This document shows positions 1 through 64,000 of a DNA stretch of 64,000 nt, in pieces. Source of the DNA: Megamonas hypermegale (GTDB lineage Bacteria; Bacillota; Negativicutes; Selenomonadales; Selenomonadaceae). How positions within the stretch are numbered: position 1 is the stretch's first letter; each line of letters opens with the position of its first letter. The notes under the pieces were generated by a model. It searched no databases, was not told the DNA's origin, and was given only the letters and a program-made list of their open reading frames with translations. The translations under genes and the position numbers were made by a program. The stretch is from NCBI GenBank assembly GCA_002314325.1, contig DCFC01000013.1, positions 1-64,000 on the forward strand, read 5' to 3'.

Positions 1-65
1 CAAAGAAAAATTGCCCGGCGCAATATAAGAATAAATTAAGAAATTAATTCTCTTTATCGTATATT

Positions 66-85
66 GTGCCGAACGGCACTTTTTT
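66..85 (+). terminator. Intrinsic terminator of a gene upstream of the window
   Basis: A GTGCCG/CGGCAC stem with a two-base spacer is followed by six T residues. It lies before the thrC ribosome binding site, so it most likely ends an unseen upstream transcript. Confidence 0.6.
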
Positions 86-143
86 AATTCATTTTCTTTT
101 GCTTTTCAAAAGAAAAATGAACATATTAGAAAGGAGTAATTTT

Positions 144-1634
144 ATGAATTATATAAGCACCCGCGGCGGCGGCTGTCCGGTAAGTGCAGCGCGCGCCATC
201 ATCAAAGGTCTGGCGACAGACGGCGGTCTTTTCGTGCCACAGGCTATTCCGTCCATAGATAAAGATTTTATTCAATCTCTGCTCAATTTATCATATCAGG
301 AACGGGCAAAAAAAATTCTTTCATTATATTTAATCGATTTTACGGCGCAGGAAATAGACAGCTGCGTGGAAAACGCCTACGGTCATAATAAATTCGACAC
401 GGACAAAGTCGTGCCTACCGTTCAGATTGAAGGCAATAATTACCTGCTGGAACTGTGGCACGGACCGACGAGCGCTTTCAAAGATATGGCGCTGCAGCTT
501 CTGCCGCAGTTTATTTCCACTTCGCTCAAAAAACTCGGCGACAAAAACGAACTTGTCATCCTTGTAGCGACTTCCGGCGACACGGGCAAAGCGGCGCTCG
601 ACGGCTTTAAGGACGTACCGCAGACAAAAATCATCGTATTTTATCCGCAGGAAGGCGTAAGCAAAATCCAGCGTCTGCAAATGCTCACACAGGAAGGAAA
701 CAACGTTGCCGTCGTTGCCGTAAAGGGCAATTTCGACGATGCGCAAAGCGGCGTAAAACAGATTTTCAACGATACATCGTATAACCAGCTGCTCGCGCAA
801 AAAGGCTTCCAGCTTTCTTCCGCCAATTCGATTAACTGGGGACGCCTTCTGCCGCAGATTGTATATTATTTCAGCTCTTATGCCGATTTAATCAATATGG
901 GCAAAATCGCTTTAGGCGATAAAGTCAATTTCACCGTGCCGACCGGCAACTTCGGCGATATTCTCGCCGGTTTCTATGCTAAATGTATGGGTCTGCCGGT
1001 AAACCGTCTAATCTGCGCTTCCAATGCCAACAACGTATTGACCGACTTTTTAACGACAGGCACTTACGATAAAAACCGCGAATTTTTCAAAACGATTTCC
1101 CCTTCCATGGATATTCTGATTTCCAGCAATCTGGAACGACTGCTCTATCACATGACGAACGATACGGAAAAAGTAAGCGGCTGGATGAAACAGCTGCAGC
1201 AGGAAGGAAAATACACTGTAGACGAAGCTACTCTGAAAGCCATTCAGGAAACATTCTCCGCTGGTTATCTGAGCGATACGGACACTATGGACTGCATTAA
1301 GGCCGTATATGAAAAAGACGGATATGTTGCCGATACGCATACGGCCGTAGCATGGCAGGTGGCGCAGGATTATACGGCAAAAACGGGCGAAACTCATCCT
1401 ATGGTCGTTTTATCCACAGCAAGCCCATACAAATTCAACGACAGCGTATTGACTGCTCTCAGCAAAGATATCGCAGGCAAAGACGAATTTGCTCTGCTGA
1501 ATGAACTGGCGCAAATCAACCGCGACCCAATTCCGCAGGGACTTGCCAAATTAAAAACGGCTGCCGTTTTGCACGACAAAGTCTGCGAAAAACAGAATAT
1601 GCAGCGCAGCGTGAGCGATTTCTTGAATATTTAA
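144..1634 (+). CDS. thrC: Threonine synthase
   Basis: Converts O-phosphohomoserine to threonine with pyridoxal phosphate, the last step of threonine synthesis in the cytosol. The N-terminus starts MNYISTRGG and continues with a GLATDGGLFVP stretch typical of bacterial ThrC. The motif HGPTSAFKDMALQ holds the PLP-binding lysine, and VATSGDTGKAAL and PTGNFGD loops follow. I chose ATG 144 because AAGGAG lies just upstream; a longer in-frame extension to 66 starts inside a terminator hairpin. The length of 496 residues is normal for the long ThrC class. The gene stands alone between terminators. Confidence 0.96.
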   Translation: MNYISTRGGGCPVSAARAIIKGLATDGGLFVPQAIPSIDKDFIQSLLNLSYQERAKKILSLYLIDFTAQEIDSCVENAYGHNKFDTDKVVPTVQIEGNNYLLELWHGPTSAFKDMALQLLPQFISTSLKKLGDKNELVILVATSGDTGKAALDGFKDVPQTKIIVFYPQEGVSKIQRLQMLTQEGNNVAVVAVKGNFDDAQSGVKQIFNDTSYNQLLAQKGFQLSSANSINWGRLLPQIVYYFSSYADLINMGKIALGDKVNFTVPTGNFGDILAGFYAKCMGLPVNRLICASNANNVLTDFLTTGTYDKNREFFKTISPSMDILISSNLERLLYHMTNDTEKVSGWMKQLQQEGKYTVDEATLKAIQETFSAGYLSDTDTMDCIKAVYEKDGYVADTHTAVAWQVAQDYTAKTGETHPMVVLSTASPYKFNDSVLTALSKDIAGKDEFALLNELAQINRDPIPQGLAKLKTAAVLHDKVCEKQNMQRSVSDFLNI

Positions 1635-1663
1635 CATAGATTTTACAAATATTTCACATGATT

Positions 1664-1695
1664 AATAGGCGATAACATATCGCCTATTTTTTTTT
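1664..1695 (+). terminator. thrC terminator
   Basis: A perfect ten-base stem (AATAGGCGAT with ATCGCCTATT) and a five-base loop are followed by a long T run, 30 bp after the thrC stop. Confidence 0.85.
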
Positions 1696-2038
1696 ATTAT
1701 GCTATAATAATATTCAGCAGCTGCACTGACGACTTATCAGCTGTATATTTTTGTGTACATTTTGGGAATTAATGTAAAATTCATCTTCACAAAAAATTTA
1801 CATAGATTTTATATATTGACAAGTCGATGGTGCCGTTATTTTTGATGAATATATAAGAAAGGATTTTAGTTACTGGTATTACTTTGATTTCAAGGTAATA
1901 TGTACCGGAAAAGCCGGGATTTTAAGCTCTGGGAGTATTGCATCAAACATTAATAGCATTAAAAATTAATGGATACCATGAACAGAGAAATTGTTTTCGA
2001 TTGAATTAATTAGGAAACAGATACAGTAACGCAAACGC
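1696..2038 (+). other. Long leader region before the phosphate genes
   Basis: No gene is visible in these 343 bases. The stretch is AT-rich and holds a TTGACA box at 1816-1821 without a convincing -10 at normal spacing. From about 1880 several short inverted repeats follow, including a GGTATTAC/GTAATATG pair, CCGG-AAAAG-CCGG and a further G-rich stem. They look like a structured 5' leader, but I do not recognise a known riboswitch class. Confidence 0.3.
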
Positions 2039-2668
2039 ATGCTCAGTTTTTTCAAAAAAAAGGATACGGAATTTTACGACTTGTTTCTGACAAGTGCCAA
2101 TTATTTTCATGACAGCGCTCTTTTAATCCATAAGGTTATGTCGGGCAATAACGAAGCTGACGCCGGTTTTCTGGACATTACGAAAATCGAGCATAACGCG
2201 GACGATATCAATGACCAGATAATCGACAAATTGAACAAAACATTCATCACTCCTATCGACCGCGAAGATATCTACGCTCTTGCTACCGGACTTGATGACG
2301 GCGTTGATTTACTGCAGGGAACGCTTCAGCGCGCTATGATGTATCATTTAAAAGGTACGAGTAAAACGGCTGTAGCACTGGCAGATTTACTTATAAAATC
2401 CACAACGGAAATCGTAAAAGCCTTCTCCATGATGCATGAAGTAAGCAAACATGAACACGAGCTTTTGGAATGTACTTATAAAATCAGCAAATTTGAAAGC
2501 GAAGGCGACCGTATTTACCGCAATGAAATCGCTTACTTATTCGAAAATATCAAAGACCCAATCGAACTCATAAAATGGAAGGATGTACTCGGCGCTATGG
2601 AAGATACGCTCGACCATTGCGAAAAACTGTCCGATTTATTGAGAGGCGTGGTAATGAAGTATGCATGA
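2039..2668 (+). CDS. DUF47 (PhoU-like) phosphate transport accessory protein
   Basis: A 209-residue cytosolic helical-bundle protein of the DUF47/PhoU-like family, whose members are usually paired with Pit transporters and thought to modulate them. The start MLSFFKKKDTEFYDLF and the helix with EHNADDINDQI are characteristic. It overlaps the downstream transporter gene by 8 bp, so the two are probably translationally coupled. The Shine-Dalgarno before ATG 2039 is poor, which fits control through the long leader upstream. The role is inferred from family and neighbour. Confidence 0.88.
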   Translation: MLSFFKKKDTEFYDLFLTSANYFHDSALLIHKVMSGNNEADAGFLDITKIEHNADDINDQIIDKLNKTFITPIDREDIYALATGLDDGVDLLQGTLQRAMMYHLKGTSKTAVALADLLIKSTTEIVKAFSMMHEVSKHEHELLECTYKISKFESEGDRIYRNEIAYLFENIKDPIELIKWKDVLGAMEDTLDHCEKLSDLLRGVVMKYA

Positions 2669-3662
2669 GTTACAATTTCTCATTATAACGGTAATTATTC
2701 TGGCGCTGGTATTCGACTTTATAAACGGTTTCCACGATACGGCAAACGCCATCGCCACTTCCGTGTCGACCAGAGCCCTAAAACCGCGCACAGCCATCAT
2801 CATGGCAGCTTTTCTGAATTTCTTCGGTGCCATGTACAGTACCGGCGTTGCTAAGACCATCGGCGGCGATATCGTAAAATCGGCCAGCCATATTGACGAA
2901 CATATCATTATAGCCGCCCTTGTCGGCGCTATCGTCTGGAACCTGTTCACCTGGTGGATTGCCATGCCGAGCAGCTCCTCTCACGCGCTCGTCGGCGGCA
3001 TTATCGGTGCTGTGCTCGTTTCCACCGGCGCTATCGGTCTCAATTTCTGGGGCATCGGCAAAATCGTGCTTTCACTCATCTTATCGCCGATAATCGCCAT
3101 TGCCTTCGGTTTTATCGTGATGAATATTTTCTATTTCTTTTTCGGAAAATACCGGCCTTCATCGCTTAATAATAAATTCAAGCGTATGCAGATTATAACG
3201 GCTGCGACAATGGCATTCTCGCACGGTTCCAACGACGCACAGAAATCAATGGGTATCATCACGCTGGCACTTTTAAGCGGCGGCTACATCGACGTGTTTG
3301 AAGTTCCGTACTATGTAAAAATTCTGGCTGCAACGGCTATGGCGTGCGGTACGGCTATCGGCGGTTGGAAAATCATCAAGACAGTCGGCGGTAAAATCTT
3401 CAAATTGCAGCCAATCAGCGGTTTTGCGGCCGATTTCAACTCGTCCGTCGTTATTTTCTCCGCGACGCTTCTGTCTCTGCCGGTAAGTACGACGCATGTC
3501 GTATCCGGCTCCATCATGGGTGTCGGCAGTGCCAAACGTATCGGCGCGGTACGCTGGGGTACGGCGCAGCAGATGCTCATGGCGTGGGTGCTTACCATTC
3601 CGTGTACAGCTCTTGTGGGTGCTCTCGTTTATTACTTAATGTGTTTTGTTCTCGGATTGTAA
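2661..3662 (+). CDS. pit: Inorganic phosphate transporter, Pit family
   Basis: A 333-residue inner-membrane protein with about ten hydrophobic segments, of the PiT family that couples phosphate uptake to a cation gradient. Signature repeats are visible: FDFINGFHDTANAIAT near residue 15, and SHGSNDAQKSMG near residue 190. The second half carries PVSTTHVVSG. It overlaps the DUF47 gene by 8 bp and is followed by a strong terminator, so the two form an operon. Confidence 0.93.
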   Translation: MHELQFLIITVIILALVFDFINGFHDTANAIATSVSTRALKPRTAIIMAAFLNFFGAMYSTGVAKTIGGDIVKSASHIDEHIIIAALVGAIVWNLFTWWIAMPSSSSHALVGGIIGAVLVSTGAIGLNFWGIGKIVLSLILSPIIAIAFGFIVMNIFYFFFGKYRPSSLNNKFKRMQIITAATMAFSHGSNDAQKSMGIITLALLSGGYIDVFEVPYYVKILAATAMACGTAIGGWKIIKTVGGKIFKLQPISGFAADFNSSVVIFSATLLSLPVSTTHVVSGSIMGVGSAKRIGAVRWGTAQQMLMAWVLTIPCTALVGALVYYLMCFVLGL

Positions 3663-3677
3663 AATAAATACAAAATT

Positions 3678-3710
3678 AAGCCGAATGATGTATCTCATTC
3701 GGCTTTTTAT
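3678..3710 (+). terminator. Terminator of the phosphate operon
   Basis: An eleven-base perfect stem (AAGCCGAATGA/TCATTCGGCTT) with a short loop is followed by a T run. Confidence 0.88.
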
Positions 3711-3764
3711 TTGCTATAATAAAATCATACATAACAATATTATTCCATTTAAGGAGGGATTTTT

Positions 3765-5384
3765 GTGTTCAGCCCTAAAAAATATCCACTGATAGAAATG
3801 GCGCAAAAAGAACAGCAAAACCGCACGTCATTAATAACGGCCGCCAAAATCGACAACCTTCTGCGCGACCTGCAAACGGACATAACACCGGCTTCACAGA
3901 TTGAATTTATCGACATGACGCAAGAAGACGGCCGCCTTGCCTATCAGCGCAGCGTTTTATTCATCATGATGGCTTCCGTAAATCTGCTTTATCCCGACAA
4001 GGAAGTCGTCGTTGAACATTCCGTCAATAACGGCGTTTACTGCGAGCTTCTGCCGAAAGGCGATTTGACGGCGGAGGATGTTGTCCGCATAGAAGAGAAA
4101 ATGCGTGAATTTATCGAAAAGAAAAAAGATATCTTCAAAGTTTCTCTACCGCGCGAAGACGCTGTCGCTCTATTTCGGGAATCGCAGCAGATTGAAAAAT
4201 CAAAATTGATAGAGTCGCTCAAACAGGATATTGTAAGCCTGTACTATTGCTCAGGCTATTACGATTATCTGTACGGGCCTATGCTTTACAATACGGAACT
4301 GCTCGATAAATTCGCCCTCGATTTTTACAGTCCCGGTCTTATTTTGCGCACGCCGCTAAAAAGCAATCCGAATGAAGTCCCGCCAATGATGAAACAGCGC
4401 AAACTCTCCATGATTTTATCGGAAGCCGACCGCTGGGCGGATATTCTGAAATGCAATTACGTAACAAATTTGAACGACTATATCAAAGAAAATAAAAGCG
4501 GCGATATAATCCGCATATCCGAAGCGCTGCACGAAAAGAAAATCGCTCAGATTGCCGACCATATTGTAGAAGACACCCAGCATCTGCGCCTGATACTGAT
4601 TGCCGGACCGTCATCTTCCGGCAAGACGACCTTCGCCCAAAGACTGCGCATTCAGCTGCTCGTCAACGGGCTTAATCCTACATCCATTTCTCTCGATGAT
4701 TATTTTCTCGACCGTGAGCTGACACCGAAGAATGAGCATGGCGAATACGATTTTGAATCACTGTACGCGCTTGATTTGGATTTGTTCAACAAGCATATGC
4801 TCGCACTTTTAAACGGCGAAGCGGTGGAAATCCCCGTATACAACTTCACCACCGGCTACCGCGAATGGAAAAATCATATCGTGCAGGTGGAAAAGAACCA
4901 GCCGATTATCATTGAAGGCATTCACGGTCTCAACGATGAACTGACAAAAGACATCCCGAACAACATGAAATACAAAATATACATCAGTGCGCTCACGCAG
5001 CTGGCCATCGACGGACACAACCGCATACCGACGACCGCCGCCCGCCTTATCCGCCGCATTGTCCGCGACAATCAGTTCCGCGGCTCTCATCCTCTGAAGA
5101 CAATCCGCCAGTGGAGCGAAGTGCGCGCCGGTGAAAATAAAAACATCTTCCCTTATCAGGAAAATGCCGACGTCATGTTCAATTCGGCGCTTATCTACGA
5201 ACTGAGCGTTTTGAAAAAATACGCCAAACCGCTATTAACCAAAATCGACGCTACGCTTCCGGAATACAATGTTTCCAAACGATTGCTCGATTTTCTCGAT
5301 TATTTTGACGACATTCAAAACGAAGACGATATCCCGAATAACTCTATCCTGCGCGAATTCATCGGCAAATCGTGCTTCTTTTAA
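3765..5384 (+). CDS. Nucleoside (uridine) kinase-like protein; prophage integration target
   Basis: A 539-residue cytosolic protein. The N-terminal ~230 residues resemble the ThrRS/TGS-type domain often fused to uridine-kinase-like enzymes. The C-terminal half is a P-loop kinase of the phosphoribulokinase/uridine kinase family with Walker A GPSSSGKTTFAQRL (residues ~281-294) and the SLDDYF motif that usually follows. The GTG start is set by AAGGAGG eight bases upstream. The last eight codons are the attL core of the prophage, and the copy at attR also ends F-F-stop, so integration leaves the protein intact. Exact substrate is not certain. Confidence 0.88.
   Translation: MFSPKKYPLIEMAQKEQQNRTSLITAAKIDNLLRDLQTDITPASQIEFIDMTQEDGRLAYQRSVLFIMMASVNLLYPDKEVVVEHSVNNGVYCELLPKGDLTAEDVVRIEEKMREFIEKKKDIFKVSLPREDAVALFRESQQIEKSKLIESLKQDIVSLYYCSGYYDYLYGPMLYNTELLDKFALDFYSPGLILRTPLKSNPNEVPPMMKQRKLSMILSEADRWADILKCNYVTNLNDYIKENKSGDIIRISEALHEKKIAQIADHIVEDTQHLRLILIAGPSSSGKTTFAQRLRIQLLVNGLNPTSISLDDYFLDRELTPKNEHGEYDFESLYALDLDLFNKHMLALLNGEAVEIPVYNFTTGYREWKNHIVQVEKNQPIIIEGIHGLNDELTKDIPNNMKYKIYISALTQLAIDGHNRIPTTAARLIRRIVRDNQFRGSHPLKTIRQWSEVRAGENKNIFPYQENADVMFNSALIYELSVLKKYAKPLLTKIDATLPEYNVSKRLLDFLDYFDDIQNEDDIPNNSILREFIGKSCFF
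5356..5380. other. attL core
   Basis: These 25 bases, the last codons of the kinase gene, are identical to 47544-47568. The match continues for four of the next five bases. The integrase gene begins its 3' end 80 bp away. Confidence 0.92.
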
Positions 5385-5427
5385 AATATGCTTATTTATT
5401 AAGGTTTCTATAACATCAATATAATAT

Positions 5428-5453
5428 TTGTTACCATTTTGTAACCATTTTTG
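5428..5453. other. Probable integrase arm-binding site (attL side)
   Basis: TTACCATTTTGTAACCATTTT contains two related copies of a TTRCCATTTT-like element. The string TTTTGTAACCATTTT recurs near attR at about 47410-47424. Such arm sites are expected for an integrase with an N-terminal arm-binding domain. Confidence 0.5.
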
Positions 5454-5462
5454 CTGCCGCTT

Positions 5463-6671
5463 CTATTTTTGGATGTACTGTTCAAAAATCTGAGCGGCAT
5501 CTTTTTTTGTTTTATCTGTTATATGCAGATAGATTTTTCTAGTTGTTTCATCATCACTATGTCCCAGTCGTTCCTGTATAACTTCTAACGGTACACCGAC
5601 TTCAGCAAGCAGACTTACATGTGTGTGACGAAAAAGATGCGCATGTAAATGCTTTTTAAAAATTTTATGATTATCTATTACACGGAACACTGCGGATATT
5701 GCATTCGGAATTACAGGCAACTCATAATCTTTTGGTTTACAATACTTACTAAATACATAATCTTCTTTGTCTCTCTTGTTTTGTGTCCCGTATTTTATTC
5801 TTGTTTCCAACTGCACTTTTTTCCATTTCTTCAATATTGAAATAAGCGTATCTCCTACTATTATTTTTCGTATGCTACTTTCATTTTTCGGCGTTGACTG
5901 CCGTTTATAGTTATTATAGCTTTCCGCATACATACTAGAATTAATACTTATGGTTTTATTATCAAAATCAATATCTTGCCATATCAAAGCACATGCTTCA
6001 CCGACACGCATTCCTGTATAAGCCAAAGTGGCACACATAGGATAAACATATGCCGTCTTATAACTCTTCTTGTAATATTCACTGTAATTTTTAACGTAAT
6101 CCAAGAAATCCCGTAACTCTTCTTTTGTCAAATAAAGCTGTGATACTTCTTTTCTTTTTGGCGGTATAGAAGGTAATACAACTGATATTGTAGGATTTGA
6201 ACGAATTACATTATATTTAACGGCATATGAAAATATTTTTCTTATTATTTGGTGCATATTCGTAACAGTTAAATATTGTTTATCTTTGGCATATTCATCT
6301 ATAAACTGCTGATACTGATATAGCGTAATATCCTTCATTTTTTTGTAACGGAAAAATTTGTTAAACGTTCCGATAGTATATCGATATCGAACTTGTGTGG
6401 GTAACTTTATATTCAATTTATAACTGTCAAACCATTCTTCTACAAACTCGCCAAATGTAATATCGGATTGAATAATATTTTCACCTAAAAGCAACTTGTT
6501 CAAAATCGGCTGCGCGGCGGCACGTGCCTCTTTAGCGGATTTAAAACCACTTTTAGTAACCTGTTTTCGCTTTCCGGTAATCGGGTCACGACCGGCTTCG
6601 ATACGATAGGTATATGTTACACCTTTTTTGGCTTCTCTTTTGTAAACTAAGATTTTCCCTTGTGTTGCCAT
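5463..6671 (-). CDS. int: Phage integrase, tyrosine recombinase
   Basis: A 402-residue site-specific recombinase that would integrate the phage at the kinase gene. The N-terminal ~60 residues form an AP2-like arm-binding domain (YTYRIEAGRDPITGKRKQ). A SAM-like core-binding domain follows, and the C-terminal catalytic domain shows TGMRVGEACAL (first Arg), HLFRHTHVS (H-x-x-R), LGHSD and the nucleophile in KIYLHI. The start is supported by AGGTGAT upstream. It faces attL, the usual place for an integrase. A second tyrosine recombinase at 43791 is unrelated in position and probably does a different job. Confidence 0.95.
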   Translation of the reverse strand: MATQGKILVYKREAKKGVTYTYRIEAGRDPITGKRKQVTKSGFKSAKEARAAAQPILNKLLLGENIIQSDITFGEFVEEWFDSYKLNIKLPTQVRYRYTIGTFNKFFRYKKMKDITLYQYQQFIDEYAKDKQYLTVTNMHQIIRKIFSYAVKYNVIRSNPTISVVLPSIPPKRKEVSQLYLTKEELRDFLDYVKNYSEYYKKSYKTAYVYPMCATLAYTGMRVGEACALIWQDIDFDNKTISINSSMYAESYNNYKRQSTPKNESSIRKIIVGDTLISILKKWKKVQLETRIKYGTQNKRDKEDYVFSKYCKPKDYELPVIPNAISAVFRVIDNHKIFKKHLHAHLFRHTHVSLLAEVGVPLEVIQERLGHSDDETTRKIYLHITDKTKKDAAQIFEQYIQK

Positions 6672-6800
6672 AGTATCACCTGCAATCTTTAAATTTGTTC
6701 ATAAAACATTCAAATACAACCAATGTTAAGGTTAAAGTAAAACTGAACTTATTTGGTGCTAATATATTTAGGATATTTCTGTTTAATACTTTAAAAGTTA

Positions 6801-6856
6801 TTGACTTTTGATAACTTTTAGGTTATTATATAAATGTAATAACTTATAGGTTATTA
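6801..6856 (+). promoter_or_regulatory. Promoter and twin operators of the HigBA-type pair
   Basis: TTGACT (6801-6806) and TATTAT (6824-6829) are 17 bp apart. Two near-identical imperfect palindromes, ATAACTTTTAGGTTATTA and ATAACTTATAGGTTATTA, begin at 6811 and about 6838, 27 bp apart. The first fills the space between -35 and -10. This fits autorepression by the antitoxin or the toxin-antitoxin complex. Confidence 0.65.
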
Positions 6857-6881
6857 AAAATAAAATATGGAGGCGAATAAT

Positions 6882-7259
6882 GTGCCTGATGAAATAAAGT
6901 ACAATGTTCTTTTTTATAGAAACGAACAAGGCGAAGAACCTGTCCGTGATTATTTAAACGAATTAGTGAAGAAAAAAGATAAAGATAGCAGAATAAAGCT
7001 AAATAAAATCAGAGATTATGTAAAGATTTTGCGTATCTATGGAACACGTGCCGGTGAACCATATGTTAAGCATATTGAAGGCGACATATGGGAGCTTAGA
7101 CCTTTGAGGGACAGAATATTTTTTGTAGCTTGGATAAACAACAGCTTTGTTCTACTGCACCAATTTATGAAGAAAACTCAGAAAACGCCTAAGAGAGAAA
7201 TAAAACAGGCACAAAAAGAATATGCCGACTTGCAGAAAAGAGGTTTGAATATAGATTAA
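6882..7259 (+). CDS. HigB/RelE-type toxin (Gp49-like family)
   Basis: A protein of about 125 residues of the RelE superfamily, Gp49/HigB branch, whose members act as ribosome-dependent mRNA interferases. Typical elements are VRDYLNEL, the central basic helix, the [18 protein letters not shown] strand pair and [15 protein letters not shown] near the C-terminus. GTG 6882 is preferred because GGAGG lies at the right distance; ATG 6867 would place the SD inside the gene. The antitoxin gene follows after 49 bp, toxin first as in higBA. Confidence 0.82.
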
Positions 7260-7308
7260 ATATTTTAAAATGAGGTAGTGTGCATTCAAGTAAGGAGATT
7301 ATGAGATT

Positions 7309-7617
7309 ATGAAAAGGGTAAATACAGCTATTGGAACAAGTTGGGACGATTTTGAAAAAGAAGTTTTCACACAGGATGAAATCAGGGCAAGCGATTTACG
7401 TGTTGCCCTGATAGGTGAAATGATTAAGGCAAGAGAGGAAAAAGGAATAAGCCAGAAGAAACTCGAAGAGCTGTCTGGAGTAAAACAACCGGTTATTGCA
7501 AGAATGGAAAAAGGAAAAACGATACCGCAAATTGAAACTGTTTTAAAAGTTTTGGGTGCCTTAGGTAAAACACTTGCTATTGTTCCACTCGAACCTGTAG
7601 AAACAAAAGTGAAATAA
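7309..7617 (+). CDS. HigA-type antitoxin, XRE family
   Basis: A 102-residue DNA-binding protein with an HTH at about residues 40-90 (EEKGISQKKLEELSGVKQPVIARMEKGKTIPQIETVLKVLGALG). It should neutralise the HigB-like toxin and repress their shared promoter. AAGGAG precedes ATG 7309. A bidirectional terminator follows. Confidence 0.85.
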   Translation: MKRVNTAIGTSWDDFEKEVFTQDEIRASDLRVALIGEMIKAREEKGISQKKLEELSGVKQPVIARMEKGKTIPQIETVLKVLGALGKTLAIVPLEPVETKVK

Positions 7618-7651
7618 TAAAATTTGAATTTGTTTCGGTTAAGTAATTTTT

Positions 7652-7686
7652 AAAGGACTAGATATTTTCTAGTCCTTTCTTTTTAT
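7652..7686. terminator. Bidirectional terminator between higA and the leftward block
   Basis: An eleven-base stem (AAAGGACTAGA/TCTAGTCCTTT) lies between convergent genes. T runs suit the + direction, and A-rich flanks suit the - direction less strongly. Confidence 0.75.
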
Positions 7687-7687
7687 T

Positions 7688-7873
7688 TTAACTCGGTTTA
7701 TATGCCAAGCATGACACGATTAAAACAAATAAATTAAGTAGAAATGCCAATACAAAAGGTTGCTTCTTTTTCTTCTTTATAAAGGCAAACGGCAGTGCGA
7801 TTAGTGAGCCTATCGTGCCGATGAACGAGCCTATTACGAAAATTGCATAGATTATATTAATCATGGACGACAT
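7688..7873 (-). CDS. Small membrane protein, unknown
   Basis: A 61-residue protein with two hydrophobic segments separated by a basic loop (FIKKKKKQP). Its start overlaps the end of the next upstream gene by 13 bp, so it is the last gene of the leftward accessory block. I do not recognise a family. Confidence 0.55.
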   Translation of the reverse strand: MSSMINIIYAIFVIGSFIGTIGSLIALPFAFIKKKKKQPFVLAFLLNLFVLIVSCLAYKPS

Positions 7874-8097
7874 ACTTTACAAGGAATGTAACCTGCATTC
7901 AAAGCTTCATCTCTACTACTAAAGTAAATTTTGTTTTCATCATAGATCTGTCTTACATATCTACATCCAGGATAATGAAATTTATCTGATTTAGCAGAGC
8001 CAACATATGTGCTAGCTAAAACAGTTGACATAGTGATAAGTAAAGTAACTAAAGTTAATAAAATAACGGCAGTTTGTTTTCTTGTACTTTTAAACAT
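7861..8097 (-). CDS. Exported Ada-like zinc-binding mini-protein
   Basis: A 78-residue protein with an N-terminal signal or anchor (residues ~9-29). It is followed by a compact domain with KFHYPGCRYV, FSSRDEALNAGYIPCKVCRP. The Cys and Cys-x-x-Cys pattern resembles the metal-binding domain found in Ada and in secreted nuclease-like proteins. The domain is repeated almost unchanged in the neighbour at 8118. Function is unknown; the location in the lysogeny block suggests expression from the prophage. Confidence 0.7.
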   Translation of the reverse strand: MFKSTRKQTAVILLTLVTLLITMSTVLASTYVGSAKSDKFHYPGCRYVRQIYDENKIYFSSRDEALNAGYIPCKVCRP

Positions 8098-8117
8098 ATA
8101 AACATCTCCTTATAAAA

Positions 8118-8897
8118 TTATGGATGACACACTTTGCATGGAATATATCCCGCATTAACAGCTTCTTCACGACTGCTAAAGGTTATTAAGTTGCCTTCAT
8201 TTATTTTTTTCGCCATTCTGCAACCAGGATAATGAAATTTATTACTTTGTGCTGAGCCGACGTATGTTTCATCTCTTACCGCAGTACCGGTAGATTGCAC
8301 AGTAGGCTTTACTTCTTGTTTTTGTATAGCTGTTTGTTGCCGAGACTGTTCTTCAGCTTTCTGTCTGCTTGCATCTATATCACTTATTGTATGCTCAACC
8401 GCATTTGTTTTACTGTTGTACAATACTTGTCCGTCATACGTAACATTTCCGATTGCGTTGCCAGCTAATGCCAAGGCTAGAATTTTGCCGTTTGTAGATA
8501 TATCATAAGTTTCGTTGCTATTGCTGGATTTTGTAATTGTGAAATCATTTGCTCCGCATTGCTGTAAAATACTTACTATCTTTTCAGCTTCTGCTTCATC
8601 CACGTTTGTGCTATCCATTACAGATTGCACCTGCGGCGGAATTTCTTTCTTTTCTTCCTGTATTGGTGTTTGTTGTTCAACTTGCGTTATTTGCTGTTTC
8701 TGTTGTGTTTTTGTATCAGCTGGTTCAATTAGAATACAGCCAACAATAAAAATACCTATACAACAAATCAATGGTATTTTTCTTTGTGTAGTAATAGAAC
8801 CTTTACCATAATTTAATCGTATAAATATCAAATAAATGAAACATCCTATAATACCAAAAAACGAAAAAAATGTTACCAAACCAATAAAAGTATTCAT
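8118..8897 (-). CDS. Membrane protein with host-like middle domain and Ada-like C-terminus
   Basis: A 259-residue protein: two hydrophobic segments (residues ~5-30 and ~42-60), a Gln-rich linker, a domain starting VQSVMDSTNVDEAEAEKIVSILQQCG (~90-170), a second polar linker and a C-terminal KFHYPGCR...PCKVCHP domain shared with 7861. The middle domain and the two-helix N-terminus resemble the host gene product at 57729 (VQKIMAGTNLTEEEAW, QCG). The conserved cysteines point to a bound metal outside the cytosol. Role unknown. Confidence 0.7.
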   Translation of the reverse strand: MNTFIGLVTFFSFFGIIGCFIYLIFIRLNYGKGSITTQRKIPLICCIGIFIVGCILIEPADTKTQQKQQITQVEQQTPIQEEKKEIPPQVQSVMDSTNVDEAEAEKIVSILQQCGANDFTITKSSNSNETYDISTNGKILALALAGNAIGNVTYDGQVLYNSKTNAVEHTISDIDASRQKAEEQSRQQTAIQKQEVKPTVQSTGTAVRDETYVGSAQSNKFHYPGCRMAKKINEGNLITFSSREEAVNAGYIPCKVCHP

Positions 8898-8901
8898 TTT
8901 T

Positions 8902-9174
8902 TTAATCCTTATTTATTTTATTTATGCCTTTTTTTACTAAGTCAACAGAAGCATTTGTTATTTTTTTATTTAAACTTGGTTCGTTTCCTTCTGGGCTATC
9001 CCATAATTTATAAGCTCCACAAATTGGGCATTGTTTTGACTTAAAAAAAGCATAATATATAGCATAAATAAAAGCCCACATAAATCCTGTTAAAAGGCAT
9101 AAGACTATAAATGGTATCCATGCAACTTTCTTTGTAGGTTTCACCATTCTATTACAATATGGACAATATTTCAT
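8902..9174 (-). CDS. Membrane protein with split zinc ribbon
   Basis: A 90-residue protein with CPYC at the N-terminus, a hydrophobic segment at residues ~19-45 and CPIC after it. The two CxxC knuckles flank the membrane helices, as in TM2-like zinc-ribbon proteins. It lies 4 bp from the 8118 gene, probably in one operand of transcription with it. Function unknown. Confidence 0.65.
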   Translation of the reverse strand: MKYCPYCNRMVKPTKKVAWIPFIVLCLLTGFMWAFIYAIYYAFFKSKQCPICGAYKLWDSPEGNEPSLNKKITNASVDLVKKGINKINKD

Positions 9175-9189
9175 AATATAAAACCTCTT

Positions 9190-9618
9190 TTACAATAATG
9201 TGCTTAAAATTCTGTGAACTTCCCTGGGGTCAGGGTCTTTCTCCGAAATCACTTTAGTGATTAAATTTGCGTCTAAGTCGCTGGAATAAGCAAGCAAATG
9301 AATAGCAAACTGATTTGCTTCTTTTTCCCGGCGGCTTGGTACATAGTAACTCATATCTGCGTGTAGATAATATCCATATCCTTTATGTAAGATTGCGTGT
9401 CCCAATTCATGGCAGACGACAATCTTTTGTGCTTCGTATGGCAGATTGGCATTGAGTGCGATAAATTTTCTGCGTAACACTCTTACTAAAAAGCCGCGTA
9501 TTTTATCCGGTAGTTTCAATCGTAGTACATCAATGTTCATATAACATGCTATTTCAAACGGATTACTTGTACCGCATTTTCTAACCAGATTTCTCGCCCG
9601 TACCTTGTAATTGTACAT
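9190..9618 (-). CDS. immA: ImmA/IrrE-type metallopeptidase
   Basis: A 142-residue cytosolic zinc protease with CHELGHAILH (HExxH) at about residues 70-79. Family members cleave or relieve phage repressors of the ImmR/CI type on DNA damage. It lies 22 bp downstream of the repressor gene in the same direction, the standard immR-immA order, so the partner is very likely the 9641 repressor. Confidence 0.88.
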   Translation of the reverse strand: MYNYKVRARNLVRKCGTSNPFEIACYMNIDVLRLKLPDKIRGFLVRVLRRKFIALNANLPYEAQKIVVCHELGHAILHKGYGYYLHADMSYYVPSRREKEANQFAIHLLAYSSDLDANLITKVISEKDPDPREVHRILSTLL

Positions 9619-9640
9619 TTATACCGCCTACTCTTTGCGT

Positions 9641-10015
9641 TTATTTTTTTTTCTTGGCTTTATAAAATATAAACTCAAGCGCGTTTCGTATCTCTTGGCG
9701 GTCTTCTTCATCAAGTTTCATTACTTCACCATCGAACATAACTTCAGACTGATTCAGAAATTTTTCAAGGTCTGCGGGCTTCTTTTCTTCCACCTCTTTC
9801 TTGTCATTAGTAAAATCAATATCTTCTAACAAATCAGAAGCACTAACTGATAAAGCATTTGCTAAATTTTTTATATCATCTTGATTTATAGATGAAGTAT
9901 ATCCACGCTCCCAATTAGAAATAACCTGACTAGATTTATTAATTAGTTTTCCTAATTGACTTTGTGTTAAGCCTTTTGATTTTCTTAATGATTTTATTTT
10001 GTCTTTTAATGCCAT
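9641..10015 (-). CDS. CI/ImmR-like prophage repressor
   Basis: A 124-residue protein with an N-terminal XRE-type HTH (KSKGLTQSQLGKLINKSSQVISNWERG) and an acidic, charged C-terminal tail. It lacks a LexA-like autoprotease domain, which fits inactivation through the adjacent ImmA-like protease. The gene starts divergently from the early operon. A perfect palindrome 34 bp upstream is its likely operator. Confidence 0.88.
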   Translation of the reverse strand: MALKDKIKSLRKSKGLTQSQLGKLINKSSQVISNWERGYTSSINQDDIKNLANALSVSASDLLEDIDFTNDKKEVEEKKPADLEKFLNQSEVMFDGEVMKLDEEDRQEIRNALEFIFYKAKKKK

Positions 10016-10048
10016 AATTCACCAACTCTCTTATAGGTATGATAACAT

Positions 10049-10071
10049 AAACTAACAATAATTGTTAGTTT
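10049..10071. promoter_or_regulatory. Perfect 23-bp palindrome, candidate CI operator
   Basis: Arms AAACTAACAAT and ATTGTTAGTTT surround one central base. It sits between the repressor start and the rightward early promoter. Confidence 0.75.
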
Positions 10072-10106
10072 AATAACGGAATTTGAGAATTTTTTATAAA
10101 AAACTG

Positions 10107-10135
10107 TTGACATTAACGCATTACGTTATTATAAT
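10107..10135 (+). promoter_or_regulatory. Rightward early promoter
   Basis: TTGACA (10107-10112) and TATAAT (10130-10135) are exactly 17 bp apart, a full consensus sigma-A promoter. An operator (10114-10128) fills the spacer. Confidence 0.88.
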
Positions 10136-10386
10136 ATAAATATAACGTAAATCGTTACAGAAAAGAGGTGATAAGATGACTGTGTACGAAAACGTTGCAC
10201 GCATCAGAGAAGCTAAAGGAGTTACTAAAACAGCAGTGGCTAAACATTTAGGCATGAGTTTACAGGGTTATAGATATTTAGAAAGCGGAGAGAGCCGTCT
10301 AGATGTTGAGAGATTGAAACGTATAGCAAAATATTTAAATGTTAAATGCTCTATTTTTTTTGATGACAAACTAACGGATTACGTTA
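10114..10386. repeat. Three TAACG-N5-CGTTA operators
   Basis: The 15-bp palindrome TAACGNNNNNCGTTA occurs at 10114-10128, 10143-10157 and 10372-10386. The first two cover the early promoter spacer and the start of its transcript. The third lies in the last codons of the Cro-like gene. The type differs from the palindrome at 10049, so a second regulator probably reads it, most simply the Cro-like protein. Confidence 0.75.
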
Positions 10387-10406
10387 TAAAAGAGCAAAAA
10401 AAATAA
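10176..10406 (+). CDS. Cro-like regulator, XRE family
   Basis: A 76-residue protein that is almost wholly an HTH domain (VTKTAVAKHLGMSLQGYRYLESGESRLDVERLKRIAKYLN). It is the first gene of the rightward early operon, read from the consensus promoter at 10107, and starts after AGAGGTG. It lies amid three copies of one operator, so autoregulation is likely. Confidence 0.82.
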   Translation: MTVYENVARIREAKGVTKTAVAKHLGMSLQGYRYLESGESRLDVERLKRIAKYLNVKCSIFFDDKLTDYVIKEQKK

Positions 10407-10418
10407 AATAGGAGATGC

Positions 10419-11141
10419 ATGTATATGTTAACAAAAAGTTTTAAATCCAATAAATACTACGAAGTTACAAGGTTCTATTTCAAATATGGTAACGAATGGG
10501 ACGAAATGGAAAACACCGTAACAGTATGGGACACATACGAAAAGGCAATGGCTTATATCGAAAGATATGCCACTGGATTAAAATTTGCCAGTGCTCGAAT
10601 TGAAGTGATTAATCTTGATAGAGAAATTACAGTGGATGATTACAAAAAAGGCGATTACAATATTGTTTCTTTTCAAGAGATATATGATATAACGCTAGAA
10701 GGCGTAGAAGATACTGAACCCAAAGAAATTATATACATGGGTGAAGAAAAATCTGATGACGCTGATGAACAGCCAATGAAGAAAGAGCAATCTACAGAGC
10801 CACCAACAAAATACTTTGCGATAAAAGATTATCCGGCACAGTTTAGCAACCTGCGGGCAGCGATAAATTTTGCCAAAGGCATAAAGGCAAATCGAGAACT
10901 TGTTATTTATGCGGTCAAGCAAGCTTCGAATGCGCCAATGGTTAGTTTAGAGCCGGTCAGCACGATTGAAGCCTATCGACCTAAAATTACTAAAGCAAAT
11001 ATTGTCGAGCAAAACAATAAGGTTTACGTCCATATCGAAGATGATGAAAAAATATGTTCTATTTTCTTTAATACCAGGCATGAAGCAGAACATTATCTAA
11101 GAGCCTTTTTAAAAATTAGAGATAAACCGAAAGCTGCCTGA
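10419..11141 (+). CDS. Phage early protein, unknown
   Basis: A 240-residue cytosolic protein without a recognised family. Residues ~1-85 look like one alpha/beta domain (NTVTVWDTYEKAMAYIERYATG). An acidic linker with EEKSDDADEQP follows, and a second domain with KYFAIKDYPAQFSNLRAAINFAKG fills the rest. AGGAG precedes the start. Second gene of the early operon. Confidence 0.6.
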   Translation: MYMLTKSFKSNKYYEVTRFYFKYGNEWDEMENTVTVWDTYEKAMAYIERYATGLKFASARIEVINLDREITVDDYKKGDYNIVSFQEIYDITLEGVEDTEPKEIIYMGEEKSDDADEQPMKKEQSTEPPTKYFAIKDYPAQFSNLRAAINFAKGIKANRELVIYAVKQASNAPMVSLEPVSTIEAYRPKITKANIVEQNNKVYVHIEDDEKICSIFFNTRHEAEHYLRAFLKIRDKPKAA

Positions 11142-11179
11142 TTTTTAGTTTATTGTACTATGAAAAGGCAGGGTATGAC

Positions 11180-11650
11180 ATGCAGAATAACTTCTATATT
11201 ATTGCTAAAAAAGGCAGAATTAAAGCCGGTCTATCAAAGATAGCAGCGGCAAGATTATTGAATGTGAGTGAACGTAGTTTATCGGCATATGAAAACGGCT
11301 CTACTGCTGTTGATGATGAAATGGCTGTTAGAATGGCAGAAATTTATAATTATCCAGCTATTATTTATTGTTGGACACGAGATAACGCCTGTGGAAGGTT
11401 ATTCTTACCGGCTATTGATGAGCGAAGTTTATCAGAAAATATACTGGATAGCTTGGTAAATATCGAAAGTATGAAAAATGAAATGCCGAGTTTAATTATG
11501 ATAGGTAGAGATAACAGAATTGACCATACTGAAATAGGTATATTCGACAAAATAAAAAATAACGGTCTAATACCGTTGATAAAAAGCAGTTTGGCAATAA
11601 TTTTCTCTAATAAAAAGAAAAAGCTGACTGGCACAAAGCCAATCAGCTAG
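11180..11650 (+). CDS. XRE-family regulator
   Basis: About 156 residues. The N-terminal HTH reads GRIKAGLSKIAAARLLNVSERSLSAYENG. A Cys-containing segment (YCWTRDNACGRLFLP) and a C-terminal region of unknown role follow. ATG 11180 is preferred for its AGGCAGGG; TTG 11153 is a longer in-frame choice. The gene ends inside a hairpin at 11622-11648. It is the third HTH protein in this part of the prophage. Confidence 0.65.
   Translation: MQNNFYIIAKKGRIKAGLSKIAAARLLNVSERSLSAYENGSTAVDDEMAVRMAEIYNYPAIIYCWTRDNACGRLFLPAIDERSLSENILDSLVNIESMKNEMPSLIMIGRDNRIDHTEIGIFDKIKNNGLIPLIKSSLAIIFSNKKKKLTGTKPIS
11622..11648. terminator. Hairpin at the end of the XRE gene
   Basis: AGCTGACTGGC and GCCAATCAGCT form an eleven-base stem with one mismatch. 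It is not followed by a clean T run, so it may be an attenuator or a weak terminator. Confidence 0.4.
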
Positions 11651-11711
11651 ATGATGTATATGTTGTAATCATTATAACAGAAAAATTGTCTATTGAAAAG
11701 AGGTGAGATAG

Positions 11712-12062
11712 ATGACGAGTGAAGAAAAGATTTTTGCCGATTTAGACAGCGAAACACTGAAAAAGCAGGGCATGAACGCTTTTGAAGCTATGTATGCACA
11801 GCTAAAAGCCAAAGACAAATATATCGCAGAGCTTGAAGCGATTATTGCAGACAAAAAAGATGGTGAAGTTTATTGGTCACCGGCAGGATTTATGCAGGCA
11901 AAGCAGGTCGGCAAGTATCTTGGTCTTAGATATGGGCAGGTTGTAGAAATGGGACATACCGGAAAGCTCAAAATGAAACGTGAAGGCAAAAAGTTGATTT
12001 TCTTCAAAGATGACGTTCTGAGATATGAACGGGAGTTGAAAGGTTTCAGTATAAGTCGTTAG
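11712..12062 (+). CDS. Excisionase-like DNA-binding protein
   Basis: A 116-residue protein. Residues ~15-50 look like a coiled coil (EAMYAQLKAKDKYIAELEAIIADKK). The C-terminal ~60 residues resemble the winged-helix excisionase/MerR fold (MQAKQVGKYLGLRYGQVVEMGHTGKLKMKREGKKLIFFKDDVLRYE). It may serve as Xis or as an early regulator. Good SD GAGGTGAGAT. Confidence 0.6.
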   Translation: MTSEEKIFADLDSETLKKQGMNAFEAMYAQLKAKDKYIAELEAIIADKKDGEVYWSPAGFMQAKQVGKYLGLRYGQVVEMGHTGKLKMKREGKKLIFFKDDVLRYERELKGFSISR

Positions 12063-12078
12063 GGTAGAGGTGTTGAGC

Positions 12079-12240
12079 ATGAGGTGTTGGCGGTGCGGAA
12101 AACGTATAAAAGAATATGAAGCACAGAAATTATGTCTTATTTGCGGGCTGACGGTTCCCGTATGTGCCGATGACCGCACATGCTACGACAAAGGATTGTA
12201 TCCGAAACCGAAAAAGAAGGGAAATAAAAATAATGCTTAG
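12079..12240 (+). CDS. Small zinc-ribbon protein
   Basis: A 53-residue ORF starting MRCWRCGKRIKEYE with CxxC, CLICG and a further Cys pair (VCADDRTCYDKG), followed by a lysine-rich tail. GAGGTGTTGAGC precedes ATG 12079. The next gene starts inside its last codons, which supports translation. Function unknown. Confidence 0.6.
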   Translation: MRCWRCGKRIKEYEAQKLCLICGLTVPVCADDRTCYDKGLYPKPKKKGNKNNA

Positions 12241-12382
12241 TTATATAGCTGCTTTTATATTCGGCGGTATGTGGGGTTTTATTGTATGCGCTTTCTTCGT
12301 AGGCTGTAATTCCAGACGCTGGAATGAAGATTGGGGAGAAGCTGAATATTGGAAAAAATATAATGAAAAAAAAGAAAAATGA
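12233..12382 (+). CDS. Small membrane protein, DUF3789-like
   Basis: A 49-residue protein with one N-terminal membrane helix (LSYIAAFIFGGMWGFIVCAFFVG) and a charged tail. Its ATG overlaps the end of the preceding gene by 8 bp. The helix resembles the short DUF3789 phage and plasmid proteins; function unknown. Confidence 0.6.
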   Translation: MLSYIAAFIFGGMWGFIVCAFFVGCNSRRWNEDWGEAEYWKKYNEKKEK

Positions 12383-12394
12383 AAGGTGATAAAC

Positions 12395-12628
12395 ATGATT
12401 AAATTACCAAACAAAAGAACGGCAATAGCGTTAATGGCAATGGGAAACTGGGTATATGTAAAGGACATCAACCCAAATGAAGCGGAAAACTGCGGCGGCG
12501 ATTGGTTTCGGATGAATGATGACGGTGAAATAATCGACGAACGAGGCATAAGTTGCGTTTCAGAGGATTTTTCCGCATATATGGATGAGTATTTTGCATT
12601 AGAACCGGGCGAAGAAAGGAAGGCTTAA
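12395..12628 (+). CDS. Small phage protein, unknown
   Basis: A 77-residue acidic cytosolic protein (KLPNKRTAIALMAMGNWVYVKDINP...). ATG 12395 with AAAGGTG is chosen over GTG 12386, which lies in the SD. No family recognised. Confidence 0.55.
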   Translation: MIKLPNKRTAIALMAMGNWVYVKDINPNEAENCGGDWFRMNDDGEIIDERGISCVSEDFSAYMDEYFALEPGEERKA

Positions 12629-12632
12629 TAAT

Positions 12633-12779
12633 ATGAAAATTTATTTAGTACCGACAAAACAAGGATATATTCAGCGAAAAGGCATATTTAAGCCGAATGA
12701 AATTGTACCGTTCTTGCAATCGGTGATTAAAAGACAGGCTGTTATTTTGGCAAACATAAAAAAAGCCGGCTGCCTCTAA
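12633..12779 (+). CDS. Very small phage protein
   Basis: A 48-residue ORF starting MKIYLVPTKQGYIQRKG with AAGGAAGG upstream. Its last codons overlap a CCGGTTG-type stem that, on the opposite strand, is followed by a T run. Function unknown. Confidence 0.45.
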   Translation: MKIYLVPTKQGYIQRKGIFKPNEIVPFLQSVIKRQAVILANIKKAGCL

Positions 12780-12839
12780 GACAACCGGAATAAACAAAAT
12801 TATTAAACTTGATTTGATTATAGAAAAGGAATACGCAAT

Positions 12840-13238
12840 ATGTCAATAGATTTACATCCTAAAATATGCAATTTATGCGGCGGAAAAGTTATTTATACGA
12901 CCAACGACAATATATACGGCAAGCTCTATGGAAGCGGGTTCTGCTATTTATGTACTAATTGCGGTGCATATGTAGGCACACACAAACCTAGACCGCGTGA
13001 AGCATTTGGTATTTTATCAGACGGGAAAATGCGAAAGTTAAAGCATGAGTGCCATGACAGATTTGATAAATTTTGGAAAAACAAATCCAATAGAAGAAAA
13101 ATACGGAAAAGAGCATATGCAAAACTAGCTGAACTGTTAAATATACCTGTTCAAGATTGCCATTTTGGATATTTTGATATGGTTATGCTGAAGAAAGCTA
13201 GTTTAAAAATAACAGTAATGGAAAACGAGGGATTTTAA
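12840..13238 (+). CDS. DUF3268-like zinc-finger protein
   Basis: A 132-residue protein. The N-terminus holds ICNLCGGKV and CYLCTNCGAYVGTH, a four-cysteine zinc site, followed by a basic helical part and a C-terminal DCHFGYFD stretch typical of the DUF3268 family. It lies directly before the recombination genes; the stop abuts the next ATG. Confidence 0.72.
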   Translation: MSIDLHPKICNLCGGKVIYTTNDNIYGKLYGSGFCYLCTNCGAYVGTHKPRPREAFGILSDGKMRKLKHECHDRFDKFWKNKSNRRKIRKRAYAKLAELLNIPVQDCHFGYFDMVMLKKASLKITVMENEGF

Positions 13239-14192
13239 ATGGCAATAAAGACAATTATGACCGCCGCTCAGATGGCGAATGATGAAAAAGCGTGGCTTGC
13301 ACTGAGAAATAAATATATCGGCGGTAGTGATGCAGGTTCGGTTGCAGGTTTTAGCAAGTGGAAAAGTCCGTATCAGCTCTATCTGGAAAAGACAGGTAAA
13401 CAGCAGGCGGAAGATTTATCCGGTAATATGCGCGTTTGGTTCGGCAAGCGCGCAGAGCAGATTGTCGCCGACAGATTTACGCTTGATACCGGCAAGAAGC
13501 TCCGTAAAACGGGCGTATGGGTGAATGACAAATATCCGTGGGCGTGTGCAACGCTTGACCGGATGATTACGGGCGAAAATTCTTTCCTTGAATGCAAAAC
13601 ATCCAGCGGTTTTACCAAAGACCGCTGGCAGGAAGGACAGATACCGGACAATTATTACTGTCAGATACTGCATTATATGACCGTTATGGAAATGGATTAC
13701 TGCTATATCGCCTGCCTTTTTGACAACTGCTCCGATTATGTAATCCGCAAAGTCGAGTTCAATGAAGAAGATGCTAAAGCGCTGATGAGTGCGGAACAGG
13801 CTTTCTTTGAAAATATGGCACTCGGCATTGAACCGCCGGTTGACGGCTCGGAGGCATGCGGCAAGGCACTGAGTGAAAAATTCAAAGGCGGCAAAATCGA
13901 GCCGGTGGAACTTGGTTCAGATGTACTCGATACGGTAACGAAACTTTTAACAGCACAGGCACAGGAAAAAGAAATAAAGCAAACCATACAAAGATACCAA
14001 AATGAATTAAAAACGGCTCTCGGCGACAATGAGCACGGTTATGCAGGAAATTATGAAGTGAATTGGACTACCGTAAAAGCGCGTCAAAGTATCGACAGCA
14101 AACTGCTTAAAAAGGAACAGCCGGAAATCTATGCAAAGTATCTGAAAGAAGGAGCACCTTCCCGCAGATTTTCGATAAAAAAATTAGGTTAA
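13239..14192 (+). CDS. YqaJ-family viral exonuclease
   Basis: A 317-residue PD-(D/E)xK nuclease that should resect double-stranded ends 5' to 3', like lambda Exo, to feed the RecT annealase. Visible motifs: KYIGGSDAGSVAGFSKWKSP near residue 25, CATLDRM, the FLECKTSS core (E-x-K) near residue 118, and YYCQILHYM. It stands immediately before recT with 18 bp spacing. Confidence 0.9.
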   Translation: MAIKTIMTAAQMANDEKAWLALRNKYIGGSDAGSVAGFSKWKSPYQLYLEKTGKQQAEDLSGNMRVWFGKRAEQIVADRFTLDTGKKLRKTGVWVNDKYPWACATLDRMITGENSFLECKTSSGFTKDRWQEGQIPDNYYCQILHYMTVMEMDYCYIACLFDNCSDYVIRKVEFNEEDAKALMSAEQAFFENMALGIEPPVDGSEACGKALSEKFKGGKIEPVELGSDVLDTVTKLLTAQAQEKEIKQTIQRYQNELKTALGDNEHGYAGNYEVNWTTVKARQSIDSKLLKKEQPEIYAKYLKEGAPSRRFSIKKLG

Positions 14193-14210
14193 TAAAAGGA
14201 GATTGATATT

Positions 14211-15080
14211 ATGGCAAGTACAAAAGGCGGATTACTCGCAAAAACGAATAACGCAGTGACGGCGAAAAAACCGACAACGATAAAAGGCTGGATTGTGGCA
14301 TATAAGGACCAGATTGCAAAGGCACTGCCGAGCGTGATGACACCGGAACGATTTACGCGCATTGCACTAACGGCGGTTTCTAATAATCCGCAGCTAGCGC
14401 ATTGCACGCCGATGAGTTTTCTCGGGGCAATGATGCAGGCAGCACAACTCGGGCTTGAGCCGAATACGCCGCTCGGGCAGGCATATTTAATTCCGTATCG
14501 CAACAAAGGCACGCTTGAAGCACAGTTCCAGATTGGGTACAAAGGATTGATTGACCTTGCCTATAGAAGCGGAGAAATCACGGATATTGCGGCCCATGTC
14601 GTTTATGAAAATGATGTGTTTGAATTTGAATACGGACTTACGCCGAAACTGGTGCATAAACCGGTACTCAAAAACCGTGGTGATGCCATTTTATACTACG
14701 GCGTATATCACACTAAAAGCGGCGGCTACGGCTTCGAAGTTATGAGCGTTGAGGATATCGACGAGTATAAAAAGAAATTCAGCCAGTCGGCAAACAGTAA
14801 ATATTCGCCGTGGACGACAAATTTTGACGCTATGGCGAAAAAGACGGTACTCAAGCAACTGCTCAAATATGCGCCGATTAAAACGGATTTTGTAAGAAAT
14901 ATAACGACTGATGAAACGATTAAGAGTAATCTCTCCGAACATATGACCGATATCGCCGATGAAACGACGATTGATATGGAAGATATTCAAGATGAACCGA
15001 CAAACAGCGAAAATCCTAAAAATGTAGATATGGAAACGGGAGAAATCTTGGAAAAAGAAAATCAACCAACGGCAAATTGA
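14211..15080 (+). CDS. recT: RecT single-strand annealing protein
   Basis: A 289-residue recombinase that anneals complementary strands with the YqaJ nuclease. Typical RecT features include MTPERFTRIALTAVSNNPQL, GAMMQAAQLGLEPNTPLGQAYLIPY and QIGYKGLIDLAYRSG. The C-terminal ~50 residues are acidic and variable (DIEDIQDEPTNSENPK-like), as usual. AAGGAG precedes ATG 14211. Confidence 0.95.
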   Translation: MASTKGGLLAKTNNAVTAKKPTTIKGWIVAYKDQIAKALPSVMTPERFTRIALTAVSNNPQLAHCTPMSFLGAMMQAAQLGLEPNTPLGQAYLIPYRNKGTLEAQFQIGYKGLIDLAYRSGEITDIAAHVVYENDVFEFEYGLTPKLVHKPVLKNRGDAILYYGVYHTKSGGYGFEVMSVEDIDEYKKKFSQSANSKYSPWTTNFDAMAKKTVLKQLLKYAPIKTDFVRNITTDETIKSNLSEHMTDIADETTIDMEDIQDEPTNSENPKNVDMETGEILEKENQPTAN

Positions 15081-15094
15081 AATGAGGTGGCAAA

Positions 15095-15919
15095 ATGGGC
15101 GAACTGGAGCAAGGCGACAAGAAGGAATTTACAGGTGTATTTGTACCGGCAGATATATTAATGGCTCAAGATTTGACACCACTTCAAAAATTACTATACG
15201 CAGAAATATTGGCACTCTCCGGTAATGACGGTTGCTTTGCTTCCAGCTCTCATTTTGCCCAGCATCTTTGTATAACCGAACGCAGGATACGAAGTAATTT
15301 AGCTGATTTGGAAAAATTGGGATATATAACAAGAACAGTTACAAAGACCAATGTTAGAGTAATTCAGATAGCTAAATTATCTGATGAGGTAGGACGCAAA
15401 CGTCCTAGGGGTAGGACACCAGCGTCCGGGGAGGTAGGACATGAGCGTCCTAGGGGTAGGACGGAAACGTCCGCCGAGGTAGGACGCAAACGTCCACATA
15501 AATATAATAATAAAAACAATATAAATACAAATGGAAATACAAAAGAAATAGTAGCACCTACAGCGGCGGAAAATCCTCTCGATAATATCTGCAAATTGTA
15601 CCTGCGGGAGATAAGCAATAAATCCTGCTGTTCTCCGCTGGAAACGGATAAGCTATCGAAACTCATATCAGAGTACGGAGCAGATACAGTAAAAGAAGCA
15701 ATCGAAATAGCCGTGATGCGTAATCGGCGCTCACTGGCTTATATCGAAGGAATATTGAAAAATACAGGCGGTGATGAAAACGGAAGCAGAACAGAAAAAG
15801 CCGCAGTGGTTCGACGCGGAAAACCAGCCGGACGTGGTGGCTTATATAAATCGCGTAAGGTCGAAACAATCGAAGATGTCGAAAGAAAGTTTGCTAACGA
15901 AACAAGTGGTTGGGATTAA
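15095..15919 (+). CDS. Phage replication initiator with HTH and DnaD-like domains
   Basis: A 274-residue protein. Residues ~15-95 form a winged-helix domain (LTPLQKLLYAEILAL, SSSHFAQHLCITERRIRSNLADLEKLGYI). A repetitive linker of about 45 residues (EVGRKRPRGRTPASG-like units) follows. The C-terminal part has a DnaD-like helical segment (KLISEYGADTVKEAIEIAV, LAYIEGILKN). The linker DNA carries five iterons, so the gene probably contains its own origin, as lambda O does. The helicase loader gene overlaps its 3' end. Confidence 0.82.
   Translation: MGELEQGDKKEFTGVFVPADILMAQDLTPLQKLLYAEILALSGNDGCFASSSHFAQHLCITERRIRSNLADLEKLGYITRTVTKTNVRVIQIAKLSDEVGRKRPRGRTPASGEVGHERPRGRTETSAEVGRKRPHKYNNKNNINTNGNTKEIVAPTAAENPLDNICKLYLREISNKSCCSPLETDKLSKLISEYGADTVKEAIEIAVMRNRRSLAYIEGILKNTGGDENGSRTEKAAVVRRGKPAGRGGLYKSRKVETIEDVERKFANETSGWD
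15389..15540. other. Probable phage replication origin: five iterons and AT-rich stretch
   Basis: The 17-bp unit GTAGGACnnnnnCGTCC occurs at 15389, 15411, 15434, 15456 and 15479, spaced 22 or 23 bp. Each unit contains the dyad GGAC/GTCC. Immediately after the last copy, 15496-15545 is nearly pure A/T. The layout matches the lambda origin, which also lies inside the initiator gene. Confidence 0.75.
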
Positions 15920-16508
15920 AGATAAAGAGCTTTTGCAGGCTGGTATCTTTGAACGATTTAAAAACGTATCATTTCAGACAATAAGCGTAGATAATGATAT
16001 TCGGGAAAATGCCGAGATGATATACCGCTATGCAAAAAATATAGATAAATACGTGGCAGAGGGCAAAGGGCTAATCCTTTCCGGAAGTTACGGCACTATG
16101 AAAACAACGCTTGCTGTATGTGTGCTAAGAAAATTTATCGAGCAGGGCGGCAGCGGATTGTTTATCCCGATGTGCTCCATTATGGACAATCTCTATAGTA
16201 TGCGGGCACGAAGTCTGGAAGAGTGGGGCAGATTTGAAATGCGGCTGCGGGAAACAAAGCTGCTCGTGATTGATGATTTGGGCGGAGAAGATGTATCAGC
16301 GCCGTGGGTGCTGCCAAAGGTAAACAGCATAATTACAGAACGTTACAACCGCAAAAAGCCCGTAATAATCACCACGAACATGACGAAAGACGAACTACTG
16401 GACACATATTCCGGCAGGATTATCGACAGGCTCAAATCGACAAACTTTTATATAGTGTTTAATGCAAAATCCAAGCGTAAAGGTTTAAATCTTGATGAAT
16501 TAAGGTGA
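15774..16508 (+). CDS. DnaC-like helicase loader ATPase
   Basis: A 244-residue AAA+ protein that would load the host replicative helicase at the phage origin. It shows Walker A GSYGTMKTTLA, Walker B LLVIDDLGGE, a sensor segment VIITTNM and an arginine finger region GRIIDRL. The likely start ATG 15774 (GTG 15771 is one codon longer) lies 146 bp inside the initiator gene. An internal ATG at 15876 would reduce the overlap to 44 bp but has a poor SD. Confidence 0.85.
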   Translation: MKTEAEQKKPQWFDAENQPDVVAYINRVRSKQSKMSKESLLTKQVVGIKDKELLQAGIFERFKNVSFQTISVDNDIRENAEMIYRYAKNIDKYVAEGKGLILSGSYGTMKTTLAVCVLRKFIEQGGSGLFIPMCSIMDNLYSMRARSLEEWGRFEMRLRETKLLVIDDLGGEDVSAPWVLPKVNSIITERYNRKKPVIITTNMTKDELLDTYSGRIIDRLKSTNFYIVFNAKSKRKGLNLDELR

Positions 16509-16512
16509 TTGT

Positions 16513-16869
16513 ATGGCTGAACATTTTAAGCACTGCAAATACTGCGGGCGCGAGTTTATCACGACCAATCACAGAATAGGCTATTGCAGTGATGAGTGCA
16601 GAAAGAAAATGTATGTAATTAAAATCCGCAGAGCCGTAGAAAAACAAAACCGCAAACGTGCTAAAATTCCAATTCCTGTATTTGTACCGAAAGAACATCC
16701 GGAACGAGATAAACGGATAGAATTGGCGGAAATAACGGGTATTCATTACGGTACAATTACGGCGTACTGGGACGATAAACAGAAACTGAAAAAAGTGATT
16801 GAATACAAGCAGAGCATAGGCGAAGCAAAACCTGTAAATTTAGATAAATTATTTGAAACAGGAGAATAA
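16513..16869 (+). CDS. Zinc-ribbon phage protein
   Basis: A 118-residue protein starting with a treble-clef-like zinc site (CKYCGREFITTNHRIGYCSDECRKK), followed by a basic helix and an HTH-like segment (IELAEITGIHYGTITAYWDD). It sits 4 bp after the loader gene. Probably DNA- or RNA-binding; no name recognised. Confidence 0.6.
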   Translation: MAEHFKHCKYCGREFITTNHRIGYCSDECRKKMYVIKIRRAVEKQNRKRAKIPIPVFVPKEHPERDKRIELAEITGIHYGTITAYWDDKQKLKKVIEYKQSIGEAKPVNLDKLFETGE

Positions 16870-17169
16870 ATGATGAGTAAAAACCGAATTGTTATAAAAG
16901 ATAATTTTTTTCAAAAAAGAACTATATTCACCTATAAAGGCAAGTATTACATGGTATCGACGGTATTTTTGCTGGATAAAATGTATGAAACGTTGATTTT
17001 CATAAGTGAAAAAGAAGATTATTTATTTTGCGGTACGGGAATATGGGGTGTTAAATATTTCACCGAAAAAGAGGCCCTGAAAGGTCATAACGAGATTATG
17101 CGGGATTTGAAAAAAGGAGAGGCTGATTATTTTTATGATGCCGTAGCTGCATATGAAAAAGAAAAATAA
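16870..17169 (+). CDS. Phage protein, unknown
   Basis: A 99-residue cytosolic protein, mostly beta-strand-like (KGKYYMVSTVFLLDKMYETLIFISEKEDYLF). GGAG precedes twin ATGs at 16870 and 16873. Its end overlaps the next start by 17 bp. Confidence 0.55.
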   Translation: MMSKNRIVIKDNFFQKRTIFTYKGKYYMVSTVFLLDKMYETLIFISEKEDYLFCGTGIWGVKYFTEKEALKGHNEIMRDLKKGEADYFYDAVAAYEKEK

Positions 17170-17854
17170 AACGCAGCTTTATAATGACGAGGTTGTGAAA
17201 ATATATAAAAATCCTCTGCTTACGGTGGATGAAGCGGTAGAGAAATATTTTGAGTTCAAATCGGTGCAGAAATTTTTAAAACGACCGACTGATAAAACGG
17301 TACATTTCGTTATGGAAAAACTGCTGAACGATTTTTTGCGGATAAACAAAAAGCCGCCGTCGCTGATTGAATACAGGGCGTTTTTCAGATACAAAGTCGA
17401 TTGTGAATTTGACCGGCTGAAGGAAAAAGGAACAATCGAGATAACGGAAAATGTATCGTACTGGTATTCACGATACGTCCGTAAACTTGACGACAGATTC
17501 GCCGCTCTTAATCCCGAAATGGTTGAGATTAACAGTTTGTACGTTGCGCTTATGAATATGGCGGACAGCATGAAGGGCGGCAGGATTTACGAGAGTATAA
17601 AAAGAGAATTGACAAAACTTGAATACAGGGCGGATTTTAAATGTTTTGATTTACTTGTAAGACTGCCGTTTTTTCAGGATATGTTTTATGAAAGGACGAA
17701 AATACTGATAGCAGTTTTACCGAAGTATGAAAAACACAATTCGCATTTTGAATTTAAATTAATTCCGACAGGAACACTTGAACAAAGAAAGCGGGCTGTG
17801 AATTTTTTACAAAAGGCGGGGATTGAAGTTGATAAAAATATGCGCCAATCCTGA
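17153..17854 (+). CDS. Phage protein, unknown
   Basis: A 233-residue basic, helix-rich protein (KSVQKFLKRPTDKTVHFVMEKLLNDFLRINKKPPSLIEYRAFFR). It overlaps both neighbours slightly and lacks a strong SD, so it is probably translated by coupling. No family recognised. Confidence 0.55.
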   Translation: MKKKNKTQLYNDEVVKIYKNPLLTVDEAVEKYFEFKSVQKFLKRPTDKTVHFVMEKLLNDFLRINKKPPSLIEYRAFFRYKVDCEFDRLKEKGTIEITENVSYWYSRYVRKLDDRFAALNPEMVEINSLYVALMNMADSMKGGRIYESIKRELTKLEYRADFKCFDLLVRLPFFQDMFYERTKILIAVLPKYEKHNSHFEFKLIPTGTLEQRKRAVNFLQKAGIEVDKNMRQS

Positions 17855-18191
17855 ATGTAAAAAAGAGTTTAAACCGAAAAACAACAGGCAGATGTACTGC
17901 TCGACAAAATGCAAAAAAAGAGTGAACAGGATAAACTACAGGAAAAATCCGCCGAAACATGAAGATGATGATAAAGGGTTGCCGATTAGAGAATTTTATT
18001 GCCGTGTCTGCGGAAAATTGGTGCAGGTTAAATCAATAAGTGATAAACGAACGGTGTTTTGTTGCGTGGAGCATGAACGAAAATACTGGAAGCATCCGGA
18101 AAAACATCACCGCGAAACGGCAAATCTCGGCATGAGCGGCGGAATGAGCCTTAATAGTTTAATTCTAAGAGAAAGACGGGATTTATTATGA
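17823..18191 (+). CDS. Zinc-finger phage protein
   Basis: A 122-residue protein with two cysteine clusters: CANPECKKEFKPKNNRQMYCSTKCKKR at residues ~7-33 and FYCRVCGKLVQV...TVFCCVEHERKYW at ~60-92. Both resemble treble-clef fingers of phage and MYND-like type. TTG 17823 is set by AAAGGCGGGGA; it overlaps the preceding gene by 32 bp. Confidence 0.6.
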   Translation: MKLIKICANPECKKEFKPKNNRQMYCSTKCKKRVNRINYRKNPPKHEDDDKGLPIREFYCRVCGKLVQVKSISDKRTVFCCVEHERKYWKHPEKHHRETANLGMSGGMSLNSLILRERRDLL

Positions 18192-18430
18192 AAGTAATAG
18201 CGGGAAAAACAGGCAAATACATGAACTACACGGACGGAAAATATATTTACTATGTATCGGGACTTTTAGGAGATAACCAATACGCCGTATGTAAAAAGGA
18301 AATCGGTTCAAAGAGTTTGGGCAATCATAAGTATAAAAGCAGTTCCAATAAGGTGAGAACAACGCCGGGTGAAGCGCAGGGCTATTTGGACAGATTGGCG
18401 CAGAAAAAGAAATGGGAGGCAGTATCATGA
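18188..18430 (+). CDS. Small phage protein
   Basis: An 80-residue basic protein (GKYIYYVSGLLGDNQYAVCKKEIGSK). It starts in an ATGA overlap with the previous stop and ends in an ATGA overlap with the next start, so the three genes are coupled. Function unknown. Confidence 0.55.
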   Translation: MKVIAGKTGKYMNYTDGKYIYYVSGLLGDNQYAVCKKEIGSKSLGNHKYKSSSNKVRTTPGEAQGYLDRLAQKKKWEAVS

Positions 18431-18660
18431 AAACAATTTCAAAATATAATCTCATAATAGTAAAACCGATTGCAGTAATTTCGGAAAATGATGACGGCTG
18501 GCGGAAAGAATTGAACGTTGTTTCGTGGCGAAACCAGATGCCGAAATACGATATCCGCAGCTATGCGCCGGATTACTCGAAAATTAGCAAGGGTGTAACA
18601 TTGACGGCAGATGAAATGCAGGAACTAAAAGCTGTTTTAAACAGTATGGAAGAATTTTAA
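18427..18660 (+). CDS. Small phage protein
   Basis: A 77-residue protein starting MKTISKYNLIIVKPIAV. ATG 18427 is fixed by GGGAGG and the ATGA overlap; a longer form from 18412 is unlikely. Function unknown. Confidence 0.55.
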   Translation: MKTISKYNLIIVKPIAVISENDDGWRKELNVVSWRNQMPKYDIRSYAPDYSKISKGVTLTADEMQELKAVLNSMEEF

Positions 18661-18667
18661 AGTATCT

Positions 18668-18716
18668 CCAAAGTATCAGCCAAAACATCATTTTGATACT
18701 TTGGCTGATACTTTGG
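18668..18716. repeat. Perfect 17-bp inverted repeat
   Basis: Arms CCAAAGTATCAGCCAAA (18668-18684) and its exact complement (18700-18716) enclose a 15-base loop. The spacing between genes and the moderately T-rich follow-on (TTTTAGAGATGTTTT) allow a terminator, but the arm is unusually long for one. Confidence 0.8.
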
Positions 18717-18749
18717 AAAGTTTTAGAGATGTTTTAGGAAAGTGAAATC

Positions 18750-18938
18750 ATGGCAATTACAAAAACAAGAAAATCTATGGCGAAACGACCGTTGTCTAAG
18801 ATGGAAAAAGTATTTATGGCTGGCAAAGTGTTAATAGAAATACACACCAGAATGAAGCCTAAAAGAGGAAGAATGTTGAAAAAAAACATGGCTTATGAGG
18901 CTGTACGGAATGATAAAAGAAGCAAAGAAAAGGATTGA
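18750..18938 (+). CDS. Small basic phage protein
   Basis: A 62-residue protein with about 30 percent Lys and Arg (KTRKSMAKRPLSKMEKVF). Possibly nucleic-acid binding. No clear family. Confidence 0.5.
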   Translation: MAITKTRKSMAKRPLSKMEKVFMAGKVLIEIHTRMKPKRGRMLKKNMAYEAVRNDKRSKEKD

Positions 18939-18944
18939 TAAAAA

Positions 18945-19763
18945 ATGAACGAATTACAGATTTTTAATAACGAACATTTCGGACAAGTTCGAACAGCGCT
19001 GATTAACGATGAACCGTATTTTATGTTGGCTGATGTATGTAGAGTTTTGGATATAAAAGATAATACTACAGCTAGAAGAAGATTATCTGAAAAGGGGGTG
19101 CATAGTATGCGTACCCTTACGAATGGTGGAGAACAGCAGGCGACTTTCATCAATGAAAGCAATATGTACAAGCTGGCATTTACCAGCAGAAAAAAGGAAG
19201 CAGAAAATTTCACGGACTGGGTAACGGGTGAAATCCTGCCGACGCTTCGCAAGACGGGCACCTACTCCATGCAAAAAACAAATCCATTGGAAGCACTTCA
19301 GCAAATCGGGCAAAGCATAAATAAAACGATTGAAGCATTAGTGGAACAGGATAAGCGCATGAAAAATATCGAAATGGTAACACGGGTACAAAATGACCGC
19401 ATCGGCAATATGGAAAAGAAGATGCAGCTTGTTTATGACTGTGGGACGATAAACCACGACAACTGGCGGACACATGTAAGACCGCTTATCAATCAGATAG
19501 CCAAATACATTCCGGTACTCGACAGTACGGACCGTTTTAGTGCGGCATGGCAGGAAAGTTATAAAAGATTAGAACAGAAATTCAACTGTAATTTAACACT
19601 GCGGGTAAACAATAAAAAAGAACGTCTGCGCCTTGCCGGAGCTACGAAGAAAGTTATCGCTAAGATAAATAATCTTGATGTAATCGGCGAAGATAAACGT
19701 TTAATCGAATGTTATATTGCCATATTAAAACGCATGGTGCTTGAATATAAGAGGGCGGCATAA
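18945..19763 (+). CDS. BRO-N/ORF6C-type antirepressor-like protein
   Basis: A 272-residue protein. The N-terminal ~100 residues are a Bro-N domain (FGQVRTALINDEPYFMLADVCRVLDI, AFTSRKKEAENFTDWVTGEILPTLRKTGTYS). The C-terminal half resembles the ORF6C domain of phage antirepressors. Such proteins can bind DNA or block a repressor. An ATG overlaps its stop and begins the next gene. Confidence 0.85.
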   Translation: MNELQIFNNEHFGQVRTALINDEPYFMLADVCRVLDIKDNTTARRRLSEKGVHSMRTLTNGGEQQATFINESNMYKLAFTSRKKEAENFTDWVTGEILPTLRKTGTYSMQKTNPLEALQQIGQSINKTIEALVEQDKRMKNIEMVTRVQNDRIGNMEKKMQLVYDCGTINHDNWRTHVRPLINQIAKYIPVLDSTDRFSAAWQESYKRLEQKFNCNLTLRVNNKKERLRLAGATKKVIAKINNLDVIGEDKRLIECYIAILKRMVLEYKRAA

Positions 19764-20128
19764 TGGGGAAAATGCAACGGAGAAAAGGGGCAGCAGGTGA
19801 GCTTGAATTTGCTCATCTGTGCCAAGAACACGGATACATGAACGTTCATCGCACGGCACAACATTGCGGCAAAACGGGACAAGTGGGAGATGTTGAAGGA
19901 CTACCGGGCATTCACATCGAGGTCAAACGGACGGAAAGTCTGCGGCTGTACGATGCGCTGAATCAGTCGAAAAGAGATTGCGCAGCGGCAGACAAAAATG
20001 AAATCCCGATTGTTGCTCATCGCAAAAATAAATCGGAATGGGTTGTAATTATGACTGCCGCAGATTTTTTCAAGATGTATAAAAAATATATGGAAAGTAG
20101 TGAAGATATTGAGCAGGAAAAGATTTAA
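19763..20128 (+). CDS. Holliday-junction-resolvase-like nuclease
   Basis: A 121-residue protein with RRKGAAGELEFAHLCQEHG near the N-terminus and GDVEGLPGIHIEVKRTE (D...E-x-K) at residues ~46-62, the PD-(D/E)xK core of small phage resolvases. It may resolve recombination or replication intermediates. Confidence 0.75.
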   Translation: MGKMQRRKGAAGELEFAHLCQEHGYMNVHRTAQHCGKTGQVGDVEGLPGIHIEVKRTESLRLYDALNQSKRDCAAADKNEIPIVAHRKNKSEWVVIMTAADFFKMYKKYMESSEDIEQEKI

Positions 20129-20495
20129 ATTCCGCCGTATGCCGGCGTGCCGGAAATTCGACAATGCAACACTGCAACAGCAGCACGCAAAAGTAGTGAG
20201 TGAATTTAGGGAATGGGCGGAGGCTTATGCAGATTGCTGTCGAAAAGCCGATAAAAGAATAATGGGCCGCGAGGATTTTGCTCATCTGATGTCAGAGAGT
20301 TTCGACCTCGTGCAAGTGGCACAGCAGTTTATTCATATTGCCATAAAAAATCACGGCGGCCATTACGCCATGACGGAAGATGATGTATACAACAGCGGCT
20401 TTAAGAAAAACAATGACCGCGGTTATTACGATGAAGAGCCGGTGAAAAGCCCATACAGCGGATATATAAAATACATTTATGAAAAGGTGGACTGA
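20100..20495 (+). CDS. MazG-like/phage nucleotide hydrolase candidate
   Basis: Up to 131 residues. A helical segment with KVVSEFREWAEAYADC and ESFDLVQVAQQFIHIAI resembles the metal-binding helices of MazG-like pyrophosphohydrolases. The start is unsure: GTG 20100 overlaps the previous gene; ATG 20139 would give a shorter form. Confidence 0.55.
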   Translation: MKILSRKRFKFRRMPACRKFDNATLQQQHAKVVSEFREWAEAYADCCRKADKRIMGREDFAHLMSESFDLVQVAQQFIHIAIKNHGGHYAMTEDDVYNSGFKKNNDRGYYDEEPVKSPYSGYIKYIYEKVD

Positions 20496-20497
20496 AT

Positions 20498-20644
20498 ATG
20501 AAAAATATTGAAGTGATAAAGAGAATGCCAACGCGGCACGAATTGGAAGAGTATAAAAAGCGCAAAAAGAAAGACGCTGAGATTATCGGCAGTGTATGTA
20601 TGGTGATTATCGTTGTGGCGGCGGGACTGCTTTTAATCGGTTAG
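20498..20644 (+). CDS. Small single-pass membrane protein
   Basis: A 48-residue ORF starting MKNIEVIKRMPTRHELEEY with a basic middle and a C-terminal membrane helix (IIGSVCMVIIVVAAGLLLIG). AAAGGTGG precedes ATG 20498. Function unknown. Confidence 0.5.
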   Translation: MKNIEVIKRMPTRHELEEYKKRKKKDAEIIGSVCMVIIVVAAGLLLIG

Positions 20645-20655
20645 GAGCGGATAAA

Positions 20656-20874
20656 ATGGCAAACTACAGAAATCTGAATACAAAGTATGCGAACAAATTG
20701 CGGGAAGATATAAAGGCGATGATGGACGAGAAAGGAATTTTGCTGACGGAGCTGGCGGATAGAGCTAATATCGAAAAGAGTGTATTGCGAAATTATATTA
20801 ACGGGCGCAATGATATCAACAGCGGTAATCTGATTGCTGTTTTAAAAGTACTGGGATATAATTTACAAATTTGA
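20656..20874 (+). CDS. Small XRE-type HTH protein
   Basis: A 72-residue protein starting MANYRNLNTKYANKLREDIKAM with an HTH (ILLTELADRANIEKSVLRNYINGRNDI). ATG 20656 has AGGAGCGG upstream. A terminator follows directly. Probably a late-early regulator. Confidence 0.7.
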   Translation: MANYRNLNTKYANKLREDIKAMMDEKGILLTELADRANIEKSVLRNYINGRNDINSGNLIAVLKVLGYNLQI

Positions 20875-20878
20875 TTTT

Positions 20879-20904
20879 AAGGGCGGAAACTACCGCCCTT
20901 TTAG
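20879..20904 (+). terminator. Terminator of the early operon
   Basis: AAGGGCGG and CCGCCCTT form an eight-base stem with a six-base loop and a TTT tail. Confidence 0.82.
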
Positions 20905-20931
20905 GCGTCTTTAAGCGAAAGGAGATTTATA

Positions 20932-21453
20932 ATGCCAGAAAATAATACGGATATCAAAAAAGCCATTGAGTGGTTAAGACAAGTAGAAAATGCGAAACAA
21001 GCCATGTTGCAATGTGAATGTATGTTTCAGGATTTAAGAAATACGCAAAACATTACATCCGGATATGAACGTGGATATGAAAAAGTAAAAGATGAAAATG
21101 GGAAAGAAACTGGTGAAATAAAATCCTTCACCAGATTAAAAGGCGCTAGTAGTGGCGGTAAAGAGCATGATATAAGCGATTTTATTGCGGTTTTGGTAGC
21201 GGAAGAACAGGAACTGGAGAGATATAAGACGGATTGGCTTAATAAACGTATAGAGGTTAAGAAGTTCTTGATGAGCTTGAATATGAATGAAAAGATTAAA
21301 ACAATACTTATTTTCCGCTATATCGGGTTATATGAATGGGATGAAATTGCTAAAAAATTGGGCATGAGTAATACATGGGTTCATAGCCTAAAAAAGCAGG
21401 GATTACAGATAGTAGCGAGAAATTTAAAAAAATACTTTGCGAAAGTGTACTAA
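20932..21453 (+). CDS. ArpU/DUF1492-like late transcription activator
   Basis: A 173-residue protein. The C-terminal third is a sigma-70 region 4-like HTH (KIKTILIFRYIGLYEWDEIAKKLGMSNTWVHSLKKQGL). Proteins of this kind sit just before the terminase genes in Firmicutes phages and switch on late transcription. It stands alone between a terminator and a promoter region with phased repeats that begins inside its last codons. AAAGGAG precedes ATG 20932. Confidence 0.8.
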   Translation: MPENNTDIKKAIEWLRQVENAKQAMLQCECMFQDLRNTQNITSGYERGYEKVKDENGKETGEIKSFTRLKGASSGGKEHDISDFIAVLVAEEQELERYKTDWLNKRIEVKKFLMSLNMNEKIKTILIFRYIGLYEWDEIAKKLGMSNTWVHSLKKQGLQIVARNLKKYFAKVY

Positions 21454-21499
21454 AGTGTACGAAAGTTTATGGAAGTTTACTCGCATCCTGTGATATTAT
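21441..21499 (+). promoter_or_regulatory. Candidate activator-dependent late promoter
   Basis: Four tandem 10-bp units (GAAAGTGTAC, TAAAGTGTAC, GAAAGTTTAT, GGAAGTTTAC) run from 21441 to 21480, one per helical turn. An extended -10, TGATATTAT, lies at 21491-21499, so the repeats cover the place of a -35. The adjacent activator gene makes it the natural reader of these repeats. Confidence 0.6.
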
Positions 21500-21521
21500 T
21501 AGACTTGTAAATAAAAAAACG

Positions 21522-21547
21522 AGCCGTAGGAATAACCTGCGGCTTTT
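21522..21547 (+). terminator. Terminator ~20 bp after the late promoter
   Basis: AGCCGTAGG and CCTGCGGCT pair over nine bases (one G-U) with loop AATAA and a TTTT tail. A transcript from the 21491 promoter would be about 45 nt unless it reads through. Confidence 0.75.
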
Positions 21548-21550
21548 CTA

Positions 21551-21578
21551 TTGCAAAATCGAGTGAATGTGTTATACT
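21551..21578 (+). promoter_or_regulatory. Sigma-A promoter of the small RNA
   Basis: TTGCAA (21551-21556) and TATACT (21573-21578) are 16 bp apart with a TGTGT stretch before the -10. No ORF with a good SD follows. Confidence 0.6.
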
Positions 21579-21584
21579 ATGTGT

Positions 21585-21702
21585 AGGCAAAACATCAAAT
21601 TCATTGTTAAACACCTCCTCTCCGTTGCAGGATTGGAGACATGAGCAACGAAAATATTATAGCATGAAATTATGCCACTGTCAGTTTGATGGTGGCTTTT
21701 TT
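21585..21702 (+). ncRNA. Candidate prophage small RNA with pseudoknot
   Basis: A unit of about 118 nt runs from the promoter at 21551 to a terminator (GCCAC 21674-21678, GTGGC 21692-21696, then T6). TCTCC (21619-21623) can pair with GGAGA (21635-21639), and GTTGC (21624-21628) with GCAAC (21645-21649). The interleaved order gives an H-type pseudoknot. ACACCTCCT at 21611-21619 matches the anti-Shine-Dalgarno sequence. No known RNA family recognised. Confidence 0.5.
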
Positions 21703-21711
21703 AGTACAAAA

Positions 21712-21736
21712 AAAGACCGCCATAAAAGCGGTCTTT
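21712..21736 (-). terminator. hicB terminator
   Basis: AAAGACCGC and GCGGTCTTT form a nine-base stem; on the minus strand a long T run follows. It lies one base from the hicB stop. Confidence 0.85.
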
Positions 21737-21737
21737 C

Positions 21738-22142
21738 TTATATTGCTTGTTTTTTATACAGTTGCAGTAAAGCGTCTTGTAATACTTTAGAAATATTTAG
21801 ATTGTTTTTTTCGGCGAGAGTATTGAGCCATGCAGGAATAGTTAAATTTTTCCGTACAGATTTTGTTCCATATTTTTGAATATAACTGTCCATATCTAAA
21901 ACGAGCAGGCTTACAAATCCGCCGTCCTTAGGATGAATGTTTTCAATGTGGCTAGCTTTCGGAATAGGTTTATTATCTTCTATTTCATCCAGTACCCACC
22001 CCGAAGCGGCATCTGCTCCTATTGCTATAGCTTCAGCAATATCGCTGCCACATGATACGCATCCTGGCAAATCGGGAACTTCTACAGTATACCCTGATTG
22101 TTCTTCTTGCGGATAAAAAATTGCAGGATAAACAAGTTTCAT
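21738..22142 (-). CDS. hicB: HicB-type antitoxin, orphan
   Basis: A 134-residue protein. The N-terminal ~70 residues form the HicB RNase H-like domain (MKLVYPAIFYPQEEQSGYTVEVPDLPGCVSCGSDIAEAIAIGADAASGWV). The C-terminus holds a ribbon-helix-helix-like segment (NLTIPAWLNTLAEKNNLNISKVLQDALLQLYKK). AAAGGAG precedes the start. Only the tail of a hicA gene lies upstream, so the antitoxin has lost its partner and may act only as a repressor. Confidence 0.88.
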   Translation of the reverse strand: MKLVYPAIFYPQEEQSGYTVEVPDLPGCVSCGSDIAEAIAIGADAASGWVLDEIEDNKPIPKASHIENIHPKDGGFVSLLVLDMDSYIQKYGTKSVRKNLTIPAWLNTLAEKNNLNISKVLQDALLQLYKKQAI

Positions 22143-22167
22143 ATATAAAACTCCTTTCCAAGCAGGC

Positions 22168-22251
22168 TTATTTCAAGCCCGCTTGTCTAAGAATAGATTT
22201 TAGTGTTCTGGGGTCTATATCCCCCGGATGATTAGGAATGGTTATCTTACA
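22168..22251 (-). pseudogene. hicA toxin remnant, 5' end lost
   Basis: The frame reads CKITIPNHPGDIDPRTLKSI followed by LRQAGLK and a stop. This is the conserved C-terminal third of HicA. The N-terminal half with the catalytic His is absent; the DNA continues instead into the start of the small terminase gene. The remnant sits 26 bp upstream of hicB in the normal hicAB order. Confidence 0.8.
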
Positions 22252-22275
22252 ACTTATAAAAATGAGGTGAATATC

Positions 22276-22647
22276 ATGACAAATCGAGGTGGTAGGCCAA
22301 AAAAACAGATAAATCAATTACAGTTTGAAGCTATGTGCAGTATTCAGGCAACAGAGGAGGAAATTTGTCTTGTACTAGGCGTGTCGGATAAAACATTGAA
22401 TAGATGGTGCAAAGACACGTATAAGCTCAGTTTCTCCGAAGTATTCAGACAAAAGCGGGCTTTAGGGAAAATATCGCTTAGAAGGGCGCAATTCCAATTA
22501 GCACAGAAAAACGCAAACATGGCAATCTGGCTGGGCAAACAGTGGCTCGGTCAGAAAGATAATATTGAGCCGGTAGACACTGTAGAACATAAGCAAATAA
22601 TTCAGGTGTATATACCAGATAACGGCAGGGATAAAGATGATTATTAG
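22276..22647 (+). CDS. terS: Terminase small subunit
   Basis: A 123-residue protein starting MTNRGGRPKKQINQLQFEAM with an HTH (ATEEEICLVLGVSDKTLNRWCKDTY). It should recognise the packaging site and recruit the large subunit, whose gene overlaps by 11 bp. GAGGTG precedes ATG 22276; a longer form from 22228 would run through the hicA remnant. Confidence 0.85.
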   Translation: MTNRGGRPKKQINQLQFEAMCSIQATEEEICLVLGVSDKTLNRWCKDTYKLSFSEVFRQKRALGKISLRRAQFQLAQKNANMAIWLGKQWLGQKDNIEPVDTVEHKQIIQVYIPDNGRDKDDY

Positions 22648-23989
22648 ACCGCAGCCGGGAAAACAGGAACAATTTTTATCATCTAATGCTGATATAGTTT
22701 TTTACGGCGGCGCGGCCGGAGGCGGCAAAACGTATGCCGCACTGATTGAGCCTTTAAGGCACATCAATAATAAAAATTTTTCCTGCATCATATTTCGTCG
22801 AACGTCTCCACAGATTACAACGCCGGGCGGATTGTGGGACACGGCTCTTGAAATGTATACAGCACTAGGAGCAAAGGATATACGAAGTCCAAACAGATAT
22901 TTCAGATTTCCTAGCGGTGCAAAAATCGTGATGAACCATTTGCAGTATGATAAGACGGTCTACGATTACCAAGGAGCGCAGATACCTCTGATTGAATTTG
23001 AGGAACTGACGCATTTTTCCTGGAAACAGTTTACTTATATGCTTACCCGTAACCGTTCCGCTACGGCAGGCATAAAACCGTATATAAGGGCAACGTGCAA
23101 CCCTGACCCGGATAGCTGGGTGGCGGATTTTATAAAGTGGTATATTGACCAAGACACGGGCTATGCAATTCAAGAGCGTGGCGGTATAATCCGCTGGTTT
23201 ATCATCATGAATGATGAGCCGATTTGGGCGGATAATCCCGATGAACTTTTTGATAAATACGGTATTGAACCGAAATCTTTTACTTTCATTCCGTCCAGCG
23301 TCTACGATAATAAAATACTGCTTGAGAATAACTGCGAGTATCTGGCCAACTTAAAAGCGCAGGACGAAGTTACAAAAGAACAGCTGTTAAATGGCAACTG
23401 GAAGATAAGACCGGCAGGCGGCTTATACTTTAAAGCAAATCAAGCACCGATTGTCAATGTCGTACCGGATAAAATAATCGGCATATGCAGGGCGTGGGAT
23501 TTGGCGGCAACAGAAGCAACGCCACAGAATAAAAGTCCCGATAAAACGGCTGGTGTACTTATGGCACGCCTTAGAAACGGGCAGTTTATCGTGCTGGACG
23601 TTTTTACTGGCTGTTTAAATGCTGCGGGCGTAAGACAGGCAGTTAGAAGCATAGCAATACAGGATAGAATAAATTACAGATGTAACAGTATTCACATTCC
23701 ACAGGACCCTGGACAGGCAGGTAAAGAACAGGCGCAGTCTTATGTAGGTTTTCTGGCAGGCTTCAATGTTCAGACGGAACGGGTAAACGGCAGTAAGATA
23801 AACCGCGCCGAACCGTTTGCTTCGCAGTGGCAGCAGGGAAATGTTCTACTGCTTCGCGGCGACTGGAACAGGATTTATACAAATGAGCTATCCAGTTTCC
23901 CTGACGGTCTGCATGATGATTTGGTAGACGCAAGTTCAGATGCGTTCAATGCCTTGACGAAAATTAGAAACTTCGAAGTTCTTTTATAA
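22637..23989 (+). CDS. terL: Terminase large subunit
   Basis: A 450-residue packaging motor. The ATPase domain carries FYGGAAGGGKTYAAL (Walker A, residues ~22-36), IPLIEFEELTHF (Walker B) and the coupling segment RATCNPDPDSWV. The C-terminal RNase H-like nuclease shows RAWDLAATE, IHIPQDPGQAGKEQ and DGLHDDLVDASSDAF. It cuts concatemers and pumps DNA through the portal encoded next. Confidence 0.96.
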   Translation: MIIRPQPGKQEQFLSSNADIVFYGGAAGGGKTYAALIEPLRHINNKNFSCIIFRRTSPQITTPGGLWDTALEMYTALGAKDIRSPNRYFRFPSGAKIVMNHLQYDKTVYDYQGAQIPLIEFEELTHFSWKQFTYMLTRNRSATAGIKPYIRATCNPDPDSWVADFIKWYIDQDTGYAIQERGGIIRWFIIMNDEPIWADNPDELFDKYGIEPKSFTFIPSSVYDNKILLENNCEYLANLKAQDEVTKEQLLNGNWKIRPAGGLYFKANQAPIVNVVPDKIIGICRAWDLAATEATPQNKSPDKTAGVLMARLRNGQFIVLDVFTGCLNAAGVRQAVRSIAIQDRINYRCNSIHIPQDPGQAGKEQAQSYVGFLAGFNVQTERVNGSKINRAEPFASQWQQGNVLLLRGDWNRIYTNELSSFPDGLHDDLVDASSDAFNALTKIRNFEVLL

Positions 23990-24005
23990 GGTAGGTGGTG
24001 ATAAT

Positions 24006-25301
24006 TTGAACAGAACAGATGGTCTGCTTAACGTAGTAAACGGCTTAAATACGCTTCGTTACGACCCGAGCAGACATACCGGCATAGTAAGGACACAGTT
24101 CATAACGCCCAGAATGTCGGAAAATCTCTATATAGAAAATGGCATATTCCGAAAAATTGTAACCGTTCCCTGTGATGAAGCTCTAAGGAACGGATTTTTT
24201 ATAAAAGAAGCTGATGAAAAGGCTAACAATGAACTGCAAAGCGTGCTGGAAGATTTGGAATATGAAACAAAATTTGCAACTGCCTTGTATTGGGACAGAG
24301 TTTACGGCGGTTCCGTACTGTTTCCGATATTTCAGGACGGTACTGAAGATTTAACCGAGCCGCTTAATGAAAACCGTATACAGTCCATTGATGAAATCCG
24401 CATATATTCCGCCAAAGAAGTTTTACCGATGACATGGAATAACGATATAAATAATATCCGCTACAGAAAGCCTGAAACGTACATCATAAATGATGAAACC
24501 AATGGAGCATGTTTTGAAATCCATACAAGCAGGCTGATTGTTTTTGACGGTCTGACCGTTCCGAATATAATAAGGAATGAGCGGGACGGCTGGGGCGGTA
24601 TGATACTTGAACAGCTGTTTAACGACCTTGTTTTAAAGTATGATGTCGGCAATAAATACGCTATAGATATAATGGAACGCATGGCACAGGGTGTTATTTC
24701 CATAGACGGACTTGAAAGTAAACTGTCAATCGAAGGCGGCGAGGAACAGGTCCGAAAATATTTACAGATGATAGATATGGTTAGAAATATCTTAAATACT
24801 CTAGCCATAGACAGCCGGGACAGTTTCGATATAAAAAGCGTTTCTTTAAGTGGTGTAAGTGATATTCTGGACAGAGTGCAAACAATGCTTTCAGCTGTGT
24901 CTGAAATTCCCGTTACTATATTATTCGGGCGTTCTCCGGGCGGAGAAAATGCAACGGGTGAAGCGGATTTTCAGCAGTATTATGCAATGGTGCAGCGGCT
25001 TCAACGCCGAAAATTAAAATCTAAACTGAGCCGATTTATTTATTTGCTATCAAAATGCTATAATATCGCTCTGCCGGAAAGCTGGAATATACACTTTAAA
25101 CCGCTATACATTCCAACTGAAAAGGAACAGGCTGAAACCGCCAAATTAAAAGCAGAAAAATTACAGACAACTGTCAGTGCATTAAATACGCTTGTTTCTA
25201 TCGGAGCATTAGACGCTATAGAGGTGAGAAATTATCTGGAAGAACAAGGCTTCAAACTTGATAGAACGCTGGATATTCTGCCGGCAGGTGATGATGTATG
25301 A
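24006..25301 (+). CDS. Portal protein, DUF1073-type
   Basis: A 431-residue portal subunit of the DUF1073 family, the dodecameric ring for DNA entry and exit. Typical stretches: FRKIVTVPCDEALRNGFFI, DRVYGGSVLFPIF and SEIPVTILFGRSPGGENATGEADFQQYY. The TTG start follows AAGGTAGGTGGTGAT. It overlaps the next gene by an ATGA. Confidence 0.9.
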   Translation: MNRTDGLLNVVNGLNTLRYDPSRHTGIVRTQFITPRMSENLYIENGIFRKIVTVPCDEALRNGFFIKEADEKANNELQSVLEDLEYETKFATALYWDRVYGGSVLFPIFQDGTEDLTEPLNENRIQSIDEIRIYSAKEVLPMTWNNDINNIRYRKPETYIINDETNGACFEIHTSRLIVFDGLTVPNIIRNERDGWGGMILEQLFNDLVLKYDVGNKYAIDIMERMAQGVISIDGLESKLSIEGGEEQVRKYLQMIDMVRNILNTLAIDSRDSFDIKSVSLSGVSDILDRVQTMLSAVSEIPVTILFGRSPGGENATGEADFQQYYAMVQRLQRRKLKSKLSRFIYLLSKCYNIALPESWNIHFKPLYIPTEKEQAETAKLKAEKLQTTVSALNTLVSIGALDAIEVRNYLEEQGFKLDRTLDILPAGDDV

Positions 25302-26080
25302 TTAAGATACCGAAAAGAAAATGGCGTTATCCTATGGCATATGAAAGGCAGTATTCCAAAGAACTTACGGCATTGGTGAACAATCTTCATGAAATTACTA
25401 AGGAAAATATGCAGGATATAACGGACTTTATCGACAAAAACCGCATGGACGCAGTAGGGGACGTTTTAGACACTATAGTAAACAAAATAAAGCAAAATTA
25501 TTATATTCTGGTTACAAGGGATTTTTTGAAACGAAAAATTCAGCAGATGATAGACGCAGTAAATAATTTCAATATGAATGAGTTCCGCCAAAGTCTTAAA
25601 TCGGCAATAGGCGTTGATGTATTCCAATCCGAGCCGAAACTTGAAGAAATGACTGAACTATGGGTAAAGGAAAATATAAACCTTATAACAAGTGTTGAAA
25701 ACCAATATTTCGATAGGCTGGAAAATATAGTTTCGGATGCCGTGCAAAACGGCACGCTTACGCCGCAGGTTACAAAACAGATACAGGAACTTACCGGAGT
25801 AAGTAAAAGACGGGCGCAGCTTATTGCTGTTGACCAGATAGGGAAGTTAAACGGGCAACTCACAAAATACCGGCAGACAATGGCAGGTATTCAGGAATAT
25901 ATTTGGCGGACCGCCGGAGATAGCAGGGTTCGACCGGCTCATAGACTACGAAACGGTAAAAAATTCAGATGGGACAGTCCGCCGCTGGACGGTCATCCGG
26001 GAATGGCTATCCGTTGCCGGTGTGTCGCTGTACCTGTTATTGATTTAGATAATTTAAAAATACAAGGCGTTAGAATTTAG
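25298..26080 (+). CDS. Minor head protein, SPP1 gp7-like
   Basis: A 260-residue head morphogenesis protein. The C-terminal part has the family signature YIWRTAGDSRVRPAHRLRNGKKFRWDSPP and GHPGMAIRCRCVAVPV. Such proteins bind the portal and affect DNA ejection. It starts inside the portal stop and ends in a terminator. Confidence 0.88.
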   Translation: MIKIPKRKWRYPMAYERQYSKELTALVNNLHEITKENMQDITDFIDKNRMDAVGDVLDTIVNKIKQNYYILVTRDFLKRKIQQMIDAVNNFNMNEFRQSLKSAIGVDVFQSEPKLEEMTELWVKENINLITSVENQYFDRLENIVSDAVQNGTLTPQVTKQIQELTGVSKRRAQLIAVDQIGKLNGQLTKYRQTMAGIQEYIWRTAGDSRVRPAHRLRNGKKFRWDSPPLDGHPGMAIRCRCVAVPVIDLDNLKIQGVRI

Positions 26081-26105
26081 CAGCTAAAAAAAGCTGCTTT
26101 TTTTA
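26080..26105 (+). terminator. Terminator within the head module
   Basis: GCAGCT and AGCTGC with an A-rich loop are followed by seven T, directly at the minor-head stop. It may lower expression after packaging genes. Confidence 0.75.
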
Positions 26106-26127
26106 TACCTAGAAAGGTGGTGATTTA

Positions 26128-27213
26128 ATGCAGAGATATGACACATATCAGATTGAAGCAACTAAGACAGACGAGGGATTTATAATTGATAGACCTATAA
26201 TCGGGCGTGTCGGCTTGCTTAAATATTTAAACGCTGACGGCAGTGAACGTATTGAATACAGACCGCCGGAGGAAGCTTTTAACGCAGACAGCTTGAAAAG
26301 CATTAGAGGAAAACCGATTACTTTAGGGCACAAAGCAATGGTTAATTCTAAAAATGCGGATAAACTGCCTATAGTTGGCACTGTATTATCGGAAGGAGTG
26401 CAGGACGGTGAAAATATCCGGGCAGATGTTAGTATTTATTCTTTGCCGACAGCGGCAAGGGAATTATCTTGCGGCTATAGTTTAGACCTAGATGAAACAC
26501 CCGGCACGACTCCGGACGGAAAACATTACGACGCAGTACAGCGCAATATTAGATATAATCATTTAGCAATAGTGCCGAAAGGCAGGGCAGGAAACGCCCG
26601 TCTTAATATGGATGGTGACCAAATAATTGAAAGTGAGGCTAAAAAACACATGGCAAAAGTAAGACTTGATAACGGATTAGAATATGAGGCTGCCGAAGAA
26701 GTAAAAATTGAACTTGAAACATTAAGAGCTGATAAAGCAAAAAATAAAGCTAATTTTGACGCATTACAGGGCAAGTATGACGCACTTGAAGCAAAAGCAA
26801 ATAAACTTGAAAAAGATTTAGCAGATGAGAAAAATAATAAAACTGCTAATTTTGACAGTGCTGTAAAGGAACGTGTCGAAATGCTTAATATTGCTAAACA
26901 GCATAATTTAGACAAAGCCGATACCATGAGCAACAAAGATATTAAAATGGCTGTTATTAAGAAAGTAAACGGCGACAGCTTTAATCTTGACGGCAAATCT
27001 GATGAGTACATCAACGGCGTTTTTGATATCTGCAAAGAACAGAGTAAAAACTTTAATAAAAATGCTGGTAAAGTAAGACAAGATATCAACGACGGCAAAT
27101 CCGGCAGCGCTGGCTCGCAGCAGAAACAAAATGAAGATGAATGGGATTATGTTGCTCTTGCTGAAAAAATGAAACAGGCAGAAGCAAAAGCTTATTTAGG
27201 AGGTATGAAATAA
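26128..27213 (+). CDS. DUF2213 prohead protease/scaffold fusion
   Basis: A 361-residue protein. The N-terminal ~170 residues match DUF2213 (GRVGLLKYLNADGSERIEYRPPEE, KPITLGHK, RELSCGYSLDLDETPG, RNIRYNHLAIVPKGRAG), a prohead-protease-like fold. A coiled-coil scaffold-like region (LEAKANKLEKDLADEKNN) and an acidic tail follow. It would guide assembly of the capsid encoded just downstream. Confidence 0.85.
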   Translation: MQRYDTYQIEATKTDEGFIIDRPIIGRVGLLKYLNADGSERIEYRPPEEAFNADSLKSIRGKPITLGHKAMVNSKNADKLPIVGTVLSEGVQDGENIRADVSIYSLPTAARELSCGYSLDLDETPGTTPDGKHYDAVQRNIRYNHLAIVPKGRAGNARLNMDGDQIIESEAKKHMAKVRLDNGLEYEAAEEVKIELETLRADKAKNKANFDALQGKYDALEAKANKLEKDLADEKNNKTANFDSAVKERVEMLNIAKQHNLDKADTMSNKDIKMAVIKKVNGDSFNLDGKSDEYINGVFDICKEQSKNFNKNAGKVRQDINDGKSGSAGSQQKQNEDEWDYVALAEKMKQAEAKAYLGGMK

Positions 27214-27668
27214 TGGCTTTTCAGTGGTATACAAGAGATTTAGACAAAGGTTTTCCGGGAATGATTGCAGATGCCACGAATAAAATAATTGACAGCTATG
27301 CAGTCGAAGAAGAAACGGGCTTAGAACCAGGCGACGCTGTAATTCAAGGTACAGATGAAAATCAGATAAAAAAATACACCGGCTCCGGTACAGTAATTGG
27401 CGTTGTTATGCACCATCATAAAGAATCGTCTGAACCATATTATCCGCAGAATTATACCGTTCCGGTGGTTACAAGCGGTGATATTTATGTAAAAGTAGGT
27501 GAAGATGTAACGGCAGGCGACGCTGCTTGTTTAATGGCTTCCACTTACGCGTGGGGAAAAACGGGTACTGCCGTATCTAATGCTTATTATTATAAGGGTG
27601 CAGATAAAGACGGTCTGGCAGTCGTAAGACTTAGAACACCAGCAACGGCAGTAATGCAGGGGGAGTAA
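27213..27668 (+). CDS. Capsid decoration/cement protein
   Basis: A 151-residue beta-rich protein (DAVIQGTDENQIKKYTGSGTVIGVVMHHH, VVTSGDIYVKVGEDVTAGDAACL) of the structural-cement type found between DUF2213 and major capsid genes. ATG overlaps the previous stop region. Role inferred from fold and position. Confidence 0.72.
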   Translation: MAFQWYTRDLDKGFPGMIADATNKIIDSYAVEEETGLEPGDAVIQGTDENQIKKYTGSGTVIGVVMHHHKESSEPYYPQNYTVPVVTSGDIYVKVGEDVTAGDAACLMASTYAWGKTGTAVSNAYYYKGADKDGLAVVRLRTPATAVMQGE

Positions 27669-27740
27669 TAAATCCAGTTTCTAGTGCTGTAGGTAGTGCT
27701 GAAATTGGCGAAGCTAGAGTTAAATAAACGAGGTTTAAAT

Positions 27741-28226
27741 ATGGCTTATACAAAAAAAGACTGGAAAACTGGAGACATAATTACTGCTGATGAAATTAAT
27801 CGTATGGAGCAAGGTATATATGATGCCGATACTCGAACCATGACACCCGGTCCAGCAGGTGCTGATGGTACCAACGGGAAAGATGGAGCAGATGGCAAAT
27901 CTGCTTTTGAACTCTGGAGAGAGCAGGAAGGTAATTCCAGCAAAACGGAAACAGATTTCTTTAATTCGCTTAAAGGTGAAAAAGGTGAAAAGGGCGATAC
28001 AGGTGCTCAAGGTCCGCAGGGCCCGCAAGGTGAAAAGGGCGATACAGGTGCTCAAGGTCCGGCAGGTGCCGATGGAGCGGCAGGTGCTAAAGGAGATAAG
28101 GGTGATACCGGTGCTAAAATCACATCTATTGAGCTTAATATTACAGGAAACACTATATCTGGAACGGCTCATCTTAATGACCAGAGTACGGCTACAATAA
28201 CGGGGACTTACACAGCAGGAGCTTAA
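27741..28226 (+). CDS. Collagen-like head fibre protein
   Basis: A 161-residue protein: an N-terminal head ([26 protein letters not shown]) known from fibre proteins, about 25 Gly-X-Y triplets in two blocks ([18 protein letters not shown]), and a small C-terminal beta domain. It probably trimerises on the capsid surface. GAGG precedes ATG 27741. A 33-bp direct repeat inside allows length change. Confidence 0.72.
27984..28061 (+). repeat. 33-bp direct repeat in the collagen-like gene
   Basis: The stretch 27984-28016 recurs exactly at 28029-28061, 45 bp apart (15 codons). It encodes Gly-X-Y triplets. Confidence 0.85.
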
Positions 28227-28239
28227 AGGAGGATAAATA

Positions 28240-29226
28240 ATGACAAATCCATATATTGAAAAAGTTGAAAGATTAGACGCTGATACAATCAGTCGAGTTT
28301 TAACACGTTTAGACGCTACGCAGTCCGCTTTTCTGGCTCGTATGCTTACGCAGGTCAGAGCGAGAGTTTTACAGGTAACTCATGCTAGATTAAACGCGTT
28401 TACGGTGTTTCCGGTACAGACGGAAATTTCTCCGGGAGCTGAAACAGCGTTGCAGCGTATTTATGATATGGTAGGTATGGCTAAAATTATTGCTAATCCT
28501 GCTGATGATTTACCGCTTGTTGATATTCTGGCACAGGAAACAAGCGTAAAGGTAAAAGAAGTGGGCGCAGCGTATCAGTATTCTGTAAGCGATTTAGAAC
28601 ATGCCGCTTTCGCAAATCTGCCGCTTACAACCATGAAAGGCAACGCTGTAAAACGTGCTATTGATACTAAGTTAAACAGTATTGCATGGAAAGGTGACGC
28701 CGAAAACGGCATTATCGGATTTCTAGACAATGCAAATCTTAGTGAATATACTTTACCGGCAACAGGCACGTCCAGCTCTACCAAATTAAGCGATAAAACA
28801 GCCGAACAGATGTATAAAGATGTCGCCGCTATTATCGAAAGTATTTCCGACAATACAGATGACACTGAAAAGGCGGATACAGTTTTATTTGCACCGGGAC
28901 CGTATAACGCATTATCTACTACTTTGTATACAACGGATAACGGGCAGACGACACAAACGGTATTAAGCATGTTGAAGGAAAATTATCCAGAAGTAAGACG
29001 TTGGCTCAAAGTGGGCGAGCTTAAAAACGCAGACAGTACGGGCACCAAAGATTATATTATCGCCGGCGTATTCGACCCGGATTATGTACGTTTTGAAATT
29101 CCGCTCCGTTTTGACCAACGTCCGGTACAGGAAAAGAATTTATCTTTCAATGTACCGTGTCGCTCTAAAGTTGTCGGCGTAACGGTATTCAGACCATATT
29201 GCTTTACAAAGGCGGTGGGTGCTTAA
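28240..29226 (+). CDS. Major capsid protein (DUF2184-like)
   Basis: A 328-residue protein of the encapsulin/HK97-like capsid class often called DUF2184. Segments GAAYQYSVSDLEHAAFANLPL, AIDTKLNSIAWKGDAENGIIGFLDN and VRFEIPLRFDQRPVQEKNLSF are typical. It follows the cement and fibre genes with AAAGGAGG upstream. Confidence 0.88.
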   Translation: MTNPYIEKVERLDADTISRVLTRLDATQSAFLARMLTQVRARVLQVTHARLNAFTVFPVQTEISPGAETALQRIYDMVGMAKIIANPADDLPLVDILAQETSVKVKEVGAAYQYSVSDLEHAAFANLPLTTMKGNAVKRAIDTKLNSIAWKGDAENGIIGFLDNANLSEYTLPATGTSSSTKLSDKTAEQMYKDVAAIIESISDNTDDTEKADTVLFAPGPYNALSTTLYTTDNGQTTQTVLSMLKENYPEVRRWLKVGELKNADSTGTKDYIIAGVFDPDYVRFEIPLRFDQRPVQEKNLSFNVPCRSKVVGVTVFRPYCFTKAVGA

Positions 29227-29477
29227 TGGCTATTACAAAATACGTATTAGTACAAAATAAAGAACCTAAAATTGTAAATGTCGGCAATATCAAGTTAAAA
29301 CCTGGATTTCCACAAAAAATCCAGGATATTGACGAATTAAGAAAAAAATATCCTGTGTTCGATGAAAAATTAAAATCTGGCTCTATTGTTATCTTAGACG
29401 CTAAGACGGCGGAAATAGAAACACAAAATATAGAGCAGGAACTTGAAAAACGGCTCAAAAAAGCCAATATGGTTTAA
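29226..29477 (+). CDS. Small phage head protein
   Basis: An 83-residue protein (VNVGNIKLKPGFPQKIQDIDELRKKYPVFD). ATG 29226 overlaps the capsid stop as TAATG; GGCGGTGGG serves as SD. Possibly a connector or decoration protein. Confidence 0.6.
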   Translation: MAITKYVLVQNKEPKIVNVGNIKLKPGFPQKIQDIDELRKKYPVFDEKLKSGSIVILDAKTAEIETQNIEQELEKRLKKANMV

Positions 29478-29480
29478 ATT

Positions 29481-29876
29481 ATGTATGATGAAGTTTTAGA
29501 ATTAATACGAAAAATAGCACCCGAATTTGATGATATAAACGACAACGAATTGACAGGCTTTATTAGTATATATGCTGATTTAGTATCTAAAAAATATTTC
29601 GGCAAGCATTACAATAAAGCCGTTGGTTTTCTTGTAGCTCATCAGCTCACATTGTTTAATATTGCAAACAACAGCGAAGCAGGCGCAGCGGATAGCTCAT
29701 TGATTGCCGGAGATGTCTTAATGGAAAAAGAAGGCGACTTGCAGCGGCAGTATGGCAACGTAAATACTTCTGATTCAGAAATAGACAGCCTTTTAAATAA
29801 GACATATTACGGCAAAATGTTTATCGCCCTGCGTTCTGCGCTGCGGCCGATTGGAATGATGAGAAAATGTCCGTAG
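29481..29876 (+). CDS. Head-tail connector, DUF4054
   Basis: A 131-residue protein of the DUF4054 connector group (IAPEFDDINDNELTGFISIYADLVSKKYFGKHYNKAVGFLVAH). It should bind below the portal. It overlaps the next gene by 10 bp. Confidence 0.8.
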   Translation: MYDEVLELIRKIAPEFDDINDNELTGFISIYADLVSKKYFGKHYNKAVGFLVAHQLTLFNIANNSEAGAADSSLIAGDVLMEKEGDLQRQYGNVNTSDSEIDSLLNKTYYGKMFIALRSALRPIGMMRKCP

Positions 29877-30322
29877 TTGATAAAGATTTAGGCTGGAAAA
29901 AGATTTTGCGCAATATGCGTAAAATAGATGCTAAAGCCGTTAAAATAGGCATACAAGACGGCGATAAAACATTTGATGGGAAAGAAAGCCTTGCATATGT
30001 TGCCAGTCTTCATGAGTTCGGAAGCCCCGGCGGCAAAATTCCGGAACGTTCATTTATCCGAACCGCTATAGATAAAAACGAGCGCAAGATAAATAATTTG
30101 TCCGATAGATTGGCTCTTAAAATATTGGACGGTTCCGTTACTGTTCGAGGGGCTTTGGATTTAATCGGGCTATCTGTTACAGGCATGATACAAGAACAGA
30201 TTACAGACGGCGATTATGTGCCGCTTTCTCCAGCTACGATTAAGAAAAAAGGCAGTGATAAACCACTTATAGATACAGGACATATGTGGCAGAGTGTACG
30301 TCATGTTATTGAGGATAAATAA
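29867..30322 (+). CDS. Head-tail joining protein, phage virion morphogenesis-like
   Basis: A 151-residue protein resembling HK97 gp10/neck proteins (VKIGIQDGDKTFDGKESLAYVASLHEFGSPGGKIPERSFIRTAI, LSPATIKKKGSDKPLIDTGHMWQSV). It probably closes the head-to-tail neck. Confidence 0.78.
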   Translation: MSVVDKDLGWKKILRNMRKIDAKAVKIGIQDGDKTFDGKESLAYVASLHEFGSPGGKIPERSFIRTAIDKNERKINNLSDRLALKILDGSVTVRGALDLIGLSVTGMIQEQITDGDYVPLSPATIKKKGSDKPLIDTGHMWQSVRHVIEDK

Positions 30323-30676
30323 ATGGGATTTAGAAGAAAATTCACGATACAGCGGACGAGCGGCGGCGAATATGATGATAATGGCGTTTGGCAGAAAGGT
30401 GAAACGGAAAGTTTTAAAATAATGGCTTCCGTTCAGCCAATTTCGCTGGATGAATATAATCAGGTTTTCCCGCAGGGCATACGAACCGTGAACGCTGTAA
30501 AAATTTATACAGATACAAGACTGTATCCAGAAAAACAAGGCACGCCGGCGCAAAATGCTGACGTGCTTTTATATATGGACAGAAGATATAAAATTATTAC
30601 TTGCCATGCTTATCAAAGCGGCGTAATAAGCCACTATAAAGCCTATGCCCAAGAGGTGGATACATGTGACGCATGA
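30323..30676 (+). CDS. Head-tail adaptor
   Basis: A 117-residue beta-rich protein (FTIQRTSGGEYDDNGVWQKGETESFKIMASVQPISLDEY) of the adaptor type that precedes tail genes. It starts at the base after the previous stop. Confidence 0.72.
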   Translation: MGFRRKFTIQRTSGGEYDDNGVWQKGETESFKIMASVQPISLDEYNQVFPQGIRTVNAVKIYTDTRLYPEKQGTPAQNADVLLYMDRRYKIITCHAYQSGVISHYKAYAQEVDTCDA

Positions 30677-31193
30677 ACAGAAAAAAATTTTACATGATAT
30701 TGTAGCGGAAATTTTGGGATTACCCAAAAACCGAGTAATATACGCATATCAAAATGCGCCACAGATTATAGATACATTTGCCGTAATGCGTTTTTATGCG
30801 TATCGGGAAGAAGTACCGACAGAAATAATAAACAGTGGTGAACCCGGTATAGAAAAACTGATAGCGCATAATAATTTGACGCTTGAAATACAGATATTTA
30901 CTAAAATCGGCACTGATTTAGATGCCTGCGTAATGTTGAATAACCTGCTTAACTGCTTAGATAAACATACGGTGATGAGCCAGCTGGATAATGCAGGTAT
31001 CGTTATAGTTCAGCACGAAGCGGTGCAGGATATTTCGAAACTGGTGGATAAAACGGCATTTCAGACCCGTGCCAGCGTTGATATAACTATTAGATTTACA
31101 CCGACATATCTTGATGATGTAGGCTATATCGCAAGCGTAAAAGTAAACGGCGATACAGGAAGTAAATTACCGATTGATATAGAAACGGAGTGA
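30666..31193 (+). CDS. Neck/tail-terminator-like protein
   Basis: About 175 residues (NRVIYAYQNAPQIIDTFAVMRFYAYREEVPTEI, VSQLDNAGIVIV-like strands). Position before the sheath gene suggests a tail terminator or neck protein. GTG 30666 follows AGAGGTGG by six bases and is preferred over ATG 30645. Confidence 0.65.
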   Translation: MTHEQKKILHDIVAEILGLPKNRVIYAYQNAPQIIDTFAVMRFYAYREEVPTEIINSGEPGIEKLIAHNNLTLEIQIFTKIGTDLDACVMLNNLLNCLDKHTVMSQLDNAGIVIVQHEAVQDISKLVDKTAFQTRASVDITIRFTPTYLDDVGYIASVKVNGDTGSKLPIDIETE

Positions 31194-31197
31194 AAAC

Positions 31198-32559
31198 ATG
31201 GCTAATATAGACAGAATTGTTAATGTACAAATAAGCCTTAATACTAACGGAGTTAGTAAAGAAGGCTTTTCAACCATGCTTGTTGTCGGCACACATGCCA
31301 ATACTTTAAATCGTGTCGTTACGTATACAAATATAAACGATTTAACAAATGATGGTTTTTCTACTGACAACCCTATTTATAAAGCTGTTTCGGCGGCATT
31401 CTCCCAGACGCCGCGGCCGAGACAGGTGAAAGTAGGTCGCAGACAGGTTGAAGAAGTAAATTTAAGTGTAAACAATGTAAAAGACAATACGGATTATACC
31501 ATTACTGTATCCAGCAAAGACACTGACGGCACTGTTGATGAAGAAGCCTATAAATACAACAGTCAGACAAGTGCAACGGCAACAAAAATTATCGAAGGTC
31601 TGCAAGCATTAATGGCAAGTGATACTGCCGTAACCGCTACTGCATCCGGTGAAAAACTGCAACTTACTGCCAAATCCGGTAAGTCTTTTGCTATTAAAAT
31701 ATCCAGTAATTTATCTGCTGAACTTACTGAACCGACAGAAGAAATAGCTGATACCATGAGTGCTATAATGGCCAGCGACAGCGATTTTTACGGCATTGTT
31801 CTTGCAAGCAGAGATAAAGACGATATTATGGCAATGGCTGAATGGGTAGAAACACAAATAAAACTTTTCGGCACATCTACGGCAGAACAGGGAGCAAAAG
31901 ACAGTGAAACAGATACGGACCTGTTGTCTATGCTTAAAGCTAAAAATTATTACCGCACTTTTGCCTTTTACCATGAACTTGCTAACAATGAATATCTTGA
32001 AGCGGGAATAATGGCAAGATGTTTCGCTATTGAACCAGGCGGTGAAAACTGGGCGAATAAAGTTTTATCCGGTTTAACTGCCGACACTCTGACAGAAACG
32101 GAATATCTTGCAGTATCTGGCAAGAACGGCAATACATTTGAAACATTCCGCAATAAGAGCATTACGCAAAACGGCAAAGTCGCCGGTGATGAATGGATTG
32201 ATGTAATCCGTTTCCGCGACTGGCTTCAGGAAGAGATTACAATCAACGTGTTCAATCTTTTAATCAATTCTGACAAGGTACCATATACTGATGCCGGTAT
32301 CGCTTTAATCGAAAATCAAATTAGGCAGGCTCTTTTGCTCGGTCAGCGTCGTGGCGGCATTGCACCGACGGAGTACGACGAGGACAACAATGAAAACTTA
32401 GGTTTTAGCATAGAAATGCCGCTGGCTGCTAATATTCCGGCAAATACAAAGGCTCAAAGATTGCTGGAAGATGTGAAATTCACAGCGCGTTTAGCAGGTG
32501 CTATTAATGTTGTGGAAATTACAGGTTCGTTCACGTATGAAAATCTCATCAATGAATAA
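31198..32559 (+). CDS. Tail sheath protein, DUF3383
   Basis: A 453-residue contractile sheath subunit of the DUF3383 family (MANIDRIVNVQISLNTNGVSKEGFSTMLVVG, DSDFYGIVLASRDKDDIMAMAEWVE, RRGGIAPTEYDEDNNENLGFSIEMP). It forms the contractile outer tube around the tube protein encoded next. Confidence 0.93.
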   Translation: MANIDRIVNVQISLNTNGVSKEGFSTMLVVGTHANTLNRVVTYTNINDLTNDGFSTDNPIYKAVSAAFSQTPRPRQVKVGRRQVEEVNLSVNNVKDNTDYTITVSSKDTDGTVDEEAYKYNSQTSATATKIIEGLQALMASDTAVTATASGEKLQLTAKSGKSFAIKISSNLSAELTEPTEEIADTMSAIMASDSDFYGIVLASRDKDDIMAMAEWVETQIKLFGTSTAEQGAKDSETDTDLLSMLKAKNYYRTFAFYHELANNEYLEAGIMARCFAIEPGGENWANKVLSGLTADTLTETEYLAVSGKNGNTFETFRNKSITQNGKVAGDEWIDVIRFRDWLQEEITINVFNLLINSDKVPYTDAGIALIENQIRQALLLGQRRGGIAPTEYDEDNNENLGFSIEMPLAANIPANTKAQRLLEDVKFTARLAGAINVVEITGSFTYENLINE

Positions 32560-32572
32560 AGGAGGTATATAA

Positions 32573-33007
32573 ATGGCTGACGGAGTTTTAACATATAATC
32601 CCAAAAACTTACTTGTAATATTCGGGGCCGAACAGTTGCACGGATTTTCCGAAGATGATGTAATTACCATCGCGCCGAATGGCGACGGTACCCAGATTTA
32701 TGTAGGTGCTGACGGTGAAGTCGGCAGAAGTATTGACCCAAATCAGACGTATGAGGTAACAATCACGCTTGCAACAAGTTCCACCTCTAACACATATTTA
32801 TCCAATATGTACAACGTAGACAGGGCAACAGGTGCGGGCTTGCTGCCGCTTTTAATCAAAGATTTAAGCGGGCAGACGCTATTTTCTGCTGAACAGGCAT
32901 GGGTGGCTAATATGCCGGAGGCAAGTTACGGCAGAAGTATCGACAGTAGAGAATGGACATTATACACAGGGCAGGTAACAGCCCCGATTATCGGAGGTAA
33001 TAATTAA
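32573..33007 (+). CDS. Tail tube protein, DUF3277
   Basis: A 144-residue inner tube subunit (LTYNPKNLLVIFGAEQLHGFSEDDVITI, GADGEVGRSIDPNQTYEVTITLATSSTSN). AAGGAGG precedes its ATG. Its final A overlaps the next start. Confidence 0.9.
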   Translation: MADGVLTYNPKNLLVIFGAEQLHGFSEDDVITIAPNGDGTQIYVGADGEVGRSIDPNQTYEVTITLATSSTSNTYLSNMYNVDRATGAGLLPLLIKDLSGQTLFSAEQAWVANMPEASYGRSIDSREWTLYTGQVTAPIIGGNN

Positions 33008-33510
33008 TGTGGGACGGCGGTAAGTTTACAAAATTTCAGCAAGGCGACTATGTATTCAGTATCAGGCAATTTGCACCATTTAAGGCGATTAAAGTGTTGG
33101 GCGATTTGCAGAAAATAATTACGCCGGCACTTGCCGGAGCACTTACAGGACTGCAAAAAGCACCGGAGGCGGACACGAATAACTGGTTATCTTTGGCACC
33201 AGTTTTTTCAGATGCCTTGTATCAGATTGCGGCGGGCCTCGACGGCGACAAACTGCAAAGAGCCATGAACTTGCTTCTTGATAAAAACTATGTGGCAGTT
33301 GAAGTAACAGCTAACAACGGGACGAAAACATTTACTCAGCTGGATGAAGGGCTTATTAATGAAATTTTTACCGGCAGAACTTTTGACCTGCTGGCCTTAA
33401 TGGTGGAAATATTTAAAATTAATTTCCTGGATTTTTCCAAGCTCTCCAGTCTCCCGTCTGGCGTCCGCGAGGCATTCGGAGAGATAAAATTACCGTTCCG
33501 GGTAAAATAA
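33007..33510 (+). CDS. Tail assembly chaperone, short form
   Basis: A 167-residue protein (GDYVFSIRQFAPFKAIKVLGDLQKIITPALAGALTG). It sits between tube and tape measure, the usual place of tail chaperones that come in two forms joined by a -1 ribosomal frameshift. The frame ends at TAA 33508-33510. Confidence 0.78.
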   Translation: MWDGGKFTKFQQGDYVFSIRQFAPFKAIKVLGDLQKIITPALAGALTGLQKAPEADTNNWLSLAPVFSDALYQIAAGLDGDKLQRAMNLLLDKNYVAVEVTANNGTKTFTQLDEGLINEIFTGRTFDLLALMVEIFKINFLDFSKLSSLPSGVREAFGEIKLPFRVK

Positions 33511-33701
33511 CGGACGAACTTCAAAATGCCTTGTTTATATACAGGGCTATAGATAGCGGCATGGTATCGCTTACGGAAGTAAAAAACGGAGATGTAACGA
33601 TAGCGGAGCTTGTCCGAATATCCCAATATCTGGACATGAAATCTGATATCGAATATGCCAATATGCCGAAAACTAAAGCAAGAAAGGGGGTTAAACGGTG
33701 A
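33415..33701 (+). CDS. Tail assembly chaperone extension, reached by -1 frameshift
   Basis: After a TAA at 33414-33416, the -1 frame is open to TGA 33699-33701. It reads GKITDELQNALFIYRAIDSG and continues to KTKARKGVKR. It has no good start codon or SD of its own. Its stop overlaps the tape-measure start as GTGA, so this frame is most probably translated as a fusion to the short chaperone. I found no canonical slippery heptamer; an A-run at 33486-33489 is one place where AAA could slip. Confidence 0.6.
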
Positions 33702-35710
33702 AAGTACGTGAATTGGTTGCAAGGTTCAGTTTTCAGTCGGAAGGATTGAATAAAGTAAAAAACGGTATGCAAAATCTAATTGATAAAATGCGACAGGCAG
33801 ATAAGCAGGCTATGTATACCGAAAAACAGCTGAAGGAAATGGGCGCATTCCAGGATAAACTGGGACGCTGGCACAGCTCCAACGGCAAATTTTTAAAAAT
33901 AGACGCCGATACTTCACGTGCAAGAGCAAATATCTTAGGACTGCAAAACAGTATGCAGTCTTTAGCAAACGGTGCGAAAATGGTCGGTCAGGCTCTGGTG
34001 GCAGCTTTTGCTGTTGATAGGATTGTTGCCTTTACACAGGCTATTCAAAAATCAGCTGATGAAATGATGAACTTAGACGGTAGGCTGCGAACGATAACGA
34101 AGACGGATGAAGAACGTTTCGGAATAGAAGATAGATTATACGATTTATCACAGCAGAACCGACAGGGCATGAAAGAAATGGGAAATCTGTATTTTAAGAT
34201 TGCCAACGGTACGAAGAAATACGGCTTTAACAATGATGATTTCATGCGGGCAACCGATATTGTATCAAAATCTTTAACGATTGGCGGTGCGAGTACTGCT
34301 GAAGCTCAAAGCACGATACTACAATTAGGCCAGGCACTCGGCAGCGGCTTTCTTATGGGTGATGAACTGAACTCACTCAATGAAAATGCTCAACCGCTAA
34401 TGCAGAAAATCGCTGAATACTTCGGCAAGGATATTGGCGAGCTGAAAGAAATGGGGTCGCAGCGTGAGCTGAAATCCGAAGATATCATGAGAGCTATTTT
34501 AGCTGCTGGCGACGCTATGGACGCTGATTTTGCTAAAATGCCGACAACTATCGGTCAATCGTTACAGCAGATAGAAAATCTTTGGAACAGATTTACACAG
34601 CGATTGGAACGCGGAACAGGTGTATTCAGCTTTATTGCCAAAGCTATATCCAATAATGTTATGTATATTTCCGGTGTAATAAATGATTTATTTACTTTGA
34701 TGGACAGTTATGACGGCAGTCAGGAATGGCTTGATAACTTTCAAGATAAATATCCTGTTTTATTTGCACTATACGAAGGTTTTTCTGCATTGAAAGATGT
34801 CATTATGGATATTGCAGGTGTGTTTAAACCTCTTGTAGATGAAATAAACAGCTTAGATACTGCGGATTTTCTGGAAATCGGTAATTCGATAAAACAAATA
34901 TTCAGCGGAATATCTCCGACAATAGAACCTGCTTGGCAAGCTATTTCCCGATTGGCATCCGATTTATTTCCATTATTAAAAAATGCTTTCATTTCACTTA
35001 CTCCGTTTGTTGCTGAAGGATTTGGTATTTTAGCCAGTCTATTAGGTACGATAATCGAAGCGTTTACATGGGTGATAAATCTGGTAGCGGATTTTATAGA
35101 AGAAAATCAGGAATTTGCTCAACTGATTGTTACCATAGGAGCGATTATTTTAACGTCTATCTATGCCGGTTTTATTGCTGTTGCCGGAGCTATAGGATTT
35201 GTTATAGAAGCCGTTTCATGGTGTTATGAGCAATTAGTTATTTTGAAAGATTTAGTTGCTGAAGGATTATCTGCTGCTTTTATGTGGGCGTTGGAAGTTG
35301 TTTCAATGTTTTTTGCATGGCTAGCTCAGGGTTTGAGCGGCGCACTTGCAAGTATCGCGCAGTTTTTCGGAAATCTTATCGCAGGTGCTTTTCAGGCGGC
35401 AGGCGCACTTATAACCGGTTTTGGTAATGCAATTAATTCCGTTAAAAGTTTCTTTGCTGATTTGGGTTCTTTTGCGTTAGGAATTTTACAGGAAATCGCA
35501 AATGCTATACAGACATGGGTAATGGATAAAATACAATGGGCAATAGACGGTATTAACAACCTTAAAAGTTTTGCAGGAAGCATACTGGACGGCATAGGCA
35601 GCGGCATATCCAACGCTTATACAAATATGACGCAGAATAATACGTATAATCTAAATTCCGAAGAACAGTTGGCAACAGCGATACGAGGACAAAGTTATTT
35701 TTATCCGTAA
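33698..35710 (+). CDS. Tail tape measure protein
   Basis: A 670-residue protein that sets tail length and may form a membrane channel. The N-terminal half is coiled-coil-like (KMRQADKQAMYTEKQLKEMGAF) with the tape-measure signature LGQALGSGFLMGDELNSLNENAQPLMQKIAEYFG (~205-240). The C-terminal half has several hydrophobic helices (~440-600). GTG 33698 follows GAAAGGGGG. Confidence 0.93.
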   Translation: MKVRELVARFSFQSEGLNKVKNGMQNLIDKMRQADKQAMYTEKQLKEMGAFQDKLGRWHSSNGKFLKIDADTSRARANILGLQNSMQSLANGAKMVGQALVAAFAVDRIVAFTQAIQKSADEMMNLDGRLRTITKTDEERFGIEDRLYDLSQQNRQGMKEMGNLYFKIANGTKKYGFNNDDFMRATDIVSKSLTIGGASTAEAQSTILQLGQALGSGFLMGDELNSLNENAQPLMQKIAEYFGKDIGELKEMGSQRELKSEDIMRAILAAGDAMDADFAKMPTTIGQSLQQIENLWNRFTQRLERGTGVFSFIAKAISNNVMYISGVINDLFTLMDSYDGSQEWLDNFQDKYPVLFALYEGFSALKDVIMDIAGVFKPLVDEINSLDTADFLEIGNSIKQIFSGISPTIEPAWQAISRLASDLFPLLKNAFISLTPFVAEGFGILASLLGTIIEAFTWVINLVADFIEENQEFAQLIVTIGAIILTSIYAGFIAVAGAIGFVIEAVSWCYEQLVILKDLVAEGLSAAFMWALEVVSMFFAWLAQGLSGALASIAQFFGNLIAGAFQAAGALITGFGNAINSVKSFFADLGSFALGILQEIANAIQTWVMDKIQWAIDGINNLKSFAGSILDGIGSGISNAYTNMTQNNTYNLNSEEQLATAIRGQSYFYP

Positions 35711-35721
35711 GGAGTGATTAA

Positions 35722-36447
35722 ATGGCGGATTATGGATTATTAAACAATATGCAAGGTTCAATGTCCGGCACTATGCCTTCACTTCTCAGACAGATAACAA
35801 CACCTTGCAAAATAGGTGATACATTAGAAATTGATGTACTGAAAGAATACGAAGTAACCTTTGAAAGTGAAGTTACTGAAAATCCCGTTGAAACCGGCTT
35901 TGTTGTAGCCGACCATGTAATAAGAAAACCGCTATCTTTGAAATTAACGGCGGTATTCACACCGACACCCGTTACTTTTCTAAGTCATTTTGGCGGCGCA
36001 CCGAACGTGAACCGCCTTGGTGATGTAGCTAATGCCCTAATGCAGATTTATCAAAAAGCCGACCCTGTAACAGTTACATTGCATGACGCGATTTATGACG
36101 ATATGGTAATGCTCACGGCTCCACTCAGGCGGAATGTTCAAACCGGTATCTGCTATGAGATGGAGCTTAATTTTAAGCATGTTGTAGTCGTGGAACAACG
36201 GACGGAAGAAGTACCGGAAGAGTACGCCAGCAACGACGCGCAAGGAAAAGCAGGGCAGACCGAAAAAGACGGCGGCACCGCTGAACAGAAAGATATCGGC
36301 ACGGGCATGACAACCGTCGCTAATACGGCAACGGTAAATATAAGCAGCTTACAGGCGGATTACAATGCTAACGGCGATATCAGCACAGGAAGGGAAATTA
36401 CTGCTACCGTGGCGGCCGTTTCAATTATTTCCGCCCTGCAATATTAG
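35722..36447 (+). CDS. Baseplate protein, Dit-like N-terminus
   Basis: A 241-residue protein (LEIDVLKEYEVTFESEVTENPVETGFVVADHVIRKPLSLKLTAVFTPTPVTF) of the baseplate component that follows the tape measure in DUF3383-type phages. The C-terminal ~70 residues are low-complexity and polar. Confidence 0.75.
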   Translation: MADYGLLNNMQGSMSGTMPSLLRQITTPCKIGDTLEIDVLKEYEVTFESEVTENPVETGFVVADHVIRKPLSLKLTAVFTPTPVTFLSHFGGAPNVNRLGDVANALMQIYQKADPVTVTLHDAIYDDMVMLTAPLRRNVQTGICYEMELNFKHVVVVEQRTEEVPEEYASNDAQGKAGQTEKDGGTAEQKDIGTGMTTVANTATVNISSLQADYNANGDISTGREITATVAAVSIISALQY

Positions 36448-36458
36448 GAGGGTGAAAA

Positions 36459-36800
36459 ATGATACAGATAAGTATGACGGATGCTAATGATTTTGTACAG
36501 TCGGTCACACTTGACAATACCGTTTATAAACTGCATTTTGCTTACAATGATGTATTTAAAGGATGGAGCATGGATATACGCGACAGTCAAAACACTGATA
36601 TAGTACGAAGTATTCGTATCGTGCCGAATTTTCCGCTCTTAAGCCAATATAAGCGACATTTAGACATAAAAGGCGAAATAGTGGCCACCGTAACGACAGA
36701 TATGCAAAATATCGGCAGAGATGATTTCATAAACGGTAAAGCAAGTTTAGTTTATGTATCAGGGAGTGAATTAAATGCAATACTGGAAACGGCAGTATAA
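36459..36800 (+). CDS. Baseplate plug protein
   Basis: A 113-residue beta-rich protein (VQSVTLDNTVYKLHFAYNDVFKGWSMDIRDSQNTDIVRSIRIVPNFPLL) of the baseplate plug family. It overlaps the hub gene by 26 bp. Confidence 0.78.
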   Translation: MIQISMTDANDFVQSVTLDNTVYKLHFAYNDVFKGWSMDIRDSQNTDIVRSIRIVPNFPLLSQYKRHLDIKGEIVATVTTDMQNIGRDDFINGKASLVYVSGSELNAILETAV

Positions 36801-37686
36801 AGTGGCTTTTCCCGGTATTGGGTATGCTTTTTCCAATATCGATAACAGAAACGGCTTAAAAATCGAATTCGATATCAACAAGGATTTGACTAAGGAAACA
36901 AATAAATCTGTATTGAAAATCTATAATCTTAGTGATGAAACAAGAAAGGCATTAGAGCTATCTGATATTCTATGTGAAATTTACGCAGGATATGAAAAAA
37001 CAACGGGACCAGTAAAGATGTTTGTCGGCAATACGTTGCAGGTTCATACTAAAAACAGCGGTAAAGACGTTGTAACTGAGTTTCGACTTGCCGACGGCGG
37101 GACAGCTATCCGCGATTGTGAAATAAGCCTGTCTTTCCCGCCGAATACACCGGGAAATACGATAATAAACGCTATAGCCAGCAATATGGGACTTGCCGTA
37201 ATTTACGGACAGGGAGCAACATTCGGGACATTTACAAACGGTTATTCTTTTATCGGCAACGGCGCTGAGGCATTGTCTGAAATATGTTATGGCAGTGGTG
37301 TAAAATGGTCCATTCAAAACGGCGTTCTGCAAATAATTTTAGAAGAAGGCATATTGCAAAACAGAGGTGTAGTTTTTGCCAAAGACAGCGGGCTTATCGG
37401 TTCACCGGAACGGATTATAAAATCCAATCCAAAGCCGGATAAGGAAACGCCGAAACGTAAAAGAAAACGCAAAGAGAAAAAAGACCGCGCCGAAAAACAA
37501 GCAGGCTGGAAGATAAAAACATTATTAGCTCCGTCTGTTCTGCCGGGTGATGCCGTGAAAGTTGAAAGTGAAATTATTACCGGCTGGTTCCGTGTTGAAG
37601 CTGTAAAACACAGCGGCGATAGCATGGGGAATGATTGGACGAGTGAATTTGATTTGATAGAAAGGCTGACTTATGCAAACGGATAA
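36775..37686 (+). CDS. Baseplate hub protein
   Basis: A 303-residue hub (GLKIEFDINKDLTKETNKSVLKIYNLSDETRKALE, CEIYAGYEKTTGPVKMFVGNTL). A Lys/Arg-rich patch of ~25 residues at about 225-245 (KETPKRKRKRKEKKDRAEKQ) interrupts the C-terminal half and may be a flexible linker. It corresponds to the gp27/gpD-type hub. Confidence 0.8.
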   Translation: MQYWKRQYKVAFPGIGYAFSNIDNRNGLKIEFDINKDLTKETNKSVLKIYNLSDETRKALELSDILCEIYAGYEKTTGPVKMFVGNTLQVHTKNSGKDVVTEFRLADGGTAIRDCEISLSFPPNTPGNTIINAIASNMGLAVIYGQGATFGTFTNGYSFIGNGAEALSEICYGSGVKWSIQNGVLQIILEEGILQNRGVVFAKDSGLIGSPERIIKSNPKPDKETPKRKRKRKEKKDRAEKQAGWKIKTLLAPSVLPGDAVKVESEIITGWFRVEAVKHSGDSMGNDWTSEFDLIERLTYANG

Positions 37687-38269
37687 TGAAATAAAAGATG
37701 TAATCGGCGGTTGGATTGATAATAAGATAAACAATGTACATACCGCATTGCCCGGTAAAATTGTTGAGTACAATCCGGCAACAAACAGAGCCAGCGTCCA
37801 ACCGGTCGGAACGTATCAGACAGCGGATTATAGAGAACTTGCCTACCCTGTTATTTATAATGTGCCGGTACAGTTTCCAATCGGCATGGGTGGCAGTGCA
37901 GGGTGTACGTTTCCGTTAAGCACAGGAGACGGCTGTTTACTCATATTCGCCGAACGACAGACAGACAACTTTATAAGTCAAAACAATAATTCCGACGATA
38001 TACGCACGCACTCACTGAATGACGCACTATGTATTCCCGGATTATATACAGATGCTACGCAGAGTAATATTGAACACTCGAGCAGCGTCTGTTTGTTTAA
38101 TGGCGGTTCTATGGTTCAACTTACCGGTAGCGGATTTAGCGGCACGCTGGCAGACGGAACTACTTTTAATTTCGGCGGCGGTGATTTGACTGTAAACGGT
38201 ATAAGTCTTGTCCATCACACACACGGCAACGTCGAAAACGGTGGTGGAAATACGGGACAGCCACAGTAA
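37673..38269 (+). CDS. Gp138-type membrane-puncturing spike
   Basis: A 198-residue central spike. The N-terminal OB-like domain contains GKIVEYNPATNRASVQP and CLLIFAERQTDNF. The tail narrows through GGSMVQLTGSGFSGTLADGTTFNFGG to the tip HHTHGNVENGGGNTGQPQ, whose H-x-H is the usual iron-binding apex. It pierces the outer membrane on contraction, which fits a diderm host. Confidence 0.88.
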   Translation: MQTDNEIKDVIGGWIDNKINNVHTALPGKIVEYNPATNRASVQPVGTYQTADYRELAYPVIYNVPVQFPIGMGGSAGCTFPLSTGDGCLLIFAERQTDNFISQNNNSDDIRTHSLNDALCIPGLYTDATQSNIEHSSSVCLFNGGSMVQLTGSGFSGTLADGTTFNFGGGDLTVNGISLVHHTHGNVENGGGNTGQPQ

Positions 38270-38282
38270 AGAAGGTGATTTA

Positions 38283-38660
38283 TTGGCTTATGATATAGCA
38301 CTCAATATAGCATCTAATGATTTAGTTATAAAAAATAATGACTTGATTTTAATTGATAACGCTGAACGGGTGGCACAGCAGGTACTTATAACGCTTCGTT
38401 TCTGGTTCGGTGAATGGTTTTTAGATACACGGGAAGGCGTTCCATATCTTGAATATGTATTAGTTAAAAATCCGAACATGAGCCATATACGGCAGATTTT
38501 AACGGAAAAAATCCAGAGTGTTGAAGGTGTGAAAAGCATAGTATCGCTAGATTTTGATTTCAGGCGTGTTACTCGTGAACTGTATGTAGATTTTGAAATT
38601 GATACCGATTATGGACTAATTACAGAAAGGGCGGTGTTAGGATATGGCGGACGAGGTTAA
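38283..38660 (+). CDS. Baseplate wedge protein, gp25/DUF2634-like
   Basis: About 125 residues (DLVIKNNDLILIDNAERVAQQVLITLRFWFGEWFLDTREGVPYLEYVLVKNP). TTG 38283 follows AAGAAGGTG by five bases; a longer form from 38208 would run through the spike gene's end. Anchors the wedge with the J protein encoded next. Confidence 0.85.
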   Translation: MAYDIALNIASNDLVIKNNDLILIDNAERVAQQVLITLRFWFGEWFLDTREGVPYLEYVLVKNPNMSHIRQILTEKIQSVEGVKSIVSLDFDFRRVTRELYVDFEIDTDYGLITERAVLGYGGRG

Positions 38661-40077
38661 ATACGGATTAAGTCCTGAAGGATTTAAAAGAAAAAGACTG
38701 CCGGAAATAATAGACAGTCTGGTACAGCGTACAAGCGATAAACTGGGTATATCTATTCAATCCGGTGCCAATTCTATTTTCGGGCAACTGTACGGAATTA
38801 TCGGTTACGAACTTGCTGATATTTGGGAGCAGACGGAAAATGTCTATTATGCCATGTATCCTAATACGGCAACGGGAACATCTTTGACCAACGCCGCGGC
38901 ACTTACGGCAATAACACCGATAGAAGCGGAACGAACGGAAATAATCTGCTTGTGTACAGGAACTGACCAGACGCTTATTCCTTCAAACAGTCAAATTCAG
39001 GATAAGGATAGCAATACTTATACAAATAATGATGATGTATATATAGATAAAAATAACGCTTCTAAGGTTGAAATAACTATAGATACTATTACAACCGGTA
39101 CAACATACAGCTTGACAATTAATGGCCAAACACAGGACTATACTGCAAAATCGGAAGATGATATTTCCACTGTCTTGACAACTTTATACAGCGGTTTTTC
39201 TTTTAATGACATAAATTTTGATTTAACAAATAACATTCTTACAATATCTACGGCAGATGAAGAAAAAACCATGAAAATAAGTGTAAACAATTTAAAAATA
39301 CAGTCTGTTTCCACACCAATAAGTTTTTACTGTGATATTTACGGTTCCATAAACCCGGGAATAGGCACAGTGGACACGATAAATACGGCGATAAACGGCT
39401 GGGACAGCGTAAGCAATATAAAAAATATAGTAGGCAGAGACGCTGAAACAGATACAGAGCTTAGACAGCGCTGGTCGCAGTCCGTATACGCCAGAGCCAG
39501 CAACATGATAGAAGCAATACAGGCAAATGTATACAGACGTGTTGACGGTGTAACTTCCTGTTTAGTTACTGAAAATAATACAGACACAATAGACAGCGAC
39601 GGCCTTTTGCCGCACAGCATAAAAGTAATCGTTGAAGGTGGCGACGAACAGGAAATAGCTGAAACAATATATCAATATTCCTGTCGAGGCATAGATTTCA
39701 ATGGTGAAATAGAAAAAAGTGTGCGCGACAGCGCAGGTGTAACACACGTAATAAAATTTGCTAGACCAGTTGCTGTTAAAGTATGGCTAAAAATAGAAAT
39801 AACAAAAGACACTGAAACAGAATGGGGCAACAATAACATAAATGAAATAAGAGAGCTTATTTTAGAACAGACAAACAATATAACAGTCGGGCAGGATGTA
39901 ATTTTACAAAAATTTATAGGCACATTATATAACAATATACAAGGTATTGCATTTATTAGTATAACGGCATGTACCGGAGAGGTGGCAGGAGAATATAAGC
40001 AAGAAAATATAATAATAAAACCAACGGAGAAAGCCTCGTTTGATTTATCCAGAATTGAGGTGCAAATAAATGATTGA
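38644..40077 (+). CDS. Baseplate protein J
   Basis: A 477-residue baseplate J-like protein (LGISIQSGANSIFGQLYGIIGYELADIWEQTENVYYAMYPNTATGTSL, GRDAETDTELRQRWSQS). A ~100-residue insert near residues 130-220 has an Ig-like or strand-rich look and divides the usual J fold. It overlaps the following gene by 8 bp. Confidence 0.9.
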   Translation: MADEVKYGLSPEGFKRKRLPEIIDSLVQRTSDKLGISIQSGANSIFGQLYGIIGYELADIWEQTENVYYAMYPNTATGTSLTNAAALTAITPIEAERTEIICLCTGTDQTLIPSNSQIQDKDSNTYTNNDDVYIDKNNASKVEITIDTITTGTTYSLTINGQTQDYTAKSEDDISTVLTTLYSGFSFNDINFDLTNNILTISTADEEKTMKISVNNLKIQSVSTPISFYCDIYGSINPGIGTVDTINTAINGWDSVSNIKNIVGRDAETDTELRQRWSQSVYARASNMIEAIQANVYRRVDGVTSCLVTENNTDTIDSDGLLPHSIKVIVEGGDEQEIAETIYQYSCRGIDFNGEIEKSVRDSAGVTHVIKFARPVAVKVWLKIEITKDTETEWGNNNINEIRELILEQTNNITVGQDVILQKFIGTLYNNIQGIAFISITACTGEVAGEYKQENIIIKPTEKASFDLSRIEVQIND

Positions 40078-40723
40078 CCGATATGAACGTATGATAAAAC
40101 ATTTATTAGCACAGTTTTTTAACACTGAAATATTAAAAGCCATGTTTTATGCCGTATCTGAAGAGTTGGCAGAAATAGATGTTGCTCTTGATGATTTGCA
40201 AAACAAAAGATGGATTGATACTGGTGAAGGCGTGCAACTAGATGGTATCGGGCAAATTGTAAGCAGAGATAGAAATCTTACAAATACAATAGCACTGTCC
40301 TTTTTTGGCTTCGAGGGGCAGTTAAACACTAAAGGCTTTGGACAAGCAAGGTTTAAAAGTTATGATGAACCGTATTTAGCAAGCATGAAGTTATCTGATA
40401 CGGAATACAGAATGTTCTTATGGGCAAAGGTATTTAAAAATAATACTTTTGCTTACGGAAATGATACTTTGCGTTCTTTGCAATATATATTTAACACTAA
40501 AAATATATTAATTCAGAATGCCGGTAACGCAAAAATAAATATCGGTATCGGGAGAAAATTAACAGACAATGAAAAATTATTATTAGGACAAATGGAATTA
40601 TTCGTTAAGCCTGCCGGAGTAGGCTTAATTTTTTTGTCTGAATTTGAAGGATATGTATTTGGGTTTGAAGGTCAAATGTATGCTAAAGGATTTGGACAGG
40701 CTCCATTTGCTTCAGCTTTCTAA
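40070..40723 (+). CDS. Baseplate-to-fibre protein, DUF2612
   Basis: A 217-residue protein (QLDGIGQIVSRDR, FFGFEGQLNTKGFGQARFKSY, and a repeated FGFEGQMYAKGFGQAPF at the C-terminus). It corresponds to the protein that links baseplate J and tail fibre. The FGFEGQ motif occurs twice, ~120 residues apart. Confidence 0.78.
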   Translation: MIDRYERMIKHLLAQFFNTEILKAMFYAVSEELAEIDVALDDLQNKRWIDTGEGVQLDGIGQIVSRDRNLTNTIALSFFGFEGQLNTKGFGQARFKSYDEPYLASMKLSDTEYRMFLWAKVFKNNTFAYGNDTLRSLQYIFNTKNILIQNAGNAKINIGIGRKLTDNEKLLLGQMELFVKPAGVGLIFLSEFEGYVFGFEGQMYAKGFGQAPFASAF

Positions 40724-40741
40724 CAAAGGAGATGTTTTTTT

Positions 40742-41449
40742 ATGGCACAAGATTATAATAAAATATTTGCTTCTGGCGCGTCGTCCACTCAAGAGTGGAC
40801 GGATGAAAACTATTTGAAAGGATGGGGGTATTTAGGACAGACGCCGCCGCCATATCAGCTGTTTGACGCGCTGTTTAAACGACTGGATTTAAAAACTCAG
40901 GAGTTAAACTCAAATCAAAATAATATTGCTAATAATTATTTGCCATTGACAGGTGGAACAATGGATGGTTTACTTAGTCTTTTTGCCGGTTCTACGATAC
41001 CGACACCAGATGCAGGTGATAACAGCAAAAAAATAGTAAATTCCGAGTGGGTGCAAACGTGGGTTAAGAATTTTATAAATGCGCTAGATGGTAATTTACA
41101 AGTACAATGGAGTAGCAGCACATTCACCGTGCCAGCATTAGGCATTACCGGATTAATGGCACAAAACGGCTATATTAGTCTTGGTAAGCTGTTTGGCGGT
41201 CTAATTCTACAGTGGGGAATAGTAAATGTTTCTACGATTGTTCAAACATATTATGTTACGGGAACAAAGACGTTAGCCATTTCTTTTAAATCACCTTTTA
41301 TAGCCGTAGCAACACATAGAGGTGCAGGCTCAAGTACAACTGTAGTAAATAGACTTGATACTACAATAATAGGAGCAAGATTGGGAATGCCTGGAGAAAA
41401 ACCCATAAAATTACCGTGGGCTGCTCATTATATTGCTATAGGTATTTAA
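40742..41449 (+). CDS. Tail fibre with switchable receptor-binding tip
   Basis: A 235-residue fibre. Residues 1-156 are constant (DYNKIFASGASSTQEWTDENYLKGWGYLGQTPPPYQLFDALFKRLDL near the N-terminus; NNYLPLTGGTMDG in the middle). Residue 157 starts QWG, encoded by the recombination site at 41209-41218; the remaining 79 residues are a gp53-like C-terminal domain ending HYIAIGI. Seven other versions of that domain lie downstream at copies of the same site. AAAGGAG precedes ATG 40742. Confidence 0.9.
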   Translation: MAQDYNKIFASGASSTQEWTDENYLKGWGYLGQTPPPYQLFDALFKRLDLKTQELNSNQNNIANNYLPLTGGTMDGLLSLFAGSTIPTPDAGDNSKKIVNSEWVQTWVKNFINALDGNLQVQWSSSTFTVPALGITGLMAQNGYISLGKLFGGLILQWGIVNVSTIVQTYYVTGTKTLAISFKSPFIAVATHRGAGSSTTVVNRLDTTIIGARLGMPGEKPIKLPWAAHYIAIGI

Positions 41450-41704
41450 ATTATTATATCCAATGGCAATCCATAAAACATTTGTTACGCTTGTTCCTGG
41501 AACATAAGTATGTCCTGTTTCATAGTCTATTAGTATTTGTAGTCCATTGGCGTTGGCGTTTTGAATGTATGGAACTATTACGATATCCGGTATATCACCG
41601 CTGTTAATAGTGGCATTACTCCAAAGATAACCGGGCATTGTAATATTAAAAGGTACTTGGTATGGTGTAGCATCTATTCGCATACTCACATTATTTCCCC
41701 ACTG
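41411..41704 (-). CDS. Silent fibre tip cassette A
   Basis: Starting QWGNNVSMRIDATPYQVPFN, it gives 97 residues and passes the usual end WIAIGYN by 13 residues before its stop at 41411. Its last codons are antisense to the end of the expressed tip. It has no start of its own. Confidence 0.8.
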   Translation of the reverse strand, partial: QWGNNVSMRIDATPYQVPFNITMPGYLWSNATINSGDIPDIVIVPYIQNANANGLQILIDYETGHTYVPGTSVTNVLWIAIGYNNLNTYSNIMSSPR

Positions 41705-41717
41705 TCGAATACCTGAA

Positions 41718-41948
41718 CAGTGGGGATTTAACAATAATATAACAGGCGGGAGCGATGATTATGATATAACTTATCCAATATCTTTCTCTAATTTTTCCGT
41801 AATCATGTCTTTTCCATATAATAGTTCTAAAGGTGATTCCTACGATTTTTTTGGTGTTATAAAAGGAACAGAAACATTACAAGGATGTACGGTACATTTT
41901 TCTCAAGGCAGCGGAATGGGTATTTATTTTTTGGTAATAGGAAGTTAA
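41718..41948 (+). CDS. Silent fibre tip cassette B, direct orientation
   Basis: A 76-residue tip starting QWGFNNNITGGSDDYDIT and ending IYFLVIGS. It is the only silent cassette on the + strand, so it would need two inversions to be expressed. Its TAA overlaps the opposite-strand stop of cassette C. Confidence 0.8.
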   Translation, partial: QWGFNNNITGGSDDYDITYPISFSNFSVIMSFPYNSSKGDSYDFFGVIKGTETLQGCTVHFSQGSGMGIYFLVIGS

Positions 41949-42166
41949 TATCCAATAGCAAACCAGTCTACGGTATGAGTCCCGGTTGTATTTTCATCGT
42001 CTTTCCCTACTTCAAAAGAATTTAGAGAAATTTTACTAAAACCTAATGCATAATTAACAGTTCGAGCAGCGTGAGAACCAGTTATTTTGTAAAATGAAAT
42101 AAACGTTATCGGTAAGTTTTGTAATACGTATTTTGCGTTAGAAGGAATAGTTGATGTTCCCCACTG
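41945..42166 (-). CDS. Silent fibre tip cassette C
   Basis: A 73-residue tip starting QWGTSTIPSNAKYVLQNLPI and ending DWFAIGY. Confidence 0.8.
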   Translation of the reverse strand, partial: QWGTSTIPSNAKYVLQNLPITFISFYKITGSHAARTVNYALGFSKISLNSFEVGKDDENTTGTHTVDWFAIGY

Positions 42167-42167
42167 T

Positions 42168-42368
42168 TTATACACCAAAAACAATATAGCTACACGATGT
42201 ATCAGGATAATTATTGTTTAAATAAATGGTATTGGTTGTTAAATCTCGTATTGTTGTGCTACTTGTAGAACTAGCTCCGGGACCCTCCACCGCGACACCT
42301 CTAAACGGCTGTTTGGTAAAAGTAATAGGTAAAGATAAAACAACATTTGCACTACCGTTTCCCCACTG
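42168..42368 (-). CDS. Silent fibre tip cassette D
   Basis: A 66-residue tip starting QWGNGSANVVLSLPITFTK and ending YIVFGV. The stop codon lies one base from the next site. Confidence 0.8.
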   Translation of the reverse strand, partial: QWGNGSANVVLSLPITFTKQPFRGVAVEGPGASSTSSTTIRDLTTNTIYLNNNYPDTSCSYIVFGV

Positions 42369-42581
42369 TTACTTACCACAAGCATACCATCTAATTGAGT
42401 GAGCAGTCTCTGCAGGGTCTGATAATCCCGTAACAAAATTTTTGTTTGTTATGTTAGCTACCTTAGATGGAAAGTTCGACGATGAACTGCTTGCTAATAC
42501 AGAAAAAACACTAGTAAAAGTTATTGCGAATGTTACAGTAATATCTTTTTCTTGATTTATATTTAAAATACTTCCCCACTG
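42369..42581 (-). CDS. Silent fibre tip cassette E
   Basis: A 70-residue tip starting QWGSILNINQEKDITVTF and ending RWYACGK. The terminal motif is the most divergent. Confidence 0.75.
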   Translation of the reverse strand, partial: QWGSILNINQEKDITVTFAITFTSVFSVLASSSSSNFPSKVANITNKNFVTGLSDPAETAHSIRWYACGK

Positions 42582-42582
42582 T

Positions 42583-42801
42583 TTAAAAGCCCGCAGTTAA
42601 GTAATCTATTGTAAACGTACCAGAAATTGTATTAGTTTTGCGTACCGTCAGTTTTGTAAGATTTCCGACGTTTACGCCGAAACTATCATGCCCATCTAGT
42701 GCTATATGTGTGGCTGTTGCTCTATAAAACTGTGTATATGCCACGGCAAGTGTATTTTCACCGGTTAAATTTCCGGGCTGTATCTCAATACTTCCCCACT
42801 G
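42583..42801 (-). CDS. Silent fibre tip cassette F
   Basis: A 72-residue tip starting QWGSIEIQPGNLTGENTL and ending DYLTAGF. The site flank (TAAACAGTGGGGAAGTATT) is shared with cassette E apart from the third base upstream. Confidence 0.78.
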   Translation of the reverse strand, partial: QWGSIEIQPGNLTGENTLAVAYTQFYRATATHIALDGHDSFGVNVGNLTKLTVRKTNTISGTFTIDYLTAGF

Positions 42802-42802
42802 T

Positions 42803-43060
42803 TTAGCATCCAATAGCAAACCAATTAAAAGTAGGATTTGAATCTGGTCTTGTTCCGCCGACGTCATTAATGCCGCGACCTCTAGCTCTAGCTTGATAAA
42901 GTCCGATTAATCCTATACCAATCAAAGATTGAATTATATTACCACTGGTATTATCTACATTGAAAACATCTGTTGCAGTTATTATCCCTAGATTTTTAAA
43001 GGCAATCGGTAGAGAAAATAACGCATAATTATTACCAGCACATGTAGCTGTTCCCCACTG
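42803..43060 (-). CDS. Silent fibre tip cassette G
   Basis: An 85-residue tip starting QWGTATCAGNNYALFSLPI and ending NWFAIGC. It is the outermost cassette. Confidence 0.8.
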   Translation of the reverse strand, partial: QWGTATCAGNNYALFSLPIAFKNLGIITATDVFNVDNTSGNIIQSLIGIGLIGLYQARARGRGINDVGGTRPDSNPTFNWFAIGC

Positions 43061-43099
43061 TAAATAATGAATACATAATAAAAGAAAGGATTGATAAAA

Positions 43100-43516
43100 T
43101 TGATAACATATTTTTGTAAATTTAACGAAAACGGCGAGCGTGAGGCTTCCGTTCCGTCTACCATGTTGAATAATTATGGCGGTAAAGAAAAACTGATTTC
43201 TGATGGATATATTGAGATATCCGACGAAGATTACCAGTATTATGTAGGTAACAAAGGACAAGGCGACAATGGTACAGGCTATATCCGCGACAGTGCGACC
43301 GGTAAGCCGATTTCTGCGCCTGCTAGGGTAATTACATTAGAGGAACAGGCAAACGCGCTTAAATCAGAGTATGAAACTAACATTAAAGCAATCGATGAAG
43401 CAATTCAGATTGCAAAAAATAACGGCGATACTGAATATGTTGCTGAATTACAACAGGAACGACAAAATACATTAGATGAATATGCGACAAAACTGGAGGA
43501 ATTAAATAATGCTTAA
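43100..43516 (+). CDS. Tail-fibre-associated or assembly protein
   Basis: About 138 residues. The N-terminus (YFCKFNENGEREASVPSTMLNNYGGKEKLISDGYIEISDEDYQYYVG) resembles the start of small phage tail proteins placed after fibres. The C-terminal third is coiled-coil-like (AIDEAIQIAKNNGDTEYVAELQQERQNTLDEYATKLEEL). It begins outside the last inversion site, so it stays fixed. TTG 43100 has AAAGGA at nine bases. Confidence 0.62.
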   Translation: MITYFCKFNENGEREASVPSTMLNNYGGKEKLISDGYIEISDEDYQYYVGNKGQGDNGTGYIRDSATGKPISAPARVITLEEQANALKSEYETNIKAIDEAIQIAKNNGDTEYVAELQQERQNTLDEYATKLEELNNA

Positions 43517-43673
43517 ATTTTGTACTTTTTGTGGAAGAAAACTTGATGCAGAAGGCTTTTGCACTAATCCAAAATGTCCGGATTACAAGCGTAAGGAAAT
43601 TATACAAACAGAAAAAATTGCATTGGCAGAAAAAGCAAAAAGCACCGCTAATCCCAATAACGACAAGGGTTAA
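43509..43673 (+). CDS. Small zinc-ribbon phage protein
   Basis: A 54-residue ORF with FCTFCGRKLDAEGFCTNPKCPDY, a four-cysteine knuckle, then a polar tail. It overlaps the previous gene by 8 bp. Its 3' end lies in the following terminator. Confidence 0.58.
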   Translation: MLKFCTFCGRKLDAEGFCTNPKCPDYKRKEIIQTEKIALAEKAKSTANPNNDKG

Positions 43674-43686
43674 GAGGTGCTTTTAT
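43637..43686 (+). terminator. Terminator after the fibre module
   Basis: AAAAAGCACC and GGTGCTTTT form the base of a long interrupted hairpin, with TAATCCC/GGGTTA above it, followed by TTTTATT. Confidence 0.7.
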
Positions 43687-43790
43687 TATGCCAAAAATTA
43701 TATTACCGTATTTGTGCCGTGTTCCGCCTTAGAAAATAAAGGGATATGCACATTTTACGGAAAAATATTAACGCCGCATTAGTGCCGGAT

Positions 43791-44837
43791 TTAGTATTTA
43801 AAGACTATTAAATCCATTGCCTTTTTAAGCTGGTGCAGGTCTTTATGCGTGTAATGTTTTTCTGTTATGCTACTGCTGGCATGTCCTAGTATTCTTTTTA
43901 TTGCGGTCGGATTAGCATCCGCATTATTCAATAAACTTGCTAATGTATGTCTGCACTCGTGGGGCGTATGGCGTTTTATTTTCAAGTCCGCTAGTGTTCT
44001 ATCAAAACGAGTACGAAAACGGCTGTAATTAAGCCGTGCACCGCTACTATCCGTGGCAATGTATTTATTGTTTTCTGCTAACAGTTCTATCCAAAACAGC
44101 AATGTCTGCTTGTGTATCGGGATAATTCTATTTCTGCCGGCTTCCGTCTTACTTTCACGAATTATTAAATATCGCTGTCGGATTTTAATATCGGACCGTT
44201 CAATATTCAAAAATTCGCTGGGGCGTGTTCCTAACATCATATGCATTAAAATCATTTTTGCATATCGGTGTTCATCAGTAGCACGAAACAATTTATAAAT
44301 CTGCCGTGTGTTGAATATGGTTTTCTTATAGACTTTTTTATCTTTGTCTATATCAACATATCGGCTTATATCTCGTTCCGGTGGAATTATTTCATACTTG
44401 ACCGCATAATTGTACATGTGGTGCAAAACTTGCCGCGCCTTTTTCTGGGTGCTGTAACCTGCGCCGGTATCGTGAATATCTCGGATAGCAGCTTGCAAAT
44501 CTCCGATACGGATTTTGGCAAATTGCTTATCGTATAACCGTTTTAAATGGTTATATGCGGCAGTATAACTTTGCTGGGTATGCGGCTTAATGCGTGGGTA
44601 CAGATAGGCTTTAACTAAAGTAAATAACTCGGAAAATGTTATTTCAGACGGGGAGAACAACAACGGGTTTTTATTGTACTCACAAAGAAAAGCAAGCGCG
44701 CTTTCATAGTTGGCTTCATAGCCAATAACTTTCTGCCGTCCGTCAATCCATTTTCTTATTTCAAATGGTTTACGGCGATTGCCGGATTTCTTAGTAGTAG
44801 AGCCAAATCCATTCGGTAATTTTAATCTTTTATTCAA
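43791..44837 (-). CDS. Tyrosine recombinase, likely shufflase for the fibre cassettes
   Basis: A recombinase of about 348 residues. Catalytic motifs: MLGTRPSEFLNI (first Arg), a lysine strand (RESKTEAGRNRIIPI), HTPHECRHTLASLL (H-x-x-R), LGHASSSITEKHYTH (His and nucleophile Tyr). An AP2-like N-terminus and SAM-like domain precede them. It is distinct from the integrase and lies 730 bp from the last inversion site, as Rci does beside the R64 shufflon. TTG 44837 has AAAGGAG at ten bases; GTG 44846 is a longer option. Confidence 0.9.
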   Translation of the reverse strand: MNKRLKLPNGFGSTTKKSGNRRKPFEIRKWIDGRQKVIGYEANYESALAFLCEYNKNPLLFSPSEITFSELFTLVKAYLYPRIKPHTQQSYTAAYNHLKRLYDKQFAKIRIGDLQAAIRDIHDTGAGYSTQKKARQVLHHMYNYAVKYEIIPPERDISRYVDIDKDKKVYKKTIFNTRQIYKLFRATDEHRYAKMILMHMMLGTRPSEFLNIERSDIKIRQRYLIIRESKTEAGRNRIIPIHKQTLLFWIELLAENNKYIATDSSGARLNYSRFRTRFDRTLADLKIKRHTPHECRHTLASLLNNADANPTAIKRILGHASSSITEKHYTHKDLHQLKKAMDLIVFKY

Positions 44838-44846
44838 ATTAATCAC

Positions 44847-44873
44847 ACTCCTTTAATAGGAGTTTAAAGGAGT
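44847..44873. repeat. Inverted repeat holding both divergent ribosome binding sites
   Basis: ACTCCTTTA (44847-44855) and TAAAGGAGT (44865-44873) are exact complements; an inner AGGAGT (44858-44863) allows a competing stem. Each arm is the Shine-Dalgarno of one divergent gene. No room for promoters remains in the 30-40 bp gap. Confidence 0.7.
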
Positions 44874-44877
44874 ATCT

Positions 44878-45321
44878 ATGTATGAGCAAACAATTACTTT
44901 TATAAATTCCTTAGTTCCTACAAAACTTGAGACAATAGTGGGTGGAGGTGTTGCCCTTGTGGGTGTGATAATGCAGCATTTATTCGGAGCTTTTTCGGAA
45001 ACCTTCGAAACACTGCTAATCTTAATGGTGATTGATTATATAACCGGAATAAGTGCTGCATGTATAAATCCGAATATGCAACTGGACAGCAGGAAGTGCG
45101 GTACCGGTGCACTAAAAAAAGTCGTTATCCTTTTGCTGATATCGGCGACATATCGAATTGACCTGATAGGGCAGACAATGGCTAAAGACGTTGTTATGCT
45201 CTTTTTTATTGGGCGTGAAGGACTTAGTATCTTAGAAAACGCGGCTAATTGCGGACTGCCGATACCGCAGAAGCTAAAAGATACGCTAGCGCAGTTTACC
45301 GAGTTTAAGAAAAACCGCTAA
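44878..45321 (+). CDS. Phage holin (phage_holin_4 type)
   Basis: A 147-residue membrane protein with three or more hydrophobic segments (ETIVGGGVALVGVIMQHLF, TLLILMVIDYITGISAACI, VVILLLISATYRIDLIG) and the family sequence DSRKCGTGALKK. It would form lesions for release of the endolysin encoded 0.8 kb downstream. Confidence 0.85.
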   Translation: MYEQTITFINSLVPTKLETIVGGGVALVGVIMQHLFGAFSETFETLLILMVIDYITGISAACINPNMQLDSRKCGTGALKKVVILLLISATYRIDLIGQTMAKDVVMLFFIGREGLSILENAANCGLPIPQKLKDTLAQFTEFKKNR

Positions 45322-45642
45322 TGTTGACGAGGTGGCGCCAGTACGTCAATTACAAAATAGGCTGTTTTTGTAATTTGAGTATGAACTTTTTACAAAATAT
45401 CGGCTTTTTGTAATACGGTTGGTAATTGGTTGCTAATCGGTTGGTTATTTGGACAGTAAAACCTGCAAACCCTTGTTATTGCTGGATTTTTATCGGTTGG
45501 TAATTGGAAGGCTTTCGGCTTTTTTATCGGTTTTTTTGTCGGCTTTTTATCGGCTGTATTATAAAAAATTGGTGCTATTTTCCCACATAGGAAAAATGAT
45601 AAAAACTTGACTTTTTTTAGTAAAGGCAGTAGGAGAATACAA
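45322..45642 (+). other. Intergenic region with tandem hairpins after the holin
   Basis: No convincing gene. Two related hairpins stand at 45348-45375 (AATTACAAA/TTTGTAATT) and 45390-45413 (TTACAAA/TTTGTAA). The string CGGTTGGTAATTGG occurs twice (near 45416 and 45494), with shorter variants between. A 30-codon frame starting ATG 45321 (MLTRWRQYVNYKIG) ends in the second hairpin. The stretch looks like decayed sequence or a regulatory leader. Confidence 0.4.
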
Positions 45643-45858
45643 ATGACATTAGATGAAGCAATTAAACACTGCAAAGAAAAATCAAACGGTTGTTCCAAAT
45701 GCGCATATGAACATAAATTATTATATGAGTGGCTATCTGAACTAAAAGAACTTCGTGAAATAACTATACAGAAAGACAGAAAAACTGTATTAAATCCATT
45801 TCATGGCTTCACTGGTGTGTTCTGTGGATTTCAGAGAAAGACAGAAAAACTGTATTAA
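45643..45858 (+). CDS. Small phage protein with altered C-terminus
   Basis: A 71-residue ORF. Residues 1-40 (MTLDEAIKHCKEKSNGCSKC onward to WLSELKELRE) match a common small phage protein that normally ends near this point. The remaining residues are encoded by a 31-bp repeat and the stretch after it, so the original C-terminus has probably been replaced. AGGAG precedes ATG 45643. Confidence 0.6.
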   Translation: MTLDEAIKHCKEKSNGCSKCAYEHKLLYEWLSELKELREITIQKDRKTVLNPFHGFTGVFCGFQRKTEKLY

Positions 45859-45865
45859 ATCCATT
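45770..45865. repeat. Pair of exact 31-bp repeats with 34-bp spacer
   Basis: The 31 bases at 45770-45800 recur exactly at 45835-45865. The unit contains the dyad ACAG-AAAAA-CTGT. Repeat and spacer lengths match a one-spacer CRISPR array, but no cas gene is present and no further copy is seen. Confidence 0.75.
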
Positions 45866-45922
45866 AAGCAAAATGTTAAAAAAGCAAGGAATGAACAACC
45901 TAAATATTAGACTTAAGTAAGC

Positions 45923-46103
45923 AAATTTAAGTTAATTTAAGTTAATTTTAGTTAAAATTTAAGTTAATTTGCCTAAACGTGTCGAATTCGAGGAGTTTGC
46001 AAATAACCGGCAAATAAAAAAAGCCTTATAAATCAAGGCTTTAAGAGAAAATATCTTAATATATCATGATATTTAAGCAAATAAAATCGTGATATCAAGA
46101 TAT
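45923..46103. repeat. AT-rich repeats, hairpin and inverted repeat before the endolysin
   Basis: TTAAGTTAATTT-like units recur three to four times at 45923-45971. A hairpin AAGCCTT/AAGGCTT stands at 46021-46041, though few T follow it. An imperfect inverted repeat spans 46051-46103 (ATATCTT...GAT against ATCGTGATATCAAGATAT). The last could be a regulator site for the lysis genes. Confidence 0.4.
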
Positions 46104-46131
46104 TATTAAGATTTAGATAGGAGGTATGTAA

Positions 46132-46677
46132 ATGCTAAACGTTTTTATTAATCCGGGACATGATATGGACCTTGACCCCGGTGCATGCGCGAACGGTCTG
46201 CGTGAAGTTGATATCGCGCTGGCAATCGGGCAGGAAGTTAAAAATATTATGGACGGTATTTGCTACCCATGCCAGCTTATTCAGTCGGACAATTTAAATG
46301 GAGAAACACCGAGCAAGCCGAATGTCTGCGGCACCGCTAACGCATCCGGTGCAGATGTTTTCGTGTCTATTCACTGCAATAAAGTTAAAAACACATCCGC
46401 AAAAGGTACAGAAACGCTCATCTATAGCACAGGCGGCAAGGCGGAACTGCTGGCTAAATGTATTCAGTCGCAGATTGTTAATTCTTTGGGCACAGTGGAC
46501 CGTGGCGTTAAAGAACGTCCAGATTTATGTGTGCTCCGGGAAACGACTATGCCGGCGGTACTTGTAGAAACGGCGTTCATTTCAAACGAGGAGGATGCTT
46601 ATAAGCTACAACTGCGCCAGCGTGCTTTTGCGGCTGCGATTTCCAGAGGCATAACCGACTACGAAAAATTATTATAA
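46132..46677 (+). CDS. Endolysin, N-acetylmuramoyl-L-alanine amidase
   Basis: A 181-residue Amidase_3 enzyme that cuts the bond between muramic acid and L-alanine. Zinc ligands are visible in FINPGHDMDLDPGA (His, then Glu in LREVDIALAIG), VSIHCNK (His) and catalytic Glu in AVLVETAFISN. No signal peptide or wall-binding domain, so export needs the holin. AGGAGG precedes ATG 46132. Confidence 0.93.
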   Translation: MLNVFINPGHDMDLDPGACANGLREVDIALAIGQEVKNIMDGICYPCQLIQSDNLNGETPSKPNVCGTANASGADVFVSIHCNKVKNTSAKGTETLIYSTGGKAELLAKCIQSQIVNSLGTVDRGVKERPDLCVLRETTMPAVLVETAFISNEEDAYKLQLRQRAFAAAISRGITDYEKLL

Positions 46678-46693
46678 AAGGAGATAAAAAACT

Positions 46694-46978
46694 ATGACTT
46701 TAGAAGAAATTAAAAACGAAGTGTTAAATAACATTAAGGATTTCGTAACAAACGAAGTAAAAGACGTTGCTATGCGCTGGATTAAAAATACCGCGTTTCC
46801 ATATGTAAAAGAAGTGGCCACCGCGTTCATTGCGGAACTAAAAAACTCGGCGGCGGATGAAAAAGGCTGGGTGAAATTTCGCGACTTGATTTTTCTTCCG
46901 GTACTGATTAGCGGCGGCATTTGGATACTGGAAAAAGTTTTAAACATGTTAGCACCGGATACAGAAACAACAGAATAA
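46694..46978 (+). CDS. Small lysis-module membrane protein
   Basis: A 94-residue protein with a long amphipathic helix and one hydrophobic segment (LIFLPVLISGGIWILEKVL, ~67-85). Position after the endolysin suggests a second holin or lysis regulator. Function unproven. Confidence 0.6.
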   Translation: MTLEEIKNEVLNNIKDFVTNEVKDVAMRWIKNTAFPYVKEVATAFIAELKNSAADEKGWVKFRDLIFLPVLISGGIWILEKVLNMLAPDTETTE

Positions 46979-47033
46979 TATACTATATATAGTTTTTAGT
47001 TTTATGGCCAAAAGATTTTATACTATATATAGT
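46979..47033. repeat. Two TATACTATATATAGT palindromic repeats
   Basis: The 15-mer occurs at 46979-46993 and 47019-47033, exactly 40 bp apart, and contains the perfect palindrome ACTATATATAGT. The spacing of about four helical turns suits cooperative binding by a regulator. Confidence 0.7.
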
Positions 47034-47052
47034 ATGTTAGGAGATATGTACA

Positions 47053-47262
47053 ATGAAAAAATTATTAAACGTAATTTTGAACTTATTTGTAAAACCAAAG
47101 CTCGATGAACGCAAACAGGCATTAAGAAAAAAACTAGAAAAAGAAATTTCTGAAACAGACAGCGAATGGGTTAAAATCCGCAATCAGGTTTATCTTGAAC
47201 TTTTGGATAGTGCCGATGGCAAACTCATGGATATTTTAGAAAAGAAAATTGACAGCATTTGA
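47053..47262 (+). CDS. Small charged phage protein
   Basis: A 69-residue protein, mostly helical and charged (LDERKQALRKKLEKEISETDSEWVKIRNQVYLELL). Last gene of the prophage; it follows the 40-bp-spaced palindromes. Function unknown. Confidence 0.5.
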   Translation: MKKLLNVILNLFVKPKLDERKQALRKKLEKEISETDSEWVKIRNQVYLELLDSADGKLMDILEKKIDSI

Positions 47263-47379
47263 TATTTCTTAACGAAAGAAGATGATACCATTGTGCTAAG
47301 TAGTTTGTAGTAGGCAGGTAGTTATTTTATACAATCTATTTAAAACGTTAAAAATCGAAAAATCTGAAATACAAAAAAG

Positions 47380-47411
47380 AGCCGTACTTCATAAGGGTAC
47401 GGCTTTATTTT
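47380..47411 (+). terminator. Terminator at the prophage right end
   Basis: AGCCGTAC and GTACGGCT pair over eight bases and are followed by TTATTTTT. Confidence 0.8.
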
Positions 47412-47432
47412 TGTAACCATTTTGCAACCGTT
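47408..47432. other. Probable integrase arm-binding site (attR side)
   Basis: TTTTGTAACCATTTT and the nearby TTTTGCAACCGTTTT repeat the arm-like element seen next to attL. Confidence 0.5.
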
Positions 47433-47543
47433 TTTTGTAATCAATCGACTAAAATAAAGCATATTCAAAAGTAAAAATAAACCTACTTTCTTTAAAAATA
47501 AGGCATAATAAACATAATAAAAATAATGTTTTTTCACTATGCA

Positions 47544-47568
47544 ATTCATCGGCAAATCGTGCTTCTTC
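47544..47568. other. attR core
   Basis: Identical to 5356-5380. The next codon differs only silently (TTC instead of TTT), followed by TAA-equivalent TAA in both. Confidence 0.92.
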
Positions 47569-47574
47569 TAAAGA

Positions 47575-47610
47575 AAAACCTCTGACAGCAATATTTGTCA
47601 GAGGTTTTTC
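47575..47610. terminator. Strong terminator, originally of the kinase gene
   Basis: A perfect 14-base stem (AAAAACCTCTGACA/TGTCAGAGGTTTTT) with an eight-base loop, T-rich on both strands. Without the prophage it would lie about 5 bp after the kinase stop. It also serves the leftward gene at 47613. Confidence 0.88.
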
Positions 47611-47612
47611 TC

Positions 47613-47879
47613 TTATCTGCGATGTCTCGGCGGTGGAGGTGGCGGCGGAGCCGGTCTTTTCGGTGCCGGTTTAATTTTGTGATGCGGCGGAGGTGGTGCC
47701 TTTTTCCAGCCGGGCGCTTTATGATGCGGCGGAGGCGGCGGTGCCATTCTGTGTCTAGGTGGCGGCGGAGGCGGTGCTGCTTCCGTCGTGCTAGTGCTTA
47801 TTACATAACCGATTGGCGTTGCCAGAAAACACGCCATAGTCAAAATACCGACAGATTTTCTAATTTTGTCCTTCAACAT
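47613..47879 (-). CDS. Exported Pro/His-rich small protein
   Basis: An 88-residue protein with a signal peptide (residues ~6-35) and a mature part of Pro runs with His, Lys and Arg (APPPPPPRHRM, PPHHKAPGWKK). It may bind metals or wall polymers. AAAGGAG fixes ATG 47879. Unrecognised family. Confidence 0.7.
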   Translation of the reverse strand: MLKDKIRKSVGILTMACFLATPIGYVISTSTTEAAPPPPPPRHRMAPPPPPHHKAPGWKKAPPPPHHKIKPAPKRPAPPPPPPPRHRR

Positions 47880-47936
47880 ACGGAAAACTCCTTTCATTAA
47901 TATTTATTACAAATAATATTCGCGTTATAAACAGTT

Positions 47937-48629
47937 TTATCCTTCAAACAGCTGTACCCAGTAATGAGCATATTCACTATTCCCATCATAAGCATAACCT
48001 ACACCCAAATAACGATACTTTCCATTTAGAATATTTTCGCGATGTCCCAGAGAACTCATCCACTGATTTACTACAGCTTCCGGCGTAGACGAACCGGCTG
48101 CTATATTCTCGCCGCCGTATATCTTACCCTGTTTGCTGCCGAATATACTGAAGCAGTCTCTGCCGTCAGGACGCGTATGCGAAAATAATACAGTTAATTC
48201 CTTCGCTCTGATATCCGCCATCTGACACAAATCATCCTTTAAGACAAGCGGTCTTTTGCCGGCTTTTTCTCTCTCTCGATTAACCAACTCCAAAACAGAT
48301 TGTGCATAATTGCGCAAGGAAATATCGTCAGAAACAGATAAATCATGGCCGCGCGGCACAACGTGAATTAGAAATTGCAATCTGTACAGTTGACCGTTCT
48401 CACGTATAAATGCCCCGACTACTACATCGCCCGTTTTCACGAATTTCAAACCGGGATTGGCAAGTTCCGCCATAGAAAAATCATCTACATCATACAGAGC
48501 GTCCTGTTCCAGCCGCCAGATACTTCCCAATTCTACAGTATATTCGCCGTTATATTCCGCAGCCAAAACACTGCCGGAAAATAATATACATAAACAGAAA
48601 GTCATTATCCATATCTTTAATTTAAACAT
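47937..48629 (-). CDS. Exported CAP-domain (SCP/PR1-like) protein
   Basis: A 230-residue protein with a signal peptide (~1-23). Residues ~25-105 form a leader domain shared in part with 61552. The CAP domain follows: LNYAQSVLELVNREREKAGKRPL, FSHTRPDGRDCFSIFG, GENIAAGSSTPEAVVNQWMSSLGHRENIL, GVGYAYDGNSEYAHYWVQLF. The His and Glu of the CAP cavity are present. Confidence 0.9.
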   Translation of the reverse strand: MFKLKIWIMTFCLCILFSGSVLAAEYNGEYTVELGSIWRLEQDALYDVDDFSMAELANPGLKFVKTGDVVVGAFIRENGQLYRLQFLIHVVPRGHDLSVSDDISLRNYAQSVLELVNREREKAGKRPLVLKDDLCQMADIRAKELTVLFSHTRPDGRDCFSIFGSKQGKIYGGENIAAGSSTPEAVVNQWMSSLGHRENILNGKYRYLGVGYAYDGNSEYAHYWVQLFEG

Positions 48630-48661
48630 AACACCACCTCACAAATTCTTATATATCATGA

Positions 48662-49192
48662 TTATTCTACCGGCCAAATTGTAAAGAATATGCGATATAA
48701 TTCAACATCTGGTTCAGGAATATCCAGCGGATTTAAACCGACTACAAGAATAATATTACAATGTTCTCCCTGCCAGATATAATAAACTGTTTTGTCTTCT
48801 TCAGATTTTTCAATCGCATTTACTTTACCAAAATTATTTTCTATCCCACCTGCCAATTCCAAAAATGATAATGCCGCGTGTTTTAGCGAAGCTCCTATAA
48901 AAAATCTGTTTATCGAGCACAATTTGCCGTCTTTAAATTCCAGCTGTATATCAGGAACAGCCAGTATATCATATTGTTCCAGACTGTTATCTTCATATTC
49001 AATCGTATAAACCACTGAACCATCATCATTATTTTTAACAGATATCACCTCATATTTAGACAGAATATCATTAACATCTTCTCCGAAATAAAATTCCTTA
49101 TAACCGTTTTCATCTTTCGGAAAAGCTAATGCAGTAGCTGAAATCATTAAGAAGATGCTCACAAATAACAAACTGCCTAATATCCACCGCAT
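48662..49192 (-). CDS. Exported YxG-family protein 1 (unknown function)
   Basis: A 176-residue protein with a signal peptide and the block GYKEFYFGEDVNDILSKYEVIS. The same block recurs in at least five other products in this cluster (50707, 51271, 52761, 59312, and looser in 58501 and 63048). After it comes an alternating-strand body with FKDGKLCSINRFFIG. No known function. Confidence 0.7.
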   Translation of the reverse strand: MRWILGSLLFVSIFLMISATALAFPKDENGYKEFYFGEDVNDILSKYEVISVKNNDDGSVVYTIEYEDNSLEQYDILAVPDIQLEFKDGKLCSINRFFIGASLKHAALSFLELAGGIENNFGKVNAIEKSEEDKTVYYIWQGEHCNIILVVGLNPLDIPEPDVELYRIFFTIWPVE

Positions 49193-49203
49193 ATAAAATC
49201 ACC

Positions 49204-49689
49204 TCATTTTAGAGTTTCAAAATATCTTTTAGCATACCAAGATAAAGGTCCGTCCTTATAAAAACTCATATTATATGCTATAGCAAAAGTTAATTCGCCC
49301 ATAGGTATATCGGCAACATGATATTTTACTCTTTCATGCGGGTCTTTTATATACTCCCAATAATATGTTTTATTTTCTGGATTATACATTTCAATATACA
49401 TTTTTTGTAAATCATAATTATATTTAAATCGTTTTGTTTGGTGTCTACTCATTGCGTTATTTTCAGGATTTACTTGTACAATATCAATAGCAATAATATA
49501 TTCTGGAGGATTGTATTTTTGAACATTTACAGTATTGGCAACTACATACCATATTCTTCCCATTCCACCATCAAAATGAATATAATTTTTATTTCCATTA
49601 AAATAAACTTCATCAAATAATGAAGCAAAACATGTTGTTGAAAACATCATTATTCCAGCAAGAATAAAAACACTAAATATCTTTTTCAT
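49204..49689 (-). CDS. Exported protein, unknown
   Basis: A 161-residue protein with a signal peptide (MKKIFSVFILAGIMMFSTTCFA) and a mature part containing GGMGRIWYVVANTVNVQKY and YYWEYIKDPHERVKYHVADIPMG. It resembles the surface-adhesin-like group of small exported proteins. ATG 49689 has GGAGCGG; the longer form to 49740 runs into the neighbour. Confidence 0.65.
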   Translation of the reverse strand: MKKIFSVFILAGIMMFSTTCFASLFDEVYFNGNKNYIHFDGGMGRIWYVVANTVNVQKYNPPEYIIAIDIVQVNPENNAMSRHQTKRFKYNYDLQKMYIEMYNPENKTYYWEYIKDPHERVKYHVADIPMGELTFAIAYNMSFYKDGPLSWYAKRYFETLK

Positions 49690-50363
49690 TAATATCCGCT
49701 CCTTACAACTTCTTCCTTTCCTTGTGCAATACCAAACCATTGTGCTTTATCATCCCATTTAAAATAAAATTTTCCTTGTATACGCTGTTTATTTCCATAA
49801 TGTTGATATTCCATAGTTAAAGTATCATTTTGTACAGATAAATTTCTATACATTACAGGTGAAGCACTTTCTCTATTCCAACCGAAATATCTTTTTGTTA
49901 TTTCTCTTGTATCAATATATTTTACAAACTTGCCGTCAGCGCGTCTGCCAATAATAGAATAATCAAATTCCGGTCCGTAGGTTTTGTATATTGGATAAAG
50001 TGTTATTCCTTCATTAGATTTGATTTTATAAATAGTGCTAATAAGGATATTATCTTCTATTGTATTATTTATATCTTGACCGCCAAATTTTAAATATCCT
50101 CTATAGCTATAATGAAGATATAATGCATCTTTTCCGTTGCCAAAACGTGCTATGCCTTTTTCATAACCTCGTGTATTGTCTTTTCTATATTTAGTATAAA
50201 ATTTTCCACTGTTATAATTAGCACCATCAATGTATACACCACCTCCACCTGCTTGCATAATACCTGCTTCTCCTATTTCAATCGGTTGGGAAAACTGCAT
50301 AGCAAAACAATTTCCTGAAAACAACAAACATATAAACATCATTAATCCCAAAAACCTTCGCAT
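49689..50363 (-). CDS. Exported protein, paralogue of 54034
   Basis: A 224-residue protein with a signal peptide and QFSQPIEIGEAGIMQAGGGGVYIDGANYNSGKFYTKY, RADGKFVKYIDTREITKRYFGWN, and KFYFKWDDKAQWFGIAQG. The 54034 product shares this throughout. Its stop overlaps the start of the next gene as TAATG. Function unknown. Confidence 0.7.
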   Translation of the reverse strand: MRRFLGLMMFICLLFSGNCFAMQFSQPIEIGEAGIMQAGGGGVYIDGANYNSGKFYTKYRKDNTRGYEKGIARFGNGKDALYLHYSYRGYLKFGGQDINNTIEDNILISTIYKIKSNEGITLYPIYKTYGPEFDYSIIGRRADGKFVKYIDTREITKRYFGWNRESASPVMYRNLSVQNDTLTMEYQHYGNKQRIQGKFYFKWDDKAQWFGIAQGKEEVVRSGY

Positions 50364-50389
50364 GATTTTCATCTCCTTCTAAATGAAAA

Positions 50390-50426
50390 GGCGGTGCAAA
50401 ACCTGTTTGCAGGTCGTACACCGCCG
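50390..50426 (-). terminator. Terminator after the 50431 gene
   Basis: GGCGGTG and CACCGCC arms enclose a stem-loop; TTTTC follows on the minus strand. Confidence 0.7.
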
Positions 50427-50430
50427 TTTT

Positions 50431-50619
50431 CTATCCTTGTTTTTCCCTTGTCATCGTTATTGGCAGTAAATCACTGCCGTTTAACAGTTGACCGCTTGTA
50501 ACGAAAGCCGTCTTTGTTTCCTCCTTCGGCGCATCCTTTGCCGAAAAAAACGACATAAACGAAAAAGCAATAGCTATACCGAACAAAATGAGCAATATTC
50601 CTCTTACTATCGGGTTCAT
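50431..50619 (-). CDS. Small membrane-anchored protein
   Basis: A 62-residue protein with an N-terminal helix (GILLILFGIAIAFSFMSFF) and a polar tail outside. AAAGGAG lies upstream. Unrecognised. Confidence 0.55.
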   Translation of the reverse strand: MNPIVRGILLILFGIAIAFSFMSFFSAKDAPKEETKTAFVTSGQLLNGSDLLPITMTREKQG

Positions 50620-50706
50620 ACAAACTCTCCTTTAAACCGTAAAATTCATTACTCATAATATTCTTTGGCGGATACAATTTTTCCTTTTACTCTAAAAGTT
50701 TATTTT

Positions 50707-51249
50707 TTATTCAGATTTTCTCTTTTTCGCCTGATTTTCTATAAAAGTATTATCCATAACCAATACATTTACATATTTCCCGTCTTTAAGTTCTTTAAAA
50801 TGTCCCAGCATAACCGCTGTACCGTTCATCATAATCCATACAGCTGCCTCAGAATCATTTGTTGTTCCCTGTTTATACAGCGGCAATGTTTCACTGATTT
50901 TCGCAACCATTAAATCATAATTATGTTTCGACTGTTCCAATGTATCCGCATTAAACATTATGGTTATTTTATAGAGCTGGTCATTCCAAAGATTTACGGT
51001 TGCAAACGGTGTAGATAGTACGCCGTTTATATCTGCTGGTTCCATATTAAAAGTATACGTTACTGCATTTTCACTCATATAATATTTTGAGTAAGTAACT
51101 TCGTAAGACTGCCGAATATCTTCAATACTTTCTCCCCAATACAAATTTCTGAAGCCATTTTCCGTAATGATATCACTTGCTAAAGCGTTTGCTTGGATAA
51201 TTGCAGATAATATAACACTGCAACATATTATTTTAACTAATCGATACAT
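50707..51249 (-). CDS. Exported YxG-family protein 2
   Basis: A 180-residue protein with a signal peptide and NGFRNLYWGESIEDIRQSYEVTYSK, close to 52761 and 48662. The body has FATVNLWNDQLYKITIMF. Unknown function. Confidence 0.7.
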   Translation of the reverse strand: MYRLVKIICCSVILSAIIQANALASDIITENGFRNLYWGESIEDIRQSYEVTYSKYYMSENAVTYTFNMEPADINGVLSTPFATVNLWNDQLYKITIMFNADTLEQSKHNYDLMVAKISETLPLYKQGTTNDSEAAVWIMMNGTAVMLGHFKELKDGKYVNVLVMDNTFIENQAKKRKSE

Positions 51250-51270
51250 AGTATTTCTCCATTTACATAA

Positions 51271-51825
51271 TTATTTTAAACGTTCTTCCTTCTCCCTTGA
51301 TAAAAACTGAATGAAAAAGGAAGACTTCGCTGTTTCATTACCTGGTAATTTAAAGGCATTTATATAAATGATACCAAATAATAAATTTTTTCCTTTTGGT
51401 ACCCAAATATCAAATTTACTTTCTCCACCCTCTTGCTTTGTTTCAGAAGACATTGGATTGCCCCAAATATCTTGAACTATCTTTTTTAATTTATCGAGAT
51501 GTTCTAATCTATCTTTAGGAATGTCCCAACTACTAATCATTGATACACCTGATAGTTTATTATTAAAAAATGTCAATGTTATCGGCTGTTCTATAGATAC
51601 ATCATATCCTTCCAACGGATTAATGAATGCCTTATAGCTTGTAGTTTTTTCTTCATCATCATATTCTTCAAATTCAAGCGAGAAATTCTGTTGTACTTCT
51701 TCTAACGGCTGACCTAAATAAATTTGATTGAGAATTTTGTCTGGTGATTGCGATTCAGCAAAACAAACACTTGTTGTTAAAATCAATGCACTTAAACCTA
51801 ACAGGCAAATAAATCTTCTTAACAT
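51271..51825 (-). CDS. Exported YxG-family protein 3
   Basis: A 184-residue protein with a signal peptide, LNQIYLGQPLEEVQQNFSLEFEEYDDEEKTTSYKAF and VSIEQPITLTFFNNKLSGVSMI. It resembles the 59312 product most in the EQPI(S/T)L strand. Confidence 0.7.
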   Translation of the reverse strand: MLRRFICLLGLSALILTTSVCFAESQSPDKILNQIYLGQPLEEVQQNFSLEFEEYDDEEKTTSYKAFINPLEGYDVSIEQPITLTFFNNKLSGVSMISSWDIPKDRLEHLDKLKKIVQDIWGNPMSSETKQEGGESKFDIWVPKGKNLLFGIIYINAFKLPGNETAKSSFFIQFLSREKEERLK

Positions 51826-51849
51826 AAAGAAGCACCTCTTTCCTATACG

Positions 51850-52728
51850 TTACAATAAATTACCACGTTTTACCTTATTACCTCTTTTGAAATCGCCCTT
51901 TTGTTTTTTTATTTTGCCAACAGAATAATTTTTGCTGACTTCAACGATTTCTATTGTTCCCAAAAGTTTTTCTTTCACGCCGATAAATTCTCCTGTTTGA
52001 GGCTGTATTAATGGAGCACCTTCTTCATAAACAGTATAAATATCATTTAATTGAACTCCGTTTTCATAACCTAAATTAAAATATACTTTTTCACTTATCA
52101 TATCTACACTTAAAATTTCCCCGGATAATGGATTTACCTTATTCATTTCAACCATGATTTTATCAGCTGCATCTATTGCAGCATTGCATATAAGATTATT
52201 AGCATTTGTTGAAAAATATTCTGGCAGGATATTCGTGTTTGTTAAATCATTTAAACGATTGTAAACAATACTACTGTCTGTACCGGATACTACGTTTGAA
52301 TTTAATACAATTCCCGTTTTGTTATCGACTAAATGTAATTCACAAACTACTTTAGCTTTTAAACCAATATAAGCAACATTATCAAATGGAATAACCTCCG
52401 CACTGATTACCGTACCAATTAAAGTATAATCAGCACCGGAAATATTACCTAGTTGTATAGCTTTATCACCTTCTATTTTAGTAAGGTCTTGTATTCCCAT
52501 TTTCTGCAACATTTCCTCTAAATCACTGCGATCCAACACAATATAATTTTTGTGTTGCACTAATCCGCTTAAAACAGCAGATTGCAAATTATTACAAGCC
52601 ATATCGCCATATTCCGTATGCACAGCGTTTATAAAATTACCTACAGCTACTTTCTTTACAGCTGTTTCGCCAACAATTGGAAAAATAAACATAAATATGA
52701 AAAGTAAACTACAAATAAACTGTTTCAT
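51850..52728 (-). CDS. CsgG-like exported protein
   Basis: A 292-residue protein with a signal peptide. Residues ~22-170 resemble the CsgG/curli-assembly domain (KKVAVGNFINAVHTEYGDMACNNLQSAVLSGL, DRSDLEEMLQKMGI, GNISGADYTLIGTVISAEVIP). A C-terminal beta-rich part (GVQLNDIYTVYEEGAPLIQPQTGEFIGVKEK) follows. It lacks a lipobox cysteine, so an outer-membrane pore is unlikely; it may be periplasmic. Confidence 0.78.
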   Translation of the reverse strand: MKQFICSLLFIFMFIFPIVGETAVKKVAVGNFINAVHTEYGDMACNNLQSAVLSGLVQHKNYIVLDRSDLEEMLQKMGIQDLTKIEGDKAIQLGNISGADYTLIGTVISAEVIPFDNVAYIGLKAKVVCELHLVDNKTGIVLNSNVVSGTDSSIVYNRLNDLTNTNILPEYFSTNANNLICNAAIDAADKIMVEMNKVNPLSGEILSVDMISEKVYFNLGYENGVQLNDIYTVYEEGAPLIQPQTGEFIGVKEKLLGTIEIVEVSKNYSVGKIKKQKGDFKRGNKVKRGNLL

Positions 52729-52760
52729 ATATTTCTTTATTCCTTTTCATCCTGAATAAA

Positions 52761-53288
52761 TTATCGTAAACTGCCGTCTTCCAATTCTAATGTTGAATAA
52801 TAATTATCTCTGATATCATAACGAGTAAAAATTACAGCTGTATCAGTTCTATTCCACTCAGTTATACGTGGCTTATTTTTTAATCTTGCATAAAGCTTAT
52901 CTCTCATATCTGGTTTACCAAAACTATTGATAATACCTTCTATTATGGTTTGACCATTTTTCCAACTATCATTTCCAGAACGACTTAAAAAGGTGATTTT
53001 TATCTTAGCTAATTTATTATGATAGAAATATATCTCTATCATTGGAACTGCTTTTATGTTATATACATATAGAAAATCCTTATGAATTTTATATTTTGTG
53101 TAAATACCGTCAATTTCATAATCATTTAAATCAATATCATAATTTTGAGCTATCTGTTCTATTGTCTGTCCCCAGTACAGATTATTAAATCCCTTATCAT
53201 GCACAATATCATCCGGACCGGAAAAAACAACACTAGAACTGAATATCATAGTAATAACAAATACCATAGCAACATAAAATCTTTTCAT
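52761..53288 (-). CDS. Exported YxG-family protein 4
   Basis: A 175-residue protein with a signal peptide and KGFNNLYWGQTIEQIAQNYDIDLNDYE, then MIEIYFYHNKLAKIKITF. Very close in plan to 50707. Unknown function. Confidence 0.7.
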   Translation of the reverse strand: MKRFYVAMVFVITMIFSSSVVFSGPDDIVHDKGFNNLYWGQTIEQIAQNYDIDLNDYEIDGIYTKYKIHKDFLYVYNIKAVPMIEIYFYHNKLAKIKITFLSRSGNDSWKNGQTIIEGIINSFGKPDMRDKLYARLKNKPRITEWNRTDTAVIFTRYDIRDNYYSTLELEDGSLR

Positions 53289-53325
53289 AATAATATCTCC
53301 TTTTTTCTTACAAATATATGTCTAA

Positions 53326-54021
53326 TTAAAATAATCTTATATATTTAGTTCTATTTGTAAGTACAGTTATAAATTGTTCATATAACAAAAAATCCCATTT
53401 ATTTGTTGCTTTATTATATCTTAGAAGAATACTTAAATTTGTTTCCTCTGTTAAAAAATTATTACTATTAAGTATGTCTTCTGCTGCTTCTTCATAAGCT
53501 TCAACATAATATACAAAAGCTACATTCATTACATGTGAAGATTTTGTATTTCCATTAAGTAATTTTTTTTCATCTATTTTTATTTTGCTTTTTAATTTTT
53601 CCCTAAACTTATCATAAAAATATTTTCTATCTATTGTCGTTATATATGCGCTCATATGTGTATAATTTTTATCTTTTTCTTTTTTCATTGCTTCTTCATT
53701 AATTTCAACACGAAATTTTGTTTTATTACGAAGTTTTTGATTAACGGCTAATAATCGATTAAACTCTTGTTGAGTACATACATTACCTTCTTGTAATACT
53801 TTATAACGTAATATTTTTTTATATTCTTCATTTTTTAAATTAAATACAAATTCACTTATACTATCTTCATATCCTGTATCTTTGGCAATACTAACATCTT
53901 CACTAATAGCTACATTTAAATATAAATTTGCAACTTCTATTTCAGATAATTCTTTTTTGCTACAACCAGCAACAAGTATTGAAATTATTAATATTGTGCT
54001 TATAAAAACTTTTTTGTACAT
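53326..54021 (-). CDS. Lipoprotein, DUF5105-like
   Basis: A 231-residue protein with lipobox ILVAGCS at the end of its signal peptide. The mature part is helix-rich and charged (VANLYLNVAISEDVSIAKDTGY, KIKIDEKKLLNGN) and ends with a strand (ATNKWDFLLYEQF). Such proteins are common, unassigned envelope lipoproteins. Confidence 0.68.
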   Translation of the reverse strand: MYKKVFISTILIISILVAGCSKKELSEIEVANLYLNVAISEDVSIAKDTGYEDSISEFVFNLKNEEYKKILRYKVLQEGNVCTQQEFNRLLAVNQKLRNKTKFRVEINEEAMKKEKDKNYTHMSAYITTIDRKYFYDKFREKLKSKIKIDEKKLLNGNTKSSHVMNVAFVYYVEAYEEAAEDILNSNNFLTEETNLSILLRYNKATNKWDFLLYEQFITVLTNRTKYIRLF

Positions 54022-54033
54022 AAATTAACACTC

Positions 54034-54705
54034 CTATCTAATAATTTGTTCTTCTCCTTGTGCAACACTAAACCATTGAGCGTTTTCATCCCATTTAAAA
54101 TAAAAATTACCTTTTGCTATACCATTCATACTATAACGCCTTCTATATTCCATAATTAATGTATCTCCCTGAGTTGATAAATCCCTGTATATAACAGGAG
54201 AAACACCTTCTCCATTCCAACCAAAATATCTTCGAGTTATTTCATTTGTATCAATATATTTTACAAATCTACCGTCAGCCCGTCTGCCGACAATAATATA
54301 ATTAAGTTCTGGTCCATATGTGTTATATAATGGATATAATGTAATTTGTTCATTTGAAGTAATTTTATACATTTGTACAATCAAATAATCATTAGCAATT
54401 GTATTTTTTATATCCTTACCGCCAAATCTAAGATCATCTTTTCCAAAATTATAATGAACATATAATGCGTCTTTTCCATTCCCATAACGTGCTATGCCTT
54501 TTTCGTAACCTTTTTTATTATTTGGAGTAAGTTTCGTATAATAATTTCCATCATTATATGTAGCTCCCTTAATCATTACTCCACTACCGCCTGCCTGCTG
54601 ATAGCCTGTAATACCTATTTCTTTAGGCTGAGAAAATTGCATAGCTAAACAATTCCCGGAAAATAAAAAACAAATACTAAGTATTAATCCGAAAAATTTT
54701 TTCAT
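54034..54705 (-). CDS. Exported protein, paralogue of 49689
   Basis: A 223-residue protein with a signal peptide and FSQPKEIGITGYQQAGGSGVMIKGATYNDGNYYTKL, GRRADGRFVKYIDTNEITRRYFGWNGEG. High similarity to 49689 over its whole length shows a duplication. Function unknown. Confidence 0.7.
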   Translation of the reverse strand: MKKFFGLILSICFLFSGNCLAMQFSQPKEIGITGYQQAGGSGVMIKGATYNDGNYYTKLTPNNKKGYEKGIARYGNGKDALYVHYNFGKDDLRFGGKDIKNTIANDYLIVQMYKITSNEQITLYPLYNTYGPELNYIIVGRRADGRFVKYIDTNEITRRYFGWNGEGVSPVIYRDLSTQGDTLIMEYRRRYSMNGIAKGNFYFKWDENAQWFSVAQGEEQIIR

Positions 54706-54769
54706 GATATATTCCTCCTTTATTTATAATTAAATAATTAACATTTATATGTAATAAAAAATTTGTAGT

Positions 54770-54797
54770 GGCAGCTCCTAAATAGGGGAGCCGCCAT
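54770..54797 (-). terminator. Terminator of the NagZ gene
   Basis: GGCAGCTCC and GGAGCCGCC pair over nine bases (one G-U) and are followed by an AT-rich T run on the minus strand. Confidence 0.7.
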
Positions 54798-54804
54798 TCA
54801 AATT

Positions 54805-55962
54805 TTAAGTTAAGTTCATCAGTTTTACTTTTAAAATTCTGCGCACAGATTCGTTTAATCTATCTTCACTGATTGTACCGTTCTGTACTGCTTTTAATAT
54901 TCCATTGTAAACATCAATTTCATGTTCATATTCATGGCATACAAGAACTATATCTACACCTGCCTGAACAGCTTTTACACCTGTTTCTTCAAAACTGTAA
55001 TGTTTTGAAATAGCTCCCATTTCTAAATCATCAGTGATAACAATTCCCTGATAATCCAGTTCATCACGCAAAATTTCTGTTATAATTTTCGGCGAAAGAC
55101 TGGCAGGAGATGTTTCATCAAATGCCGGATATGTCAGATGTGATACCATAATGAAATGTTTATTAGACGATAGTTTGTTTATTGCTGATTTAAACGGTAC
55201 TAAATCTTCAGTGCGTAAAGTTTCACCGTCGACAGGTACACTGTAAGCATCTATATGGGTATCAACTTGACCTTTGCCAATACCCGGAAAATGCTTTAAA
55301 CAATATAATAAATTATTTTCTTCATAACCTTTGCCGGCATTTATAACAAATTCAGTTACTTTTTGTACATCTGTGCTATAAGAGCGACGGTCATTAGAAC
55401 CAACATCGGCAACAGGAGCAAAATTTAAATTTATTCCCAGTTCCTTCAATTCTTTTGCCGTTTTATCTGCCCAGATTTTTGCCTGTTCTGGTTCATTTGT
55501 TTCACCAATTTCTTTGGCGGAAGGCGGAGGTGTAAGTTCAGTTTCCATACGAATTACATCTCCTCCTTCTTCATCAATTCCAATAAATAACGGTATATTT
55601 TCTGGTGCATTTGCTTGCAAATCCGCTGTTAATTTTTGTACTTGCTGTTTATTTTCCATATTGCGGTCAAAAAGCACAATACCACCGATATTGTATTCAT
55701 TCAGCATATACAGGCTATCATCATTTACCTGCGTACCCTGTATGCCAATCATAACCATCTGCCCTACTTTTTCCGCCGGTGTCATTTGATTTAAAATGGC
55801 TTCAACACGCTCATTAGTCGAAAGTGTTTTATCATTAATTATGGAACTGATATCTTTTTGCGATACTGTTGTTTTTTCTTCTGAAACGCATCCAGCCGAA
55901 AATGCACCAACCATAACAATGCAAAATAGTATAAACAGTATTTTTTTCATTCCCGAATTCAT
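54805..55962 (-). CDS. nagZ: NagZ-like beta-N-acetylhexosaminidase lipoprotein (GH3)
   Basis: A 385-residue glycoside hydrolase family 3 enzyme that would release GlcNAc from wall fragments. It has a lipobox (FSAGC) and thus acts outside. Motifs: PLFIGIDEEGGDVIRM, KHFPGIGKGQVDTHIDAY (the D-T-H keeps the Asp-His dyad; the usual GHGDT loop is altered) and GIVITDDLEMGAIS (nucleophile Asp). GGAG stands before ATG 55962. An ATGA overlap couples it to 55959. Confidence 0.9.
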   Translation of the reverse strand: MNSGMKKILFILFCIVMVGAFSAGCVSEEKTTVSQKDISSIINDKTLSTNERVEAILNQMTPAEKVGQMVMIGIQGTQVNDDSLYMLNEYNIGGIVLFDRNMENKQQVQKLTADLQANAPENIPLFIGIDEEGGDVIRMETELTPPPSAKEIGETNEPEQAKIWADKTAKELKELGINLNFAPVADVGSNDRRSYSTDVQKVTEFVINAGKGYEENNLLYCLKHFPGIGKGQVDTHIDAYSVPVDGETLRTEDLVPFKSAINKLSSNKHFIMVSHLTYPAFDETSPASLSPKIITEILRDELDYQGIVITDDLEMGAISKHYSFEETGVKAVQAGVDIVLVCHEYEHEIDVYNGILKAVQNGTISEDRLNESVRRILKVKLMNLT

Positions 55963-56777
55963 TCAAAATGTTCTCCTGTTTTATCTGCTACAATTGAGTC
56001 TATTCTCCAATTGCCGTTTTCTTTTATGAGTATCGTCTTGCCTTTAAATGTCTGCACTTTTACTCTGTTATTATCTTTATCCCGTGCTTCCAAATCATAG
56101 GAAAATTCTACTCTGTTTATTTCAGCTGAAATCAACTGCAAATTAGAAGGATTACTGGACAGCGTTTTATCAAAACCGGGAGCCCAGCCTTCATATGTCA
56201 TGCGATTTTGAAAATCCTTGGAAAGATAGCCGTACGCTCTGCGCAGATTATGTTCCGTTATAGATTTATGGTATTCAAAAAATCTGACTCCCGCATCAGA
56301 AACATCTGTATTCTTCTGTTTTTCCGCATTTGGCACGACTTTTTCTTTCAGATAATCAAGATTTGCCGCTTTCTGTTCTGCTGCCGGTTCTTTATTTTTT
56401 TCCTTATCAGCAGATTGGACTTCCTCCTGTTTCGTTTCTTCTGTTTTTGCTTCCTCTGTATCAGTTGCCGCCTGTTCAACAGTAGCTGTAGCCGTTGTAT
56501 TTTCCGCCGCTTTATTGCTGTTGACAAAATACATTCCGGCTAATACACCGATTAAAACAACAATGATGATTATCAAAATGTATCTTAGCTTATTTTTCGA
56601 TTTCGGCTTTGCATCTTGCGGCATATTCGGCGGTACATTCAATATCGGCTGATTTTTTACTGCTGTAGACGGATTTAGATTTGTATTTTCTTCCGGCTTT
56701 TTCGTTCCGCAACCACCGCAAAATTTATTAGTATTTATCCTGCCGCATTTCGGACATTTCCATTCATTATTTTCCAT
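55959..56777 (-). CDS. Zinc-ribbon membrane protein, TcaA-like
   Basis: A 272-residue protein: zinc ribbon WKCPKCGRINTNKFCGGCGTKKPE, a Pro-rich linker, one membrane helix (YILIIIIVVLIGVLAGMYFV), an acidic Glu/Thr-rich linker and a C-terminal NTF2-like extracellular domain (FFEYHKSITEHNLRRAYGYLSKDFQNRM). It ends where nagZ begins. A cell-envelope sensing role is suggested but unproven. Confidence 0.75.
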   Translation of the reverse strand: MENNEWKCPKCGRINTNKFCGGCGTKKPEENTNLNPSTAVKNQPILNVPPNMPQDAKPKSKNKLRYILIIIIVVLIGVLAGMYFVNSNKAAENTTATATVEQAATDTEEAKTEETKQEEVQSADKEKNKEPAAEQKAANLDYLKEKVVPNAEKQKNTDVSDAGVRFFEYHKSITEHNLRRAYGYLSKDFQNRMTYEGWAPGFDKTLSSNPSNLQLISAEINRVEFSYDLEARDKDNNRVKVQTFKGKTILIKENGNWRIDSIVADKTGEHFE

Positions 56778-56789
56778 ATCATTTCTCCA

Positions 56790-57716
56790 TTACTTACTCC
56801 ATTTTTCTATGGCAGCATCACCCATAATCTGTAAATCATGTATCACTGCACCCAGTTCATTAATCATTCTATCTGTATCCTGCGTCGGTGCACTTTTTAA
56901 AGTTTTTAAAGCACCATTGCCAAAAGAAGTCAATGGGCCAACACCTAAAGTTATGGTCGCTCCCGTGCCTCGGCTGGAAAAAATCTTAAACAGAAAACTT
57001 TTTTGAATACTGCCTAAAATTATAAGTATGCCTATCACCATCACAAGTAAGCCCATCAGATTTATTTCACTGTGCGAACTATATCTGCCAAACCATGAAA
57101 CGGTTGTAACTGTAAAGTTGGAAAAACCTGCAAGCGTAACCAATAGCCCGATAAGAATTCCCCAGATACTAATATTTCTGCCGCAGTAAGAGTCAAATCC
57201 GCCGATTGAATCTATGGACACTTCACTGTTTATACGGCTTGTCGGTCCTTTACCTTGAAAAATTACGCGTTGATTAGTTATCGTCAGATAACCTTTGCAA
57301 TTGAGAACGCTAATCCAATGGAAAAAGCTCTGTATATAACTGCATTGATATTGACGTACAAATACTTCTCCCTCCGCCAGAACTAAACCGTGCATCTGCG
57401 GCATATTATAAGCAGGATTAGGCGCATAATTATATGGCTGCTGCGGCTGCTGATAATTTTGATACATAGGCTGTGCATACGGTTGCTGTGCATAAGTCTG
57501 TTGCTGATACTGCTGTGCATTCTGTTCAGTTGCCACTTGACTTGCTTCATTTTGCGGAGCTGAATTTTGTTGAACCTGTTCAGCAGCTTTACTGCTATCT
57601 TTAGATATGTCAATATTATTTATTTCCGTATTGACTGCATTGACAACAGCACCGCAATTCGGGCATTTTGTAGTTCCTTCTGGTAATTTTGTTCCACATT
57701 CTTCACAAAAAATCAT
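56790..57716 (-). CDS. Zinc-ribbon, Gln-rich, PH-like membrane protein
   Basis: A 308-residue protein. CEECGTKLPEGTTKCPNCGAVV (zinc ribbon) is followed by a Gln/Tyr-rich disordered stretch (~55-105), a PH-like strand set (EGEVFVRQYQCSY, YLTITNQRVIFQGKG) and two membrane helices (~185-235). The pattern recalls bacterial PH domain membrane proteins. Function unknown. Confidence 0.68.
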   Translation of the reverse strand: MIFCEECGTKLPEGTTKCPNCGAVVNAVNTEINNIDISKDSSKAAEQVQQNSAPQNEASQVATEQNAQQYQQQTYAQQPYAQPMYQNYQQPQQPYNYAPNPAYNMPQMHGLVLAEGEVFVRQYQCSYIQSFFHWISVLNCKGYLTITNQRVIFQGKGPTSRINSEVSIDSIGGFDSYCGRNISIWGILIGLLVTLAGFSNFTVTTVSWFGRYSSHSEINLMGLLVMVIGILIILGSIQKSFLFKIFSSRGTGATITLGVGPLTSFGNGALKTLKSAPTQDTDRMINELGAVIHDLQIMGDAAIEKWSK

Positions 57717-57728
57717 AGTAAAGACCTC

Positions 57729-58496
57729 CTATTTTTTATATCGTGTATAATAAACATCATCTTTAATTATTATGGTATCTAACTGCTTATTAGGAAGAAA
57801 ATATACGTATATTTCACTTTCTAACGAACTAATTAAATAGCCTTTATTCTCTTGCCATATTTTTAATACTTGCCAATCATCTGTATCAGCAAATCTATTT
57901 TGGGCATATTTCTCTAAACTATTTAAAGCTTTTTCTTTCATTTCTTCTTTTTCTTCTTCAGATATATACCACTCTTCACGATTGCATTGAATATGCTGAC
58001 TTTCATAAAAATAGCAATTTCCACTAAATATTACCCACACATAACCACCGTCACTAATAACAGCATTGATTATTTTATCCTTATATTTAAAAGTATATCC
58101 TTTGCCATATTTTTCATCTAATTTACTGTTTTCTCCATCAAAATAAATTTCTTCAAAACCACATTGTCTAAAAATATTTATTACATTCCAAGCTTCTTCT
58201 TCTGTTAAATTAGTACCTGCCATAATTTTTTGAACTTCTTCTGTTTCATCGAAAGTTCTTTCTGTTTTGGTAACTGTTACTTGTGTTATCCTTTGCCAAA
58301 TATTATTTTCAGCCGGATAAAATTTTCCTGCTTCTATAGATATAACAAAAAACAATACACAGATTACTATACCAAGAAAATAATTTAGATTTAATGACTG
58401 CTTTCCATGCCTAATCAGTTTATATATTATAAATAATATACAGCCGATTAGTACTATTATCGAAAGCACACCTATAATATTCAGCACCATTCCCAT
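57729..58496 (-). CDS. Membrane protein sharing a domain with the prophage 8118 gene
   Basis: A 255-residue protein with two membrane helices at residues ~1-30 and ~38-55. The domain VQKIMAGTNLTEEEAWNVINIFRQCGFEEIYFDG at ~85-120 matches the prophage product at 8118 (VQSVMDSTNVDEAEAEKI, QCG). No zinc domain follows here. Function unknown. Confidence 0.65.
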   Translation of the reverse strand: MGMVLNIIGVLSIIVLIGCILFIIYKLIRHGKQSLNLNYFLGIVICVLFFVISIEAGKFYPAENNIWQRITQVTVTKTERTFDETEEVQKIMAGTNLTEEEAWNVINIFRQCGFEEIYFDGENSKLDEKYGKGYTFKYKDKIINAVISDGGYVWVIFSGNCYFYESQHIQCNREEWYISEEEKEEMKEKALNSLEKYAQNRFADTDDWQVLKIWQENKGYLISSLESEIYVYFLPNKQLDTIIIKDDVYYTRYKK

Positions 58497-58500
58497 AACA

Positions 58501-59274
58501 TCACCTCACTTGATTAAAAATACTCATATCCATACCGGCTTCCTGCAATGCCTGTGCATATTCAGGGTCATTTTGCAGTTCCTGCCGGAATTTTTCTTTA
58601 AACTGCGGACTGTTTCTCACCAGATTTTCAAATCGATTGACAACCTCCGGTGCTGTCTTTAGATATTCGGCATATTCCAAACGCTTAATCTTGTCGGCCA
58701 TCCGCGCATACGGCATATAATAAAAGACAAGATTTCCCGTATTGCCCTTAATTATCAGTCTTACTTCGTAATCGCCATCTTGCCATGTATAGCGCACCCT
58801 GTCGGCTACCGTTATACTGCTCGCTGGATTTCCCCATTTACCGATTAGTAAATCTTTCAGACTTTCGCCATTTCCTTCAAATTTAAACAGCACATTTTCC
58901 AGCCGGTTTTCATAAAACTCCAGCCGTATATTTTCCTGAAAGACCGTATCTGCCAAATAAAACATTGCACACGCTTTATCATAACGCACAATAGCGTCGT
59001 CATCTATTTGCCGTTGGGATTTAAGCAGATAATTGTTCTCATAAACCTCCGCCAACGAAGCTCCCAACTTCAGCCCGCACATTTCCGACAGCTGCGCCTG
59101 AATAGGATTTACACTAACTGCATTTTCTATAGTATTTACATTTATTACGTCTTCTGTTGTGGATATATCATTTTTGCTTGAATAGTAATCTATATTTCTA
59201 TCTATTGGAAAAGCACTTGTTATTGATGATAAAATACCGATTATCATTAAACTTAGAAATAAAATTTTCCTCAT
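58501..59274 (-). CDS. Exported protein with distant YxG block
   Basis: A 257-residue protein with a signal peptide, a spacer (TTEDVINVNTIENAVSVNPIQ), GLKLGASLAEVYENNYLL and a C-terminal charged tail (NRFENLVRNSPQFKEKFRQELQNDPEYAQAL). ATG 59274 has AAAGAGGTG. The block is a loose relative of the cluster family. Confidence 0.65.
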   Translation of the reverse strand: MRKILFLSLMIIGILSSITSAFPIDRNIDYYSSKNDISTTEDVINVNTIENAVSVNPIQAQLSEMCGLKLGASLAEVYENNYLLKSQRQIDDDAIVRYDKACAMFYLADTVFQENIRLEFYENRLENVLFKFEGNGESLKDLLIGKWGNPASSITVADRVRYTWQDGDYEVRLIIKGNTGNLVFYYMPYARMADKIKRLEYAEYLKTAPEVVNRFENLVRNSPQFKEKFRQELQNDPEYAQALQEAGMDMSIFNQVR

Positions 59275-59311
59275 TATGTTCACCTCTTTTTATAACATTA
59301 CATACATAAAA

Positions 59312-59821
59312 CTATGCTGCATCCTTCGTCATATAAACGCTCAAATACGTGTAATTTTTGTTTTCCAGTATAAAAAGTGGTGGCAAAAAATCTCTCATAT
59401 CTATACACGATATTGACAACAACCTATCTTCTTGTACAGATACAGCTTCTCCCGGAAGTAAAAACTCAAGTTTGCCGAAATTTTTAGGAGTTACTTGCAT
59501 AAGTTTCTGCTGGAGAGATTTTATATCTTCAAGACTGGCATACGGTGTACGAAAATGAATTGTTACTAAAAGATTATTTTTAAAACCTAATGAAATTGGT
59601 TGTTCTATATCTATACCATAAAAATCAAAGGAAGGAGCTATTATTGAATAATATATTTTATCCTCTTTGGGCTGTTCATCAAAAAGGATATATTGCTGCT
59701 GAATTTTTTCTTTTGTTTCACCAAAATAAAACTCACCGATACCATTTTCATGAAAACCTGCAAAAGCTGTTGTAGCTGTAAAACAAAATATACATATTGT
59801 TAGAAAGAATATTTTCATCAT
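59312..59821 (-). CDS. Exported YxG-family protein 5
   Basis: A 169-residue protein with a signal peptide, NGIGEFYFGETKEKIQQQYILFDEQPKEDKI and GIDIEQPISLGFKNNLLVTI. Unknown function. Confidence 0.7.
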   Translation of the reverse strand: MMKIFFLTICIFCFTATTAFAGFHENGIGEFYFGETKEKIQQQYILFDEQPKEDKIYYSIIAPSFDFYGIDIEQPISLGFKNNLLVTIHFRTPYASLEDIKSLQQKLMQVTPKNFGKLEFLLPGEAVSVQEDRLLSISCIDMRDFLPPLFILENKNYTYLSVYMTKDAA

Positions 59822-59846
59822 AAACGCTCCTTCCTTAATTTATTAA

Positions 59847-60428
59847 TCAATTATCATTTATATCATTGAAATCATCATAAAAATCTTTTATCGCTCTGCC
59901 GAACATGGCAAATGTGTCTTTATCCGCTTGGCGATTTTCCGTTCGTTTATAAATCAAATTCCCTGCTTTATCCGTTACTAAAAATTCTGCTGTAAAATAC
60001 TGTTCATATTCATAATACCCGTCTGAATATACTTCAAGTGTTACCGGCTCATATGTTACATTGCCATTTGTATCCACATGTTCAGCATATTCCTGTAAAG
60101 TATATTCTTCCGGTTCAATGTATTTTTCCGATACATTCCATGCCGTTACATTGACTGTAACAATCGCATCAGCCATACTTACATCATTAACCACTTGAAA
60201 ATTTTTCAGCTTTTTCATATTCTCATCCAGCGTTACCAGATTTTTATATAAATCAAGCTCTGAAACGGTACATTCCGGCGCATAAACAATTTCTGGTTCT
60301 ACATAAACAGTTTTTATCTTTGTAAAATCATATGTAGCATCTTTCCATTCGGTGTGTTCGGCAAAAGCTACAGTTGAACATAACAGCAATGAAAAAATAA
60401 TGCTTAGATTTAAAAGAGCTTTTCGCAT
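59847..60428 (-). CDS. Exported protein, DUF4136-like family member a
   Basis: A 193-residue protein with a signal peptide, HTEWKDATYDFTKIKTVYVEPEI and VVNDVSMADAIVTVNVTAW, ending FAMFGRAIKDFYDDFND. The next gene and the gene cut by the window's end are paralogues. It resembles DUF4136-type periplasmic lipoproteins but lacks a lipobox. Confidence 0.7.
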   Translation of the reverse strand: MRKALLNLSIIFSLLLCSTVAFAEHTEWKDATYDFTKIKTVYVEPEIVYAPECTVSELDLYKNLVTLDENMKKLKNFQVVNDVSMADAIVTVNVTAWNVSEKYIEPEEYTLQEYAEHVDTNGNVTYEPVTLEVYSDGYYEYEQYFTAEFLVTDKAGNLIYKRTENRQADKDTFAMFGRAIKDFYDDFNDINDN

Positions 60429-60440
60429 GAAATAACCTCC

Positions 60441-61022
60441 TTACTTTGTTTTGTTAAATTCTTTAAAGAAATTTTTTACAGCCCGTTCAAACATATTTTT
60501 GTTTTCTTTTTCATCTTCACGTCTGTCAACATATACATAAGCGGTATAGTTGTCTTTATCATACACGGTGAATTTAACGGTGAAAAACTGAATATACTTA
60601 CGGTATCCGCCGCTCACCGATAACTCCGGATATTTTGAATATGCCTTGTTGCCGTATTCGTCTTCATAATCAACAACGGTCGTCCATTTTACTTCTGATT
60701 TCTGCGGCACATATTCATCTCTGCTGCTCCATTCCACAACACTAGGTACGATTATAAAATCGGCAGCTTCTTTGTTTGATACGATTTTATATTCTTTTAA
60801 ATACTTCTGATTTTCTTTTATTGCATTTGCGATATTTGCCTTGTCTACATCAAATAAAATCGTGCCCTGATAATATTCAATATTCGGTTCAATATAAACG
60901 GTCTGCGCACTTTCAAAATCTACGCCTTTATTTTTCCATTCCACATTTTCCGCCAACGCAGTTGAACTGCAAAAAAGCAAAAATATGCTTAACAGACATA
61001 AATATCTATTTATCCTTTTCAT
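60441..61022 (-). CDS. Exported protein, DUF4136-like family member b
   Basis: A 193-residue tandem paralogue of 59847 with the same length: NVEWKNKGVDFESAQTVYIEPNIEYYQG, IVSNKEAADFIIVPSVVEW, and MFERAVKNFFKEFNK at the end. The genes are 12 bp apart. Confidence 0.7.
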   Translation of the reverse strand: MKRINRYLCLLSIFLLFCSSTALAENVEWKNKGVDFESAQTVYIEPNIEYYQGTILFDVDKANIANAIKENQKYLKEYKIVSNKEAADFIIVPSVVEWSSRDEYVPQKSEVKWTTVVDYEDEYGNKAYSKYPELSVSGGYRKYIQFFTVKFTVYDKDNYTAYVYVDRREDEKENKNMFERAVKNFFKEFNKTK

Positions 61023-61086
61023 ACGAACTCACTCCTTTTCAATCATGTTCAATTAATCGAAACTATATTGTATAAAATTGTTCTTA

Positions 61087-61539
61087 TTAATTTTTAAGCT
61101 TATAATAATACATCACCTGATTTATTATCATGATATCGACAATATCTTTTTCCGTAGCAGTTATTATTCTTTTTTCACTAGGAGTGTTATTAATATGCAG
61201 TATATTTCCGTTTATGTCATTAAAAGTGTATTGCCGAGTATATATACTCCGTTCATATGGGTCAAAACATTCTTCTTTAACTTGATATGCTATTTCATCA
61301 ATAAGCTTCTTTTCTTTATCTGTGAAATTCTTGGCTAAATCTGCTTTGAATTCATCATTAAATTCCATCTTTATTTTAAAAACCAACAAATCAGCTGTAT
61401 TATCATAATAAATATCATCTGTATCCAGATACAGTTTAAAAGCATCCGTAAAGCTGACATCTTTCCAACTTTCCGCAAATACCGTGCTATTTATCATCAG
61501 CATACATATTGCGAAAAATACACATACACGCTTTTTCAT
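61087..61539 (-). CDS. Exported surface-adhesin-E-like protein
   Basis: A 150-residue protein with a signal peptide and ESWKDVSFTDAFKLYLDTDDIYYDNTADLLVFKIKMEF, a typical small beta fold of surface-adhesin-E-like proteins. Unknown role. Confidence 0.62.
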   Translation of the reverse strand: MKKRVCVFFAICMLMINSTVFAESWKDVSFTDAFKLYLDTDDIYYDNTADLLVFKIKMEFNDEFKADLAKNFTDKEKKLIDEIAYQVKEECFDPYERSIYTRQYTFNDINGNILHINNTPSEKRIITATEKDIVDIMIINQVMYYYKLKN

Positions 61540-61551
61540 AAAAATTTACTC

Positions 61552-62385
61552 CTATTTCTTTTTATCCGCCAGCAAGATTGACCACCAATATTCATCCGGT
61601 TTTTCCGTGCTATTAACAAATCCTACTCCTAAATAACGATATTTTTTCTTTAATAGTTTCTCTGTTTTATATTGATTGGGAAATCCTGCCACATCATCTG
61701 CTATTAACATGTCGGCAATTTGTTGAACAGGAGTGCCCATTATATCTACAAGTTCATTATTTGTTCCTAAAGTTTGTTCAGTCATATTTTTATAATTCTT
61801 ATCTTTTAATACAGGTGCTCTGTCTTTTTCATCTTTAAACATGAATTCAGCAAATTGATTTATACTGCTTTCCTGTGCTCTAATTGCCGCTTTACGGCAA
61901 AGTTCTTCATCTAAAATTAGCGGTTCTAATCCCGCTGCTGTTCGTTCTTTATTAAATAATTCCAAAACTTCCTGAGCATAATTGTTTTCTGGAATAGGAA
62001 CTTTTATTGATGTACCGTATTGCGGAGAAGGTACTACATGAAAAGTTTTTACTATAGCAGTATATTTGGTTGGACTTTGATATGAAGCGCCTGTCGGAAT
62101 AGTAACTGTTTCCATTGCTTCAGGAAAATAAGCTGTGATAGTTGTATCTCCTACTTCCGTAAATTTTATCGCATCATTATATACATTTACCGTAATAGGT
62201 TCAATATTATTTAAATTTGTAGCATCGTAATATATCTGTACACCCTCTATCGGCGGTTGCCAGATATCGCCTACTTCTACTGTTTCTTCACCCATATAAG
62301 TTTTTTCAACTTTCCAAGCTGCGAAAACGGAACTTGTCAGTAATAAACAACAGATAAAAGTTAATACTATATATCGTTTAATCAT
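61552..62385 (-). CDS. Exported CAP-like protein, degenerate site
   Basis: About 277 residues with a signal peptide. An N-terminal domain (EETVEVGDIWQPPIEGVQIYYDAT) resembles that of 47937. The CAP-like part has AQEVLELFNKERTAAGLEPLILDEELCRKAAIRAQ and KYRYLGVGFVNSTEKPDEYWWSILLA, but the usual HxxP and GEN motifs are absent. ATG 62385 has AAAGGTG. Confidence 0.78.
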   Translation of the reverse strand: MIKRYIVLTFICCLLLTSSVFAAWKVEKTYMGEETVEVGDIWQPPIEGVQIYYDATNLNNIEPITVNVYNDAIKFTEVGDTTITAYFPEAMETVTIPTGASYQSPTKYTAIVKTFHVVPSPQYGTSIKVPIPENNYAQEVLELFNKERTAAGLEPLILDEELCRKAAIRAQESSINQFAEFMFKDEKDRAPVLKDKNYKNMTEQTLGTNNELVDIMGTPVQQIADMLIADDVAGFPNQYKTEKLLKKKYRYLGVGFVNSTEKPDEYWWSILLADKKK

Positions 62386-62460
62386 TTCTATCACCTTTCT
62401 ATTTTTCTTTAAAGATATGCTGTAAAGAATAAATTCAGATTACAGTATATCTTTTTTCGC

Positions 62461-63033
62461 TTAATATTGACGCATATCGATATTCACTGTATCAAGGCAT
62501 CGCTGTAAAGCATCCGAATATGCTTTTATTTGAGATGAACTTTCCCAAAATGACGGTGTATCATATCCTTCCTGGTCTATGCTGTCTTCATAAACATAAA
62601 AATCATTGGCTATATCCAAGATTTTTATATCACATCGTATTGAGGACATATCGTAGCTTGAATCATCTTCATTGTAGACTGTTCCAGCGCCATAATCTGT
62701 TACCGATACAAAAAATACATAATCCGCATTTACCATACTGCCGACAAAACTTATATCACTTTTGCCCCAGTTTCCTGAAATACCACGTTCTTTAACGAAA
62801 TTCTTTTTAGCAACTACAGTATCATCATATGATAAAATCTCAAAACGGGGATACGGAAAAACTCTTGTCGCTGTTTGTACAATTCGTGCTTTTATATCAT
62901 AGGTATTGGCAATACTGGCAGGTAAATCAGTCAGCACCGCAACTTTTTCCGTTGTACTGTTCATATTCGGCTGGGCAAAACATACCGCTGTCAAACTAAA
63001 TAAAACGATTAAACAAAGAATAAACTTTTTCAT
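62461..63033 (-). CDS. Exported protein, unknown
   Basis: A 190-residue protein with a signal peptide, KVAVLTDLPASIANTYDIKARIVQTATRVFPYPRFEIL and VNADYVFFVSVTDYGAGTVY. The pattern is like small CsgG- or TolB-type periplasmic proteins. ATG 63033 has AAAGGCGG; the longer start lies in the neighbour. Confidence 0.62.
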   Translation of the reverse strand: MKKFILCLIVLFSLTAVCFAQPNMNSTTEKVAVLTDLPASIANTYDIKARIVQTATRVFPYPRFEILSYDDTVVAKKNFVKERGISGNWGKSDISFVGSMVNADYVFFVSVTDYGAGTVYNEDDSSYDMSSIRCDIKILDIANDFYVYEDSIDQEGYDTPSFWESSSQIKAYSDALQRCLDTVNIDMRQY

Positions 63034-63047
63034 AAATGTACCGCCTT

Positions 63048-63794
63048 TCATTCAAAAAATAATTTCAGTGTTTCAGCATACTCCGGTTTATCAGCAAAAT
63101 ATGCTTTTACACTATTCGCTAATTCTGCGTCTTTTCTAAACATTTCTTTATAAGTATCTATTGCTGTTTTCATACCAGTTTCAAAAACTTTTTTGCCCTT
63201 TTCTCCCACATAATATATATTTTGAATATTCGAATTGCCCTTACTATATTCCATATATCCCTGACAGTATTTTATATAATAAATAACACCTTTTTTTGAA
63301 ACTTCTCTTGACAGATTTTTTTCTGAAAAGCTTATCCGCCCTTGTCCTACAGTAATATAATACGTTTGATTTTCCCAAGAATATGATGCTAATATCATAT
63401 TAATTCGTTTCATATCTTCTGTTGGTTGCGTAATCAACGTTGGTTGTCCTAATTTATTGACAAAATATGCTTGCACTTTTTTTGTTTTTTCAATATCCTT
63501 ATTATCAAATTCAATAATTAAAGAACACAATTGATTGTTAGCAATATTTGCTATAGCCCCTTTTTTTAAAATTACTCCATTAATATCTACAGTTTCTAAT
63601 AATATTACATTTCTACCTATAGAATCTGCTGTTAATAAATTTTGCTTATGTAATTCATCAACTGTTTCACCGAGATAGGCTCCTGTTAATTCATACATAT
63701 TCTGCTGTACAAAATTATCCTGTGGAGAATAAGCTAAACCAGATGATAATGACATCATCATAATACAAAGAAGCGATACTAATATCTTTAACAT
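63048..63794 (-). CDS. Exported protein with loose YxG block
   Basis: A 248-residue protein with a signal peptide, LTGAYLGETVDELHKQNLLTADSIG and a C-terminal charged tail (FRKDAELANSVKAYFADKPEYAETLKLFF), similar in plan to 58501. AGGAGG precedes its start. Confidence 0.65.
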   Translation of the reverse strand: MLKILVSLLCIMMMSLSSGLAYSPQDNFVQQNMYELTGAYLGETVDELHKQNLLTADSIGRNVILLETVDINGVILKKGAIANIANNQLCSLIIEFDNKDIEKTKKVQAYFVNKLGQPTLITQPTEDMKRINMILASYSWENQTYYITVGQGRISFSEKNLSREVSKKGVIYYIKYCQGYMEYSKGNSNIQNIYYVGEKGKKVFETGMKTAIDTYKEMFRKDAELANSVKAYFADKPEYAETLKLFFE

Positions 63795-63836
63795 AATAAA
63801 TTCCCCTCCTCGAAAAATTTACTACTGAAATATTTA

Positions 63837-64000
63837 TTATTTATTTTTCTTTTTCTGCTCTTTTATATAATCTTCTTTTATCTCTTCGAAATCATCATAG
63901 AAATCCTTTATCGCTCTGCCGAACATAGCGAATGTATCTTTAGACGCTTCCCTTTTCTCAATTTTTTTGTAAACGACATTGCCCGCTTTATCCGTTACTG
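63837..64000 (-). CDS. DUF4136-like family member c, partial
   Basis: The last ~54 codons of a gene that continues beyond the window. VTDKAGNVVYKKIEKREASK, then DTFAMFGRAIKDFYDDFEE and a lysine-rich tail before the stop. It matches the end of 59847 closely, so it is a third copy of that family. Confidence 0.72.
   Translation of the reverse strand, partial: VTDKAGNVVYKKIEKREASKDTFAMFGRAIKDFYDDFEEIKEDYIKEQKKKNK

Follow-up and report, generated by a model that had tools for sequence, protein, structure and literature searches.

A putative tail-fibre tip shufflon adjoining a tyrosine recombinase in a prophage

The tail-fibre locus and its alternative tips

Analysis of the window (the whole 64-kb stretch of DNA) revealed a tail-fibre gene that runs into an array of short repeated sites, each opening an alternative C-terminal tip (c1 to c8), with a tyrosine recombinase on the far side. 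Sites were called as exact matches and by codon phase, c1 as part of an ORF and the silent tips as open frames.

5463-6671, - strand: second tyrosine recombinase, 402 aa, at the left end of the prophage (phrog_1, E 2e-83)
31198-32559, + strand: tail sheath (phrog_205, E 1e-119)
40742-41209, + strand: constant tail-fibre stalk, 156 codons, ending KLFGGLIL; its last base is the first base of site 1
40742-41449, + strand: stalk plus c1 ORF, with Pfam Gp53-like_C at residues 149-234 (phrog_4209, tail fibre)
41209-41218, + strand: site 1, A-CAG-TGG-GGA, at the stalk/tip border
41210-41449, + strand: c1, 79 aa, the tip currently in frame
41411-41704, - strand: c2, silent tip, 97 aa
41696-41705, - strand: site 2, opening c2
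41717-41726, + strand: site 3, opening c3, head to head with site 2 across an 11-bp spacer
41718-41948, + strand: c3, silent tip, 76 aa
41945-42166, - strand: c4, silent tip, 73 aa
42158-42167, - strand: site 4, opening c4
42168-42368, - strand: c5, silent tip, 66 aa
42360-42369, - strand: site 5, opening c5
42369-42581, - strand: c6, silent tip, 70 aa
42573-42582, - strand: site 6, opening c6
42583-42801, - strand: c7, silent tip, 72 aa
42793-42802, - strand: site 7, opening c7
42803-43060, - strand: c8, silent tip, 85 aa
43052-43061, - strand: site 8, opening c8, at the distal end of the array
43791-44846, - strand: tyrosine recombinase, 351 aa (PF00589, E 9e-23)

The eight exact copies of ACAGTGGGGA span 41209-43061, and an exact-match scan found none elsewhere in the 64-kb window; the sole one-mismatch match outside the array lay at 30832. 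Dinucleotide shuffles of the window gave a mean of 1.3 and a maximum of five matches at no more than one mismatch, and none of 100 shuffles reached nine. The sites that start at 41209 and 41717 are on the + strand and those at 41705, 42167, 42369, 42582, 42802 and 43061 on the - strand. All eight translate as Gln-Trp-Gly (QWG) in a single common phase, and each opens a different tip. Only c1 continues the reading frame of the stalk; of the seven silent tips, six are inverted relative to the fibre and c3 has the same orientation. The original prediction had described eight sites that open different tips of 66-97 residues in the QWG phase, all with stops and six of the seven silent ones inverted, and the site scan, site orientations and reading frames bore this out. 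The tips are packed together: c5, c7 and c8 run right up to the next site without a gap, the stop codon of c6 overlaps site 5 by one base, and where tails converge they overlap, c1 with c2 by 39 bp and c3 with c4 by 4 bp. A final aromatic-x-A-x-G motif, which had been attributed to most tips, was seen by eye in five of the eight (c1, c2, c4, c6 and c8; internal in c2), so that the wording was just true. The c2 frame extends approximately 14 residues beyond the ends of its relatives.

The C-terminal domain of the fibre matched PF21882 (Gp53-like_C) at 25.3 bits, against a cut-off of 24.9, and a tip profile matched the 4mtm putative tail fibre (E 3e-12), the R2 pyocin (1e-7) and the R1 pyocin fibre (5e-6). 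From these sequence matches the tip is predicted to be a Gp53-like/R-pyocin-type fibre tip, whose relatives are distal fibre ends. The predicted structure of the stalk end plus the c1 tip (mean pLDDT 87) contained beta strands. A search of the phage collection at DNA level returned nothing related to the fibre end. The prophage is framed by a 25-bp direct repeat (5356/47543) and, because it carries a tail sheath gene, has a contractile tail.

The adjacent recombinase and the proposed inversion

The 43791-44846 recombinase adjoins the array, just beyond the stretch covered by the original prediction, and is distinct from the 5463-6671 recombinase, which is likely the prophage integrase and lies outside the shufflon. 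Residues R208, K233, H296, R299, H322 and Y332, which we take to be the catalytic set of a tyrosine recombinase, were invariant across a 15-row recombinase alignment. The predicted structure placed three strands and a helix (residues 16-59, block pLDDT 70-80) ahead of the core-binding domain, and Foldseek returned lambda Int chains, some full-length, among the best matches to the model, alongside other recombinases. Pfam assigned no family to residues 1-70; by its fold, the extra N-terminal domain may be 'arm-type'. A scan of ten neighbouring proteins (37673-46978) found no serine recombinase, and the PF00589 protein was the sole recombinase.

The locus is very probably a tail-fibre tip shufflon, in which copies of one 10-bp site open all eight tips and the adjacent tyrosine recombinase likely inverts the DNA between opposite copies. 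We infer that the 43791-44846 protein is the shufflon invertase and that it would act on these sites, inverting the DNA between two of opposite orientation and so joining another tip to the single stalk. The exchange would fall within the short (10 bp) site and would restore the reading frame, because A + CAG TGG GGA supplies the Gln-Trp-Gly codons at the stalk/tip border. When inversion between inverted sites was modelled, a single inversion sufficed to bring any of six silent tips into use, c3 needed two, and 13,440 arrangements were reachable. Rci has a bias for inverted sites, and our guess, by analogy, is that a similar bias might keep direct repeats from deleting each other here. The tips would determine the host receptor, and since such arrays list ready-made alternative tips, the receptor repertoire of a phage may be readable from its sequence.

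Related arrays and a recombinase clade

A search by DNA alone, for two head-to-head sites, matched 13 viral and 30 genome stretches; true arrays made up 12 of the viral matches, the window's array included, and three of the genome matches. The other 27 genome matches and L026 were chance site pairs without cassettes. The recombinase profile was searched in 15 records (the 14 other true arrays and L026) and matched 13, nine at full length, one in two pieces and three truncated where the contig ends next to the array; the two records without a match were a 4.2-kb contig and L026. As most relatives were found via the site search, conservation of site positions 1-9 is built in; this does not apply to position 10 or to arrays with other sites. 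Position 10 was A in 107 of 108 cassettes from 19 loci, and 107 of 108, silent and expressed together, were open for at least 55 aa. The related array L088 has 14 cassettes.

A tight array detector, which needs three copies and is therefore blank for the two-tip loci L134, L138, L141, L214, L215 and L216, was positive in 21 of the 22 array loci, the exception being L095 with its broken 27-aa cassette, and in three of 69 array-less loci (L205, L173 and L185). Of these, L205 reads as unrelated proteins and was rejected as an array. A loose detector of repeated 9-mers matched 38 of 67 array-less loci and was dropped. The tight detector found no array of three or more tips in L272 and L275-L280, relatives in the family of G053, and viral scans with P0054 and P0003 revealed no new array, only two 30-31% loci and the window's own record.

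Twenty-one array-linked recombinases formed one clade (support 0.96) together with that of the two-tip locus L134 and nine proteins whose context is not known. This clade was separate from 69 related phage integrases in which no array was seen, 37 of which have at least 2.5 kb of sequence on the flank expected to hold an array. Its members also adjoin other fibre types and other sites. In L213, whose recombinase is 89% identical to that of the window, QWG tips open at ACAATGGGGA, a synonymous change present in four of four sites. Clade recombinases also lie beside VGE tips at CTGTCGGGGA (L210) and CTGTGGGAGA, TDE tips at CCACCGATGA (L139) and QGGD tips at CAGGGCGGGGATA, and the host genome G053 encodes three arrays with three different sites. 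We lean slightly towards the view that this whole phage tyrosine-recombinase clade is devoted to tail-fibre shufflons and that the target site, rather than being a fixed attachment sequence, follows the stalk/tip border codons of the fibre served. If so, recombinase specificity and protein-coding sequence would co-evolve, and the purine-rich right half would be the part common to the sites. Different sites beside related recombinases offer a natural set in which to study how a tyrosine recombinase shifts its specificity without its site ceasing to code for protein, and how inversion comes to prevail over deletion. Among named phages, 82 records matched related recombinases; in the four of 30 listed that were viewed by annotation (Arawn, JD-Fnp2, phiHugo and phiRg519T2; 26-34% identity), the recombinase gene had regulator or lysis genes nearby, a setting that would also suit an integrase, and a fifth record carried no annotation.

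Rearrangement, rival explanations and known systems

An alignment of L084 with L085, whose flanks are 96.6% and 91.8% identical, showed a common cassette to be on the - strand in one and the + strand in the other. The edges of this inverted block lie no more than three bases from the site and the stop codon, and a second inverted block is also present. Likewise, a two-cassette block common to L094 and L089 has opposite orientations. Within the single assembly of L216 the distal flank is joined both to tip YGGA and to tip LDTT, the fibre being joined to YGGA, and the junctions run through exact repeats of 95 bp whose ends lie one base beyond the sites; two prophage copies could in principle be the source of these two states. 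L087 has an identical 227-bp stretch at both ends, either a duplication or an assembly artefact, which was not counted as proof. Assemblies can break at arrays of this sort, and annotation readily turns the components into small genes plus an extra integrase. The window prophage is known in one arrangement: its sole near-identical record, IMG/VR 3300003155_000423, is 100% identical through the array and is probably the same DNA.

Among the 17 nearest other fibres, 71-99% of the stalk was kept and 18-44% of the tip (the 44% being a truncated tip); P0122 shared 99% of the stalk and 34% of the tip with the window fibre. Silent tips matched in-frame tips elsewhere: c5 was 97% identical to that of P0126, c2 was 95% identical over 82 aa to that of P0137 and 77% to that of L089, and c6 was 71% identical to that of P0146. 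The best matches of c4 and c7 among the 120 listed fibres were only 42% and 49%, and c3 and c8 had none among these; clustering of the protein database at 90% conceals fibres that share a tip. Ten cassette pairs silent in both phages and with measurable dS gave dN/dS of 0-0.70, and a L084/L085 pair in frame in both gave 1.6. The open cassettes and the ratios of the silent pairs indicate that the silent frames are kept. Decayed arrays also occur, with the recombinase and one cassette frame-broken in L217 and the recombinase in two pieces in L140. The original prediction, that this prophage changes its receptor-binding tips by site-specific inversion, is supported by these relatives, in which breaks lie at sites and the same stalk carries different tips. 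It had held that homologous loci of constant cassette orientation would speak against it; cassettes were inverted between L084 and L085 and between L094 and L089, and L216 had both orientations.

The same tip families on diverged stalks mean that some tip exchange between phages must happen, which would suit a passive store of silent tips shuffled by homologous recombination or gene conversion, with no dedicated site-specific recombinase. We consider this highly improbable, as only 10 bp are common to the sites at the junction, inverted blocks have their edges at sites, one assembly holds both orientations and a recombinase of a single clade adjoins the arrays. This last point also bears on whether the 43791 recombinase is another integrase or a passenger while a different, host-encoded invertase acts in trans. 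The window does hold a second tyrosine recombinase, and trans-acting invertases are on record at other loci (PMC6109161); but the adjacent gene accompanies arrays across lineages, retains the six catalytic-type residues and has relatives in the same clade beside arrays with other sites, which makes action in trans barely credible. A former shufflon that has since become fixed, its silent tips being remnants, is a sub-case of the shufflon reading, with which its probability overlaps. It is unlikely, if less so than the preceding two: the single known arrangement, the extra length of c2 and the decayed relatives fit it, but none of the eight frames or eight sites is disrupted, the recombinase has its full length, and c5 and c2 share 95-97% identity with tips that are in frame elsewhere.

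If the locus is a working shufflon, its kind is already known; what is new is the many cassettes, the lambda-Int-like recombinase, the site within the stalk/tip codons and the other lineages. R64-type shufflons use the tyrosine recombinase Rci to invert several C-terminal segments of the PilV pilus protein of conjugative plasmids, at short (19-bp sfx) sites, whereas here the target is a tail fibre whose C-terminal domain is Gp53-like and not a PilV-type pilus adhesin. Another such system is the Rin shufflon of siphophages. It and this array both have a constant N-terminus, several inverted and dissimilar alternative C-termini, each preceded by a short asymmetric site, and an adjacent tyrosine recombinase separate from the prophage integrase; rearranged orders in related prophages, a mark of Rin-type systems, were found here in L084/L085, L094/L089 and L216. 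Compared by description and not by recombinase sequence, this locus differs in its site, its Gp53-like/pyocin-fibre tip family, its contractile tail and its larger number of cassettes (eight; 14 in L088). The Rin reports place these systems, in which a tyrosine recombinase acts on phage receptor-binding tips, in Bifidobacterium dnaJ2 prophages (PMC6109161) and Eggerthella lenta clade 1 prophages (PMC8778435), with sites of 11 bp (TTCCCTAACCC) and 8 bp (ttccgtat). Rin is described there without an N-terminal arm-type domain, whereas the recombinase here has an extra N-terminal domain and lambda Int among its fold matches. Our results suggest that tyrosine-recombinase tail-tip shufflons recur in further phage lineages, beyond the two actinobacterial genera on record; where the record title gives the host, these are an Anaerovibrio MAG and uncultured Bacilli MAGs.

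The myohaloviruses phiCh1, phiH1 and ChaoS9 share with this prophage a contractile tail and a tyrosine recombinase, Int1, which lies within a module where inversion changes the expressed tail fibre (PMC6471424). There, two inversely oriented fibre genes flank the recombinase in archaeal hosts, and the portion of that paper on the module describes no array of short cassettes; here one stalk is followed by a tip array, with the recombinase at the far side. The original prediction, which knew of no described tyrosine-recombinase shufflon for a contractile-tail fibre of this kind, was too strong on this point in view of Rin (PMC6109161, PMC8778435) and the phiCh1-type Int1 (PMC6471424). Min, Cin, Gin and the gin system of FRphi likewise switch a tail-fibre C-terminus, but by serine recombinases, none of which occurred among the ten neighbouring proteins scanned here. 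For FRphi, whose gin shufflon comes from Enterobacter, just one of the three tips let the tested host be infected (PMC13418256).

The tip array of the window prophage

An exact 25-bp direct repeat, with copies at 5356 and 47543, frames a prophage in the window. Alongside terminase, portal, major head protein, tape measure and baseplate genes it encodes a tail sheath (phrog_205 match, E 1e-119), so its tail is contractile. Three further genes bear on the array:

Left end of the prophage: tyrosine integrase, 402 aa
40742–41449: tail fibre, 235 aa, the last tail gene; its C-terminus matches Gp53-like_C
43791–44846, strand opposite to the fibre: tyrosine recombinase, 351 aa, between array and holin

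The site ACAGTGGGGA lies at the stalk/tip border of the fibre, and seven further copies follow, the last reaching 43061; shuffled sequence did not attain this copy number. The original observation that each of the eight copies opens a different tip in the same phase was borne out: all are read A-CAG-TGG-GGA, giving tips of 66–97 residues that begin Q-W-G. Apart from this start and a loose aromatic-x-A-x-G end the tips have little in common; in an alignment of 85 of the 106 gathered tips, Q1, W2 and G3 were the sole invariant columns and mean column identity was 20%. Each window cassette abuts the next site, shares one base with it or overlaps a neighbouring cassette tail-to-tail. The second cassette, c2 (41411–41704), ends about 14 residues later than its relatives and so reaches into the end of c1, the cassette in frame with the stalk, as if a stop codon had been lost.

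Relatives of the array, of the recombinase and of the fibre were found in an Anaerovibrio MAG, in Phascolarctobacterium (an integrase, 53%) and in Selenomonadaceae, Megamonas and Pectinatus, respectively, all of which belong to the Negativicutes and point to a host in that class. Separately, the 31-bp AGAAAGACAGAAAAACTGTATTAAATCCATT occurs twice at 45770–45865, between holin and amidase, 65 bp start to start, and resembles a CRISPR-like mini-array with a single spacer inside the prophage.

Tyrosine recombinases act as tetramers. In the mechanism proposed here, a recombinase tetramer would pair two inverted sites, strands would be exchanged within the 10 bp of the site and the stalk would then read into a new tip in frame, since every site holds the same three codons. 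An inversion-only model with eight sites allowed 13,440 arrangements, and placed six silent tips one inversion from use and c3 two. The predicted recombinase model (mean pLDDT 77.5, pTM 0.53) had an N-terminal domain of three strands and a helix, followed by core-binding and catalytic domains; its top Foldseek matches were Tn1549 Int and lambda Int, and the residues taken as its catalytic set were invariant in a 15-row alignment. The tip was modelled confidently (pLDDT 87) as beta strands. By sequence its family matches a putative tail fibre of solved structure (4mtm) and the C-terminal ends of the R1 and R2 pyocin fibres, a kinship which suggests that the tips bind receptors.

Linkage to the recombinase and apparent conservation of the site

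A search of DNA alone for two head-to-head sites gave true arrays in 12 of 13 viral stretches, one being the window's own record, and in 3/30 genome stretches. Two family-wide scans found the pattern in 3/189 genomes, starting genome included, and in 1/196, the starting genome itself; the head-to-head form is therefore rare per genome. The recombinase profile was run on the 14 non-window arrays and L026, a chance site pair, and matched 13 of these 15 records (nine full-length, one in two pieces and three truncated where the contig ends next to the array). A 4.2-kb contig and L026 were the records lacking a match.

A survey of 108 cassettes from 19 loci, leaving out one stray non-cassette match, revealed an open frame of at least 55 codons in 107. 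Site base 10, which lies outside the 9-mer used to find cassettes and was hence not fixed by the search, was A in 107/108. The flanks held little information except T at −3 (81/108), largely the T of a stop codon. For comparison, six QWG frames with no such array within 3 kb were taken from genomes in the family to which the Anaerovibrio MAG belongs; one locus (L105) supplied two of the six, both short ORFs. None of the six contained ACAGTGGGGA; CAA was used in five, and the third Gly base was A, C or T. Together with the retention of base 10, this makes the site look conserved as DNA beyond the need of three codons, on few comparison frames (n = 6). Single-base variants within arrays, ACCGTGGGGA (giving P-W-G) and ACAGTGGGTA, were seen in L092 near 5670 and L085 near 10150 (reverse-complemented loci) and are possibly dead sites.

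An outward recombinase search confirmed 90 loci; the best 80 were retained, and a tree of 100 sequences was built. One clade (support 0.96) held 21 array-linked tips, L134 and nine database proteins of unidentified context, L138 and L216 being the same locus. Outside it were 69 phage integrases with no array seen. A tight array detector was positive in 21/22 array loci and 3/69 array-less loci. Sequence 3′ of the recombinase extended at least 500 bases in 46 of the 69 and at least 2.5 kb in 37, so the absence of arrays was tested in about half; where the distance was measured (the window and seven relatives), 4–984 bases separated the recombinase from the closest site on its 3′ side. Both the fibre served and the site vary inside the clade (first four loci below):

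L210: four VGE-type tips, site CTGTCGGGGA
L139: four TDE-type tips, site CCACCGATGA
L134: two tips, site CAGGGCGGGGATA
L213: four QWG tips, site ACAATGGGGA; adjoining recombinase 89% identical to the window's
L274: three VGE-type tips, site CTGTGGGAGA; recombinase 37% identical to the window's, absent from the tree

One genome, G053, carried three arrays (L100, L213 and L274), each with another site; at a fourth related recombinase (L275, G053:C1:1532056) neither array detector found at least three tips. At L214 (6969–7408), two oppositely oriented QWG tips share a longer junction, GCAGTGGGGAAAT plus the preceding stalk end, and the recombinase profile had no match within 14 kb.

Relation to described systems

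Tip shufflons driven by tyrosine recombinases are described for Rin of Bifidobacterium prophages, where the sites are 11 bp long and reads show several arrangements (PMC6109161), and for Eggerthella lenta (PMC8778435). The haloviruses phiCh1, phiH1 and ChaoS9 have an invertible fibre module with a tyrosine Int1 (PMC6471424), and in FRphi, a Gin system, the choice of tip decides infection (PMC13418256). The claim of novelty thus held only in part: Rin and the phiCh1-type Int1 were already on record, but among the papers listed by searches of the open PMC library, which leaves out subscription journals and preprints, none described a tyrosine-recombinase shufflon of many cassettes for a contractile bacteriophage or for Selenomonas. 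The description of Rin gives it no arm-type domain, whereas the model of the window recombinase has an extra N-terminal domain. On this description, the window system appears to be a tip shufflon of known kind but distinct from Rin.

Rearrangement and tip exchange in relatives

The window prophage is known in one arrangement, its sole near-identical record being 100% identical. Comparing cassette order among related prophages, as had been proposed, did reveal changes of orientation. L084 and L085, both oriented with the fibre on the forward strand, had identities of 96.6% and 91.8% in the two flanks of the array; 13,582–13,815 of L084 matched 10,621–10,388 of L085 reversed (95%), with edges at most 3 bases from a site and a stop codon, and a second block was also reversed (98%). 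The prophages L094 and L089, which judging by their record numbers come from a single IMG genome, shared a block of two cassettes that is inverted in one relative to the other (88%).

In L216, the first 95 contig bases are the exact reverse complement of 495–589, and 4594–4688 exactly repeats 412–506; both repeats stop one base past a site. Record 2558860135_000002 is identical to L216 over 4,295 bases. The distal flank is joined to both the YGGA and the LDTT tip and the fibre to the YGGA tip, so this single assembly holds both orientations of a two-tip array. Such contradictory junctions via exact 95-bp repeats could serve as a signature in searches of public assemblies for active shufflons. 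In L087 (reverse-complemented), an identical 227 bp comprising a cassette and the next site occurs both at the fibre site (9056) and at the distal one (11,120), and may be a duplication or an assembly artefact of an inverting array.

In a protein database, the 17 fibres closest to the window's own shared 71–99% of its stalk, and their tips were 18–44% identical to c1, the 44% coming from a truncated tip; just 3/136 tip pairs exceeded 50% identity. Clustering of this database at 90% conceals recurrences of a given tip. P0122 had 99% of the stalk and another tip, switching at QWG. Among the best 120 of 136 fibres, silent tips were found in frame elsewhere for c5 (P0126, 97%), c2 (P0137, 95%; P0187, 88%) and c6 (P0146, 71%), more weakly for c7 (49%) and c4 (42%), and not for c3 or c8. 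Ten homologous cassette pairs silent in both phages had dN/dS of 0–0.70, two more being saturated; summed by hand, the ten held ~88 synonymous against ~92 non-synonymous changes, where ~1:3 is expected without selection. The L084/L085 pair in frame in both showed the opposite trend (1.5 synonymous, 8.5 non-synonymous). The N-terminal part of the stalk also occurs over 112–117 aa in P0140 (75%), P0141 (76%) and P0145 (67%), fused to another fibre module (PF07484, AGLPN type).
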